Shown one piece after another: positions 1 through 64,000 of a stretch of 64,000 nucleotides of DNA. This DNA comes from Clytia hemisphaerica. Its lineage: Eukaryota; Cnidaria; Hydrozoa; Leptothecata; Clytiidae. Numbering within the stretch: position 1 is the stretch's first letter; every line of letters starts with the position of its first letter. Position numbers and translations under genes: made by a program. The stretch lies in contig CACVBU010000798.1 in the NCBI GenBank assembly GCA_902728285.1, positions 13,213-77,212 on the forward strand. Direction: 5' to 3'. A model generated the notes under the pieces. That model was not told where the DNA came from. It made no database searches and was given only the letters and a program-made list of their open reading frames with translations.

Positions 1-3000
1 TGGAAGAATGTTTCAGTTAAATTACATTCATTGAAGTCACTCTGACCTGGATGACATGCCAGTGCATACCGGTTGCGCCTAACAGAATTGCATTTTTAGT
101 TTAATTTTTCCAAATCTTTGTTTGCTTGTTTTTATTGATAAGAAATACTTCTTGGAAGAATTTTTCAGTTAAATTACATTCATTGAAGTCACTCTGACCT
201 GCCTTTATGGAAAAGAAATACTTCTTGGAAGAATGTTTCAGTTAAATTACATTCATCGAAGGCACTCTGACCTGGATTGCATGCCAGTGTCCATATCGGT
301 TGCGTTTAACCGATATGGCCATTTTACTTTAGTTTTTCCAAATCTTTGTTTGCTTGTTTTTATTGAAAAGAAATACTTTTTGGAAGAATGTTTCAGTTAA
401 ATTACATTCATTGAAGTCATCCTGAGTTGAATAACATTCCAGTGTCCATTTCAGTTGCGTCTAACCGATATGGCCATTTTAGTTTAATGTTTCCAAACCT
501 TTGTTTGCTTGTTTTTATTGAAAAGAAATACTTTTTGGAAGAATGTTTCAGTTAAATTACATTCATTGAAGTCATTCTGAGTTGAATAACATGTCAGTGT
601 CCATATCGGTTGCGTCTAACCGATATGGCCATTTTACTTTAGTTTTTCCAAATCTTTGTTTGCTTGTTTTTATTGAAAAGAAAGACTTCTAAGAAGAATG
701 CTTCAGTTAAATGACATTCATTGAAGTCATTCTGAGTTGAATAGCATGCTAGTGTCCATATCGGTTGCGTCCAAGCAATATGGCCATTTTAGTTTAGTTT
801 TTCCAAATCTTTGCATGCTTGTTTTTATTGAAAAGAAATACTTCTTGGAAGAATGTTTCAGTTAAATCACATTCATCGAAGGCACTCAGACCTGGATAGC
901 ATGCCAATGTCCATATCGGTTGCGTCTAACCGATATGGCCATTTTAGTTTAGTTTTTCCAAATCTTTGTTTGCTTGTTTTTATTGAAAAGAAATACTTCT
1001 TGGAAGAATGTTTCAGTTAAATTACATTCATTGAAGTCATTCTGAGTTGAATAACATGCCAGTGTCCATATCGGTTGCGTCTAACCGATATGGCCATTTT
1101 AGTTTAATGTTTCCAAATCTTTGTTTGCTTGTTTTTATTGATAAGAAATACTTCTTGGAAGAATGTTTCAGTTAAATTACATTCATTGAAGTCATTCTGA
1201 GTTGAATAACATGCCAGTGTCCATATCGGTTGCGTCTAACCGATATGGCCATTTTAGTTTAGTTTTTCCAAATCTTTGTTTGCTTGTTTTTATTGAAAAG
1301 AAATACTTCTTGGAAGAATGTTTCAGTTAAATCACATTCATCGAAGGCACTCAGACCTGGATAGCATGCCAGTGTCCATATCGGTTGCGTCCAAGCAATA
1401 TGGCCATTTTAGTTTAGTTTTTCCAAATCTTTGCATGCTTGTTTTTATTGAAAAGAAATACTTCTTGGAAGAATGTTTCAGTTAAATCACATTCATTGAA
1501 GGCACTCAGCCCTGGATAGCATGCCAATGTCCATATCGGTTGCGTCTAACCGATATGGTCAATTTAGTTTAGTTTTTCCAAATCTTTGTTTGCTTGTTTT
1601 TATTGAAAAGAAATACTTCTTGGAAGAATGTTTCAGTTAAATTACATTCATTGAAGTCATTCTGAGTTGAATAACATGCCAGTGTCCATATCGGTTGCGT
1701 CTAACCGATATGGCCATTTTAGTTTAATGTTTCCAAATCTTTGTTTGCTTGTTTTTATTGATAAGAAATACTTCTTGGAAGAATGTTTCAGTTAAATTAC
1801 ATTCATTGAAGTCACTTTGACCTGGATGACATGCCAGTGTCCTTATCGGTTGCGCCTAACCGATATGGCCATTTTAGTTTAATGTTTCCAAATCTTTGTT
1901 TGCTTGTTTTTATAGATGAAAAATACTTCTTGGAAGAATGTTTCAGTTAAATAACATTTATTGACGTCATTCTGAGCTGAATAACATACCAGTGTCCATA
2001 TCGGTTGCATCTAACCGATATTGCCATTTTACTTTAGTTTTTCCAAATCTTTGTTTGCTTGTTTTTATTGAAAATAAATACTTCTTGGAAGAATCTTTCT
2101 GTTAAATTACATTCATTGAAGTCACTCTGAACTGGATGACATGCCAGTGTCCTTACCGGTTGTGCCTAACCGATATGGCGATTTTAGTTTACTGTTTCCA
2201 AATCTTTGCATGCTTGTTTTTATAGATGAGAAATACTTCTTGGAAGAACGTTTCAGTTAAATTACATTTATTGAAGTCACTCTGACCTGGATGACATGCC
2301 AGTGTCCTTACCGGTTGCGCCTAACAGATATTGCCATTTTAGTTTAATTTTTCCAAATCTTTGTTTGCTTGTTTTTATTGATAAGAAATACTTCTTGGAA
2401 GAATGTTTCAGTTAAATAACATTCATTGAAGTCACTCTGACCTGCCTTTATGGAAAAGAAATACTTCTTGGAAGAATGTTTCAGTTAAATTACTTTCATC
2501 GAAGGCACTCTGACCTGGATAGCATGCCCGTGTCCATATCGGTTGCGTCTAACCGATATGGCCATTTTAGTTTAGTTTTTCCAAATCTTTGTTTGCTTGT
2601 TTTTATTGAAAAGAAATACTTCTTGGAAGAATGTTTCAGTTAAATTACATTCATTGAAGTCACTCTGACCTGGATGACATGCCAGTGTCCATATCGGTTG
2701 CGCCTAACAGATATTGCCATTTTAGTTTAATTTTTCCAAATCTTTGTTTGCTTGTTTTTATTGATAAGAAATACTTCTTGGAAGAATTTTTCAGTTAAAT
2801 TACATTCATTGAAGTCACTCTGACCTGCCTTTATGGAAAAGAAATACTTCTTGGAAGAATGTTTCAGTTAAATTACATTCATCGAAGGCACTCTGACCTG
2901 GATTGCATGCCAGTGTCCATATCGGTTGCGTTTAACCGACATGGCCATTTTACTTTAGTTTTTCCAAATCTTTGTTTGCTTGTTTTTATTGAAAAGAAAT

Positions 3001-5157
3001 ACTTCTTGGAAGAATGTTTCAGTTAAATTACATTCATTGAAGTCATTCTGAGTTGAATAACATTCCAGTGTCCATTTCAGTTGCGTCTAACCGATATGGC
3101 CATTTTAGTTTAATGTTTCCAAACCTTTGTTTGCTTGTTTTTATTGAAAAGAAATACTTTTTGGAAGAATGTTTCAGTTAAATTACATTCATTGAAGTCA
3201 TTCTGAGTTGAATAACATGTCAGTGTCCACATCGGTTGCGTCTAACCGATATGGCCATTTTACTTTAGTTTTTCCAAATCTTTGTTTGCTTGTTTTTATT
3301 GAAAAGAAAGACTTCTAAGAAGAATGCTTCAGTTAAATGACATTCATTGAAGTCATTCTGAGTTGAATAGCATGCTAGTGTCCATATCGGTTGCGTCCAA
3401 GCAATATGGCCATTTTAGTTTAGTTTTTCCAAATCTTTGCATGCTTGTTTTTATTGAAAAGAAATACTTCTTGGAAGAATGTTTCAGTTAAATCACATTC
3501 ATTGAAGGCACTCAGCCCTGGATAGCATGCCAATGTCCATATCGGTTGCGTCTAACCGATATGGCCATTTTAGTTTAGTTTTTCCAAATCTTTGTTTGCT
3601 TGTTTTTATTGAAAAGAAATACTTCTTGGAAGAATGTTTCAGTTAAATTACATTCATTGAAGTCATTCTGAGTTGAATAACATGCCAGTGTCCATATCGG
3701 TTGCGTCTAACCGATATGGCAATTTTAGTTTAATGTTTCGAAATCTTTGTTTGCTTGTTTTTATTGATAAGAAATACTTCCTGGAAGAATGTTTCAGTTA
3801 AATTACATTCATTGAAGTCACTTTGACCTGGATGACATGCCAGTGTCCTTACCGGTTGCGCCTAACCGATATGGCCATTTTAGTTTAATGTTTCCAAATC
3901 TTTGTTTGCTTGTTTTTATAGATGAAAAATACTTCTTGGAAGAATGTTTCAGTTAAATAACATTTATTGACGTCATTCTGAGCTGAATAACATACCAGTG
4001 TCCATATCGGTTGCATCTAACCGATATTGCCATTTTACTTTAGTTTTTCCAAATCTTTGTTTGCTTGTTTTTATTGAAAAGAAATACTTCTTGGAAGAAT
4101 GTTTCAGTTAAATTACATTCATTGAAGTCACTCTGAACTGGATGACATGCCAGTGTCCTTACCGGTTGTGCCTAACCGATATGGCGATTTTAGTTTACTG
4201 TTTCCAAATCTTTGTTTGCTTGTTTTTATTGAAAAGAAATACTTCTTGGAAGAATGTTTCAGTTAAATTACATTTATTGAAGTCATTCTGAGTTGAATAA
4301 CATGCCAGTGTCCATATCGGTTGCGTCTAACCGATATGGCCATTTTAGTTTAGTTTTTCCAAATCTTTGTTTGCTTGTTTTTATTGAAAAGAAATACTTC
4401 TTGGAAGAATGTTTCAGTTAAATCACATTCATCGAAGGCACTCAGACCTGGATAGCATGCCAGTGTCCTTACCGGTTGCGCCTAACCGATATGGCCATTT
4501 TAGTTTAATGTTTCCAAATCTTTGTTTGCTTGTTTTTATTGAAAAGAAATACTTCTTGGAAGAATGTTTCAGTTAAATTACATTCATTGAAGTCATTCTG
4601 AGTTGAATAACATGTCAGTGTCCATATCGGTTGCGTCTAACCGATATGGTCATTTTACTTTAGTTTTTCCAAATCTTTGTTTGCTTGTTTTTATTGAAAA
4701 GAAATACTTCTTGGAAGAATGTTTCAGTTAAATTACATTCATTGAAGTCATTCTGAGTTGAATAGCATGCTAGTGTCCATATCGGTTGCGTCCAAGCAAT
4801 ATGGCCATTTTAGTTTAGTTTTTCCAAATCTTTGCTTGCTTGTTTTTATTGAAAAGAAATACTTCTTGGAAGAATGTTTCAGTTAAATTACATTCATTGA
4901 AGTCACTCTGACCTGGATGACATGCCAGTGTCCATATCGGTTGCGCCTAACCGATATGGCCATTTTAGTTTAATGTTTCCAAATCTTTGTTTGCTTGTTT
5001 TTATTGATAAGAAATACTTCTTGGAAGAATGTTTCAGTTAAATTACATTCATTGAAGTCACTCTGACCTGGATAGCATGCCAGTGTCCATATCGGTTGCG
5101 TCTAACCGATATGGCCATTTTACTTTAGTTTTTCAAAATCTTTGTTTGCTTGTTTTT
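1..5157. repeat. 155-bp satellite array with higher-order structure
   Basis: Tandem units of about 155 bases, each starting near tggaagaatgtttcag (for example 226, 381, 536, 691), run from the window edge to about 5157, roughly 32 full units. Three units are cut to about 73 bases (for example at 153-225) and carry a distinctive cctgcctttatgg junction. Marker variants recur at a fixed offset: the unit at 153 recurs at 2779 and the variant at 691 at 3317, both exactly 2626 bases apart. Another marker recurs at an offset of 2006 (1911 and 3917), which is 620 bases or four units less. This is a higher-order repeat whose second copy lacks four units. Most units contain the inverted repeat ccatatcggtt / aaccgatatgg with a short loop. 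No coding potential is seen. The array continues off the left edge. Confidence 0.95.
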
Positions 5158-5179
5158 GTCATTTTGTTTTCATAATTTT

Positions 5180-5692
5180 GTCATTTTGCTTGGTTAGGCA
5201 TTTAAACCCACCCCACAGCCTTTAGAACAAGTATCAACCCCTAATTTTGGCTTTCAATTTCCGCGTTTACCCTGCCAAGCCAAACGCGGTGAGTCATTTT
5301 GCTTGGTTAGGCCTTTAAACCCACCCCACAGCCTTTAGAACAAGTATCAACCCCTAATTTTGGCTTTCAATTTCCGCGTTTACCCTGCCAAGCCAAATGC
5401 GGTGAGTCATTTTGCTTGGTTAGGCCTTTAAACCCACCCCACAGCCTTTAGAACAAGTATCAACCCCTAATTTTGGCTTTCAATTTCCGCGTTTACCCTG
5501 CCAAGCCAAACGCAGTGAGTCATTTTGCTTGGTTAGGCCTTTAAACCCACCCCACAGCCTTTAGAACAAGTATCAACCCCTAATTTTGGCTTTCAATTTC
5601 CGCGTTTACCCTGCCAAGCCAAACGCGGTGAGTCATTTTGCTTGGTTAGGCCTTTAAACCCACCCCACAGCCTTTAGAACAAGTATCAACCC
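5180..5692. repeat. 113-bp tandem repeat
   Basis: Units starting gtcattttgcttgg occur at 5180, 5293, 5406, 5519 and 5632, an exact period of 113. The fifth copy stops about half way, near 5692. Copies differ at very few bases, so the array is young or well homogenised. Each full unit contains the inverted repeat ccgcgttt / aaacgcgg around a 13-base loop. The array abuts the 155-bp satellite, with a short T-rich join at about 5157-5179. Confidence 0.95.
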
Positions 5693-6015
5693 CAACATAA
5701 ATATCATAGGGTGAAGATGATTAAACACTGATGCTAGACATATTTTCCCCTTGGATAAAGATCCAATTATACTAGTGCCCAAATTTACCATTGAATACTA
5801 AATCTAGCAATGAAAAAATAAAGGTATTATATACACCGTTGCTATTTGTTCCGTTTGTAATGTTTTTAGAGTACTAAGGCAACAGTTATAGAAGCAATGA
5901 TGCTATTGATTTTGATGAAGGAACCATCATCTTCTGCTGTATGTATGAACAAGTTAAGCTACATATTGAACAGAACTGATGTAACTGTATATTTTCCCGC
6001 GTAATTACATTCGAA
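5693..6015. other. unassigned AT-rich spacer
   Basis: Unique-looking sequence between the 113-bp satellite and the composite insertion at 6016. No convincing reading frame, repeat or RNA was seen. Confidence 0.5.
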
Positions 6016-6030
6016 TATTTACTTCTTTTA

Positions 6031-6718
6031 AGGGCTCTGACCATAGTGAATTTTTCATATTTACCGTGTTTAAAATGTGTTTTCTGAATGATGAAACCAA
6101 CAAAACTATGGCATGTTATACATTTTCTGTTACAAACTATTTCTGAATCTGAAAATTCAAAAGTTGCATTGAAAAAATTTGACGTAGAAGAAAATGAAGA
6201 CTTTTGCGAGGAAGAGTATTTCAGCTTTGAAGAGCTTAGTTTCGGCGAAGAAAAAACATTTTGAAAAATTTTTCGCAGTAGATGGTGTATCTTTTACCGA
6301 CAATAAAAATTTTTGCGGAAGATTTTTGTAAATGCTTCTTGTCTCAAAATCTTCAAAATAGTGCTTTTTCATCAATTTTTCATCTGGATTTTGCTTAAAA
6401 AAACAGTCATAACTTTTGACACATCGTTTTAGAAAAATTTTCCGCAAAATTTAAAATAGTTCAATTCTTTGCAGACAGTGTAAAGAAATTTTGAAACAAA
6501 AAAGTTAATTACCCATTAAAACTAAGCACTTTTTGTAAAAGAGGGTGATGCAACATATTATTAACATCTTTTTAAAGTTCATAACGTCATTTTTACAATT
6601 AAATTCTTAATTACTCTTAAGGGATTCGATTAAAAATCAATTTATAAAGGCAATTCTTTGTTGAAAGTGTTAAGTGTTCAAATACCAAAATCAATTTTTG
6701 GACTATGGTCAGAGCCCT
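6031..6718. mobile_element. TA-flanked inverted-repeat element (MITE)
   Basis: Terminal inverted repeats agggctctgaccatag (left) and ctatggtcagagccct (right) bound about 688 bases. TA lies directly outside each end (6029-6030 and 6719-6720), the target duplication expected of Tc1/mariner-type transposition. The interior has only a short minus-strand frame with no recognisable domain, so this is a non-autonomous element. It sits at the 5' edge of the RTE-like fragment that follows. Confidence 0.75.
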
Positions 6719-6719
6719 T

Positions 6720-7995
6720 AATTATCATCATCATTTGATACCATGCTACTTAATAGGCTTCGACCACACATTGATCCATTATTGCGAAAAAACTAAAATG
6801 GCTTCCGACAAAACAGATCAACTAACGGCCAGATCCTGACCATTCGTAGATTAATCGAAGGAGCAAAAGAAAAGAATCTCCCACTTGTCCTTCTATTTAT
6901 CGATTTTTCTAAAGCATTCGATTCCATAAATAGAACCAAAAACAGATCTTACTCTCGTATGGCACACTTGAAGAAACAGTTTCAGCAATAATGATGCTCT
7001 ATGAGAATACAAAATCCATGGTCAGATCTCCAGACGGTGACACTGATTTGTTTAATATAACCAAAGGAGTATTGCAAGGTGACACGCTCGCACCATACCT
7101 CTTTGTAATTTGCCTTGATTATATAATGAGGAAAGCAACCGAAGATAATACGAATCTTGGCTTTACTTTAAAACAACAGACAAGCCGTAGACATCCCCCC
7201 GATATGATTACTGAATTACTGATGCTGATTATGCCGATGATCTTTGCATCACCTATGACCTTCTCAATGATGCAACTGTCCTCCTACATCGTATTGAAGA
7301 AGCGTCCATCAAAATAGGTCTCTGTGTCAATGCAAATAAGACAGAGTTCATGGTTTTTCAACCAAGCGCATTCAGGTTCAATTAAATCTCGAACAAACCA
7401 AAACATCCAAGCTGTTCAAAAATTTACCTACCTTGGCAGTAACATTTCCTCTACAAAACGAGATATGGAAATCAGACTAGCAAAAGCCTGGTCAGCCCTC
7501 AACAAACTGGACAAAATATTGAAATCTAACCTATCAGAAAAATTAAAAAGGAATTTCTTCAGAGCTACAGTCGAGTCAGTTCTTCTATATGGAGCTACCT
7601 CGTGGAGCCTAACTAAAACCCTCGAGAAAATGCTGGATGGCGCGTACACAAGAATGCTTCGGGCAGTTTTGAGTATTCCGTGGAGAGAACATCCAACAAA
7701 GAGATCACTCTACGGAGATCGTCCACCAATAAGCCAAACATTGAAGGACAGACGTCTCAGGTTTGCTGGACATTGTTTAAGGAGCAAAGATGAGCTGACT
7801 AGCGATCTTGTCATTTGGCAACCAAATCACGGTGTCAAAACACGCGGTAGACCAGCAAAGACGTATCTTGACCAACTCTGTGACTAGGCTGACTAGGCTG
7901 CTTGAAAGAAGACCTCCCGGTGCTCATGAGAGATCGAACACGGTGGAAAGATCAAGTCATCAGATGCCAAGCTCGCTCGACCCGGTAAGGTAAGG
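6720..7995 (+). pseudogene. 5'-truncated RTE-like LINE reverse transcriptase
   Basis: Conceptual translation in shifting frames gives non-LTR reverse transcriptase motifs in order: LVLLFIDFSKAFDSI near 6890, GVLQGDTLAPYLF near 7066-7104, DYADDLCIT near 7216-7242, and a C-terminal RRLRFAGHCLR segment with a GRPAKTYLDQL tail near 7750-7887. The YADD motif is in a different frame from the segment before it and stops interrupt the rest, so the copy is dead. The 3' end is a short (GTAAG)n-like run, typical of the RTE clade. The sequence tatttacttctttt lies at 6016-6029 and again at 7996-8009; this 14-base direct repeat looks like a target-site duplication enclosing both the LINE and the MITE at its 5' end. 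Confidence 0.8.
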
Positions 7996-8009
7996 TATTT
8001 ACTTCTTTT

Positions 8010-8338
8010 GGTACTGTGAAACGTTTTATTTTGATTCAAAGATGGTAGACCAAGCTGCGTGATTTCATTCTTAGAAACTGAAAGAAAGCTGAACAAATGT
8101 TTTGAAACTTACTGTTTCATTTTTTCTTGTTTCTCTTCCCTGGATACCGCCAAGTTGTATTGTAGTTTCATTCCGGCTATCAAAATTAACCAGCACCATT
8201 GATTCCACTATCAGAATCACTAACACTTGACATTGTATTCTACTAAATAGGGATAAGTTGAATTAGTACTCTTAAAATTTGATTATTTTGTATTATGTTA
8301 AGTTGATTCACGACTTAGCTGTAGTTGACTCTCTGTTT
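8010..8338. other. unassigned spacer
   Basis: AT-rich sequence after the RTE-like insertion. No gene or repeat structure could be supported. Confidence 0.4.
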
Positions 8339-8339
8339 G

Positions 8340-8650
8340 TAATTTATATCCCTGTTTCATAGCCTCGGCGGAGCTTTTCCCAAGCATGGTTGCAAAGAAA
8401 ATTTCTATTGAAATCACAATGAGGATATAGAAATTTCATTGTTCCCAGCTCAAAAATTCAGTGGGGATGGTTTTGGAGTGCAATTTTTTCCATTAAATTT
8501 TTCCATGATGAAATCAAAAGTCAATCTCCCAGGAGCTGAAATTGTAGGGTTTTTTTCCTCTTGTTTTTTTTTCAACGGTGACAAACTTTTTGCACGATTT
8601 TACAGTGGGCTGGGGTCTAACCATGACACGGGTTCTAAGCTGACCTAAAA
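8340..8650. repeat. dispersed repeat, CAGTGGGG family
   Basis: This stretch shares the phrase order of 10084-10378: tttctattgaaatc, then attcartggggat, then a GGGGCTGAAATTTT-like phrase and a final gtggg(g)ctggggt phrase. Related sequence is also seen around 11100-11305, 15990-16250, 30060-30290, 32473-32752 and 52545-52750. It is a moderately diverged interspersed family, non-coding in the copies seen. Confidence 0.55.
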
Positions 8651-8768
8651 ACAAAGTATTTCAAATGGCACTAACAAGCCACGGCTCGAGTACATGTTTA
8701 TCAAATGAATTAATATTACTTCGAAACAGCCTTATTACAAATAGTGAAACGACGAACCCTTGCTCAGG

Positions 8769-9357
8769 GAGATTCTACATGAGTTTGATTTGTTTCGCAT
8801 CAATATCACTCATTCCATAATAAGCAGATATTCAATGGGTAAAAGTTGGTTATTGAGATTTATTAACCCGAGGTGATGTAATATTCAACGAGGCGAAGCC
8901 GAGTTGAATATACATCACCGAGGGTTAATAAATCCAATAACCAACGAAAACCTATTGAATATATGTTTTATTATATACCCAGAGGCAAAAATAAAACATT
9001 AATTATGTCAATAGCTAAACGTTTCACTTTTAAAACACTCTCATAATCGAACGTTCGAATGTTTTTCTTTCTTAATGATTTTCTTAATTACTTTAAGTCA
9101 TAAAATTTGTTTATGAAATTGACAATAGATTTATTTTAATGAATCTTTGACAACAACAAGAGCAACAAAAAAACTCAAACTTTGAAAGCAAAATTTGAAG
9201 AAAAAAAATTCTACCGTGGTATAATAGCCATGGTATATCAGGAATTATTCAATGGCTGTTTTTGCCTACAGGTATATAATAATGTTAGTTATTGTCAATA
9301 ATTCTTTGTTTGGATTTATCTAAAGTTGTGATGGTTTTGGTAGGTTGGCTTTGCAGA
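8769..9357 (-). pseudogene. decayed copy of astacin exon 7
   Basis: On the minus strand, 9357-9284 reads KTITTLDKSKQRIIDNN and about 8822-8772 reads YGMSDIDAKQIKLM followed by a stop. Together they match the functional exon 7 at 12879-13018 (KTITTLDRSKQRIIDNN ... YGMSDIDAKQINLMYKC). The two halves are separated by about 460 bases of inserted sequence placed within the NNYHYG coding stretch, and the downstream half has a stop where the gene has YKC. No other astacin exons are visible near it. It is a relic of a partial duplication or a lost tandem paralog, with no remaining coding capacity. Confidence 0.8.
8828..8962. mobile_element. fold-back element inside the astacin pseudo-exon
   Basis: A nearly perfect hairpin of about 135 bases. 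The left arm runs atattcaat ... ttggttattg ... attaacccgaggtgatgta and the right arm is its complement, closing on gaggcgaagccgag. It is the left part of the insertion (about 8823-9280) that splits the pseudo-exon. Flanking ataat copies suggest a short target duplication of up to 5 bases. Confidence 0.7.
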
Positions 9358-9666
9358 CTGCTCTGAAACATCCGATTTCTTTGAAAATAGTCAAAAATAC
9401 TCACAAAATGGTGAAAATAAAAATATTGTAACAACATTTTTAAGCTTTAACTAAAAAAGTTAAAAACTTCCGAAGGCTTAAAAGATTTTAGGTGTTCAAG
9501 GAAAAAAATGTTAAAATAGAATTTCGCAATGTGGATCCAAAGAAAAACCAACCAAAAACGGCACTATCTTTTCTTTTTTAGGGATAGTAAATGAGGTAAT
9601 AAATAGAAAGTTAATAACTGAAAATTGTATTCATATGATTATATTATTCCCATAAACTTAAACCAA

Positions 9667-9798
9667 TTCACGATATGCATCATTGCTATGTTTTCACACC
9701 ACAAATTAGACCGAACAGCTGATTGGTTGTAAATGACGTAAAATCAGTCAATACGTCACTTGCAAACAATCAGCCACCGCAATGGTGCATATCATGAA
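9667..9798. repeat. short inverted-repeat element
   Basis: ttcacgatatgcatcattg at 9667 is matched by caatggtgcatatcatgaa at 9780-9798, an inverted repeat of 19 bases with few mismatches, with further complementarity inside around agctgattggttg / caaacaatcagcc. It lies just 3' of the astacin stop codon and may fall in the 3' UTR. Single-arm relatives of the atggtgcatatcgtgaa end occur near 28333 and 51044. Confidence 0.55.
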
Positions 9799-9840
9799 TA
9801 AATATTTATTTTATAATTAATATTTACAAGACTCGAATCT

Positions 9841-12800
9841 TTAAGCAGTACAGCAATGATATCCACATGCAGCCTTTGCTTTTTCACAGCCTCTATCATT
9901 CCACCCTCTCCTGCAGCAAAGACCATCTTTTCCACAATATCCTGACGAGCATTTTCCTCCTTTGTTTGAACAATGGTGCCAACAATCCTTGCCTATGGTA
10001 AACATATGATTGTAAAGAATTGCTGAGTTTTGTGGCTAAAGTTTCTTTCTATCAAGTTCCTTGACTCAACCGACATTGCTTCCAAATGACACCTCTGTCT
10101 GACAGCCCGAATGGAACTTTTTTCATCAGCAGAAATAAAGATTTCTATTGAAATCCCAATTGGCATAAAAATTCTATTGTTTAAAGGTTACAAAATTCAA
10201 TGGGGATAGTATTCGGAGTACAATTTTTAAACATTTAATTTCGAATGGGAATGAAATCAAAGCCTTTTTTCCAGTGGGGCTGAAATTTTGGGGTATCTTC
10301 CCACCGGGGACAAAATTTTTGCCAAATTTTCTAGTGGGGCTGAGGTCGCAGTTAGTCTGTGACACAGAGGTGTCATTTACGAATCGGCTTTAGTAACTTC
10401 GGTAAAGATTTAAATTATAGTCTGTGTCAATTAGGTTATAGCATAGTATAAGAAAGCCGCGGCTGGAATGATAACATCTGAATTTCTGTTATTCTATCTC
10501 TGTCGTATTTGATGACTATTTGTTGATCAAGCAATCAGTAATGTAGTATCTTCAATGGTAAATTTTGTTAGTTTGTCGTTAATACTTACTTCTCAGTGCG
10601 TTTTAGACATTAATGATATGCTCTTGATAATACACTTGCATTATAAAGTCATCTTGAATATAGTTCTTATAATTTCAATTTTAGCGAAAAACGATTGTTT
10701 CCACAAAATACCCCTAAAATATGTCGAAAATTAGTTCAAGTGTTCTATTGCATTGGGTACAGATTCAAAAATATCTAGCAATAAAAAACCTTTTTGTGAA
10801 GGAAAATAAGAGAGTTATCTACCAATAACAAACTGATCATCTTGATGTTCTTATAAAGCTCGGAGACAGAGATGGAACAGCAATTAACTGAAAAGACAAT
10901 GCGGTACATATTCCAGCCGGGGCTTTCTTATACTATGGTTATAGGTTTTATAATGTGGGATAAAAGTTTTTGTGCTTGTTGAAACGATAATGAGTGGAAT
11001 AATATTAAAAAATCTAAATTAATTAAGGTTTGGATAATGATAAAAACTGAATCAGTATGGAACTATTTAACAATATTTATATTCAATCGAAAGATATTAC
11101 CCAAATTTAATCAAAACCGAGTTCCGAATATTCATTGCGAATGGCTTAAAATATTGCTGATCTTAAAATGCATCGCAAAAACAAAACAAAACAAAATTCC
11201 CAAATTTAGCCCTTTTTCCGATTGGCCAAAATATCGCACCCAAACCGTTATTTGTACCCCCACTGGCTGAAAAAATCCTAACGGCTCTGTGAGAAGGGGG
11301 AGTATAGTCTGTTAAATACTTAAAATATACTTACCAACATTTTTTACTTCTTTCTTAGGCGCTGTACAACAATGATAGTTGCAAGGTTTTGATGCTCTTT
11401 CGCAACCGGGATCATTCCATCCAGTACGACAACACAATCCAGTTCGACCACAGAATTGTGGACATGCTCCTCCTTTGCCATAACAACGACCCCAGCAATC
11501 CTCACCTGATCAGGATAGAAGGATATTTAAAGAAACATAAAACTAGTAAAATGTAAACATTGCATGAACCACGTGTCATTAAAGTCTAAAACTTTAAAAT
11601 CTAAACCTTTCAGTACTAGCGAATATTCGCGAAAAAGTGAAGGTAACTCTCACAAAGTCTGTCCTCTTTCAACAAAATTAAGATTTCTATTTTTCTAATA
11701 ATCTTGATCCCGGGGGCACTGACCGACGGGGACGTGACACTGGAGATTGAAAAGTGGACCCTGTCAGTTTCAGAGAATGATTTTTGACAAAAAATGAGCC
11801 CTGTCAGTGTCAAAAAGTTAGGAATTTCCAAATGTTTTGCAAAAAGTGCTAAAATGACATAAAATTCACCCTGTCAGAGTAAAAAATTACAAAATTCCAG
11901 CCCTGCCAGAGCCATTTCTTAAAATTTCGTGATTTTGTCACATATTTCCAGGGGTGAAAAAAGGAACCCTGCCAAGCGGTACGTCCGCATACCCATTCTT
12001 GCCTAAGTGCCTCCACCGAGATTTCAAGCAAATGTAACATTTTCTTTTCGAAAAAAACCGGTACAAGATGTTCTGTAAATCATTGTAAGATTTTGGTAAA
12101 TTTAATTCAAAGATCCTGGATGGTTACTAGCCTATTTTATAGGATTTGTGCATCCATGCTATTTTCTATTCAATTCAAAGGAGCAAAATGCTCAAATCTG
12201 TGCAGACCTTTGAGAAATATGTTGAATAAATAGATTTTCTGTCACCATTCAACTGACTTTGGAATTATTTTCCATTTCTTTTGTTAAATTTATATAATCT
12301 AAATTCGCGAAAGAAAAGTTTATCACTGTAATGGCGTAGAAAAATATTATGTACTAAAAACACGAATCCTATGAAATAGGCTAATATAAAGGTCGTGAGA
12401 ATATTTACCGTCATTTTTGAGATCACCATTGTTGCTACCACTACCACCACCTCCTTAAAAGAAAAGTTCGTGTGATTTATGATTATTTCAAATTTCTAAA
12501 TGAGAATACCTGGATTCCAATGGCTCAGTCTAAATAAACCCCGCCGTCTTCAAAACCTCCTTTTTTTAATGTTCCTTTTTTTTCAACTGGATTCACCACC
12601 TTTGTTATGAAGAATAAAACAAAAAAGAAAATGGAAAACTCGAAATACAAAGTTTTTTAATGCTTCGGATGTTCTTAACATTTAAGCCTAAAGATGTTCT
12701 TAGCATGTTCTTATTTTCGCCATTTTATGAGTATTTTTATCCATACTCCTATAGAAGCTGGGTGTTTTAGAGTTCACAAAACAATAAAATATTCTTAAAC

Positions 12801-15644
12801 TTGTTCTTAATCTATAGACAAACTGTCTTATATAGTTTGTTCTTATAAAAAAGTGTTTTCAGTAACAAACAAACCAACCTGCACACTTGTACATGAGATT
12901 AATTTGTTTTGCATCGATATCACTCATTCCATAATGGTAGTTATTGTCAATGATTCGTTGCTTAGATCTGTCCAAAGTTGTGATGGTTTTGGTACCACTC
13001 TTCGCAAAGGCTGTTGACCTAAGTTTGGATGATTATGCAATTAGATGTCTTTTTAAAGAAAATACAATTTGAGCCTATTTCTCCAAGGGGTAGACTACAT
13101 AGGCTAGACTCCAATCGTGTTTAGAGTCAAAAATTGATGAAACTCGTTAAACAAATTTAAGTTAAGTGGTGATTTATGTTTTTGATTTCTGATGCTTCTT
13201 TTATTACACAACACGATTAGAATACCTGCTCTACAAACTACTCAACAAAAAGCGGGTACATGGTTTGGGCCGAAAATTTGACGACAATTAGGGGAAAATA
13301 TATATGATCTACAATTAATTACGAATGGACCTCTCTCCCGATCAAGTAAACCACCACTCACCCATAATGCATCATTGAATAGAAGTCATAAGGAGTACCC
13401 AAAGAGTCGACACCACTATTGATATGAAAATTGCCAGCATATTCTAAGTAAAAAAAAAAGTAAAAAGTGTATATCAGATTACACTTTTTCGACCGTAACG
13501 GCCAGTTGCCGAACGGGCATTTGTTGTCCGTTTTGCCACCCTAAAACCGTCCCAGTCTTTTTCCGAACCTAAAGACGATAGAAAAAGTGTAAAATAAGAA
13601 TTTGCTCGAGTTTAGGGTGGTAAATTAACTTAGATAATAAAGTGGTATGCGCCTGACCGCGCAACTACGGTCGGAAAGATGTATATTTGATAAGGAATAA
13701 TGCTCGTGCAGCTGTTTAGTCAAATTCTGAAAACTTACTTTGATTGTTGAGGTTGTTGAGATGGATTTTGACGTATTGATTTCTGTCTGGTCTGGTTTGT
13801 TCATGTTGAAGACCTGATAAGAAAAAACGTTTGTGGAGCTTTTACTTTTTAGATTATTAAAGCTTGAAGATTAAAATAGTATTCTCTCCCTTAGGCCCTT
13901 GGTAAAACTTTTTATGTGTAAACCACTCTGATGAGAATTAGTCTTATTCCCTTGGACCCTACTGGGACTAAAAAGAAGAAAAAAAAATGGAAAATTTTTC
14001 GAATTTTACGACCCTTATTGGGACAAATTTGACCAATTTTGACCAAATTTCGATCATTCCCGGGGTAAAAAAGTTGAAATTTTCCTATTTCTCCGCCTTT
14101 TTCGACCTTTAGCGGGACTTTGGAAAACCGAAAAAGACACATACCGTGCCCTCCATTTGCCTAAGAACCCCCCCCGGGGTCTTATTGCTGTTGCAAGGTC
14201 TTTTATAGTGAATTTATCGCTTTACCAATAGCGTGTCCGATTTCGTGTTGAGTTGTAGCTGTCCAGTGGCATCCAGTACCAAGACTGAGTTGTTGTTTTC
14301 CTCCACTCATACCGACGTAAGACCAACACCTGTGCAAAACATTCAAATTTATAAATATTTATTTTATATAAGAAATCTTTGAAGCCCTCAAATCTCCTTT
14401 AGCTTTTAGTTTTTAGCCTAGAAAAAAGTTCTTAAAAAATGTTCTTATTTTCGCCATTTTGTGAGTACTTTTGCTGGTTCAATTTTGCAAGTCAAGGGAC
14501 TTGTTGTCTAAATATTTTTGCCATTGAAGGTTCATTTTTTATATAGTTTATTCTTAAAAAAAACGCGTAGCCTTTTTTGTTTAATCACTACAATCCCTTA
14601 CCCAGTTTCTTTGAAGAATTCAATATAATTTCGTTGATTGGTGCGTTTGACGAATTTCAAACAAGTCTTTTTGTGGTAAACACCAATGGCATCATTGATC
14701 ACATTCTCAACGCCGGCTACAAGCAAAAGTATTTCACATTAGATATGATAAGTGAGTTTTTTAATCAATGATTTTTCTTAACCGCAATATAAACCCTCGT
14801 GTAACTTATTTCTGTCAGCTATTTATTACACTTACCAAGACTTGAGTGCACAACATATGGGACAATGCCATTAGTCCAACGTTTTCCTCTGATGGAACCA
14901 AACAAAAGTTGCTTGTAAGATAATTTAATATCACCTTCATAATAGTTTCCATCTAGAAAACAAAAGAATCAAGGTTTAAAGTCCTTCACTTCTGATCTTT
15001 TGAATTTGTATCTCAACCAATTTTCTAGAATCTATTAAATAGAGTGTAGAACACAACGCCCTGTAGATGTCGTGGAGACATCAGTTTTGGCTCGCCCTGT
15101 CTAAGTTTGGTCATCGTCTTCCGAAGACGTCTGGCCAATAGGCCTTATCGGAGTTTTTGATTTTTCTAAAACAGTGATGTATTATGGGATTGTTTCGAGG
15201 GTATTACGATAGAATTCCTTCGAGAAATTCCTAAGTGATTTCTATTGTAATACCCCCGAAACAGTCCCACAATGCTTTGCTTTTTTAGGAAAATCTAAGA
15301 CTCCTATTCACCCGTTATTTATAGACGTTGTCGAGACATCTAAATTATGTCACCATAGAGAAGTGAAAAATTCTCAATTGAAAATTGTTCAGAAGAATGG
15401 GGCGAGCCTTGAGATGTATTTGCAGGCTCTAAAAGTGTTGCTTATGGTGCTTGTTAGTTAATCATTTAAAGAAGACTAATTTTCGACGTCGACTCGACGT
15501 CCTGTGACCACTGGGAAACGGGGACTTTGACGGTTGGTTAATATTTGTTATTTATTCCCAAAGGATTAAACTGATACCTTCCATGTGCTCGTTCCATGCC
15601 CATGTCACCCCAATCGTCAAAAAAACGCAAATCAGAATTTTCAT
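9841..15644 (-). CDS. secreted astacin-family zinc metalloprotease, ten exons
   Basis: Exons on the minus strand: 15644-15578, 14952-14836, 14716-14602, 14329-14226, 13813-13739, 13443-13362, 13018-12879, 12453-12409, 11505-11335, 9992-9841. All introns are GT-AG and all phases agree, giving 1068 bases: 355 residues plus stop. The start is chosen because it opens a signal peptide, MKILICVFLTIGVTWA. A short propeptide carries YEGDI, the astacin aspartate-switch motif. The catalytic domain starts at RWTNGIVPYVV and contains the zinc site HEIGHAIGLQHEQTRPDR across the exon 4/5 join and the Met-turn SMMHYG across exons 6/7. Exon 8 is a Gly/Ser linker. Exons 9 and 10 each encode one Cys-rich module of the pattern G-DCW-C-KGG-C-CG-GLCCR-GW-D-GCE-YHCC. 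Known family role: extracellular proteolysis. The substrate is unknown; the C-terminal pair probably mediates binding. Confidence 0.93.
10084..10378. mobile_element. inverted-repeat element in astacin intron 9
   Basis: aaatgacacctctgtctgacag at the left is mirrored by ctgtgacacagaggtgtcattt at the right. The interior belongs to the CAGTGGGG dispersed family also seen at 8340-8650. It lies wholly inside the last astacin intron and carries no coding sequence. Confidence 0.65.
10437..10942. mobile_element. inverted-repeat element in astacin intron 9
   Basis: The left arm tatagcatagtataagaaag, continuing to ccgcggctggaatg, is complementary to the right end cattccagcc ... ctttcttatactatg ... ttata. 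Total about 506 bases, non-coding interior, wholly intronic. Confidence 0.65.
11690..11960. repeat. minisatellite-bearing element in astacin intron 8
   Basis: Degenerate repeats of a ccctgtcagtgtcaaaaa phrase recur about every 45-50 bases near a ggggacgtgacactgg phrase. The ggggacgtg phrase resembles the ends of the element at 24633-25309, so the two may be related. No coding sequence. Confidence 0.45.
15143..15305. mobile_element. short hairpin MITE, copy 1
   Basis: ccttatcggag and gtgatgtattatgggattgtttcg at the left are answered by cgaaacagtcccacaatgc and a degenerate right end. The second copy at 23576-23729 shows both ends clearly (ccttatcgga / tccgataag). Located upstream of astacin exon 2, inside intron 1. 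Confidence 0.6.
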
Positions 15645-17576
15645 CTTTACACTTCTTCTTCTTCCGAGTTCAATCAGTAATATAGAATAGAATGAGTTTG
15701 TCTTAATTTTCACCCACTTATTTATGGGATTTGAAGAAGCGAAAAATAAACAAAAAATCTTGAATAAGTATGTCCCATTCAGTTAAGTTTAAATTATTCG
15801 ATTTTTTACCAGTTGATCAAATTTAGTATTTGATTTTGATAGTAAAAGGTTTTATTTTCATTACATTTTACTACAACCTGAGTAAATAATAATGCAGCAT
15901 TTTAAAGACATATTAGATTCAATTTATTTGATTAAAATTCAATTTTAATTTGCACACAGTACTAACAAACGTCATACTTGTGTGACCACTTTTTTTACTT
16001 TTTATGTCCCCGGTGGAAAGTTTTACTTATTCTTTGTGTCTCCGCTGAAAATAATCAGATAAGCGAACACTGTAAAATATTGAGCTATTTTTTCAACCCC
16101 ATTGAATTTTCTGGCTTGAAAACAATAGAACTCAAATCCCGCAGCAATAAAAGACATGGGTTTATCTATCCCAATTAAGTTTTGTTCCGTTACTTTTACC
16201 CAATCTTGATGAAGAAACCCACCTGGTAGAAACCCACCTGGTCAGTGAGAAGGGGGTGTTCTATGAGCTACTGAACGAGAAATTGGAAGGACTCAAACCG
16301 CAGCAAACCCCTGGTTTGAGAGGCCAATTCTCCTTAAAAAGAATTAAATGACTCCTTGAAAAATTCTTTGAGGAATCATTTTTTATTAGAATCGGAAGAC
16401 AAAATCTATAAAGCTATAAAGCGAATATTCAGATTTTTTTGTTACGCTTTTGAGTAAATTGAGAAGGAAGACACTGACTCAAATACCTATCACCTATTTT
16501 GCCAAGGAACCTCAGTTGAAGTGGTGTATGCCAGAAGGCTCCTCTTTCGTTACCTACCTAGCTACGAAGTATGATTTTTGTACTAAGTACGAAGTCTTTG
16601 GTATGACCAGTCCGAGGATTAAACCCACGACCTTGCTAAAGAAATGACTAATTTTACCTTACATATTTTTGCAGTACTACAATATTGATTTTGCTTTGAG
16701 TAAAGTAGGTAACACAAAGGGAGTCGTTAACCAACTTCCTTATTACTGCATCAGATATCAAAAAGGACGAAAATAAACAAAAGTACAAAGAGATCTATTT
16801 CCGACGTTTTCATAACCTCAAAGTTTTCTTAAATTTCCTGATGATATCAAAAAAAAAAAGTTCATTTATTTAATGTTGACAGCCTGTCATTCCTTTGAAT
16901 GCAGATCAAAGAACGCAGCTACGTCTAATTCTTTTCAAGGCAACTCTTATAAAATTTGACCTGAAAATCTTTTCGGCTCCTTAAGAGTACAAAATTATTT
17001 TCAATGCTGACACTCATTTTTTTCATGTTCCAACTGCATCAACGGCTACCGATATAGAAATGTTCACCTAAAATGGTACAAGTTTTTTGAATCCCTCGCG
17101 TCATTGGAATATCATTTTTGAATTGTTCAAATCGAAAAACTTTCGAATTCGCCTGACCTCAATAGATTGGTCACATCATAAAGGAGTAAGCTTGAAGAAA
17201 GTTTGGACGGAATAGAAAAGATTAGTCCCTTTGTCAGAAACAGACACAGTGAATATCCCAAATTTTTCGAAATTTCGACAAAATCTTTCAACTTCAAATA
17301 AAGATTAGGTTGTTGAGTTTTTGTGAAGATTTGGAAAAAGATTGATAAAAGGTTGGAGATATATGGGTACAATCTGATATACCCCCTATATTGCGCCAAA
17401 CAAACCAAATCTTAAACATTGTTAACGTTTTTATTAAACAACAACACGTGAACTTTGTATAAGGGACATCGTGATTGATGACTTAATAAATTATTCTGCA
17501 ACCAAATTATTTGAATATATCTACAAAAATATAATTTATTACATAAATATTAAAAATTCTGAAAAATAGAAAAAAA
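15645..17576. other. intergenic region between two divergently unrelated minus-strand genes
   Basis: Contains the 5' flank of the astacin gene and the 3' flank of the O-fucosyltransferase-like gene. A copy of the CAGTGGGG family ends near 16250 with the phrase gtcagtgagaagggggtg. Short frames at 15978-16178, 16450-16647 and 17127-17408 have no domain, conserved start context or splice logic and are not called. Confidence 0.45.
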
Positions 17577-19157
17577 TTATTTCTTGCTTCCACCTGATAC
17601 AACATCTTGACAAATTTTATGAAGTAAACTTCCATCATTTGCATTACTTTTCAAATAAAGTTCTGTGACCCAGTCGTGGAAATTTCCCCTACCTAGGGTA
17701 AAGAGTGACTCCCCTAATGTCATAATATGCATTTCAACAATGGCAATCGAGCCACGGTCATATAGCCCGTATTTGATTGGATCAAAGCGGTAAGAGTCTT
17801 GTAGGCTCATTTCAATTTTATTCTCAAGTTGTACCAATGTCTTTTTGTCAACAAAACGTTTCAGCGTATCTGAGCCATTCGGTCCAAGATCATGGGCTAT
17901 GAAGACTTTCTTCAGGTTATTTTGTTTCTTATGTTTTAGAATAGCATCACTAAGATGCCTGATGCAAGTTCTAGCCGCATGGATTCCTTTCCATCGGACG
18001 TGCCGCTCTATACGGATATGAACTGCAATGAAAGGTCGTTTTATAGTGTTTCTGATATAGTCGTAAGCAATGTCAACTAGTCTTTTAGCATGCTGGATAT
18101 CAGCCGGTTGAAGGGGCTCTGTAATTTTTGGCGCTAATGGGAAATGTGTCCTCTTGGGGCCGCTCCCTTTCCAAAAAATGATAGCAGCACACTTAGAGTT
18201 TTGTAGAATGTCTTTTTCGAGCTGCTCAGATGAACGGATTTGCTCTGGATCAACACAAACATATCTTTGCACTGGTTTACCAAGAAATTTACCGATTCTT
18301 GATCGCTCAACGAAAGGACAATCTGAATATCCAGTCCGCTTAACTTTCTCAAGTGCTATTTGTACCGTTTCATTATTGATTTTATACCATTTTTGTAAAT
18401 TTTTCAAAATATTCGAATCGTTGTATAGAAAATGAACAACAACGTCAATTTTGGTGCATTGTTCTCGAAATTCTTGATAAGGGACCATCTCATTATATCC
18501 ATGTTTTTGTAACTGATCTTTCAATTTTTCTTGATCAAAATAATTTTTCAGTTCAGTAAATTTGACTTTTTCTTCCATTAATCTTGAAAACGAGGTTCCA
18601 GATGGAAGCCCGCAGAACCTTGAACTGTTCACGAAAGGTTCAACAAAAGTTCGACCTGTCGAGGTCGCTAATGATGCCAGCGACAGTAAATTCTTTGTTG
18701 CCATTGATAGCTGCTCAAAATACCTGAAGGTGAATAAATACTTTTTCTCATTGTCATTCCTTGAAGATGCGGATTCGGGGAGTTTGATTCTTTTTTGTTC
18801 AAACATGACTTCTTTTTGTCTTTGTTTGATATTCGTTTGATCCAGTTCTATACTACCGTCTTCAAATTCCTTTTTATCGATAAATATAATTTCCTCGCTT
18901 TTCACCAGATCTTTACGAGGTTTTCTTTGTGCCAAAAATTTCAATCGAGTATTTGTTTCTTTATTATCGATTGATGTTTCCTCGATTCCATCCCTCGATA
19001 AACGAACGTTAAAATCGAAAATATAGGTATCATCGTTTTTTGTTTGTCTCAATTTGTTCGATATAGTCCGATTTGTTAACACGAAAAGCAGTAACATATA
19101 CGTCAAAATAGCACACAGAAGTATGTAATGGATTCTTTTCCAAGTCATCGTCATCAA
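17577..19157 (-). CDS. O-fucosyltransferase-like type II membrane protein, intronless
   Basis: A single open frame of 526 codons. Residues about 8-28 are one hydrophobic segment (ILLCAILTYMLLLFVL) after a short basic start, the plan of a Golgi type II glycosyltransferase, followed by a low-complexity charged stem to about residue 140. The luminal part has FRYFEQLSMATKNLLSLASLA, SGRTFVEPFV-type phrases and FIAVHIRIERH at about residues 377-387, which resembles the HxRxE donor-site motif of GDP-fucose protein O-fucosyltransferases. A late segment IVEMHIMTLGESLFTLGRGN resembles the region where that fold reads the nucleotide sugar. The family role would be fucose transfer to a protein in the ER or Golgi; acceptor unknown. 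It starts MMTM, so the exact ATG is ambiguous by three codons. A divergent glycosyltransferase of another family is the main alternative. Confidence 0.75.
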   Translation of the reverse strand: MMTMTWKRIHYILLCAILTYMLLLFVLTNRTISNKLRQTKNDDTYIFDFNVRLSRDGIEETSIDNKETNTRLKFLAQRKPRKDLVKSEEIIFIDKKEFEDGSIELDQTNIKQRQKEVMFEQKRIKLPESASSRNDNEKKYLFTFRYFEQLSMATKNLLSLASLATSTGRTFVEPFVNSSRFCGLPSGTSFSRLMEEKVKFTELKNYFDQEKLKDQLQKHGYNEMVPYQEFREQCTKIDVVVHFLYNDSNILKNLQKWYKINNETVQIALEKVKRTGYSDCPFVERSRIGKFLGKPVQRYVCVDPEQIRSSEQLEKDILQNSKCAAIIFWKGSGPKRTHFPLAPKITEPLQPADIQHAKRLVDIAYDYIRNTIKRPFIAVHIRIERHVRWKGIHAARTCIRHLSDAILKHKKQNNLKKVFIAHDLGPNGSDTLKRFVDKKTLVQLENKIEMSLQDSYRFDPIKYGLYDRGSIAIVEMHIMTLGESLFTLGRGNFHDWVTELYLKSNANDGSLLHKICQDVVSGGSKK

Positions 19158-19588
19158 GAAAGACCACCAAAATAATTCAATTGATAGTTCTAATCCATCA
19201 AGCGATGAGATCGATATTTAATACGCTCCAAGCAAGTTTGTTGATGTATCGACTTATACACTCCAACATAAATACACCAATGTTGATGTTTGTATAATAA
19301 GTCTTGTTATGGTTAATTTGTTAAAATGCCTTCTCAAAAAGATGTCTTTTTAAAACAGGATGAAAGATCTTTTAATCGTTTCCTATCGGCTTTTCCGGTC
19401 CGGTCTTTTTGTCATCTAAAAAACATCAAATTTGAAACAATTTTATGATGACAATGCTACATAACAAAGCAACGAAAGAAAAGAAAGGAAAAAACTAATG
19501 AAGCTCATTCAATGCGTAGCGTTTAAGAGGTAATTAGAGGAAATCAGCAACAATATCAATTTCATATGATTGCTTTTCCTCGTATAAA
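19158..19588. other. 5' flank of the O-fucosyltransferase-like gene
   Basis: AT-rich, no repeat structure recognised. It probably holds the promoter and 5' UTR, but no element could be supported. Confidence 0.4.
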
Positions 19589-19590
19589 TA

Positions 19591-19936
19591 CAAGGTGTCC
19601 GGAAAAAAGTATCGAGTATCGAACATGATTCTGAGTAGAAGGTTGTCGCGTGTGTTTAACAAAATGTAAGAAAATATATACTGAACAAACAAAACAATTG
19701 TTTTTACAACAGTCATTATGATTAGAAATAATTAACTTTCTTTACAATTTTCATGACGTTAAAGTTATTTGTTTTTCGTAAAAGTTATGCATAAAAGATG
19801 TCCCATCACAATTAATATGACACAAAGAGAAACATTACAAATTTAGAGAAACATTACAAATTTAGTGAAACACACACTATAGAACTTTCTTTCTATAGAA
19901 GTGGTACGACTCGATACTTTTTTTCCGGACACCCTG
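19591..19936. mobile_element. TA-flanked MITE, CAGGGTGTYCGG family, copy 1
   Basis: Ends caaggtgtccggaaaaaagt and its complement ending ttttttccggacaccctg bound 346 bases. TA lies outside both ends (19589-19590, 19937-19938). Sibling to the element at 27359-28233, in the opposite orientation; aligning the two exposes a nested insertion in the sibling. A truncated right end also occurs at about 50870-50946. Confidence 0.85.
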
Positions 19937-19938
19937 TA

Positions 19939-21512
19939 AAATTAAACTGATATCAAACCGTCAGACCATAAATTTAAGGTTGCAAAAATAGAAATCCCTA
20001 CATACGGCTTACTATCCAAAAGTCCGCTCAACGATCTCCTTCCCAATGGACACAAACGTCTTTTGGACGTCTAATGTACGTTTCTAGGACGTTCAAAGGT
20101 CTTAAAGCCGTCTATTGAATGTCCATAAGATGTTGCGTGCTCATAGGGTTAATCCGGTTATAGTTGTTGCCAACAAGTAGACATTAACAAGATAAGTACG
20201 TTAATTAACCTATTCAAATCTATTGTTTGACGAAAAAAACCTCAGACACAGAATTTAAATCTATTAATGTTAATACTACTAAGCTAATCTAACAAACCCT
20301 GATTTTGTTTCATAAAAATCCTTAACACCAATGAAGTCTGAAACGACTGTTTTTGCTGTTTTATAGGACGACGCCCTTTTCTTGATGGATAACTTCGTGA
20401 GCTATTTTCAAATTATGACCTTAAAGTTGATGAGTTCATCACTCAAATTTTACTTGATTGTTATAAAAGCAATATCCATACAACTTCCTGTGATGTATTT
20501 ATAAAACTATATTATATTCTATGATTACATATTCGACTCCCTACTTGTTACACTGTAGCCTCATCCTCATCGAAACTTGAGTAATACACTGCACGTCGAC
20601 TTGACCTTCGCTGTCAGTATGTTTTTTTAATTCAATACTAAGCAATAGGAAGCTGATACAACGCCTTTAAAACAGTGTGTCATTTTGTTTTGGACTATAA
20701 AGAAATTTTATTATATCTTGCAGTCAGGATTAAAATGTCAATAGTTCAACAACGAACTTTATTTTTCAGTTCTGTCTATAATGTCATAAAGATGGAGAAA
20801 AATCTTTTGTTTAGCTTACTACAAAATCACGTTAAATTTAATAAGATTTTTTTAAGATGGAGTAAAATAAAAATGGACGGTTTTCAAATTGAATTAATTT
20901 CAAAGTTTTGTCAACATTCTAATCTAGAGATTGCGACACAAGAAAAAAATGTATGTACCCTTGTCTGGAGGTTGAATGACTTGATATCATTTGAACGATA
21001 ACAGGAAGACTTTCAAAGCTAAGCTCAAATCTCAAATCTTTTTTATACAAAAGCCCCGGTGAAAATATTTCCCACAGTGTGGATAAAATTTTTTTTTTTT
21101 TCAGACAAATTGCTTTTTTCAAGTGCGTTTGACCTCTTTGACATTACTATATAAGTAAATAAAATACACGTAAGCGCTAACATTCCATGTTTTTTATTTC
21201 AGTAGCAAGGGTCAGAACAAAAAGGCTTTCCAATTGCATATTGTTAAGTTCAAATGTCAAACCTTACACGCAATCCTATCAAAATTTATCTTATCTCAAA
21301 TGAATCTACATTGGTAACTATTCAATCTTTCATTATTTCTAGCTTGAAACTAAATTTAAATTGAATAAAAAATCGTACTTTCCTGACAATGGTAGAAAAA
21401 AATGTTCCTCCCCCATCAAAATTTTAAGTTTTCTGAAGATAAGTCATTTGATCTAGATCGTCGAAAATTTGATTACGAAAGCATCCACCGAAGGGGGACT
21501 TCAAAATATCTG
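19939..21512. other. intergenic, repeat remnants
   Basis: Contains a short dispersed repeat at 20035-20150 (acaaacgtcttttggacgt ... gtccataaga ... catagg), repeated at 22985-23095. The frame at 20675-21001 has no recognisable domain and is not called. Confidence 0.4.
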
Positions 21513-21513
21513 T

Positions 21514-22164
21514 TCTGAAGGCACGTTCCAGCTGGATATGGCGGTCTGTTCTTAGCGAACTAAAGAAAAAAGTCTGCTGGAAAAAAGTGGTCTGTTCTAC
21601 TGAAGATTGGGACCAGCTGGAAAAATATGGTCTGTTCTACTGAAGATTTGGACCAGATGGAAAAATATGATCTGTTCTACTGAAGATTGGGACCAGCTGG
21701 AAAAATATGATCTGTTCTTATGAAAAAAACAGTTTGAAATCTTATATTTATAAATAAGGTGTCTAAGAATTTCCTATCTGTTCTGAGGGAATTTCAAAAA
21801 AGTCCTGAATGTGGTTGCCTGGAGTGGCAGCTGAAAATTCTCCATCTGTTCTACAAAACATCTGGAAATTGTGGATCTGTTCGAACTGTTAGCTGGAAAT
21901 TAAGCTTCTGTTCTTAAAAGTCCTTCAATGTCAAGCTGGAATTTAGCGATCTGTTCTTATAAGATTTTGTCAGCCCTGGTAGATAAGAACAGTTAACTCG
22001 CGTAAAATCAATCGCCTGGTAATTTCGTATCTGTGCTGAAAGTTTTTTTACCACCTAGCTGGAAAAATATAACTGTTCTGAAGTAAAATTTCTCCCCTGG
22101 AAAACGAGGAACTGTTCTTAATTTCGTGGAAATCCTTCCAGCTGGCAAATCAGAACAGATATTT
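21514..22164. repeat. CAGCTGG / CTGTTCT repeat block
   Basis: Three clean tandem copies of a 40-base unit (about 21590-21715) containing ctgttctactgaagatt and ccagctggaaaaata sit inside a longer degenerate array. There the phrases agctggaaa and ctgttct alternate about a dozen times. The outer ends aatatctgttctga and cagaacagatatt are complementary, suggesting an inverted-repeat element whose body is a minisatellite. Confidence 0.65.
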
Positions 22165-22557
22165 GCAAATTTTAGGTCGGTGGCTGCTTCTGTGATTACA
22201 ATGACTTTACTAATCAATGAAAAGCACTATATTGACACAGGGAAAGACCTATCTAATAAAATATATGATTTTCTGAAAGCTACATAATAAAGACCGACCA
22301 GAATTGAGGTTATACTTCATTACGTTTAGTATTTCACATGTATTAACACTCAATTCAAAAGTCTTAAAGGTCATAATAAATGTTGTCAGTCAACATGAAT
22401 TATCATCCAAGTGTCTTGTGTCAAATTTAAAAATTTAATATCATATATTTTTTGCCTTTTTAAGTACTTTGTACTTACAGTTCGGCTTTTAAGAAACCTG
22501 GTTTCTGAAATATAAATAACTTGTATCCAGTCTTTTAATTGGTATTTTTATGATTCT

Positions 22558-22983
22558 GGGCCCGGTTGTTCAAAAGTGGATTAGTGGCTGATTAGCTTAA
22601 TTCTCGATTAAATCTCGATTAGCGCCGATTAACGCAGAACCGTCGGTTGTTCGAAAAAAATTAGGCTTAAATCTGGATTAAATCCCGATTAAATTGGCCA
22701 AATTTTAATCCTGCTCTGACCCAGGATTAACGAGGATTAAGAGACTTTTTCCTACAAAAAAAGTCGCTGCATTGAAGTGAGAAATTTGAACAAAAAAAGT
22801 TTTGAAAACATTCGAAAAGTGACGTCAAGATTAAGATTTTTGAAAACACAGGCAAAATGTCCACGATTAGTTAATCTGACGTTCGAACAACGGAAGTTAA
22901 TCGCCGGGATTAACTAATCGAAATCTAATCGCGATTAGCGCTAATCGGGAGTTAATCTAATCGACTTTTGAACAACCGGGCCC
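22558..22983. mobile_element. inverted-repeat MITE with GGGCCCGGTTGTTC ends
   Basis: gggcccggttgttcaaaagt and acttttgaacaaccgggccc form 20-base perfect terminal inverted repeats around 426 bases. The interior is rich in gattaa / ttaatc and cgatta phrases that make further hairpins. No target duplication could be fixed by eye and nothing is coded. Confidence 0.75.
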
Positions 22984-22984
22984 T

Positions 22985-23095
22985 GACCCTATGTGCACAA
23001 ACGTCTTTTGGACGTGTAATATACGTTTCTAGGACGTCCAAAGGTCTTAAAGCCATCCATGGGATGTCCATAAGACTTTGCGTGACCATAGGGGA
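22985..23095. repeat. short dispersed repeat, copy 2
   Basis: About 105 bases matching 20035-20150: cacaaacgtcttttggacgt, acgtttctaggacg, caaaggtcttaaagcc, gtccataaga, catagg. Spans and ends are similar in both copies. It directly abuts the GGGCCC element. Confidence 0.6.
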
Positions 23096-23575
23096 TAGAG
23101 TACAGATCCTTGGTGAGCCCGGCGGATATTTAATCAAAATGGGTGTTAGATATGTGCAAACCATAACTACCTTTTAAGAACCTCACAAGAACCTTTTCAC
23201 ACCCTCGAAAGTCCCTTAAAGGGATGCAAAAAACATCAAGCAAATTAAGCCTCTGTTAGGGTTCCAAAATTACAAAAATAGAAAATCGACTCCCTCAAAG
23301 AGTCATAAATTCTTGAAATTTGGACTAAAATTTGGAAATTTTGGCTGAAATATTTGGGAAATTGTCTTTCTAAAGGTGGCAAAAATGTCAATAAATGGAA
23401 AAAAATTTCGGAATTCAGTCTCTCTAAGGGTCGATTTTCAAACTTTTGGTCGGACATACCAGTCATCTCGCAAACCTACCCGGGGTTGCTGGTGAGTTGT
23501 TATGGTCAGAATTGAAAAGAACTGAGAAAGGTGATCAATAAGTATTGATATGCAACGATAATGGACCTTATCGGA

Positions 23576-23729
23576 GGTTTAGATTTTTCTAAAACAGTGA
23601 TGCATTATGGGATTGTTTCGGTGGTATTACAATAGAATTCCCTCAAGGAATTCCTAAGAGGTTTCTATTTTTATACTCCCGAAACAATCCCACAATACAT
23701 CGCTTTTTTAGAAAAATAATTCCGATAAG
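23576..23729. mobile_element. short hairpin MITE, copy 2
   Basis: Ends ccttatcgga and tccgataag, inner arms gtgatgcattatgggattgt and acaatcccacaatacatcgc. About 154 bases, near identical plan to 15143-15305. Confidence 0.65.
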
Positions 23730-24632
23730 ATCTATTCAAGCTTTTTCCCAATTAGATATATTCCAATAGAAAACAGAGTAACAAAGCTACGTCGTTACAC
23801 TACGCTTCAACAGACTCCAAAAAAAGGTCGTTCTTTGTGGTATTATGAGGTTTAGAAGGCGATCCATAAACTGATCAAAAATTTTCAACAAAACACAAAA
23901 ACGGACGACACAATTACAACGGAAATTAGTGGAGAACCTCAGAAAACTCTACATTTTATTGTGACCAAAAAACCAAAGTGTCGACCATAAAATATCATCA
24001 CAATTTATTCACATTATTTAACAAAGTATTGCATTACACAGAAACACTCTTTTCTCACGCCTTTATAATATGCCTTCCCATGTAATATGTAACACTGACG
24101 CCAATACAATTTGGTTAATACTTCAATACGGGAAAATATTGACTGCAGCCAGAGTATAGACTGAGCTTGCGAGATCTGAGCGGTTGGCTAAGGTCAATAT
24201 TTTCCGTATTGAACGACTAAACAGTTTTGATATTGTATCTATTAACTGGTGAGTCTTTAACCGACAGAAAAACGGCGTTAGTTATCATTTTTTCATCAAG
24301 TTTGCCTTCGTTTCCTTCTGTAACTTTCTCTGGATTTGCTTTTGACGTTAACCCTATAGAAGAAGTCATTGTAATGTTAGGCTAGAGAAACAATCAAAAC
24401 AACAACGTAAATTCCACCAACTTCACCTGGATCGATTACGACACAATCAGTTAATAAGTAACACGGGAGGTGCAAAATCCCATAACATAGAAAGGTTAAC
24501 ATGCTATCACTTAGCCCCAGCCACCCTCCTTATGAATGTCAAAAAAAAAAGAGTTTTACGTTGCAGAATAGCGTATACATTGCTAGTGGTAACTAAGAAA
24601 AGGGGGAGTCATCTAGAGGCAAAATTTGGTAT
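23730..24632. other. intergenic with one small hairpin
   Basis: A hairpin at 24124-24211 is formed by caatacgggaaaatattgac and gtcaatattttccgtattg. The rest shows no supportable gene. Confidence 0.45.
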
Positions 24633-25309
24633 GGGGACGTGCCACTGATCAGGGTTGCTCTTTCAGACTTTGAATATATCTAACAGGTTCCCAAATTTGC
24701 TTTAAAGATGTGTATCTAGCAGGGTTGACTTTTGGTTATTATGAAATATACACCCCTGAGTCAGTGGCCCGGTCAGATCCACCCCGGTGAGTAGCCCGGT
24801 GAAAAAAATGCCTAAAAACAGGCCAAATTTTGTCCCCGGTAGAAAATTGGTAACCCCGGTCAAAAAATAATCAAAAAATTGAGCCCGGTCAAATTTTAGA
24901 AATTTATAGTTGAGGCCCGGTCAAATATCATCCTTTTTAGGTCACCCCGGTCAAAAAAGGGAAATGCTTAGCCAAATTGAGGTTTAGTATTACAAGCAGG
25001 GAGTAGTATTAGAACAATTCGAGGCTTAAAATAAAAATAGTAGTCATAGCATCAAAAGATTTTACTGGTCTTTATATAAAAAAACTGTACCTCGGTGAAA
25101 ATTTACCTCAAATTTTCCAACCCGGCGACTTTATTCAGTCAAAAATCCGGCCCAGTGAAATCCTGTAATTTTCTTAGCCACCCCGGTGAGCTTTCAAACT
25201 CTACCGGGTTACTGAGACAGGGGTGTAAATATGATCAGGGTGAAAATCAGAAATTTCATCATATCATATCTGACAGAGCCCACTGCTCAAACTCCATCGG
25301 CACGTCCCC
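24633..25309. mobile_element. inverted-repeat element packed with CCCGGTCAAA repeats
   Basis: Ends ggggacgtgcc and ggcacgtcccc enclose about 677 bases. The body repeats the phrase cccggtcaaa or cccggtgaaa with A-rich tails about a dozen times between 24770 and 25190. A plus-strand frame over this block (25095-25424) is low-complexity repeat translation and not a gene. Confidence 0.6.
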
Positions 25310-25917
25310 GTTGGTCGTCAAGGCCAGTGCCCCCTCCCCCCCAGAGGTCTTGGACAAAAACAAGACGCGAACAAACCTTTATGGTGACATCAGACGAACA
25401 CCAAACATAAAGACTCGTGCATAAATCTAAAAACTCATCTGATATGACCATGACGATCTCAATAGTTCTAACCTGATAACAACTGTTCATAATTTTCTTC
25501 CGCGTACGGTAAACCTCTGAAGGTGCTTGAAAATTAACCATCTGAGAAAAAAAGTCCTTCTGCGGAAAGATCTACCACAAAAATCTTATTGTGTACCGGA
25601 AAGTCAAATAGCTAAATTTTCCTGATATGGCATCCTATTATCAAAGACAATCACGCAACTGTGTTGTCATTCCCAGTCCTTCGAAACGAGCGTGGTCCTT
25701 CCGAGATTGTATATTCGACAGACTATTTTGTTTTCACCCATCCCTTTAAAGCTTCAGCGTAATGGGCAGAAAACAATCACAATCTGATCTCAGGTTAAAT
25801 AACTCTTACTCATATTTTCAACTTTAAGATCTCTCTGGCAAGGAAAAAATCCTTTTGGAGAGAAGTATAATAAAACTGATAATTCGAATGTAAATGATTT
25901 CTGCAAAAACATCAGAA
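25310..25917. other. intergenic
   Basis: No domain, RNA or clear repeat recognised. Confidence 0.35.
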
Positions 25918-25967
25918 TTATTCATATCTCGTGCAGCAGACGTTTCCACACTTTGCAGAGCATCCAT
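25918..25967 (-). CDS. possible terminal exon of a Cys-rich secreted peptide
   Basis: A minus-strand acceptor (tgctacag) is followed by an open stretch DGCSAKCGNVCCTRYE and a stop at 25918-25920. Five of sixteen residues are four spaced Cys plus a CC pair, the look of a secreted disulfide-rich peptide or a module end. Upstream exons would lie above 25968 but none could be joined with confidence; a possible donor cg|gtgagt at about 26490 follows an unremarkable frame. It may be chance. Confidence 0.3.
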
Positions 25968-27356
25968 CTGTAGCAAGAGAATTAGTAATCAAATCGTTTA
26001 AAGAAATTTATCCTCTTTTTTTCTTTTTTTCAAAAATTTACTTCATGTAATCATGTCACGAATTCCTAATACACGTTTTTTTATAAGAGCAGACTATATA
26101 AGAACATAAGGCTTAGATGCGGCAAAAATATCAAGAACAAGTTAAGAACATTTTAAGGTAATATGGACTCTCAATCTGATTTCTTATGAAAATGGACAAA
26201 AATGCCCACAAAATGGTCAAATTAAGAACAAGAGCATTTTCAAGATTTAAAATTTTCAAAAAGTTAAGAACATCTGAAGCTTCACAAATTTTGGATGTTC
26301 TTATAAAAAAAACGTCATAAACTTTAAATAAGATTAGGATTTTCTTCATCAGTAATCCTACTATGAAGCAATATCATTTGTGAGAAATTAATTGATAAGT
26401 CAATCCATCCACTTATATTGGTTAATCTTACTATTACCTTAAAAGCCCTCTTGAAACAAAGAGGCAAATGAAAAAAATTACTCACCGATAGTGATATTAT
26501 ATAGACACTATATAAAAATACAAAAACACGGGACCTCCGCGCACTGGAAAATGTCGTCCAAATTTTCGTTCCTGGTGATTTCAACCCTAGACGATGAAAC
26601 ATCTCCGCCACTGATGCTTACTCCACCCGAATTTATCACGCCTCTCCTAACCCTTTTTTAGTGATCTTGTGTAGACGATAGGATCGTCTATCTCAACCCC
26701 AGTGGGAAACTAACTTTGATTTCTTTTCTATTTATAAAATTGCATTCCAAAACTATCCCCGCTGTTGTTTATCCCCGCCGTTTGAAAAGGTTTCACCGGA
26801 GCTGTGTGACAGTTTGCTAAAAATCTTACTTGGTAATGCATCGATGAATCCAAATATCTTCTGTGTATTTGTTACACATTTGTTCCAGTATAACAGAGTT
26901 AGACATGCGTTAAGTCGACGATTTTTGGAGCTTTATTTCAACTTTTGAAATGCATATAGAGTGATTCAGCAAAATCAAGTAGTGCCTAACTTGATTTTTC
27001 CGAATCAGTCTATATACATATTTCCATCTTCAACCAAATGTCAAGCAAGATGCCTGTTCCTAACTGACATAATTTTCATCCACGTCATAAAAACAATTAC
27101 AAAATTATACGCATGTCGAAACGGTAACACTAAAAGCTTAAAAGCTGAGAAAGGTGTTATTAAAGTACTCTGTTACATCAAATTCTTTCTGCCATTTCTT
27201 AGTAAAATGGATCACGGATGAAAATAACGTAACACGGAGTCGGTTTCTTGTTATCCATGTATCCCGTGTCACCTTGATGCCCGTGATGATGAGTGTTGAC
27301 AAACAACAAAAGCCACAACCATTGAAAAATAGCAAGAACTATTACTTTGAGACTTA
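25968..27356. other. intergenic with dispersed repeats
   Basis: A CAGTGGG-like repeat remnant is near 26690-26820. Short frames at 26131-26611 and 26961-27335 have no family resemblance. Confidence 0.35.
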
Positions 27357-27358
27357 TA

Positions 27359-28233
27359 CAGGGTGTTCGGAAAAAAACTATCGAGTCGTACCACTTCTAT
27401 ATAAAGAAATTTCCTGTGTGTGTTTCACTAAATTTGCAATGTTTATCAAAGCTTATTTCTGTGTCATACTGTATCAATTGTCATGGGACGTCTTTTATGG
27501 ATAAATTTTACAAAAAACAATTCTCAACAACTTTAACGTCATAAAAATTGTAAAAAAAGTTAATTCTTTTTAATCATAATGACTGTTGTAAAAACAATTA
27601 TTGTGTTGGTATATATTGGGTGCTTTTTCACTGAGACTGTCGGCCGAAAATCGATTAGCAGAAACAAAGAAAATTGATAGGAAAACATCACTGACTCCCA
27701 AAAGAGTTGCCAAAGCGTTTACGACCCTTTGAATTTGGAGTTAATTGCAGCATGGTTGACAAAATTTAATTGAAAGTAGTTATAAGTCAGTCGTTTTTAT
27801 AAGCAGTTCTCCAACAGTTGAGGCAGTTCTTTCATTTTATGCAAAAACCAAATAATTTCACTGCTGATAAATATTGATGCTCTGAATGCTATTTTAATGC
27901 AAACAATCTGTTTTCGGTGTATCTTTGGTTTAATTGGTCATTAAGCCAAGAGAGCTCTACCCCTCTCTTGGAGAACAAAAGGTTTATTGACCAATTTTCG
28001 ACGTCAAATCTGGAATCTTAATATGAAGCCATCAAAATCTAATGTTAAGCACGAATCTTCATTGTATATTTTTTACAACCCTTAGAAATTTATGAAAAGG
28101 ACCGTTGATGAGAACCACTTATCTATCTAGCGTAGTGAAAAAGCACCCATTTTCTTACATTTTTTTAAATGCATGCAACAACCTTCTACTCAGAATCATG
28201 TTCGAGCTCGATACTTTTTTTCGGAACACCCTG
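27359..28233. mobile_element. TA-flanked MITE, CAGGGTGTYCGG family, copy 2, carrying a nested element
   Basis: Ends cagggtgttcggaaaaaaac and ttttttcggaacaccctg with TA outside both (27357-27358, 28234-28235). Total 875 bases, of which 27619-28148 is a second element. Removing the 530 bases plus one 3-base duplication leaves 342, close to the 346 of copy 1 at 19591-19936, and the sequences align through the join. Confidence 0.85.
27619..28148. mobile_element. nested MITE with GGGTGCTTTTTCACT ends
   Basis: gggtgctttttcact at the left and agtgaaaaagcaccc at the right. att lies outside both ends (27616-27618, 28149-28151). The undisrupted sequence in copy 1 has a single att at the matching place, so the 3-base duplication is supported. 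530 bases, non-coding. The superfamily is not fixed by these ends. Confidence 0.85.
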
Positions 28234-28852
28234 TATAAAAATAAGAACTTCTGTCCAACTATATTCGCTTAGGAGATTTGGATGCCAGAGCAGATGCCAA
28301 AGAGTGAAGTAATTTTAGAAGATATTAAAAATGGTGCATATCGTGAAATTAAACAATATCTGATTGTGTGGTATTTATTTTGGAAACAAATCATTAGAGG
28401 GACATTGACGTTTAAACGCACCATAGCTTAACGGAAGATTGTAACATTGTTTTTGGATTAATTGAATAATCCATAAAAACCATGCCCCTCAATGATAACT
28501 TGATGACGTAATTCAAAAATACCATCAAAATCTCATCTACAAAGAATTTTTCTCTTTTTCTTCTCTGTAGTATTTTTTCCAACGCAAAAGCCATCTAATA
28601 CAGCTTAAAAGGCCGCAGACGGTCATTAAGTCAATGCTACATTCATTAAGCTTTTGTTTTTGCCGAGGCCACAATCTACTAATAGGATCGAGTACTCTTA
28701 AAATAGCTCGTACCGCAATTTCTTTTATAGGTAGTAAAAGATCACTGACCTAATAGAAATGTTACTGTAAAAACAAAAACTAAAACGAAGCTTGGAATAA
28801 TGAGAAATTGAATTGATATTTTTTTACTCAGTCTGTTCTTCTAAATTTAAAT

Positions 28853-31800
28853 TTAGTGGAACAAATGTATATTCCTTCTATGGATTAGCGTACACACAAA
28901 TACAATACTGCAGATTATAAAAGGTGGTGAAAAATATTCAGCGTACAAGAAAAAATAATAGAGAGTCAATTTTCCGAAGATACGAAATGCATTTCCAAAA
29001 ACTGATCTAAATCCATCGATAAGATTTGCATTTGAATCTGAGACAGTGTTGAACAAGAGCACTTTGCCTGCTGATTGAGCTTGAAAATAAACAAAACACT
29101 TAATTGCCACAATAGTTACACCAAAAGCTATCTGTCCAGCCATTGTTGGTATCACTATTAACTTTGGAAGAACCAGGAGAGACAAAAGACATCCAGCCAG
29201 TGAACAGCTCATGGCATATCCATAAAATATTGCTAAGGGTCCTTCAAAAACCTTTCGATAAACTAGCACCATCAGAAAGATATAGGTTGAAAATCCAACA
29301 AAAACATGAAGCAAGGACAAAGTGTTCATTTGCCAATGAAAAGTATTGACGGAATACAAAGTAACCATAGCGATTGCAGTCGTTACTGAATATCTTAAGA
29401 CTCCATAACTTAGACATAGTGATAAAATATCCAATTCAAAGAGTTCTCTCCAGCCTAGTAACCTCCTTTCTTGAGAAACTTCTCCATCTGTGTTGCTAGA
29501 TGAGTTATCATCTCTGTCAACAAGAGGTTCTCGTTCGGAGTCCTCCTCCTGCTCTCGACCACGTGCCTCGTCAAGTGGTTCCCGTTCGGGATTCTCCTCC
29601 TGCTTTCGAACACGTGCCTCGACAAGTGGTTCCCGTTCTTGGTTCTCCTCCTGCTTTCGAATGCATGTCTCGACAAGAGGTACCCGTTTGGGATCCTTCT
29701 CCTGCTTTCGACCACGTGCTATTGCAACAGCATCTTCACCAAGATTTTCCAGATCTTTAGAAAGATCGATAACCAAAAACCAAGAAATTATAAAGATTAT
29801 CATTGTTATTGCAGCGATTAAGAATGGGATTGCGTTGTATTTATTTATTTTCCAATTACCGATTTGAAAGTTGATGTATGAGAATAAGATAGGAAGACCA
29901 GGACCAATATTTATTCCAACAGAATATAGAAATTCATACCAACTAAGAAATTTGACCAATTCTTTGTCATTATAACATCTTCGGAATTCACCTAAAATTG
30001 AAAAAATATGATATAGATATTGCTGAAGATGATAGTTATTGAACATATGATACAGAATATCAACATTAAATGGTTTTTATATCTGTGTGTCACAGACACG
30101 TTAGAAACCCAACCCAATTGGAAAAATTGGGTCAAGCTTTCGTCCACGGTGGGAAAATTTCTCCTTTTCTAAATTCGATGGCAAAACTGCACTCCACACC
30201 TTCCACACTGGATTTTTTAGCTTTGAACAACAAGAATTTCTAACCCCTTAGGGTTTTGATACAAATTTTTATCCTCGCTGTGGTAAATTTAACTATACTT
30301 TAATCGGATTAACTTGCGCGAAATTGAACTCGTAAAGTTTAATCTACGTGAAATTTTGAAAACGCTTTTTTTCGGTGGAGGAACCTGCCAAAACCAATGA
30401 AGTCGAACTCCCTATTGGTTGCGAAGTACGGCCATTTTCAGCTTTTTTCAGGTTCATTCAAAATTTAATCCGACTGAAGTCGAATGTCTCGAAATTTACG
30501 ACGTTTACGTTTACAGACGAGCCATTCAGTTAGAAACGTCTTATAAAGGGTTATAAGATAATAAGTATATAAGTTTCAGTTCAGTTTGAGGTCGTTGTTG
30601 TTATTTTCTGCCGCCGCAGTTTTATTATTAGCCCGAGAGTGTCATTTGGGCCCGACGCGAAGCGGAGGGCGCAAATGGCACTAGAGGGCTAATAATCAAA
30701 CTGCAAGGGCAGAATTAATGACAACAACGAACGAAGCCTTAACGCTATTACTATTATTATCCATATCGGACATTCAAACAACGTTTTTTTCTAGCGTCAA
30801 CCAAGTCTTTTCACTTCAATGCAATGACTTTAACAAGTTTTGAGTACCCTTGCGAGCGGGCCGCAAATGACCAAAAAGTGTTTTTTTCTGACGTCAGTTT
30901 AGTCTTTTCGCTTCAATGCAACGACTTCAATAAAATTCCGAGCGGGCCGCAAATGACGTTTTCGCAAAGGGCGGTTAATGATATTTCAGCCCTCTGAAGC
31001 GCGACCCCTTAGTTTTCTCATTGCAGGTATGACTATTTGAGTCATAGAACATTCCAATACCACCCGCCGTTCGAATCTTTAATGGCTTATTTAATGACCA
31101 CTATATAGATAATACTAAACGGCAATTCCAGAGGAATTGTCACGCACATTTTTGGCTGGATACCACCAGTAGGGACCTAGGGGTTCCGCGAACAATGAAC
31201 CATTTGATAGCACCCATAGCTAGACGGGATAAAAATTTTGTTGGAATGGTCCTTAACACCAAACCATTTAGGATTGGAATACAATGTGATCTATCATGCT
31301 GAAAATGATAGAATTATGAGAATTATTTTAAATCCCAAATTGATAATCATATCTTTAGTTCTTTTACAATAACTCGGGAAAACTCGATTTTAATTTATTA
31401 TACTTGGGACGTGGTTTCACTGAAATTTTTAAAAACCCTAGAGAAAAATTTTAGGAAGTGGGAATAAATTAAGTCATTTATTTCCAATCCAGAACGTGGT
31501 TTTACATTACACAAACGTCGGATTCAAAGTAAAATCTATTGTTAGATTTCAAAAATTGCAGTCCTCGAAAACAAAAGAACTGCTACAGATACAATCCGTT
31601 GTCATGATTACGGCGGGGCAAATTTTTTTCCATCAGTGGATGCAGACCTGATTAAGCGGCTGAAGACCTGAATTAACGGCTGAAGACCTAAACCAACGGC
31701 GGAAGACCTGAATCAACGGCCGAATACCTGATTTAACGGCCGAATACCTGATTTAGCGGCGCGTTCTAGGTGCGTTCTGGATGAGAAATAAGTGGCTTCA

Positions 31801-32372
31801 CTTTTTCTTGATTGGGAGAGGTTAAAGATTCTCCTTTAGCCTTTTGGGCTTTAAACTCAATGATCGGGATACAATTTTTTTCTAAAAAATTGATTAAAGA
31901 TGGTGGATATAACTTAGTTCCCCTAAGGCAGGTCAGTGCTAGCTTTTACATTGAAATAGAGTATAAAAAAGATCTTACCACATACTGCAGTTTGCAAGGA
32001 TTCATTGATGCCGCATAGAAATCGTCCAGTCATTACCGACCAAATATGCCAAGGGATTGAATACATTAAGTTCCCAATACATATGACACCCAAATTGAGC
32101 AAAAACACAAATCTTAAATTTCGCGTACGATCAATGTATCGTCCAAAAAGTATTCCGCTTATAAGATTACTAACAGCGAATAAAGTCTCCATTACACTGT
32201 AATAAAATGTTGCTTGAAGTAAAGATAACCCAAAGTTCTCCGAGAAGTAGTAGAGTACAGTCACTTCCAGTGCTTGGCTTTCAATTCCGTAGAGGAGAAT
32301 CAGAATACATGCGAGAGCTGTAGTTCGAGTTCTATTTTTCTTCCATTCGAGATATTCCAATGAGGTTTCCAT
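28853..32372 (-). CDS. MFS transporter, MFSD8/CLN7-like, paralog A
   Basis: Exon 1 is 32372-31979 and exon 2 is 29991-28853, joined in phase across a 1,987-base GT-AG intron, giving 510 residues. Exon 1 holds four membrane segments and the MFS loop 2-3 signature GRYIDRTRNLR. Exon 2 holds segments 5-6, a long charged loop and segments 7-12. The loop has four imperfect ~17-residue repeats, each ending in a variant of EREPLV, an acidic dileucine-type sorting signal ([DE]xxxL[LIV]). Human MFSD8 also has an acidic dileucine signal, but at its N terminus, so lysosomal location is a reasonable inference. Length is close to the family norm. Substrate unknown. Both strands are open over the loop repeat, so antisense frames there are shadows. 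Confidence 0.85.
30389..31398. mobile_element. insertion in the MFS A intron
   Basis: Absent from the matching place in copy B (near 53425). It contains a long hairpin at about 30589-30730 (cgttgttgt ... gcagttttattattagccc, mirrored by gggctaataatcaaactgc ... acaacaacg) and two gcgggccgcaaatga phrases. No coding sequence; ends not precisely fixed. Confidence 0.6.
31645..31763. repeat. 20-bp minisatellite in the MFS A intron
   Basis: Six copies of a 20-base unit, gacctgaattaacggctgaa and variants (gacctgattaagcggctgaa, tacctgatttaacggccgaa). Absent from copy B, where the flanks join near 53645, so it arose or expanded after the duplication. Confidence 0.8.
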
Positions 32373-32472
32373 TATATGATTTCCAGTAACCTTTTGTATT
32401 CCTCAGCTAAAATCAAAAATATGATTTTTAAAATCTTTATCTTTAAAATCTATTATGTATGGTTTTATAAAA

Positions 32473-32752
32473 GGCCCTCTTCTCACAGATCCACTGGGAT
32501 CCTTTCCCACTTAAAAAATTTGCCAAAATATCGTCCCAGGTGGAAAATGATACCCCAATTTTTGTCCTCAATGAAAATAACCAAATAAAATATTATGCTA
32601 TTTTTCCCATCTGCACTGAGTTTTCTGACTTGAAAGCAAAAAAATTAAAATCCCTAGCCATGAAAATATAGGAATTCAATCCCCATTGAGTTTCATTCCG
32701 TTATCTTTATCCCCACTGGCAGAAAAATCCTAACTGGTCTGTGAGAAGGGGG
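32473..32752. mobile_element. dispersed repeat, CAGTGGGG family, with inverted ends
   Basis: ctcttctcacagatccactggg at the left faces ctggtctgtgagaaggggg at the right. The body has the family phrases ccccattgagttt and ccccactggcagaaaaatcc. Inserted upstream of MFS A; the matching part of copy B lacks it. Confidence 0.6.
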
Positions 32753-33022
32753 TGTTAAATTATTCAAAATAGACAAATGCAAAAATATGCGACGATTATA
32801 GCAATCCAAAATTAAAACAAGGCGACTTAAAGTCGAAAATTTCGCATAATACTTGAACATCAACGACGAAGACGCGTGAAACGTGACTCCTGCAGCATTA
32901 TGCATTTTGAATGAAGCGTTACACAAAATATACACAATGTATTGTACACACAGGTCATAGATGTCATTGATACCCTGTTTTTTAATGAAAAATCTCAATT
33001 CATTAAAAAAAAGATTCCTTAA

Positions 33023-33855
33023 GGTATGTGTACACCTTTTTTCCGATTTTTTGTCAAAAAATTTTTTTCAGTCAAAGTGGAAGAAAAGTTACTGGATTTC
33101 ATTTTGGTAAAATCGCGATCTTAAAATCTTTTTTTGATCCAGAGTTATAACCATTTAGAGTTCGTCTTATGATGGATTATTTACTCAAATAATTGTCTCT
33201 TTCGGAAACAACAAAGACAAAAGAGAGAATTCAGCTGATGTTTATTCTCACCTCTATTGAATAGTAATATTTTTGACACATTTCACTGATTACTCAAATA
33301 AACAGCAATTATCTCGTTAAAAATTTCAAATTGATGTAGAAAAAAATGAAGTTTTACCACACCATACTACTTTTAACGAAGTTAAAGTCACCCATAGCAT
33401 TTAAATATCGACTTCATTCTTTTTTTATGAGATTCACAAAAGATCAAACTTAAAAAGTGTCTTAGGATTTTATTTCAAACCGAGTTGTTTTTCCTCAATT
33501 TACAGATAACTGAAAAAATCACATTTAAATTTCCTTTTTATCGATATTTTTACAGAATTTAGGATTTAAAGAGTTAAAGTCAATCCCAAAGAAAATCCCA
33601 AGACATAGTATCGAAATTATTTTTTCAAAATTCAAAAGCTATGGGTGACTTTAACTTCTTTGAAGTAGGTAAGGTCAAAATTCTTAAGATTTTAATTATA
33701 TCCTGCCCAGTTTTTTAAATTCAGCTGAAACTTTTACCATTAGAAAGAGAATATTATTGGCTTTCAGAAAATATATACTTTTGATGTATAAAAATTTGTT
33801 GTTCTAAAGATATGATCAATTAAAGAGAATGTGTCAAGAAAGGTGAACACATACC
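33023..33855. mobile_element. TTAA-flanked inverted-repeat element
   Basis: ggtatgtgtacaccttt at the left and aaaggtgaacacatacc at the right, with TTAA directly outside each end (33019-33022 and 33856-33859). 833 bases, non-coding. An internal inverted pair (gttaaagtcacccatagc near 33380 and gctatgggtgactttaac near 33637) is also present. TTAA target choice is typical of piggyBac and Kolobok. Confidence 0.8.
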
Positions 33856-34199
33856 TTAAAAGAACTAGAGAAAGAATTCTATTCTATAAAGCGTAAACAA
33901 AATCTTTCAATTCAGAATAATTCAGAGAACTGCATTATACTTGAGAAGAATAATTTTAATTTTTTTTGAAAACGAAGAAGAAAAAATGAACTTATCATTC
34001 TTTGATGCCAGAAACCTCATTTTGTGCTTTGAAGGAACTTGTGATAAAGACTTCTTTCACTTGCGCAAAGTTTATATCAACTTCTTTTTATAAACAGTAT
34101 AATTTATCTAAAATTGAGAAAAATGGCTAGTCAGAAAAATCTGTTGTATACTATCTTCGCTTTCTGATATAAATGATGGCCCACCACCATCAAAATCAT

Positions 34200-34469
34200 T
34201 GGACTTTTCCAGAAAAAATTCGAGTATGGGGGAGGGATAAAGGATATAACATTTTTTGGAAATCCCCCCCCCCCTGGACATTGTGACTTTTGATCCCCCG
34301 ACAGCAGGTCTACCCCCCCCCGCCCCGGACAAGCATCAGTTGATCCCATCGAGAGCAAGTTTACCCCCCCCCAGGACAAGGCAAATTTTGTAGATTTTTC
34401 ACTACCCTCCCCTCCAGACACTATATCCTCCACCCCCATGTACAGACATTTTCTGGAAGAGCCCATTAA
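34200..34469. mobile_element. TCTTCCAGAAAA-type MITE with G/C-rich core, copy 1
   Basis: Right end cctccacccccatgtacag ... ctggaagagccc matches the copy at 41715-41985; the left end ggacttttccagaaaaaatt is diverged. The core is runs of C with ccctggaca and ccccggacaa phrases. Confidence 0.65.
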
Positions 34470-34929
34470 AGGCAAAAAGTTGAGCACACTCATTTTTTTT
34501 ATAAGCATAAGGTAAAATTCGGCTGAAGCTCACTATGCTTAAGTAAAGCTCAGTTTTGAGACTCGAATTATGCTTAACCCTATGCTTGGTAAAAAAAAAT
34601 TGTAAGTTTAGATAGTGTACATTCTTAAGAGACCAAGTTGTGTTATTTATAAGAGATTAAAAACAAAATAAAATCACCATTTTTTCGAATTTAATTTTTC
34701 TGGAAATTTGAGCTTCAGTATGCTTGTAAACGTTATGCTTATAAAGAAAATGAGTGCAGTTGAACTCCAGCTTCTGGACTAGAAAATTGCAGGGTAAAAA
34801 CTAGCCAACTTTAAGCTTTAAAGAAATAATACTCCTTGAGATTATTAAACTTTGACTCCTTTATAACTTATTTAAACTGCACCCCATTAAACAAACCCTC
34901 CCCAATCTCTTGCCGATTATCCCGTGAAA
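34470..34929. other. flank of the CR1-like element
   Basis: AT-rich, no feature supported. Confidence 0.35.
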
Positions 34930-35063
34930 AATATATTTTTTTTATTTTTATTTTCCAATTTATTTATTGTTGGTCTGCCATAGTAATAATAAAATACTAA
35001 TTAATACCAACCGTAGAGAATAAACTAATTATATAATGAAGAATATAAGATAAAATTTTTTTT

Positions 35064-37964
35064 TTATATACATATTTTACAAAGACAAATATTTGTGAGG
35101 CTTATTTCTTTCAGTGAGGATTTAAAAGTTTCGATAGAGGATTCAAGCTTGATTTTTTCAGGGATCTGATTCCAAAGCAGGCTTCCTCGAAATAAGAAAG
35201 ATTGAGTTCCGTAACGTTGTGAATTAGCCTTAGGTATAGACATTAAAACTTTGTTTCGGAAGTTGAATTTTATTTTCTTCGTTACGTAGATTTCTTGCAT
35301 GAACTTCGGATTTAATTTGTTCTCAGATTTGTAGACCTCACAAAGTAAGAAGCAAAGCTGAGTTTCATGAACCGTCTTACATTTGGCGTTTTGCAATAAA
35401 ACTTCATAATCGTTTCTGAAATCACAGAGTAGAGCTCTTAGGGCCCGCTTATGAACTTTAGTGATTTCTTCATATGTGGTTTTATTACAGAACATCCAAA
35501 TGATCGGTGCATAGTTAAATATTGACATAATATAAGCATTAAATAATAACTTTCGCTGGTCAAAATTAAGATAAAAACGAATTCTGTTCAAACTCCAGAT
35601 TCTGGATCTTGCTTTAGAGCAAAGTGAATTGATATGGGTCGCAAAAGAAAGATTGTTATCAATAGTTATGCCTAGAAGCTCAACAGAATCCGTTGATTTT
35701 ATCCTAACATTTCCAACGCTGATTTCTACAGGAAGATTCCTATTTCCTAGAACCAACATTTGGAATTTTCCGGGGTTAGCTTCGAGGTAGTTATTTGAAA
35801 ACCAGGCTAAGATTATTTCTAGGTCAAACTCAAGATTTGAGATGACCTCTTCAAGAGTTTCCGCACAAGAGTGTGAGGTGTTATCGTCCGCAAAATTGCA
35901 GATGCTGGCTTTAACAATAAAAAGAAATAAATCGTTTATGAATATATTAAATAAAAGGGGACCAAGAATTGACCCCTGCGGAACACCTAGAGTGATTTCT
36001 AACCAATCGCTATATTCAGAGCCGATCTTTGTTCTCTGATAGCGATTACTCAGATAACATTTTAGAAGATCGAGACTTTTTGTTTCAATTCCGTAGGCTT
36101 TAAGCTTTGCGATAAGAAGTTTGTGGTCAATGCAGTCAAAAGCCTTTGATAAGTCCATCAGTACTGCTCCCACCTTCCCGGACTCATCAAGACTTTGATG
36201 CCATTGACCAATCATTTGAATTAGAGCATGTTGAGTGCTGTGCTTAGCTCTAAACCCACAGAGTCTCGAATCAAAAATGCCATCAAAGTAGGATGAAAGT
36301 TGGTCGTGCATAATTCTCTCAAATATTTTTGAAAAAGCTGGTAATATACTAATTGGCCGATAGTTTTTCTTCAGAAATTTATCTTCCTTTTTAAAAACAG
36401 GCGTAACCCTTGCCCTTTTTAGACTTTGGGGAAATTTAGAAGTACTGAAGGCAAGGTTTACGAGTCTTGATAATGGCCCTGACAGTATATCAGAGACCAC
36501 TTTGATTATTCTAATGGAAAAAGGACCGCTGACAGATTTATCTTGATTAAGTTTGAGCATAATACAATGGATATCTTCAGGAGTTACTTCGCTAAAAGAG
36601 AAAGACTTGCTTGCAGATAGAGATTCGATGATGCGAAGTATACTAGGATGGTTTTCAAGCGGATCGGTTTCAGAATCTTCTGGAAGACTGCATTCTGAAG
36701 TTTTTAGGCCGAGATGGGAAGCAATATTTACAAAATAGTCGTTAAAAATTTTTGCTATGGAGGCTTCATCATCAACAAGTTTTGATTTATTTGAATCGTC
36801 AAGCAAGAAGATTTTCTCGTGATGTTGGACTTTCTTTGAGAAATATGGTTTTGCAGATTTCCAGAAATTTTCTGATGTCCCTAAATCACGAAAGTATTTT
36901 CTCTTTGCTTTCCTATTCAAATTTACAATATAATTTTTTTGTTTGCGATACAAGGTTTTATAGAGGGGGTTTCCGGTCTTATTTGCTTTGTTTTTGTAGT
37001 ATGAGCGAACCATGATTGCTTTACGTAGGGTTTTAGACATATGAGGTTTTTGATTTCCCCGGACGGTTCGCTTTTTCATTGGTGCATGAGCATCAAGAAT
37101 ATTTTCAAAAGTTGTGCTAAAAGTTTCAAAGTCTGAGAAGTCACAATCAAGATTACGACAGAGGTTGGACCGGAAACCCTTTTCATCAAAATTTTTAAAG
37201 GATCTATATTCAATTATCTTTGGAGGAGATTTTTTAAAGCTAGCTTTGAACATGCTATAAATCAGATGATGGTAGTCACTGATTCCTGTTTCAAATGACC
37301 CACTGTTTTTAAAGCAAGGTGCCCGATTTGTAAGGATCAAATCAATGCATCTACCCTTTTCTGACTTAAAGCATGTTGGCTTCTTAATTAGACTTTTCAG
37401 TGAAAATGCATCAAGGAACTCTGACATATTCTTCTCAGATATTTCCTCATTAAAATCTCCAAAAATCAATACATTTTCATACGTGTCACTATAGTGGTCA
37501 AGAACTTTTGTTAATTCTTCAAGAAACGGTTTTAGCTTTTGTAAACTTGGATTACGATAAATAGAAAGTAGGAGCCATTTAGTTTTTCTCAAATTCAACT
37601 CCAGTGTAAGACACTCAATTCCAGGTGATAGAAGATTATCTTTAAGTTGGCGAAGTGGGAGCTGGTTTTTTACGTAAAGTAGCAAACCTCCGCTGGTTTT
37701 AGAAAAATCAAGTCTAATTGGCTTTTTGAACCCTTTAATCAAAAGCTTGGATTCCGGAAACGAAGAGTCTATCTTAGTTTCTGCTATACAGAGGATATCC
37801 ACATGGGGTAGGATGATTCCCTTTACGTCTTTGAGCTTGTTTCTAATAGAGTTTATATTGAGATATGTAAATAAAATGCCATCTTTTTTGCTCAGGTTTT
37901 GTAAAGGATTTTTTAGAATTTCAGTACCATCGAGGTCGTCAATTTCATCGTCAAGTTCATGCAA
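35064..37964 (-). CDS. LINE ORF2: endonuclease and reverse transcriptase
   Basis: 966 residues with no interruption. The N-terminal apurinic-type endonuclease (about residues 30-245) has YLNINSIRNKL, CIAETKID, LIFGDFNEEIS, CIDLILTN and SDYHHLIYSM. The reverse transcriptase (about 505-770) has RVTPVFKKEDKFLKKNYRPI, DLSKAFDCIDH, GVPQGSILGPLLFNIFINDL and the catalytic FADD at about residues 690-693. A C-terminal region to 966 includes ASSIW-like ARSIWSLN phrases. There is no RNase H. The motif set and the esterase partner place it in the CR1/L2/Rex1 group. It copies element RNA into nicked DNA at the target. All catalytic motifs look intact, so it may be active. Confidence 0.92.
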   Translation of the reverse strand: MHELDDEIDDLDGTEILKNPLQNLSKKDGILFTYLNINSIRNKLKDVKGIILPHVDILCIAETKIDSSFPESKLLIKGFKKPIRLDFSKTSGGLLLYVKNQLPLRQLKDNLLSPGIECLTLELNLRKTKWLLLSIYRNPSLQKLKPFLEELTKVLDHYSDTYENVLIFGDFNEEISEKNMSEFLDAFSLKSLIKKPTCFKSEKGRCIDLILTNRAPCFKNSGSFETGISDYHHLIYSMFKASFKKSPPKIIEYRSFKNFDEKGFRSNLCRNLDCDFSDFETFSTTFENILDAHAPMKKRTVRGNQKPHMSKTLRKAIMVRSYYKNKANKTGNPLYKTLYRKQKNYIVNLNRKAKRKYFRDLGTSENFWKSAKPYFSKKVQHHEKIFLLDDSNKSKLVDDEASIAKIFNDYFVNIASHLGLKTSECSLPEDSETDPLENHPSILRIIESLSASKSFSFSEVTPEDIHCIMLKLNQDKSVSGPFSIRIIKVVSDILSGPLSRLVNLAFSTSKFPQSLKRARVTPVFKKEDKFLKKNYRPISILPAFSKIFERIMHDQLSSYFDGIFDSRLCGFRAKHSTQHALIQMIGQWHQSLDESGKVGAVLMDLSKAFDCIDHKLLIAKLKAYGIETKSLDLLKCYLSNRYQRTKIGSEYSDWLEITLGVPQGSILGPLLFNIFINDLFLFIVKASICNFADDNTSHSCAETLEEVISNLEFDLEIILAWFSNNYLEANPGKFQMLVLGNRNLPVEISVGNVRIKSTDSVELLGITIDNNLSFATHINSLCSKARSRIWSLNRIRFYLNFDQRKLLFNAYIMSIFNYAPIIWMFCNKTTYEEITKVHKRALRALLCDFRNDYEVLLQNAKCKTVHETQLCFLLCEVYKSENKLNPKFMQEIYVTKKIKFNFRNKVLMSIPKANSQRYGTQSFLFRGSLLWNQIPEKIKLESSIETFKSSLKEISLTNICLCKICI

Positions 37965-37970
37965 AACACG

Positions 37971-39122
37971 TCAACAGTTTATAATACTTTTCAAATTATT
38001 TTGAAGTTCATCGGTCCCATTAACATTGAGATGCAGTTTACTGCCATTAAGGTGCTTACCGGGATCGATGCCACTATTATCAAGAAAACCAATGTTGCAT
38101 TCATTACACTGATGCTCCAAGATCTCGTTTACTTTCATTACTTTCTGATTCAGGTCGTCTCCTCTTTGAACAATGCCAGACACGATAACGCCAGTGTTTT
38201 GATTTGTTTCGTTCACCGATCTCGCCAGGGCAACAACATTTTTTGAAATTTCTTCCGGCTCTTTTGTTTTCAAGTCATTGGTTCCACAGTGTATGATTAC
38301 AAGGTCTGGTTTTTGTTTGAGTGTCGGTATAATGTAATGCTTCATGCAATCAGTTTTTGCTCCAGGAAAAGTTTTCACTACAACTTTGTTATCTTTATTT
38401 GTGAGTTGATATCCTTTGACGTGTTTGATTATCGAGTCACCAACAACTGCAACAACCCTTTTATTATTATTGCCATTATTACTGTCAGTGTCTCCTTTTT
38501 TTGAATTATTTTTGCGCGATTTACGGGTTGTAACGTTTCCCTTTTGTTTGGGTGCAATTATAATGTCATTAATGTCATCATCAAATGAACTTGAATTTTC
38601 TTTAATAAAAAGTGTGTCGTATCTATTATCAAGACTAATTTGTTCATTTTGAGTGCTTTTAGAGTGTTTGATAGGATTTTTCGGGAACTGAAAATCATCA
38701 CTATTTTTGTATTTTTGTATGTTTTGTGTTTTGATAGATTTTTCTTGTAACAGAGCGTAGATAAGATCGTCACGGTTTTCAACTTGTTTTCTCAAAAAGT
38801 CTATTTCCCGTTTCAAATGTTTTAGGAAATCCTTTCCCTCTGAATGAAAACTTTGTTCAGGTCCTCTAAGGCTCTCATCACTTGACAGCTTCAATAATTC
38901 AAGTTCGTTACTCACTGTTTTCGAAATGAAGATTTTAATCTCGTCCATAATGTCTTTCTTCAAATGATTTGTAAACTGCTCATCGATAAATGCCTCCGTT
39001 GTTCTGATCTCCTTTTGAAAACTTGTATCAAGCTCATTCATTTTGTAACATACGATTTCAAAGAACACAAAACAAAGCCAAAATGTTAAAATTTGAAAAT
39101 TTTCAAGTTTATGAAACAACAC
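37971..39122 (-). CDS. LINE ORF1: coiled-coil and SGNH esterase domain
   Basis: Open for 383 codons from 39122; the ATG at 39041, giving MNELDTSFQKE, is the more likely start because the preceding 27 residues are a hydrophobic stretch without domain match. Residues roughly 1-120 from that start are charged and heptad-like. A basic stretch (RKSRKNNSKKG) precedes the esterase: VAVVGDSIIKHVKG (block I, GDS), IIHCGTNDL (block III, GTND) and LHLNVNGTDEL (block V, with His). Esterase ORF1 proteins of this kind are known from CR1-group LINEs, where they bind RNA and membranes. The stop is only six bases from the ORF2 start, so ORF2 may be translated by reinitiation; that is inference. Confidence 0.85.
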   Translation of the reverse strand: MLFHKLENFQILTFWLCFVFFEIVCYKMNELDTSFQKEIRTTEAFIDEQFTNHLKKDIMDEIKIFISKTVSNELELLKLSSDESLRGPEQSFHSEGKDFLKHLKREIDFLRKQVENRDDLIYALLQEKSIKTQNIQKYKNSDDFQFPKNPIKHSKSTQNEQISLDNRYDTLFIKENSSSFDDDINDIIIAPKQKGNVTTRKSRKNNSKKGDTDSNNGNNNKRVVAVVGDSIIKHVKGYQLTNKDNKVVVKTFPGAKTDCMKHYIIPTLKQKPDLVIIHCGTNDLKTKEPEEISKNVVALARSVNETNQNTGVIVSGIVQRGDDLNQKVMKVNEILEHQCNECNIGFLDNSGIDPGKHLNGSKLHLNVNGTDELQNNLKSIINC

Positions 39123-39170
39123 GTCTGCACTCTCCGATCTGTAGCGATCAACTCCCTTTTTGTGTATATA

Positions 39171-40109
39171 GGGGAAAGATTCCAGAAAAGTAACAAGAAT
39201 CTTAGTGCGGAAATGGGAATCTTATACAAACAACGTACCATGGCTCAAAATGAAAATCCTAATTAGCAAAAGGTGTATCAAGATCGGTGAAGTTTGATTG
39301 AAGCTCGATGAGTTTGATTTATTACCTTATAGCCCATTCTTTTTACATTCCAACGGCTTATTAGCAGACGTCCACGCTAAAACTTAAAGAGCGAGGCAAT
39401 ATCTATCATCCCATCGGGGAGGAAAAGCTGGAACTTTTACTAACCAAACTTCATCGAATAAAAAACTGTCATCATTAACGAGGGACCCGCTGTACATTGT
39501 ACGGTGGTGTACGGTGGGGCTGGATCTAAATGTCCTTTGTACGACGGTGAAAATAGGTTAATTTGAAATCTGCTGTATTATCTGTACACCCCACCTTACC
39601 CACCGAAAATCACTGTACAATGACAATGTATGGCAGTGTCTAGGCAGGGTTGTTTCGATTATACAAAAATGATTGCTGAATTTCAATTGACATGATTTCT
39701 AAGAAATACCGTGAGATCGGGTAACTTGCATAAGCCCTCAAATGAATTACCCATTTGGTCATTAAAATACAAAGTTAAATCAAAACAAAAATGGTAGGCT
39801 AGAGCTGCAAGCGGAGCTGCATAGTTCATTTGTTTTGAAATTTTGCTGCTTTGATTGGTCAGTCATTTGAATTTGATGGCTGTGCAAGTTACCCTCTGTT
39901 ACCCTCCCCTCAAGTTACCCGAACTTCACGGTACTTGCTAAAAATGACTCTTTGTCACAACTGGTTTCACTATTAACACATAACTATCTGGTGAAAAAAG
40001 AAAAAAAAGATCATACCTCTGCTGTTTGTAGTTTTGGTGAAGAAGAGAAGAGAGGATTAGTAATGATGTTGTTTGTTGTGGAAAATTAACTCTTTTTGTA
40101 CTACTTACT
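39171..40109. other. intergenic
   Basis: A short block at about 39490-39620 repeats gtacggtggtgtacggtgg phrases. Otherwise no feature supported. Confidence 0.35.
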
Positions 40110-40520
40110 AAGCATGATCAATTTATTGGTGCATTCACTAACTACACAAACATAAAGTACTTAGTAGTAAACAAATATTAAACCTCTATAAACACTCTAC
40201 AAAAGACCAGAAAATATGATAAAAATTTATACAGCAGCAGCAAGTTTCCAAGCAGCCATTAAAAAGTTCTCACGATGATAATAACAAAGGGTTGGTTACA
40301 CTTCTTACCTTTAGCGTATTTTATTTATTAAGAAAAGCCATGTTTTTTATCACTTTTTTATCTTTGTGAGTGAGTCCACCTTTAGAATATTTGCCGTAGT
40401 ACGCCCGCAGCCAAACGCCCACGCCATAATTTGCGCCCCAAAAAATGTCTCGCCAGCCAGACACACGGAAGGCTATTGTAATACTTTCGCTAAGCGAAAT
40501 TAACAAGACGACTCGGAAGT
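40110..40520. repeat. dispersed repeat, copy 1
   Basis: ttattggtgcattcactaac ... tacacaaacataaa ... taaacctctataaacactctac ... caagcagccattaaaaag ... gtaatactttcgct matches 44560-44945 in order. The 3' part (gtcgaaaatttcgcataat) also matches the flank of MFS A near 32835. Confidence 0.7.
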
Positions 40521-40536
40521 CGAAAATTTCGCATAA

Positions 40537-40783
40537 TGGGCTATTCCAGAAAAAAACCATTCATGGGGGGTGGAGGATATATTGTCCAGGGGTATTGAAA
40601 AAACCCTGAAAAACTGCCATGTCCATGGGGTGAATCTGCGATGTCCAGGGATAAATATTTGTGTCCAGGGGGTCAACTTGATGCTTGTCCAGGGGGTGAA
40701 AAATCGAAATGTCCAGGGGTAGATCACAGAAAAAATAATATATCCTCCACCCCCCATGAACGAATTTCTTCTGGAAAAGCCCA
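40537..40783. mobile_element. TCTTCCAGAAAA-type MITE with G/C-rich core, copy 2
   Basis: tgggctattccagaaaaaaa ... catggggggtggaggatat at the left and the complement at the right, ending ttctggaaaagccca. The core repeats tgtccaggggg phrases five times. The MFS A flank near 32850 has the same surrounding sequence without the element. Confidence 0.75.
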
Positions 40784-41714
40784 ATATTCAAAATGAGAAA
40801 AATTGACCATAAAATAACGAGGTCAAGCAGGGGGGTATCTGCTGTACAACGACGTGTTAAACGTGATGCATGAAGAATATTGTACACGAGGTTGTAGATA
40901 CCATTTTACTTTTTCATAGAGAACCTAAATGGGAGGATTTGTAGCATTGAGTTTAAAGCCCGAAGGGGAGTTCAATCTCTAACCTTTCTCAGGCAAGAAA
41001 AAGTGAAGCCTTTAAAAAATGCGGACAGATTGAATGTAGGAATTCCTTTGTTTACGATTGATATTTTTTTCGAAATTTAGCGGTAAATTTTAGTTTCAAT
41101 CCGTCATTTGTGTAAAAACCAGGCGAGCCGCTCAAGGCCGCGCAAGTTTGGTAGGATTTGTTGGCTTCAAATCCTACCAATGGGATTCGATTCTCGCCCT
41201 TCGGGGTTATACTTCATTGGCTTGTAGGGGTTCGAAATACCGTTTTCCCGTCAAAATTTTGGCTAAATCCCGGAATCCCGAAAATTGAAAAAAATGATAA
41301 CACCGTCACACCAGTTTGTAGAGGTTAAAATACCGGCATAATGGCAAATAAATAGGCTAAATACCGTCACCGTCTGATTTTAAAATACCGTTTTCCCGTC
41401 TTTTTTTCGTCAAATCCCGTAATACCGTACTTAAAAAGGGCCAATCCCGTCAGTGTGACAACCCCCCCTAAATCCTTTCCATAAATCATCATCAAGATTC
41501 TTTTTTATAAGCGTAGAAAAGGCTTTCTATAGATGGCAATTTCACAATTGACTTCATACAGAAGAATAGTATAAATTATCCTAGGCTACAGTAGTCTAAC
41601 ACTTTATACTTCTTAGGAATATACTTCTTACAAAGTATACAGAATAAGTGTAACTTGCACTTCAAATGAATACTCAAAAAATAAATATACCCAAAGGCTC
41701 AATCTGAGCTAGAT
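40784..41714. other. repeat-rich spacer
   Basis: Holds a hairpin ggtaggattt / aaatcctacc near 41150-41180 and a cluster of ataccgttttcccgtc phrases at 41230-41460. A reverse copy of the ggcttcactttttcttg / gggctttaaactcaat block of the MFS introns lies at about 40945-41010. No gene. Confidence 0.45.
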
Positions 41715-41985
41715 GGGCTCTTCCAGAAAAAAAATTGTACATGGGGGTGGAGGATTTTGTCCGGGGGAGGGGGGTAGCAAAAAATCATCAAAATTTACCT
41801 TGTCCGGGGGGGGGGAATTTGCTCTGTCCGGAGGTAATTTGGGGTGTCCGGGGGGGTCAGCAGATGCTTGTCCAGGGGTAAAACCTATTGTCTGGGGGGG
41901 CCAAAAGTCACCCTGTTTGGGGGGTAAATCACTAAAAATTGTTATATCCTCCACCCCCATGTACAATTTTTTTCTGGAAGAGCCC
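41715..41985. mobile_element. TCTTCCAGAAAA-type MITE with G/C-rich core, copy 3
   Basis: Best preserved copy: gggctcttccagaaaaaaaa ttgtacatgggggtggaggat at the left and a near-perfect complement at the right, about 40-base inverted repeats. The core has cttgtccggggg and gtgtccggggg phrases. Confidence 0.85.
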
Positions 41986-43839
41986 ATTTTTCCAAACTGA
42001 AAAATGAGAGTATCAATTAATAAACTCACTAAAATATGGCTGTTTTAAGCCCAAATTTTCCAACCGAATGAAGATATGTTAAAAAAGCTCAACCAAGGCT
42101 TTTTGCCAAGACAGAATAAGGGGCTTATTTAGCACTGTCACTCAATTTTTCCCACCTGCTGTACCCCTATTTCAGGTTCGAATTTTATTAAACAATAAGA
42201 GATATGGATATCAAAATGCATGCTTATAGAAAGGTAGTGTTATGCTTATGGAAAAAAAAAACATTATTGACCTTTGCAAATCTTCTTAGCAGCATGGTGT
42301 CAACCTTCCTCCACCCGTTAACAGCCGAATGCCATTAAAAATTGAAAATGATTTGTCGATGGCCCCTTCAGGAGTGCAATGTCAAGTTGAAAACAATTAA
42401 GAAAACTCCAGACTCCAGCATCAAAACAACAATAAGAATGAATAAACTCATAAATTATTGTTTTGTTTTTGTGATGTTGGAGCTTCATCTACCCTGCCGA
42501 TGCACCAGACTTTTGCTCATCTTCTATTGGATGCTGAAAAGTATTATTAGATTACACCGCTCAAAACTGTCTGGTGTTTGTCTACTGTTAAGTTGCACAA
42601 ATTCTTGAAGCTGGACAAGCACCAGACTTTTTTTCCTTTTACCCGGCAACAGTAAGAGTGATTCAAATCTGGTCCCTTGTTTTGTTAGGATTGTCCAGTG
42701 AAACAAAGTTTTCTCGGTTGACACCAGCCATTCACGGTGGTAAAAAGTAGCTGTATTTTGCCCACATAGACTAAGCCTGTGACGTCACACAGCGAATTAT
42801 GTTTAGGTTTACAGAGCCTTGTAGAATAATCAAAATGCCTTCAAACTTGGTAAGTAAATTCAAAACAATAAAGGAAAAATTGTTGTCTTGAAAATTTTTT
42901 AGATTTCCCGATTTTCAAAAACGGGAAACCCTCATTTTTACCCCCGTCTTTGGCAAAAAATCAGACCTAGCAGAAAATTAAAGGCCCTAATTCAGTAAGT
43001 CTCAAGATAGAAGATTTCCTTTTAACCATAACTTCCTTCATGTCAGTTTTCAGCTTTTAAGTATATCGGGAACATACAGTTTAAACTCTGCAATTCGTTT
43101 TTTTACCATATAAGGTCATACCTTTAATTCTAAATTTCTGGAGTTAAACATAAGCTGAAATTAAAAGTGACCCCATTTTTAAGCACTACTGGTCAATATC
43201 TATCGTTTGAAAATGTTGCTTTAAGCATGATACCAACTTCAAATTTTCGTTTAAATTTTGATGACGTATTTTTCTGTCACGTGATGACTTTCTTTTCAAA
43301 AAAGTTTTTGATTTTTTTTGGAAAATAGTTTGAAAAATATTTAGGGCAAAAAAAATTATTCTAAGGCTATAAGAATGATAAAGAACAGGATAATGGATAT
43401 AAGTCATTAAGTAAGTGGTAATAAAAAAGCCTATTTTGACCACCGTTTTCTGTGTCCGGTGCTTCAGTAAGGCTGCTGTGCTGGCAGGGTCGTAACCTTA
43501 TTTAACCTGGACATAGTGTCCTATGAAAACAAAGGTCTATTCAAGATAGACCTTTTGCTAGTCAGGATGTTGAATAATTTAAAAAGACCAGCCTCAAAAC
43601 AATGATTAAGAAAAATAAATGCATAATCAGAATAATCATGTGCTATATGTGGTCATTGTTTTTAGTGCTAGAGTTTTTAAAATTATTCAACAGGACACCC
43701 GGACTAGCAATAGGTCTATTTAACATTCTCCCACTTTTCTCCCACAATTTGTAACGAGTCAAATCAAAAACTTTTTCCAACAATGACCAATGGGGGATAA
43801 GATGTACTGTAGATTGATTTCCACCTTCACATGTTATGG
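41986..43839. other. intergenic
   Basis: A possible weak element lies at 42294-42733 (gtgtcaacc / ggttgacac ends). The short frames at 42342-42724 and 43186-43443 show no domain. Confidence 0.35.
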
Positions 43840-44200
43840 CCAGACGGTGTCAATCGAATGAATCGAACGCCGAATCAATTGAATGCAATAGAATAATAAT
43901 TGCAATCAAATATCACCAAGGATTTGCTGTTCGATTGTACTGATTATGTTTGATTACACTCGATTGATTTAATTGTATTCGATTTTATTCACTCTCGTAC
44001 CGTATATACTTACAACACGCTTGGCCGTCCACGCTAAAAACGCTCTAAAGAAATGATCCAATTTAATTTAATCCCAATCAAACTTATAGAACATAATCGT
44101 AATCAAACATAATCAAAGGTAGTTTACAATCAATCAAACCAATTATCAAACGTTTTACTCGAACGCAATCGAACACGATCGAATATCACCAAAAATCAAA
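43840..44200. repeat. degenerate AATCGAA / TTCGATT repeat block
   Basis: Plus- and minus-sense copies of aatcgaa, caatcaa and attcgat phrases fill two half-blocks of opposite sense (about 43850-43995 and 44050-44205), making an imperfect long palindrome. Non-coding. Confidence 0.5.
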
Positions 44201-44559
44201 AAAGTTTGTGGTCTATATAACCGATAACCACAGAAAGCCCTATTTCCACGAAACAGCGCTTGAGGTACAGGTGAATCATAAATTGAAAAAAGATAAATCA
44301 TTTTGAAAATGACGTCATTTTCTACATTTATAAATGCAAAAACTATGCAAATCTATTTCGGCAATCTATGAATGTATAAAAAATGGCTGCTTCCATATGA
44401 ATGTGATCAACGACGAAAAGCTCTATTCATTGTTCATCAACACCTATGACTAATTGCTAAAAAATATTATACCTGTGTTTTTGTATTGAAGGGTTCTGTT
44501 GTTAGTTGTTGTGGGTGGGGGTGTGGTCAAAAAAAGCCAAAAACTCTACTGAGCACTGT

Positions 44560-45040
44560 AAAAGCTTATTGGTGCATTCACTAACTACACAAACATAAAA
44601 TACTAAGTAGTAAACGAATGACAAACCTCTTTAAATACTCTACAAGTTACCAGAAAACATAATAAAAATATATACACAGCAGGAAAAGTGTGCAAAAAGT
44701 GTTTACTTCAAGCAGCCATTAAAAAGCTTTCACACGGAATGTTTACAAACCCTTGGTTACACTCACCTTGTAGAACGATTAAAGAAATATTGTTATTCAT
44801 CTTTGTGCGTGAGTCCATCTTTAGAATATTCTAGAATGTTCTAGAAGAACATGTGGAGCACTATGAACACGAAGAACGAGTGCTGAGTGTTAATTTTTAG
44901 CACTACGACCGCAGAAAACCGATTGTAATACTTTCGCTATGCGAAATTAAAAATTGGATTTAATGAACAAACTGTTATTATTCATATCTAGGTTTTTGAG
45001 CTGGTGAAATTATAAAGTTTAGAAACGCTTTTATAGCACT
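44560..45040. repeat. dispersed repeat, copy 2, with the Merlin empty site
   Basis: 44560-44945 matches 40110-40520. The following stretch gaacaaactgttatt ... ttcatatctaggtttttgagctggtgaaatt ... gtttagaaacgcttttata matches the two flanks of the Merlin element (54441-54476 joined to 62396-62440) without the element. Confidence 0.8.
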
Positions 45041-45239
45041 ACAGTGTGTTCCGCAAAAAAGTATATACTCAAATAATTAAAGTCAACTTTTGAAATAAAT
45101 GATGATCGTTTTTGAATGATTTTTAAAACTACTGAAAGTACAGCTATTCAGTTTTCTACTGTCCAAATTTCATTTTAGTGAAATATGACGCTTTTACTAC
45201 ACCCTGTTGAAGTTTAAAACAAGAAGCCCGTTGGGCGTG

Positions 45240-46490
45240 AAGGCCCAGCAAAAGCGAAATTTTCGCGCGCGATTTTCGCGAATTTTGGAATTTCTAAAAA
45301 TTCTAAAAAATGTTTAACAAGATTTCAAATTTCCCCGAGAAAAGGGATGACCAAAGCATTTAAAATTTTACTGCGTCAAACAAAACACAATGAAACATAA
45401 GTCGACAAGGATAATTCTCCCTTTCTTCATTTCTTAGAACAGGGAAGTGAAAAAATAAACGAAACATAATGTATTTAATCAAAGATGAATTGAATGTTGA
45501 AAGCTCGAAACTTTCTACTCGAAGGTAAACAATCAAATTCAAAATATCATTAAATTCAACTTCCATAAGAAACAACATCAAAAAATGTAAAAATGGTGCC
45601 ACATCGATTTATTGAGCTTCTTCGTTGTATTGTCTTTGTTCATCTTCTCCCTCTTTCCTCCATCAAGGTCAATTCGACTTGAAAATAATTATATGTCGAG
45701 TTTGAAAAATCAAGCCACCAATTCGTTAAACGAGACAGATCCAGAAATAACCATTTTCACACGTAGCATCATGGAAAAAAAAAAGTTCCAATCTTGTTCC
45801 AATTTACACATAAACTCCATTTTAGTGTCCATTAACAAATTCCAGAATCAGTTTACTTGAAATAAATCGGTGTCGAGTACGTTGTCGAGTTTGAAAATCA
45901 TGCCACGTCCCACTGTCACTGTACTGACCGTTGTTTAACAGCGACAGATCCAGAAGCAACACTGTGTCTTATTTAAATTTACACATTTCAGTTTATTTAT
46001 TTCTATATTAGAAGCCATTATTTCCTAAAAGTAAAGTCTTTTTGAAAACAAGAAACTTAAAATGGCAGTGATTTAAGGTAGAATTTTCACCCCTAAAGCT
46101 TTATGAAAACTTGAGCAAAAACTATAAGATATGACAGAATGTTGAAAAAGGTTTACAAAGAAAAATCACTAAAAAGTTTCTTTGGTTTGAAAGTCTCTAA
46201 AGCAAAGAAAATGTTCAAGAAAGTAATGAATCAACACGAATCAATTTCCTCTTTTCGACCGCCATCTTGTTTTATTTGAAAACATTTGTTGTTTAAGGAG
46301 CGCGAAATCAGAAAATATATCTTTTTTTAGCCAGTACCCGACTTTAGCAAGCTTTTCCCTGTCCAGACGGCAAAAAGTGTGGTACTGGTATTAAGCGCCG
46401 TTTCTACCAAAACGGGCAGACACACGGAATGAAGGACGGAAGGACGGACAGAGTTGCAAATGAAAGGCCCTATCGCTAGCGCTGGGCCAA
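45240..46490. repeat. possible interspersed element with GGCCCAGC ends
   Basis: gaaggcccagcaaaagcg at the left and cgctagcgctgggcca at the right are partly complementary. Near the right end a block with agtacccgactttagcaagc and gacacacggaatgaaggacg is seen. Frames inside (45360-45602, 45612-45860) match nothing recognised. Confidence 0.35.
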
Positions 46491-47014
46491 AAAGTCGAGA
46501 TGCATAATTTTTATTACCAAAGAGTTCATTAATTTTTGATTGACAGGTCAGTTTTTTGTCAATTTAATGAAACTTTGCATTTTGAAAGATTGACCTATGC
46601 AGCTTGGAAATTAATTATCTCATTAACAAAAGGCTTTTCCAAAGGAATTCTTTCAGCAGTGGAAAGACGAATGATATTTCTTTCTTTTGCATTACAAATT
46701 TAGATTTTTTTTATCTTTCTTCCAATTTGAAATTAACGTTTCTTTTTAGTGAAGTAATTATGAAAATATTTACTTGATCTCCGATGTTTAAAATCTACAC
46801 CTTTGCTTACTTATGACTTGATATCTCTTGAATCGAAAATTCTCTTGCATTGAATTTTTGACCACAAAAAGCTTGATGGTTATGCTTTTAGCTGGTTTAA
46901 GAATTAAACTCAATAAGATAGTTTTTTCAGAGCTACGCTTTACTTTTTGAGTATACGTTAAGAACATTTCTAGGCTTGAAAAAGTTTAATGTTCTTATAA
47001 AATGTGGCATAACT

Positions 47015-47246
47015 CAGAGCTTTAAATAAGTAAATTCTAATATTTAAGTAAATTTACAGGCACTGTAGTTAAAATGGAGTATGACGCCTGAAATACCTCA
47101 ATTTTATCTTAAACTACTTTAAAGAAACATTAAATGATAATCAATGAGATGAAATAATAGGATGAAACATGAAAGGATTTTTCTCTTACCGCTTTCAATA
47201 AAGTGTCGTCTTCAAATAGCCATTTGTATGGAAGCCAGGGACGACG
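47015..47246. repeat. dispersed repeat split by the BEL fragment, left part
   Basis: agtatgacgcctgaaatacc ... ctcttaccgctttcaataaag ... gccatttgtatggaagcc matches 63190-63500. Its continuation (aaaattttaaaacctatctc) is at 50757, on the far side of the BEL insertion. Confidence 0.8.
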
Positions 47247-50200
47247 TATGTTTGAATGTGGAATTTTCGGACACAGGTGTTCGTAACAAATGATTGATTG
47301 ATATTGAAAGTATGACAAAATGTGTTTAAACTGAAAATTAAAATTGATACAAATTGATCTAAGTTAATTAATTAAAAATTTGATTGAAATGTACTTCAGA
47401 AAAATTGAGTTGACAAAGCCTTGATATAAAAAAAAGTATGAAAAACATTAGCTTACCAGCCTGCCAATTGTGAAGTGATGTGTAAAAGTACTCCAAATTT
47501 TCAAAATTTCAAATGTAAATTTTGAAATAAATGTAGAAAACTAGATTCAATTTGTTCACTGATTTCTTGAAAACATTCTGATCTCTGCATACCACACTCA
47601 CGCCTTATGATATGTGATTGAATAAGAGTGAAAAAAGCTGAAATGAGATCTGATATGCTAGATCTCGAATGTTCACGGGAGACACTAATTAATAAATATA
47701 AAGAACTAATTGACATATGACGCCATAATGAGTACAAAATTTGTTTTTTAATTGCTTTTCTTATAAATAAAATGGTATCTTTTGCACGTTCGTGCTACAT
47801 TCCCCCAACGTGGAAAAGTGAAATGTGAATCCATCCAGAAACAGTTCAGTTCTTAAACATTGCATTGAGTTCTTGCAAAATATCCATTTCACCAACATGT
47901 CGAATAACAACTAAATCTCTGACACACCTGGTAGTTTTATTATATTCATTATAAAAACACTGGTCTTGAAGGCTTTTGTCTCTTTTGATTGTTAAAAGAT
48001 AGAGCTTACGTACCAAAATCGATTTATTTTGCAAACTTTTTGATCATGTGATTAGAAAAGAGACCAATCCGAAGAGGATTTTTTGGTAACGTGATCAAAA
48101 AGTATGTTTGTAACAAAAGAAAATTGAGCAAAAAAAATAAAACAAAACATTGCCAGACCGGTGTTTTTTATCATGACTATGGTTTTACGTTTTGCAGTTT
48201 CATTTGAATTGACATACTCCTTATCAACTTTACCAATTTTACTATCTTTACTAACATGAACAGTTTGTATTCATCCAAGATGATATGTCTGGGCAATGGA
48301 AGAATCGTTCTTAAGGAAAAGGACAATATCACCCTTTTTCAAGTGCTTGTCGTTCTTAAACCACTTTGGTTGTGAAATAAGCTTTGGAACATGTGAGATC
48401 AACCAATTTTTGAACCACGTGTTGAAGATGTCGATATTCGTTTGGATGGTCTTGTTGAATGTTGATGGAAAATTGACTGGACCAATGGGACCTCTCTCGT
48501 TGTTACGTCCGAGAAGAATTCTGTTGGGTGTAATAAGGTCCATGCTCTCGAAATCAGATGTGATGGAACCAAGTGCGAGAGGCATGTTGTTGAGACTGTT
48601 CGAAATCTCTGATGCCACTGTTTCCCATTGAAGGATTGATAGTCTTGATTGAGAAATCTTCCTCTCGATCGATCTTGAAATATCCTTGATTTTGCGTTCA
48701 ACCTTTCCTTGGTAGTTGTGTCTGGACTAACGTCGAATTCAATGGAGTAGTTGCGATGAAGTCTGGCTCGTATATCGTGGAAGTCAATTTTGACATTTTT
48801 ACATCCTTTGATAAGTTGGCTACAAGAGTAGATGAAGAGCTTCTGAGGATAACCATGGTGAGATGCAAATCGTACGAACGCTTGGATGAAGGGGACAGTG
48901 CTATAGTCGTCCATGATCTTGATTGATGTAGCTGAAGTCGTCATGCAGCAGAAGACCGTCAACCAAAGTTTGATTGTTGATCGACTGTGGTGATTGCAGT
49001 ATGCCTTTACAGGCCCTGCAAGATCAATCTGAGAATAATAAAATGCAGGGGAAATTGTTAATTGAGGAGACGAGATCTTGCCCATTTCAATGCTCACAGT
49101 CTTCTTCTCGATGTACCGACATCGAGTACAGTTTCATTTGATACGTTTGACAATTTCACGTCCTTCAAGAACGTATGCTCTCTTAAGGACAAAACGTAAT
49201 TGATTCGTTACCACTGTGTTTCACTGTTATGTCTTAGCAGTGAACCTCGTTGATGATGCTGTATGCTAAAGGTGAGTGTTTGTCGACGAGTGGAACGAAG
49301 AAGCTTGTTGATTGCAAGTCATGCATTGATGATGCCATTGGAGTGACGATATTGATGGCTTCTGTTGATAGAAACTGTCCTAAGTAGTAGAGGATGCCAC
49401 TGACTTCTTGGCTGATTTTGTTGTAGACAGATGGCTTGTTGAAATGTTTGACCTCCGTCGTTGCTTTGCGAAAGAAATAATCTTCCGCTTGCTTGATGTC
49501 GTCTTTGGATGGACCATTACTGGATTGATCGAACTTTGCTGTGACTGTTCTCGTCTTTTTCTTGTTGTTTCTCATCCATCTCATCTACCTGATGCTCTTG
49601 ATAATTATTGCTAAAACCCTAACCATTTTCATTGTTTCAGAAAACAATTGATGTTCTAGCTTTGTCCGCAAAGGACAACTGTCATGGCGGCTCGAAGATG
49701 TCTGATTTAAAAAAATGTTTATCAGTCTCATGTTTAAAAAGTTCTCTAGCTCTTTCTTTTTGTACATTTGCAGAAAAAAAGTTTGAAAGTAAGGCTAGCA
49801 TTCCAAGCCGGATACATTTGTGAAATCTAATGTGAGAAAAACACCATTAGACAAGAAATTCAGACAAAATACTTATAGTGTAACAAAATTTTCAATTGGA
49901 AATATCTTTCCAAGACTGTCCCCAGAAGAGCTGGAATTAACATAAATAAGAATATTGAGTGTCTTGGCTCCACTGTGATATGAAAATCCTTTGGAGACAT
50001 GTGGTGGCAAGGTGGTTTTTTTGAGGTTGAAGTTTGAAAATTTCCGGTGTCAACATTAAATTTCTTATACACAACATGTCTTTTGCATCTTTGTCACAGC
50101 TTGAAACGTCATAACGACTTATAATTATCAATTAAGTGGAAGAATCTGACTCGCATAGGACAGTTTTAAGTCTCTTTTGGGAATTGGATGAGTGAGGGAA

Positions 50201-50750
50201 GGAGAGTGAACAATAATATCATTACTGCGGACATAGCTTAGTACACGAGAAATCAGCAAAAATCTGTTACTTGTATATCCAGTGTATAATAAATCCTTGG
50301 TTTATCTTGCTTTTACTTCCGATGGAACAACAAAGTTGACGTTGCATGTAACATCAAGAGGTGTCTTTAAGCCTAATTGACTTTAATGACTGCGTTTCTT
50401 TGTGAAACTCTTGAAGATCTTTAGAGGTAAGAGTAATTTTGCTTACCTTTTTAACAGGAAACTTGGATTCATTTTGATACATCCAGTCTTGGCCGATGAA
50501 CCGTTCTGACTTTGGCTGGACCTCTGATAACTGGACACCTCTCCTTGTTGCTACGTCGGCCATCATTTGATTGGAGTTTATGAATCTCCAGATGTTTGTG
50601 AGTCAATGGACTTCGATTACTCTGTTTCGAACCAACTGCTTGAGTTGAAGCTCAGTGTTTGATATCCAATGAAGCACAATGGTGTTGTCTATGATTTTCA
50701 AGCATCCTTTGTGATGTTTTTGGAATGCTCTTTTGACATAATATAATATG
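47247..50750 (-). pseudogene. 5'-truncated BEL/Pao LTR retrotransposon
   Basis: Minus-strand translation reads, from 50700 downwards, the RNase H region (NTIVLHWIS, VRNRVIEVH, MMADVATRRGVQL), a linker at 49584-49234 (AEDYFFRKATTEVKHF), the integrase (CRYIEKKT, IDLAGPVKAYCNHHSRSTIK, IMDDYSTVPFIQAFVRFASH) and its C-terminal part (LITPNRILLGRNNERGP, HLKKGDIVLFLKND). Frame changes near 48700 and stops show it is dead. The reverse transcriptase, protease and gag parts are missing. The purine run gttgggggaa precedes a likely 3' LTR. The whole insertion is bounded by acgacg at 47241-47246 and 50751-50756. Confidence 0.85.
47249..47799 (-). repeat. likely 3' LTR of the BEL/Pao fragment
   Basis: Begins tgtagcacgaacg directly after the purine tract and ends caaaca near 47249, about 551 bases with TG...CA ends. 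No second LTR is in the window, so the call rests on position and ends only. Confidence 0.55.
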
Positions 50751-50865
50751 ACGACGCGAAAATTTTAAAACCTATCTCAATCATTTTCAAACTGTTGCGA
50801 TCTTTTTTAAACTGTCGGGATATTTTTCAAGTTGTCATGATAATCTTCAGACTGTCGTGATATAT
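50751..50865. repeat. dispersed repeat split by the BEL fragment, right part
   Basis: Four ~24-base units of the type ttttcaaactgttgcgat follow the acgacg repeat, matching 63503-63620. It ends at the breakpoint with segmental duplication copy B near 50865. Confidence 0.75.
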
Positions 50866-51317
50866 TTTTTTACATTTTGTTAAATGCATGTAACAACCTT
50901 CTACTCAGAATCATATTCGAACTCGATACTTTTTTCGTAACACCCTGTATAAGAGTAAGAATTTCTGTCCAACTATATTCACTCAGAAGATTTGGATGCC
51001 AGAGAAGATGCCAGAGCGTGAAGTAATATTAGAAGATATTACAATGGTGTATATCGTGAAAATAAACAATTAAGTCAATGCTTAAAAAATACATTAGCTT
51101 TTTGTTTTTGTCGAGGCTGCAATCCACTAATAGGGGCGAGTACTCTTAAAATAGCTCTTACTGCAATTTCTTTTATAGATAGTAAAAGATCACTTAGTAA
51201 GATTAAGGCTGACATGAAAGAAATGCTTACTGGAAAGTAAAAAATCAAACAATGCTTGGAAATAATGAGAAATTGAATTGATGTTTTTCTACCCGGTCTG
51301 CTCTTCTAAATTTAATT

Positions 51318-54220
51318 TTAGTGTGACAAATGTAAATTCCTTCTATGAATTAGCATACACACAAATAATATACTGCAGATTATAAAAGGAGGTGAAAAAT
51401 ATTCAGGATATAAGAAAAAATAATAGAAAGTTGATTTTGCGAGGATACGAAATGCATTTCCAAAAACTGATCTAAATCCATCGATTAGATTTGCATTTGA
51501 ATCTGAGACAGTGTTGAACAAGAGCACTTTGCCTGCTGATTGAGCTTGAAAATAAACAAAGCACTTAGTTGCCATAATAATTACACCAAAAGCTATCTGT
51601 CCAGCCATTGTTGGTATCACTATTAACTTTGGAAGAACCAGGAGAGACAAAAGACATCCAGCCAGTGAACACGCCATGACATATCCATAAAATATTGCCA
51701 AGGGTCCTTCAAAAACCTTTTGATAAACTAGCACCATCAGAAAGATATAGGTTGAAAATCCAACAATAACATGAAGCCAAGACAAAGTGTTCATCTGCCA
51801 ATGAAAAGTATTAATGGAATACAAAGTAACCATAGCAACTGCAGTCGTTACTGAATATCTTAAGACTCCATAACTTAGACATAGTGATAAAATATCTAAT
51901 TTAAAGAGTTCTCTCCAACCTAGTAACCTCCTTTCTTGAGAAGCTTCTCCATCTGTGTTGCTGGATGAGTTATCATCTCTGTCGACAAGAGGTTCCCGTT
52001 CGGGGTCCTCATCTTTCTCTCTTTCACGTTCCTCAACAAGAGGTTCCCAATCGGGGTCTTCCTTCTGCTCTCGAACACGTGCATCAACAAGTGGTACCCG
52101 ATCTTGGTCCTCCTCCTGCTTTCGAACACATGTCTCAACAAGAGGTACCCGTTCGGGATCATCCTCCTGCTTTCGACCACGTGCTATCGCAACAGCATCT
52201 TCACCAAGTTTTTCCAGATCTTTAGAAAGATCGATAACCAAAAACCAAGATATTACAAAGATGACTAATGTTATTGCAGCGGTTAAAAATTGGATTGCGT
52301 TGTATTTATTGATTTTCCAGCTACCGATATGGATATTGACGTAGGAGAATAAGATAGGAAGACCAGGACCAACATTCATTCCAACAGAATAAAAAAATTC
52401 ATACCAACTAAGAACTTTGACCAATTCTTTGTGATTATAGCATCTTCTGAATTCTCCTAGAATTGAAAAAATATGATATAGATATTGTTGAGATGATAGT
52501 TATTGAACATATGATACAGAAAATCAACATTCAATGTTTTGAAACCTGTGTGTCACAGACACGTTAGAAACCCAACCCAGCTGGAAAAATTGATTCAAAT
52601 TTCGTCCCCGGTGGGAAAATTGCCCATTTTTTTTAATTCGATTGAAAAAATTGCACTCCACACCTTCCACACTGGATTTTTTAGCTTTGAACAACAAGAA
52701 TTTTTAACCCTATATGGTTACGATAGAAGTTTTTATCATCGCTGTGGTAAATACAGGAGAGTTTCTTTAACTCGAACTTCTTTACTTTAATTGGATTAAC
52801 TTTTACGAAATTAATTCTTGCGAAAATGCGTAAGATTGCTGACTTGCGATATTAAAGTTTATTCACGATAAGTGTGCACTCTTTTTTCTTTTACCTATAA
52901 CTTTTGAAGGAATTCTTAAATCTTTATAAATTTGGTATCATCGGAAAGATATTAGTGAGTGGAACAATTTAAAATAAAAAAATATTTAAAAAAATTCTAA
53001 AAATGAAGATCAAAATGAAAAAGAAAAAAATGAAGATCTAGTAGAAAACTATCTCTCTGCTATAACTATCATTTTCACTGAAGTAAATCATTGATCATCG
53101 AACGTTATCACTGTGAAAAAATATTTCAAAAATGTTTCAAAAATGTTTTCTGCTGTTTTTTGGGGTCAATCACTTATCAACTTTATATCATAACTTTATA
53201 TTGAATAAATACTTTAATGAATTTTTTTCACAGTGATGACCTCATAAGATCAAAAAATCTCTCCAGTGAAAATGAAAGTTATAGCACTTTTCTACAAGAT
53301 CTTCATTTTTTTCTTCTTCATTTTCATCTTCATTTTTAGAACTTTTTTAAATATTTTTTTATTTCAAATTGTTCCACTCACTAATATCCACGTGAAATTT
53401 TGATAATGCTTTTTCGGTGGAGGAGCCAGAAGTACTTTGTTATACTTGGGGCGTGGTTTTCACTGAAATTTTTAAAACCCCTAGAGAAAGTTTTTTGGGA
53501 ATTTGAAAATTAAGTCTCATATTTTTCCCACCCAAAACGCCCGTGCGTTGTTTTTACACAAACGTTGGATTGAAAGTAAAATCTATTGTTACCCGTTAGA
53601 TTTAGAAAAATACAGTCCTCGAAAACAAAGGAACCGCTAGGAATGGGAACTAACTGGATTCACTTTTTCTTGACTGGGAGGGGTTAAAAATTCTACTCTA
53701 CCCCTTCGGGCTTTAACTCAATGATCGGGATACCATTTTTTTTCTAAAAAATTGATCGAATATGGCGGATATAACTTACCCCCAGGTTAAACCAGTGCTA
53801 GTTTATACGTAGAAAAAAGACCTTACCACATACTGCAGTTTGCAAGGATTCATTGATGCCGCATAGAAATCTTCCAGTCAATACCAACCAAATATGCCAA
53901 GGGATTGAATACATTAAGTTCCCAATACATATGACACCCAAATTGAGCAAAAACACAAATCGTAAATTTCGCGTACGATCAATGTATCGTCCAAAAAGCA
54001 TTCCGCTTATAAGATTACTAATAGCAAATAAAGTCTCATTTACACTGTAATAAAATGTTGCTTGAAGTAAAGATAACCCAAAGTTCTCCGAGAAGTAGTA
54101 GAGTAAAGTCACTTCCAGTGATTGGCTTTCAATTCCATAGACGAGAATCAGAATACATGCGAGAGCTGTAGTTCGAGTTCTACTTTTCTTCCATGCGAGA
54201 TATTCCATTGAGGTTTCCAT
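51318..54220 (-). CDS. MFS transporter, MFSD8/CLN7-like, paralog B
   Basis: Exon 1 is 54220-53827 and exon 2 is 52456-51318; lengths (394 and 1139 bases), phase and total (510 residues) equal paralog A. The intron is 1,370 bases. The proteins are alike throughout; most differences lie in the charged loop, where B also has four repeats but with RVPLV, WEPLV and EREPLV versions. GRYIDRTRNLR, the loop 2-3 signature, is unchanged. The reading frame is intact in both copies, so both may be functional. The ATG METSMEYLAWKK aligns with that of A. Confidence 0.85.
52948..53388. mobile_element. fold-back element in the MFS B intron
   Basis: gatattagtgagtggaac ... aaaatgaagatc at the left and gatcttcatttt ... 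gttccactcactaatatc at the right form arms of about 150 bases. Absent from copy A. A diverged relative lies near 56447-56640 (gatattcgtgagtggaac). Non-coding. Confidence 0.75.
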
Positions 54221-54599
54221 TATGTGATTTCCAGTAACCTTTTGTATTCCTCAGCTAAAATAAAAAATTTGATTTTTAAAATCTTCTTAATATGTATGGT
54301 TTTATAAAGTTTGATAATATTATTTGAAATAATATCTGAAATTCATTACATTACATACAAATCAAAAATGCGTTCTCAAAATTTCTAAACTATTCAAAAT
54401 ACACGATTGCAAAAATATGTGGCGATAGCAATCTAAAGTTGATGAACAAACGGTTATTCATATCTAGATTTTGGATGGATCAGGTCGGGTTAGCGTGAGG
54501 CATGGCCACGAACTGAATTGATATTTTCACTGTTCAGTTGGTAGCCAGGAATTGAATATGATAAAAATACAGACCGACAACTGCTCCTCCTACTTTCAC

Positions 54600-55715
54600 T
54601 GTTCAGTTCCTGGCCAAGATTCCACCCATGATCAGTTCAGCTCGTAGCCAGAACCCCACCCAAGATCATTCATTTCGTAGCCGAACCCCCCTCTGATCAG
54701 TTCAGTTCGTAGCCAGAACCCCACCCATGATCAGTTCCTTTCGTAGCCAGAACCCCACACAGGAGCAGTTCAGCTCGTAGCCAGAACCCCACACAGGATC
54801 AGTTCAGCTCGTAGCCAGAACCCCACCCAAGATCAGTTCAGTTCGTAGCCAGAACCCCACCCATGATCAGTTCAGTTCGTAGCCAGAACCCCACCCATGA
54901 TCAGTTCAGCTCGTAGCCAGAACCTCAACTGAGATCAGTTCAGCTCGTAGCCAGAACCCCAACCAAGATCAGTTCAGTTCGTAGCCACAACTCCACCCAT
55001 GATCAGTTCAGCTCCTAACCAGGGTGCTACCCAAGATCAGTTCAGCTCGTAGCCAGAACCTCAACTGAGATCAGTTCAGCTCGTAGCCAGAACCCCACCC
55101 ATGATCAGTTAAGTTCGTAGCCACAACTCCACCCATGATCAGTTCAGTTCGTGGCCATAACTCCACCCATGATCAGTTCAGCTCGTAACCAGGGTGCTAC
55201 CCAAGATCAGTTCAGTTCAGCTCGTAGCCAGAACCCCACAAAGGATCAGTTCAGCTCGTAGCCATAACCCCACCCATGATCAGTTCAGTTCGTAGCCACA
55301 ACTCTACCCAAGATCATTTCAACCCCACACAGGATCAGTTCAATTCGCAGCAAGAACCCCACACAGGACCAGTTCAGTTCGTAACCAGGTCCCACCCATG
55401 ATCAGTTCAGCTCGTAGCCAGAACCCACCCATGATCATTTCAGCTCGTAGCCAGTGCGCTACCCAAGATCAGTTCAGCTCGTGGCCAGAACCCACCCATG
55501 ATCAGTTCAGCTCGTAGCCAGAACCTCAACTGAGATCAGTCAGCTCGTAGCAAGAACCCTACCCAAGATCAATTAATTTTGTAGTCAGTAAGCCACCCAT
55601 CCATCAGTTCACTTTGTAGCCATGACCTCACCCAAGATCAGTTCATTTCATAGCCAGAACTCTGTCTATGATCATTGCAGTTTGTGACTAGGAAAGACCC
55701 CACCCATGATCAGTT
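54600..55715. repeat. 34-bp satellite array, left arm of Merlin
   Basis: About 32 units of gatcagttcagctcgtagcc-agaaccccaccca, with the last bases varying (cat, caa, cag). Several units are shortened or changed (for example agggtgctaccc). The array decays toward 55700. A phrase like the element's own end (aggtcgggttggcctgaggc) lies at about 55822. Confidence 0.9.
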
Positions 55716-55906
55716 CAGTGTGTGGCAGGTTTCAAACCATGATAATTTGCATTCGTGAACCAGAACAAATTCTAATTTTTGACTTCGTAATAAAAGCCAG
55801 GACCCATATCCCCTTTCCTCAGGTCGGGTTGGCCTGAGGCACGGGTAAAAACTGTACTTGTGAATAAAGTCACACGTATACATTGTACCCAAAACTATTT
55901 TTATTG

Positions 55907-56077
55907 ATCGAATTCACTAGTATAGTTTATACCCGCTTCAAATATATTTTACACCCGTGATCAAATATACTTTGTACCCGTGATCTAGTATACTTTATAC
56001 CCGTGATCAAATATACTTTACACCCGTATTCATGTATACTTTACACCCCTGGTCAGGTATACATTGTACCCGTGACT
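55907..56077. repeat. 23-bp tandem repeat inside Merlin
   Basis: About six copies of acccgtgatcaaatatacttt-ac and variants. Located just inside the left satellite arm. Confidence 0.8.
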
Positions 56078-57189
56078 GAAACAGATTTGTTTAATTTTGT
56101 ATTAAATTTCTCTGATCTTCACATTCGCCGGACCCTTTAGAGCAAAGCGTGGTCCTTGTAGAATGGACTATCTGTTATGAAATAATTTTGGATTAAAGTT
56201 AACGCCAAATGAATAGTTTTAGATTCAAGCAAAGGGAATGTAAATTGAGACAAGGGAAAATTTTGAGAACCTGATTGCTTTTATTTTTAATAGTCTTTAT
56301 AAAAAATGAACGATAAAAGATGTTCGATTGTATAATCATCATTAAACAATCTAAAGTCTGTCTCGAAATAATTTGCAGCTGGAGAAAAAAATGGCTGTAA
56401 CCTTTTGATAGAATTCGAATCAAGTTGCGATTTTGTGCTCGTTAAAAGATATTCGTGAGTGGAACATTATCAAGTAAAAAAATTGAGAAAAAAAAGGAAA
56501 ATGAAAATGAAAAATGAAGAAGAAAAAAATCAACTTTTTGTAGAAATGTGGTATAATTACCATTTTCACAGGAGTGACTCTTCAATCTTAGATCATCATC
56601 AATGTGAAAAAGTTTTTCAAAAATATTCATTCAATCAAAAGATATCAAACAAAGTTTATTGCTGGTTGATCGACAAAAGGCTGTTTTTTTGTCGTTTTTT
56701 ACCAGTTTTTACTAATTTAACGAAAGTCAAATAACTATTTGGTTGAATATTACATAAAGATTAAAGCACATATGGTTCATTTTGGTCCATCATTGTGGAT
56801 AATAGATATTGACTGCAGTTATGATGTTATCAAATGGTCGATCCAGTCCATACCAATCTCTTAAAAAGAAAATATACCTATGTTAGATAAAAAAAGTGTC
56901 TTTCGCTAAAAAGAAGCCTTAGATTTACGTTTTTAGATTGTAAAAAAACATGCAGGATTATCATGAAAGTGAAAAATAACGGAAACATAAGCTCGATTCG
57001 AGTTTAGCTTTTAAGTTTTTGTATAGTTATGGTAGTTATAATAAGTTATATTAAGTGCTTTCATACCTCCACATGAAAATATTGTAGTTCGATTCCTTTC
57101 ATTGCTTTCAATTTAAGCTTGAAGCGATTCCAATATGATTCAATATGCTAATGAAAGAAAAAGAAACATTATTGCATAAGTTATATTTT

Positions 57190-57430
57190 GTAGGAGGAGC
57201 CCCCCCCCCCCCGCGGCACCCCTTATCACGCCCATCAAGCAAAATTTTTCTCTATCACGTAATCACGAAAATTGCTGGAGGTTTGTCATCACGCAAAAAA
57301 TAGCGAAAAATAGCCCAAATCACGCATCACACCAAAAATCTTGATCACGCCATCACGACGCGACAAAAATCTCTAATCACGCTATCACGTAAGAAAAAAG
57401 CCCCAATCACGCCATCACGCAAACCGCTGG
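57190..57430. repeat. ATCACGCCATCACG degenerate repeat
   Basis: aatcacgccatcacg and close variants recur about eight times at 57215-57420 after a run of C at 57194. A similar cluster (ttcacgccgtcacgc, gatcacgccaattc) lies at about 60600-60715 at the other end of the Merlin core. Confidence 0.6.
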
Positions 57431-57719
57431 GGGCCTCTAGCAGAGCAAGAAAAGAACTAGGAAACCTTGTAGTATTGGTAAGTTACAGAGAAATATGTCT
57501 TTGAAACTAAAAACCTTTCCTTTCGGAAGCAGATCGTAATATTGTACATTGAAATAATTTTACAAATAATGACCATTGAAAATATAATTGGATAAGCAAG
57601 TTATAACAGGAAAACGAAAAGAAAGTAGATATATACACCCTCTTTAGAGCTATTAGACTTACCTGTGTGTGAGCACCTGTGACAGGGTCAACAAAATGAT
57701 ACGTATGATTCACGGTGTT

Positions 57720-58906
57720 CCCTGGTAGAAAATCTTGATAAGATCTTACCAAGATCTTTTAAAGAAACTTGGCAAGAACTTTGTAGGTTTCTTCTCAAGA
57801 TCTGTGCAAAGAACTTTAAAGATCTTGACAAGATCTTGACACGATCGTTTAGGATCTTTAAAGATCTTTAAGGATTCTTGAAGGTTTTAAAGATCTTTCA
57901 AGAATCGTATTCAAAAATATACACACCCAAAAGATAAATCTGCTAAATTTTCTCCTTTCAACTAATAAAGAAATCATAAGATTCTTAGACCTGAATATTA
58001 ATGGTTCCTAAATTTTAGAATATTTGCCTCGACTTTGACAATTACAAGATCTCAAAACAGATACACATGAGATTTTTTAACTTCAAATCAGTCTAACTGA
58101 CGAGTTAGGCTAACTGTCTAGATCGCTATTTATCCGGTATTATACTCCACCCCATTGTTTTCTTCGCCCTTACTTGTCAGCGCTAAATTACTCATTGTGG
58201 TGTATACAATATAGACTCTGTTGTGTAGCAATCTACTAGTTTGCCGTAATTCTACAGATATCTGTAGAAATATGAAATCTACATATTTTGTAGAATAATA
58301 ATTCTACCCTATATACCCTATTTGTAGGGTTGTATGTAAATTTGATATTTAAATTCTTTAAAAAAAGTCAAAATCGAAGATTTTATCATAACCACAAATT
58401 TACGTGTTATTGTGTTTATTCAACAAGATTCTTAACCCGAACTTTATAAGAAACACTAAGAATCTTAAAATTTCTTTGCATATTTGTCAATTAAGATTTG
58501 GAAAGTCTCTTTATAAGAACTTGATAAGAAACGCTAAGAATCTTAAAGTTTCTTTGCATATTTGTCAATTAAGATTTGGAAAGTCTCTTTATAAAAACTT
58601 CATAAGAAACGCTAAGAATCTTAAACTATTTTATGGTTGCAAGATTTCATAAGATTTCATAAGATTCTTCTTAAGAACTTAATAAGAAACCTAAATTTTC
58701 TTACTATGAATGTGTGCGAAGAATCTTGACAATTCTTAACAATTTCTTGACACGATCTTTAAAGATCTTTTTGTAATAAGAAATTTTCAAGATTGCATAA
58801 GAATCTTTGTAAGATCTTACAAAGATCTCTTAAGATTCTTACTTGTTAAAGATCTTTAAAGATCTTTAACGATCTTTTCAGATCTTATTAAGAATTTTTA
58901 CCAGGG
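57720..58906. mobile_element. MITE inserted in Merlin transposase exon 3
   Basis: ccctggtagaaaatcttgat at the left and the complement attaagaatttttaccaggg at the right. tt flanks both sides (57718-57719, 58907-58908). Taking out the element and one tt brings the transposase codons together in frame. The body is dense in aagatctttaaagatctt phrases and has a 78-bp direct repeat at about 58440-58630. Confidence 0.85.
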
Positions 58907-59302
58907 TTGTGCTGAATGCAGTTTGGCACAAACTGTTGTAAACGATTGTAGGCGCGCCATTCATCACTATGAATAACACTGTTAGGATTTAAAACTCGAT
59001 TAATGATACCAACCAAAGTCGGACGGTTTCTCCTATTGACGATTTCCATATATCCTTTTGCTAGAGTAAATCTTGTATCTACTAGCCCAAAAACCCAAAC
59101 TGGTTGTGCCCGTCTTCCTCGACCTCCCTGTAAAAAAAAAGCTAAAGCTACTCACTAACCATTCTCCTAAATCAAAGAGCGATTTAAAATATGCATCACA
59201 TTCTATGCCTCTTTTTAGAACATTGAGGTAGTAAATTTGAATTAGCAAATAGTAAATGAGATCATCAAGAGCTTTCTAAAATCTAGGAAACGTATTATAG
59301 TA

Positions 59303-59405
59303 CAGTTGAATCCCGATAAGTAGTAGCTTAACTGGGCCGAGAAAAAGGTGGTACTACTTAGCTGAGTACTACTTATCCGTGGTACTACTTATCGGGATTC
59401 AACTG
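59303..59405. mobile_element. 103-bp pogo/Tigger-like MITE
   Basis: cagttgaatcccgataag at the left and cttatcgggattcaactg at the right with TA outside both ends. CAGT-starting ends with a GATAAG core and TA duplication are typical of pogo/Tigger elements. It lies in an intron of the Merlin transposase. Confidence 0.8.
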
Positions 59406-60721
59406 TATTTATAATCCAGCTAAAATCAACATACTCTTTGAGCATGTTGGAATTGACTTTCGTCAATCTGTACAACAAAGTTTATACCACCACCACCAAG
59501 AGTAATTGGGTTCTTTGCAGCTCCCGAGTGCATATTCCTCTTAATTTCTGAAACATTTTGATCACATGCTCTTTTAGGATACCGACTATATTTGTAGTTT
59601 TGGTCATTGATATCTTACTCGCCCACAGATAAATAACAAAGAATAGATCTGGCAGCGAAACTCTTGTCCGACCCCCCCCCCTTAGGAAATTTATTTGAAA
59701 TTTTAGACCCACCTTAAGGTGAGGACGTATGAGGTTTTGAATTTTAATAACTCCGCCAACTTTATTTATAATTACTACCATCCCATAAAACCTTCCAAGT
59801 ATCGAAAGCTGAAAGAAAAATGAAAGACTCACCATCGATATCCATCACAGCATCCGTCGTTTCGTTCCAATCGCATTGGTAATTGACAACCAGGGCAAGC
59901 TTTAATAACACTGATAAGTCCTTGCCCTTGTAAGAAGTGTATAATGGCAATTTTATCGTTGCCAAATAACAAAGCTCCCCATCTCTGCAAAAAGCGTCTT
60001 TGTACAGCAGCCATTCCTTCGCATTAACAAAAGATCAGCCTCACATTTGAATTTTATTTCGGTGGAAATATATAAATTCCCGACTGCTCTGTCTGATGCC
60101 TGGCCGCTTTATTATAGGAAACAAATTTTAAAGCCTCTTATCAAAAAGCTTTCGGTTGATAAAAGTCTAGACAATGTATTCTTGTTTTAGAAAGAAATAC
60201 GAACATTGTTATTTGTGACCTGCTTAAATAGGAAAACTACTTATTACAAGAATCACTTTTCAGAAAGAAATCTAGAAATATGACTCATAAATTGGACTAT
60301 GAGCCCCGATAATCAGCCGGATTCTTTTCATACTGTAATATTGTCTTATTCTAAAGGCGTGATTTTTTTCGGGGATACGGTAATTTTCAGATCGGATCTT
60401 TGCTGTGATGGGTCTTCATTTTTGTCAAAGACTTTCTTCAAATCAAATAAAAGGTAAATAACGATCAACGGGCAAAAATTTGTTTAGAAGACAAGGCATT
60501 TTTCACGGTCTTTTTTTATCACTTCGCAAGAATATTCTACTTTAGAGATCTAGACATCAAAATGAGAGCCCCCCTCCCAGCGGACCTAAAATTCGAGCCA
60601 TAACGCCAATTTTCTTTCAGATTTCACGCCGTCACGCTTGAAAAATTCCATTTCGCGATCACGCCAATTCTTTTACCATTTCGCGCCACCATGCCTGTAA
60701 AATTTCTTTCATTCCAGTCCT

Positions 60722-62240
60722 GACTACGAACTGAACTAATCATGGGTGGGGTCCTATACGGTCTGACTTGATCTAGGTTGGGGTTCTGGCTACGAACTGA
60801 ACTGATCCTGTGTGGGGTTCTGGCTACGAAATGAACTGATCATGGGTGGGGTTCTGGCTACGAGCTGAACTGATCTTGTGTGCGGTTCAGGCTACGTACT
60901 GAACTGATCATAGGTGGGGTTGTGGCTACGAACTGAACTGATCTTGGGTGGGGTTCTGGCTACGAGCTGAACCGATCCTGTGTGGGGTTCTGGCTACGAA
61001 CTGAACTGATCATGGGTGGGGTTCTGGCTACGAACCGAACTGATCCTGTGTGGGGTTGTGGCTACGAAATGAACTGATCATGGGTGGGGTTCTGGCTACG
61101 AGCTGAACTGATCTTGTGTGCGGTTCAGGCTACGTACTGAACTGATCATAGGTGGGGTTGTGGCTACGAACTGAACTGATCTTGGGTGGGGTTCTGGCTA
61201 CGAGCTGAACTGATCCTGTGTGGGGTTCTGGCTACGAACTGAACTGATCATGGGTGGGGTTCTGGCTACGAGCTGAACTGATCTTGTGTGCGGTTCAGGC
61301 TACGTACTGAACTGATCATAGGTGGGGTTGTGGCTACGAACTGAACTGATCTTGGGTGGGGTTCTGGCTACGAGCTGAACTGATCCTGTGTGGGGTTCTG
61401 GCTACGAACTGAACTGATCATGGGTGGGGTTCTGGCTACGAACCGAACTAATCTTGGATGGGGTTCTGGCTACGAACTGAACTGATCCTGTGTGGGGTTC
61501 TGGCTACGAACTAAACTGATCATGGGTGGGGTTCTGGCTACGAACTGAACTGATCATGGGTGGGTTTCTGGCTACGAACTGAACTGATCTTAGGTGGGGT
61601 TCTGGCTACGAACTGATTTGATCATGGGTGGGGTTCTGGCTACGAACTGAACTGATCCTGTGAGGGGTTCTGGCTACGAAATGAACTGATCCTGTGTGGG
61701 GTTCAGACTAAGAAATGAACTGATCATGGGTGGGGTTCTGGCTACGAGCTGAACTGATCCTGTGTGGGGTTCAGGCTTCGTACTGAACTGATCATGGGTG
61801 GAGCTGTGGCTACGAACTGAACTGATCTTGGGTGGGGTTCTGGCTACGAGCTGAACTGATCCTGTGTGGGGTTCTGGCTACGAACTGAACTGATCATGGG
61901 TGGGTTTCTGGCTACGAGCTGAACTGATCCTGTGAGGGGTTCTGGCCACGAAATGAACTGATCATGGGTGGGTTCTGGCTACGAGCTGAACTGATCTTGT
62001 GTGGGGTCCAGGCTACGTACTGAACTGATCATGGGTGGGGTTGTGGCTACGAACTGAACTGATCTTGGGTGGGGTTCTGGCTACGAGCTGAACTGATCCT
62101 GTGTGGGGTTCTGGCTACGAACTGAACTGATTCTGTGTGGGGTTCTGGCTACGAACTGAACTGATCATGGGTGGGGTTCTGGCTACGAACTGAACTGATC
62201 TTAGGTGGGGTTCTGGCTACGAGCTGAACTGATCATGGGT
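60722..62240. repeat. 34-bp satellite array, right arm of Merlin
   Basis: About 44 units of tgggtggggttctggctacg-agctgaactgatca, the reverse complement of the left-arm unit. A multi-unit pattern recurs (for example 60880-61010, 61100-61230 and 61280-61400 share the order cggttcaggctacgtactg, ataggtggggttgtgg, ttgggtggggttctgg), so this arm also has higher-order structure. Confidence 0.9.
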
Positions 62241-62395
62241 GGAATCCTGGCCAGGAACTGAACAGTGAAAGTAGGAGGAGCAGTTCTCGGTCTGTATTTT
62301 TATCATAATCGATTCCTGGCTACCAACTGAACAGTGAAAATATCAGTTCAGTTCGTGGCCATGCCTCACGCTAACCCGACCTGATCCTTTTGGAT

Positions 62396-63149
62396 CTGTT
62401 GAAATTATATAGTTTAGAGACGCTTTTATAACAATATATAGTATAGTAGTAGTTTTAACCTTTGACACTTTAGACTTATTTAGAACGATTTTATCTCTAG
62501 ACAACAACAAAGTAGAGTAAACGTGAAAAAACTTTAGTGACTAAATGTTTGAATAAACGATGTGTTATTTGGTACTAAAAGGTCACTGTGTTTAATGTAC
62601 CCATGAACATATAAACGACTGGACGTCTATCTTCTTTTGTGTCTTTGAAGTGAGCTTCGTTGCCGCGTGTATTTTAAATGTGGAATAAAAATTCCGAATT
62701 TATTCCGTCATAACTTTATTTCTTTGAATTACTTATCGCCCCACCCCCCCCCCCCCATTATCTAAAAGGATTGATAGAGCTTGAAAATGACTCGTAATTC
62801 ACAAAAAGCATTTTTCAACATTTTTCAGCATTTTCTAAAGTGCAGAATTTGAACTGCGTGTATACTTTTGAATCTCTTTTATCGCTGGAATAAATTTTTC
62901 TATTATCTTAAAAAAAATGGAATGTTAAAGTTTAGAGCCTGTGATATAAGAATATCCTTAAAAACAAACTGAAACCAGAACATGAGAATTCAATGACAAA
63001 ATTATTAATAATAAGTTGAAAACATTATAAGGCTGTGTAGACTCTAAAAGACCCGATTTCTTTTGAAAATGGGCAAAAAATGCTCACAAAAAGGTAAGAA
63101 AATGTTTAAAACAAAAATTGTTGAATGTTCTTTTAAAAAACCTTTACAA
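62396..63149. other. flank right of Merlin
   Basis: The first ~45 bases are the right half of the empty-site sequence seen at 45001. A C run lies at 62740-62756. No gene recognised. Confidence 0.4.
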
Positions 63150-63640
63150 CCCGGAGCTTGAAATAAGTAAATTCTAAGATTTAAGTAAATTAACGGGTAT
63201 TGTAGTTAAAATGGAGTATGACGCCTAAAATATCTCAATTTTATCTTAAACTACGCTAAAGAAACATGAAATAATAATTAATGAGATGAAATACTAGGAT
63301 GAAACATGAAAGGATTTTTCTCTTACCGCTTTCAATAAAGTCTCGCCTTCAAATACCTTATCGGCCCTTTTTATGCCGGCCGTTATTAGTGTTATTTTTG
63401 GGCTCGTGTTGTAATAAGGGCTGGCGTAAAAGGGGCCGGCGTTAAATTAGGGCCGGCGTAAAAAGGGCTGATAAGGTAGCCATTTGTATGGAAGCCGAGA
63501 AGGGACGCGAGAGATTTTAAAACCTATCTCGATCATTTTCAAACTGTTGCGATCTTTTTTAAACTGTCGCAATATTTTCAAGTTGTCGTGATAATTTTCA
63601 GACTGTCGTGATAATATTCAGACTATTGCGTTCCCAGAAG
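63150..63640. repeat. dispersed repeat, intact relative of 47015-47246 plus 50751-50865
   Basis: Carries aaatggagtatgacgcctaa, ctcttaccgctttcaataaag, gccatttgtatggaagcc and then agggacgcgagagatttt without the BEL insertion, but with a 121-bp MITE not present in the other copy. Confidence 0.8.
63356..63476. mobile_element. 121-bp GC-rich MITE
   Basis: ccttatcggccctttttatg and its counterpart cgtaaaaagggctgataagg bound 121 bases, with TA outside both ends (63354-63355, 63477-63478). The copy at 47211-47220 shows tcaaatagcc with a single TA, the undisturbed site. The interior repeats ggccggcgtaaaa phrases. Confidence 0.88.
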
Positions 63641-64000
63641 GTGTAGCAATATTTTTCAAGTTGTCGCGAAGAAGATATTATCGTCCGTTATACAATGGTA
63701 GTAAATGCTGGAAAATATGGTGGTATGGCGTTATTGCGGTAGACGAAAAAAAATCGGCGGGAGAGCTTCGAAGAAATGTTGCATTTCCAGAGGCTGTATC
63801 GCGATATTTTCCAAGCTGTCGCGTTTAATTTTTTTTGTTTTTTTTTTACACCACAGTTACCACAGAAAATTCCTCCAACATCTTGACCACAAATATACAA
63901 AACATCGTCGAAGTAGCGGGGAAAGGGACGTGACACTTGATACAATGAGGTTAAACGGCAAAGGGGATTCCCTGACACGAATACACATGAAAACGCAACA
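63641..64000. other. right edge of window
   Basis: More tgtcgcgatattttc-like phrases to about 63820, then sequence whose minus-strand frame (63978-63688) gives no recognised family. A partial exon entering from the right cannot be excluded. Confidence 0.3.

Follow-up and report, generated by a model that had tools for sequence, protein, structure and literature searches.

Merlin transposons of Clytia hemisphaerica with satellite arrays in both ends that share a motif with the transposon tip

Two old questions, why some transposons bear long repetitive ends and how satellites begin and spread, are raised together by an element at positions 54477-62387 of the window, that is, the whole 64,000-bp stretch of Clytia hemisphaerica DNA that was analysed. 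The element is flanked by identical 8-bp target-site duplications, TTTTGGAT, at 54469-54476 and 62388-62395, and its 160-bp tips are 97% alike. The left terminal part (54477-54621, plus strand) consists of the constant tip GGATCAGGTCGGGTTAGCG followed by rM, a loop, M and a spacer, where rM and M are an inverted motif pair, and the right terminal part (62243-62387, minus strand) has the same tip, rM/M pair and spacer. Next to these lie the left satellite arm (54622-55733, plus strand), with 29-31 units of 34 bp, and the right arm (60716-62242, minus strand), which mirrors it with 44-45.5 units. By TRF, the 34-bp unit is repeated 31.0 times at 54622-55660 and 45.5 times at 60720-62263, and a stricter count gave 29 and 44 units in opposite orientation and 0 in one shuffled control. 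The complementary ends, the 8-base duplication and the mirror-image arrays of about 32 and 44 units described in the initial annotation were thus all confirmed. In element coordinates of the window family, the array-bearing arms extend to position 1257 on the left and begin at 6240 on the right. A decayed end of an older element was recognised within the present left arm (55819-56075, plus strand; about 79% identical over about 257 bp), with a tip, a motif pair and a 23-bp array, all of the C91/CCGG class; the core region matching it was found in the other seven copies of the window family.

The first 124 bp of the element gave 25 matches in the genome. Eight copies with both ends were obtained, and all eight have perfect 8-bp duplications of different targets. 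Seven of the 25 matches stand outside this count, four having one end in the fetched stretch (C346, C381, C605, C489) and three being weak (C939, C727, C327), and a 234-bp element at C509 with a 7/8 duplication was tallied separately from the window-family copies. The eight copies have the same ends and a common core and differ in array length. The annotation would have been in error if other copies lacked the transposase core or if their ends never coincided with 8-base duplications, and neither was the case.

The core encodes a transposase, for which a gene model was made by eye. Exon A (59833-60014, minus strand; MAAVQRRF...DGYRW) is an open reading frame carrying the N-terminus and the first half of a Cys-rich segment; its boundaries were drawn by eye from splice signals, it is 54% identical in a sister family and it has no Pfam match alone. 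Exon C (59435-59658, minus strand), whose start is uncertain, carries the first catalytic D (QIDESQF) and is frameshifted in the window copy. The first part of exon D (58907-59127, minus strand) carries the second catalytic D (HSDEWRAY) and is separated from the second part (NHTYHFVDPVTGAHTQ; 57663-57719, minus strand) by a nested insert of 1,187 bp (57720-58906), with CCCTGG...CCAGGG ends, placed by eye, and a TT duplication; the insert is missing from the seven sister copies. Exon E (57067-57147, minus strand) carries the catalytic E (HIESYWNRFK). With its insert in the second-D exon and a frameshift in the preceding exon, the window copy is defective. When four pieces of the window transposase were scanned against Pfam, the piece at 59151-58888 (minus strand) matched PF12762, DDE_Tnp_IS1595, above the curated cut-off (E=2.6e-9), and the other three had no match singly. 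The spliced exons of the sister copy C835 matched PF12762 over profile positions 20-150 of 153 (E=6.7e-21), and this was the only Pfam family matched up to E=1. The IS1595-like exons and the Merlin assignment proposed initially therefore stood up to the profile search, which could have placed the transposase in another superfamily. PF12762 was matched, and the QIDES and HSDEW blocks were present, in 8/8 copies of the window family, the sister families being alike in these blocks; the IESYW block (IESFW in C207) was found in the seven copies with the exon retrieved and is visible in the sequence of C786. No THAP domain or P-type transposase was found, PF12762 being the sole match above cut-off among the window pieces and the spliced C835 exons, and a search of solved structures returned a single row at chance level (E=0.41). 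Zn_Tnp_IS1595 was not matched in the spliced sister exons by Pfam; the sister families have CxxC-like pairs before the catalytic domain. The N-terminal Cys-rich segment, judged by eye, is absent in the eight window-family copies and kept in the sister families, and for this reason no active transposase was found for the window family, which is probably now non-autonomous and mobilised by sister transposases.

The tip of the window family begins with GG (GGATCAGGT). The tip pattern GGATCAGGTNNNGTTANCG occurs 214 times in the 417-million-base genome (110 forward, 104 reverse), and the pattern written backwards, as a control, 0 times. Pairing used 191 of the 214 places, with 23 left out, and gave 67 pairs, 62 spanning 3.4-24 kb and five under 1 kb; neighbouring tips within 25 kb faced inward in 66 cases, outward in one and in the same direction in six. 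Matches to the pattern were also met in viral contigs (108 stretches), one match per row and with no pairs among the matches listed, and were put down to chance, given the great size of that collection. Ten further large elements from six tip classes were found to carry arrays in both ends in all cases, with units of 23, 25, 36 or 45 bp. Altogether 18 large elements were read at both ends: 18/18 have arrays in both and 16/18 have matching 8-bp duplications, C193 and C75 being the two without. Tip pairs cover 0.14% of the genome and contain 18 of its 68 PF12762 matches; none of the six common tip classes lacks such a match, and for the main catalytic exon the similarity between transposases of different array families is as high as 87%. 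For the nested insertion at C3, the empty site is present in two sister copies, with three substitutions in L043 and one in L045. The window element is a member of a Merlin (IS1595-like) cut-and-paste family, whose tip class is one of six or more related ones in this genome that share a plan, and the array architecture extends across this whole Merlin group, the families differing in their units.

In this plan the constant tip is followed by the inverted pair rM...M, a short spacer and an array of M plus a linker of variable length. The motif M, about 20 bp long and present as an inverted pair in the tip, is contained in the array unit in 7/7 elements tested, where the unit-versus-tip score was reached by 0/500 shuffles in five and by 1/500 in the other two. 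In the 34-bp family (564 units) conservation was 0.935 in the M core versus 0.816 in the linker (p=9e-6), and M was also the more conserved in four of four further families (p=0.0004, 0.004, 0.04 and 0.08), that is, in 5/5 families, significantly in four, the boundary of M having been fixed after both unit and tip had been inspected. The test covered five families; the remaining two have almost no linker or lay outside it. The tips of C3 and C472 score higher with the unit of a sister family than with their own, so M is common to some families. CACTA (En/Spm) and hAT elements also carry a short binding motif in many copies close to their ends; these subterminal motifs are dispersed and are not known to form satellite arrays of dozens of units.

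The explanation we favour, with a probability of about two in three for the whole, is that M represents a binding site of the transposase that has been multiplied into arrays, which would make these elements a Merlin parallel of Galileo and Foldback. The idea in the initial annotation that the arms may supply many such sites agrees with the presence of the tip motif in the units and with its conservation. M would be the putative binding site of the family's transposase or of an accessory protein, the array would have arisen by tandem duplication of M, and it may have been retained through a benefit to transposition while being altered by slippage or unequal exchange. Since the mirror-image arrays lie in both ends and are made from the tip motif, the satellites travel as transposon parts.

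The arrays could instead be passive, arising as near-tip tandem duplications whose copy number rises and falls through replication slippage or unequal exchange; they would then play no part in transposition, and M would be a sequence duplicated by chance. Unit numbers do vary among close window-family copies, from 9 to 44 in arm A and from 25 to 46 in arm B, or 27 to 49 in arm B by another count, as passive growth would allow. No homogenisation of the arms within a copy was seen: the mean number of differences to the nearest unit was 2.01 between arms of one copy and 2.04 between opposite arms of different copies. The 99-bp element at C435 has no arrays and an 8/8 duplication; it moved without them, so arrays are not needed in cis (another 99-bp element, at C170, lacks a matching duplication). 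A tip search in the 36-bp family gave seven pairs of 82-153 bp (C687, C745, C796, C332, C802, C882 and C38) versus four large pairs, so array-bearing elements are not clearly dominant. The predominance of large elements among exact pairs (62 above 1 kb versus five under) had been considered as a sign of benefit and was dropped, as the exact pattern misses small elements that the looser tip search detects; this made the favoured reading slightly less probable and the passive one slightly more so. Passive growth is nevertheless harder to reconcile with the higher conservation of M than of the linker in all five families tested, one not significant, and with arrays in both ends of 18/18 large elements whose units differ by family, and we regard it as rather unlikely. 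Membership of a different superfamily that makes 8-bp duplications, hAT or P for instance, with no more than a resemblance to Merlin, would fit ends that far exceed the Merlin terminal inverted repeats (TIRs) of 24-462 bp reported in the part of PMC8101967 consulted; the exclusive PF12762 match of the spliced C835 exons, the QIDES, HSDEW and IESYW catalytic blocks and the GG-starting tips with 8-bp duplications, as in Merlin, leave this reading with hardly any probability.

Capture of the arms from pre-existing genomic satellites, or an element that now feeds true free satellites, was considered because 36-bp arrays at C34 (twice), C541, C527, C504, C832 and C373 were at first apparently away from exact tip pairs. 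In the tip search the two C34 arrays and an array at C277 proved to have tips at both edges, those at C541, C504 and C832 a tip at one edge, and those at C527 and C373 a partial end; at C373 a CCGT-class element seems to interrupt a 36-bp array. Most of these candidates for free arrays thus bear tip sequence at one or both edges and were rejected. The C277 array is a one-armed element of 949 bp with an 8/8 duplication, in which rM runs in register into the array. The two one-armed C34 elements each have 7/8 duplications; they share near-identical flanks, so one may be a duplicate and they do not count as two independent insertions. Free 34-bp arrays elsewhere, which the initial annotation had anticipated, were not clearly found: among the matches listed of 158, all lay at loci with a family tip except one weak match, at C395. 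For the 25-bp unit, all matches listed (40 of 100 candidates scored) were on contigs with tips of the same class. These searches covered three units in assembled sequence, among the matches listed, with several 36-bp arrays checked at one edge. Capture or feeding is judged very improbable, and amplification of the tip motif remains the preferred reading.

Elements reduced to tips (C435) or to tips and one array (C277) have moved. One-armed elements could be produced by deletions between the rM of one tip and the opposite arm, since rM and the units of that arm form direct repeats. A wider claim, which we hold tentatively and as a nearly even call, is that in this Merlin group satellites may have become functional components of the ends. 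Each family would multiply its own candidate transposase-binding motif into arrays, and the motif would differ between families even where the main catalytic exon of their transposases is as much as 87% alike. Recombination between tip motif and opposite arm would repeatedly yield transposable satellites, arrays reaching about 3.2 kb that are enclosed by two tips and still insert with 8-bp duplications.

Merlin elements as described by Kalb Lopes et al. (2021; PMC8101967, in the part consulted, as for the other papers cited here) likewise have an IS1595-type DDE transposase, 8- or 9-bp duplications, GG tips and several families per genome. Their reported TIRs of 24-462 bp are shorter than the present ends, which reach 1.1-1.9 kb because of the mirror-image arrays in both. 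Some Merlin families hold internal tandem repeats and could, as suggested there, spread proto-satellites; those repeats have few units, whereas here there are dozens, in both ends, derived from the tip motif. Tetris, a Foldback element, has TIRs with tandem repeats of about 220 bp, which have 37 bp in common with the outer TIR and are a source of satellite-like arrays (PMC4079207); it has no known transposase in that account, while the present elements have an identifiable transposase core and their arrays are tip-bounded wherever both edges were checked. The long, internally repetitive TIRs of the Galileo/Foldback type are present in these Merlin elements, and the suggested parallel to Galileo-type arrays in another superfamily holds in this respect, the transposase being IS1595/Merlin. 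In Galileo of Drosophila (P superfamily; PMC3573991, PMC3688188), too, the outermost 40 bp or so are conserved between families and are followed by family-specific long TIRs above 1 kb that contain tandem repeats. It differs from the window family in superfamily and in DNA-binding domain, its THAP domain binding one site about 70 bp from the tip and two more within the first two repeats; binding in the repeats is demonstrated there, and here it is proposed from motif match and conservation. Neither Galileo nor Tetris has a demonstrated active transposase in these accounts. The Clytia genome holds six or more related tip classes with distinct satellites and linked transposase cores, and its elements range from minimal ones of about 100 bp through one-armed to full ones; this series permits a direct test of whether arrays aid transposition and illustrates a way for a satellite to become mobile. 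The repeats of Galileo are few and long (about 210 bp, in one subfamily), in contrast to the dozens of 23-45-bp units found here. As an observation made post hoc and given no weight as evidence, the array periods of 23, 34 and 45 bp and of 25 and 36 bp step by 11 bp, near one helical turn.

The Merlin element of the window extends from 54477 to 62387 and is flanked on either side by TTTTGGAT. Its terminal 160 bp differ from their inverted counterpart by 5 mismatches and 0 gaps, and each end carries an array of a 34-bp unit, the two arrays lying in mirror-image orientation; TRF put the left array at 31 copies and the right one at 45.5; under a stricter count they had 29 and 44. The transposase exons are located between the arrays on the minus strand, and when four pieces of this transposase were scanned, one matched PF12762 (DDE_Tnp_IS1595, E=2.6e-9). 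Exon D, which encodes the second catalytic D, is interrupted at 57720-58906 by a nested insert that is flanked by a TT duplication, has CCCTGG/CCAGGG ends and contains many AAGATCTT-like repeats; among eight copies of the family, only the window copy has it. Just inside the left arm, at 55819-56075, lies a decayed end of another satellite-armed family, the C91 type; over about 257 bp, running through tip and motif pair into a 23-bp array, its identity to that family's end is about 79%. This region was also found in the other seven copies of the window's family. Distal to an older end, the family seems to have acquired new arms, which is one route to a change of satellite within a lineage.

The assembly (417 Mb, 951 contigs) was searched with the first 124 bp of the element, giving 25 matches and eight two-ended copies whose ends face inward at spacings of 5.8-12.8 kb. 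All eight have perfect 8-bp duplications, different in sequence at each, and a PF12762 match, and they share with the window copy the whole core or large parts of it, the longer alignments having an identity of about 91-99%. The number of units varies from 9 to 44 in one arm and from 25 to 46 in the other, for which a second count gave 27 to 49. The nearest-unit distance between homologous arms of different copies was 0.99 differences, as against 2.01 between the two arms within one copy and 2.04 between opposite arms of different copies. Since homologous arms are alike and arms of the same copy are no closer than opposite arms between copies, arms are inherited, without equalisation between the two of a copy.

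Splicing of the exons of the C835 copy at GT/AG sites gave a 200-residue stretch which covered positions 20-150 of 153 in PF12762 (E=6.7e-21) and matched no further Pfam family up to E=1. The transposase exons contain QIDES, HSDEW and IESYW blocks (the IESYW block of the C786 copy was read from the sequence). A transposase domain, 8-bp duplications and GG tips, by which Merlin is defined in excerpts from PMC8101967, were all found here. Tip and unit are known for three sister families, C3, C91 and C769/C854, whose exon D has 76-87% identity to the C835 one. In the sister families a Cys-rich segment, RRCxxPCRR...GTxFxxW, directly precedes the catalytic domain; reading by eye did not find it in the eight copies of the window's family. 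The end of the catalytic-E exon, present in C835 and the sister families, is missing from six of the eight copies. Because of these two losses, the window's family is probably non-autonomous and would be mobilised in trans by a sister family. The genome also holds more IS1595-like transposases distant from the satellite-armed group (loci L026-L039), nine of the 14 having been found using exon D at 31-44% identity.

Genome-wide, PF12762 matches were obtained at 68 places (92 candidates scored). Two of them, on contigs C769 and C854, belong to a second family with 36-bp arrays in both ends and duplications of CTAGATCC and AGAAATTT, respectively. The tips of the families have GGATCAGGTNNNGTTANCG in common, which gave 110 forward and 104 reverse matches in the genome, the same pattern read backwards giving 0. 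Based on 191 of these 214 tip places, neighbours at most 25 kb apart were oriented inward in 66 cases, outward in 1 and in the same direction in 6, and 67 pairs were formed. Of these, 62 have lengths of 3.4-24 kb, with a median of 8.7 kb, and 5 are shorter than 1 kb. The pairs make up 0.14% of the genome and enclose 18 of the 68 PF12762 places, with at least one in each of six common tip classes. Eight further elements sampled at both ends all had arrays in both: a 25-bp unit in C3 and C16, a 45-bp unit in C508 and C12, and three different 23-bp units in C91, in C472 and in C193 with C75. Their duplications were perfect in six and absent in C193 and C75, which brings the large elements with an 8/8 duplication to 16 of the 18 examined at both ends. 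At C3:498049-520049 a satellite-armed Merlin is nested in an element of its own class, and two sister copies (L043 and L045) show the same site empty, which demonstrates transposition directly. At C373:160490-167747 a tip pair of the CCGT class apparently interrupts a 36-bp array that belongs to a different class.

The ends follow a common plan: tip, inverted motif (rM), short loop, motif M of about 20 bp, spacer around TTTTACTGACCA, array. When the unit was compared with the tip after its first 19 bp in seven elements, 500 shuffled units per element never reached the observed score in five cases and did so once in two. In all seven the forward match fell around positions 53-75 of the tip and the reverse match around 22-50. 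Whereas exon D is alike between families, a unit set against another family's tip mostly scored no better than chance. The tips of C3 and C472 matched a sister unit better than their own, so that M is related in some families. With the M boundary placed by eye after inspection of unit and tip, the 20 M positions in 564 units of the 34-bp family were more conserved than the 14 linker positions (0.935 versus 0.816, p=9e-6), as they were among 164 distinct units (0.919 versus 0.784). Of the five families compared, the other four showed the same direction: p=0.0004 for the 36-bp, 0.004 for the 25-bp and 0.04 for the C472 family, and a non-significant 0.08 for the 45-bp family. It was noticed after the fact that the periods of 23/34/45 and 25/36 bp step by 11 bp, about one turn of DNA.

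A tip search for the 36-bp family yielded seven tip pairs of only 82-153 bp. The C435 element consists of tips only (99 bp) with AAATGTTT duplicated on either side; C170, also 99 bp, has no matching duplication, and C509 (234 bp) has one of 7/8. As C435 has moved with tips alone, arrays are not needed in cis. Most 36-bp arrays that had seemed free of elements bear tip sequence at at least one edge, and three bear it at both: two on C34 (3,255 and 2,561 bp) and one on C277 (949 bp). In these one-armed elements one end is complete and the other consists of only about 41-46 bp of tip, whose rM continues in register into the array; array matches span nearly all of C277 and of the first C34 element and leave gaps in the second C34 element. 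The C277 duplication, ACAAAATC, is perfect. Both C34 elements have a duplication of 7/8, and as their flanks are nearly the same, they may represent one insertion that was itself duplicated. Because rM in one tip and the units of the opposite arm have the same orientation, a deletion from rM to that arm would yield a one-armed element.

It is possible that the arrays arose passively, given that small elements moved, or may have moved, without them. M is conserved, and each of the 18 large elements examined carries arrays at both ends; on these sequence features we favour a role for the arrays. The tip would be cut by the DDE transposase and M, as a candidate site, recognised by its DNA-binding part; the arrays would provide many copies of M, with a possible gain in affinity, specificity or synapsis. 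This has been proposed for Galileo, in which a site near the tip and sites within two repeats are bound by a THAP domain (PMC3688188). The solution resembles that of Galileo/Foldback, here in another superfamily, but families and units are more numerous and there are mobile one-armed satellites. Excerpts from PMC8101967 report Merlin TIRs of 24-462 bp, internal tandem repeats with few units in some families, and the suggestion that Merlin could spread tandem repeats. Among the titles and opening lines of abstracts listed for Merlin with satellites, minisatellites, tandem repeats or long TIRs, which include two papers that mention Merlin in other animals (PMC10294476, PMC7599744), there was no other pointer to this architecture, for which a precedent in Repbase is possible.

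Elsewhere in the window, a 155-bp repeat in about 32 copies forms a 5-kb array (204-5157), which is adjoined by 4.5 copies of a 113-bp repeat with 98% match (5180-5693). A non-LTR retrotransposon at 35064-39221 on the minus strand encodes reverse transcriptase and endonuclease, with a GDSL-type esterase domain in the preceding frame. Two look-alike gene copies, at 28853-32402 and 51318-54250, lie about 22 kb apart; a piece of the first (31923-32402) matches the MFS transporter family PF07690, and in both an open frame includes a 51-bp repeat in about four copies.
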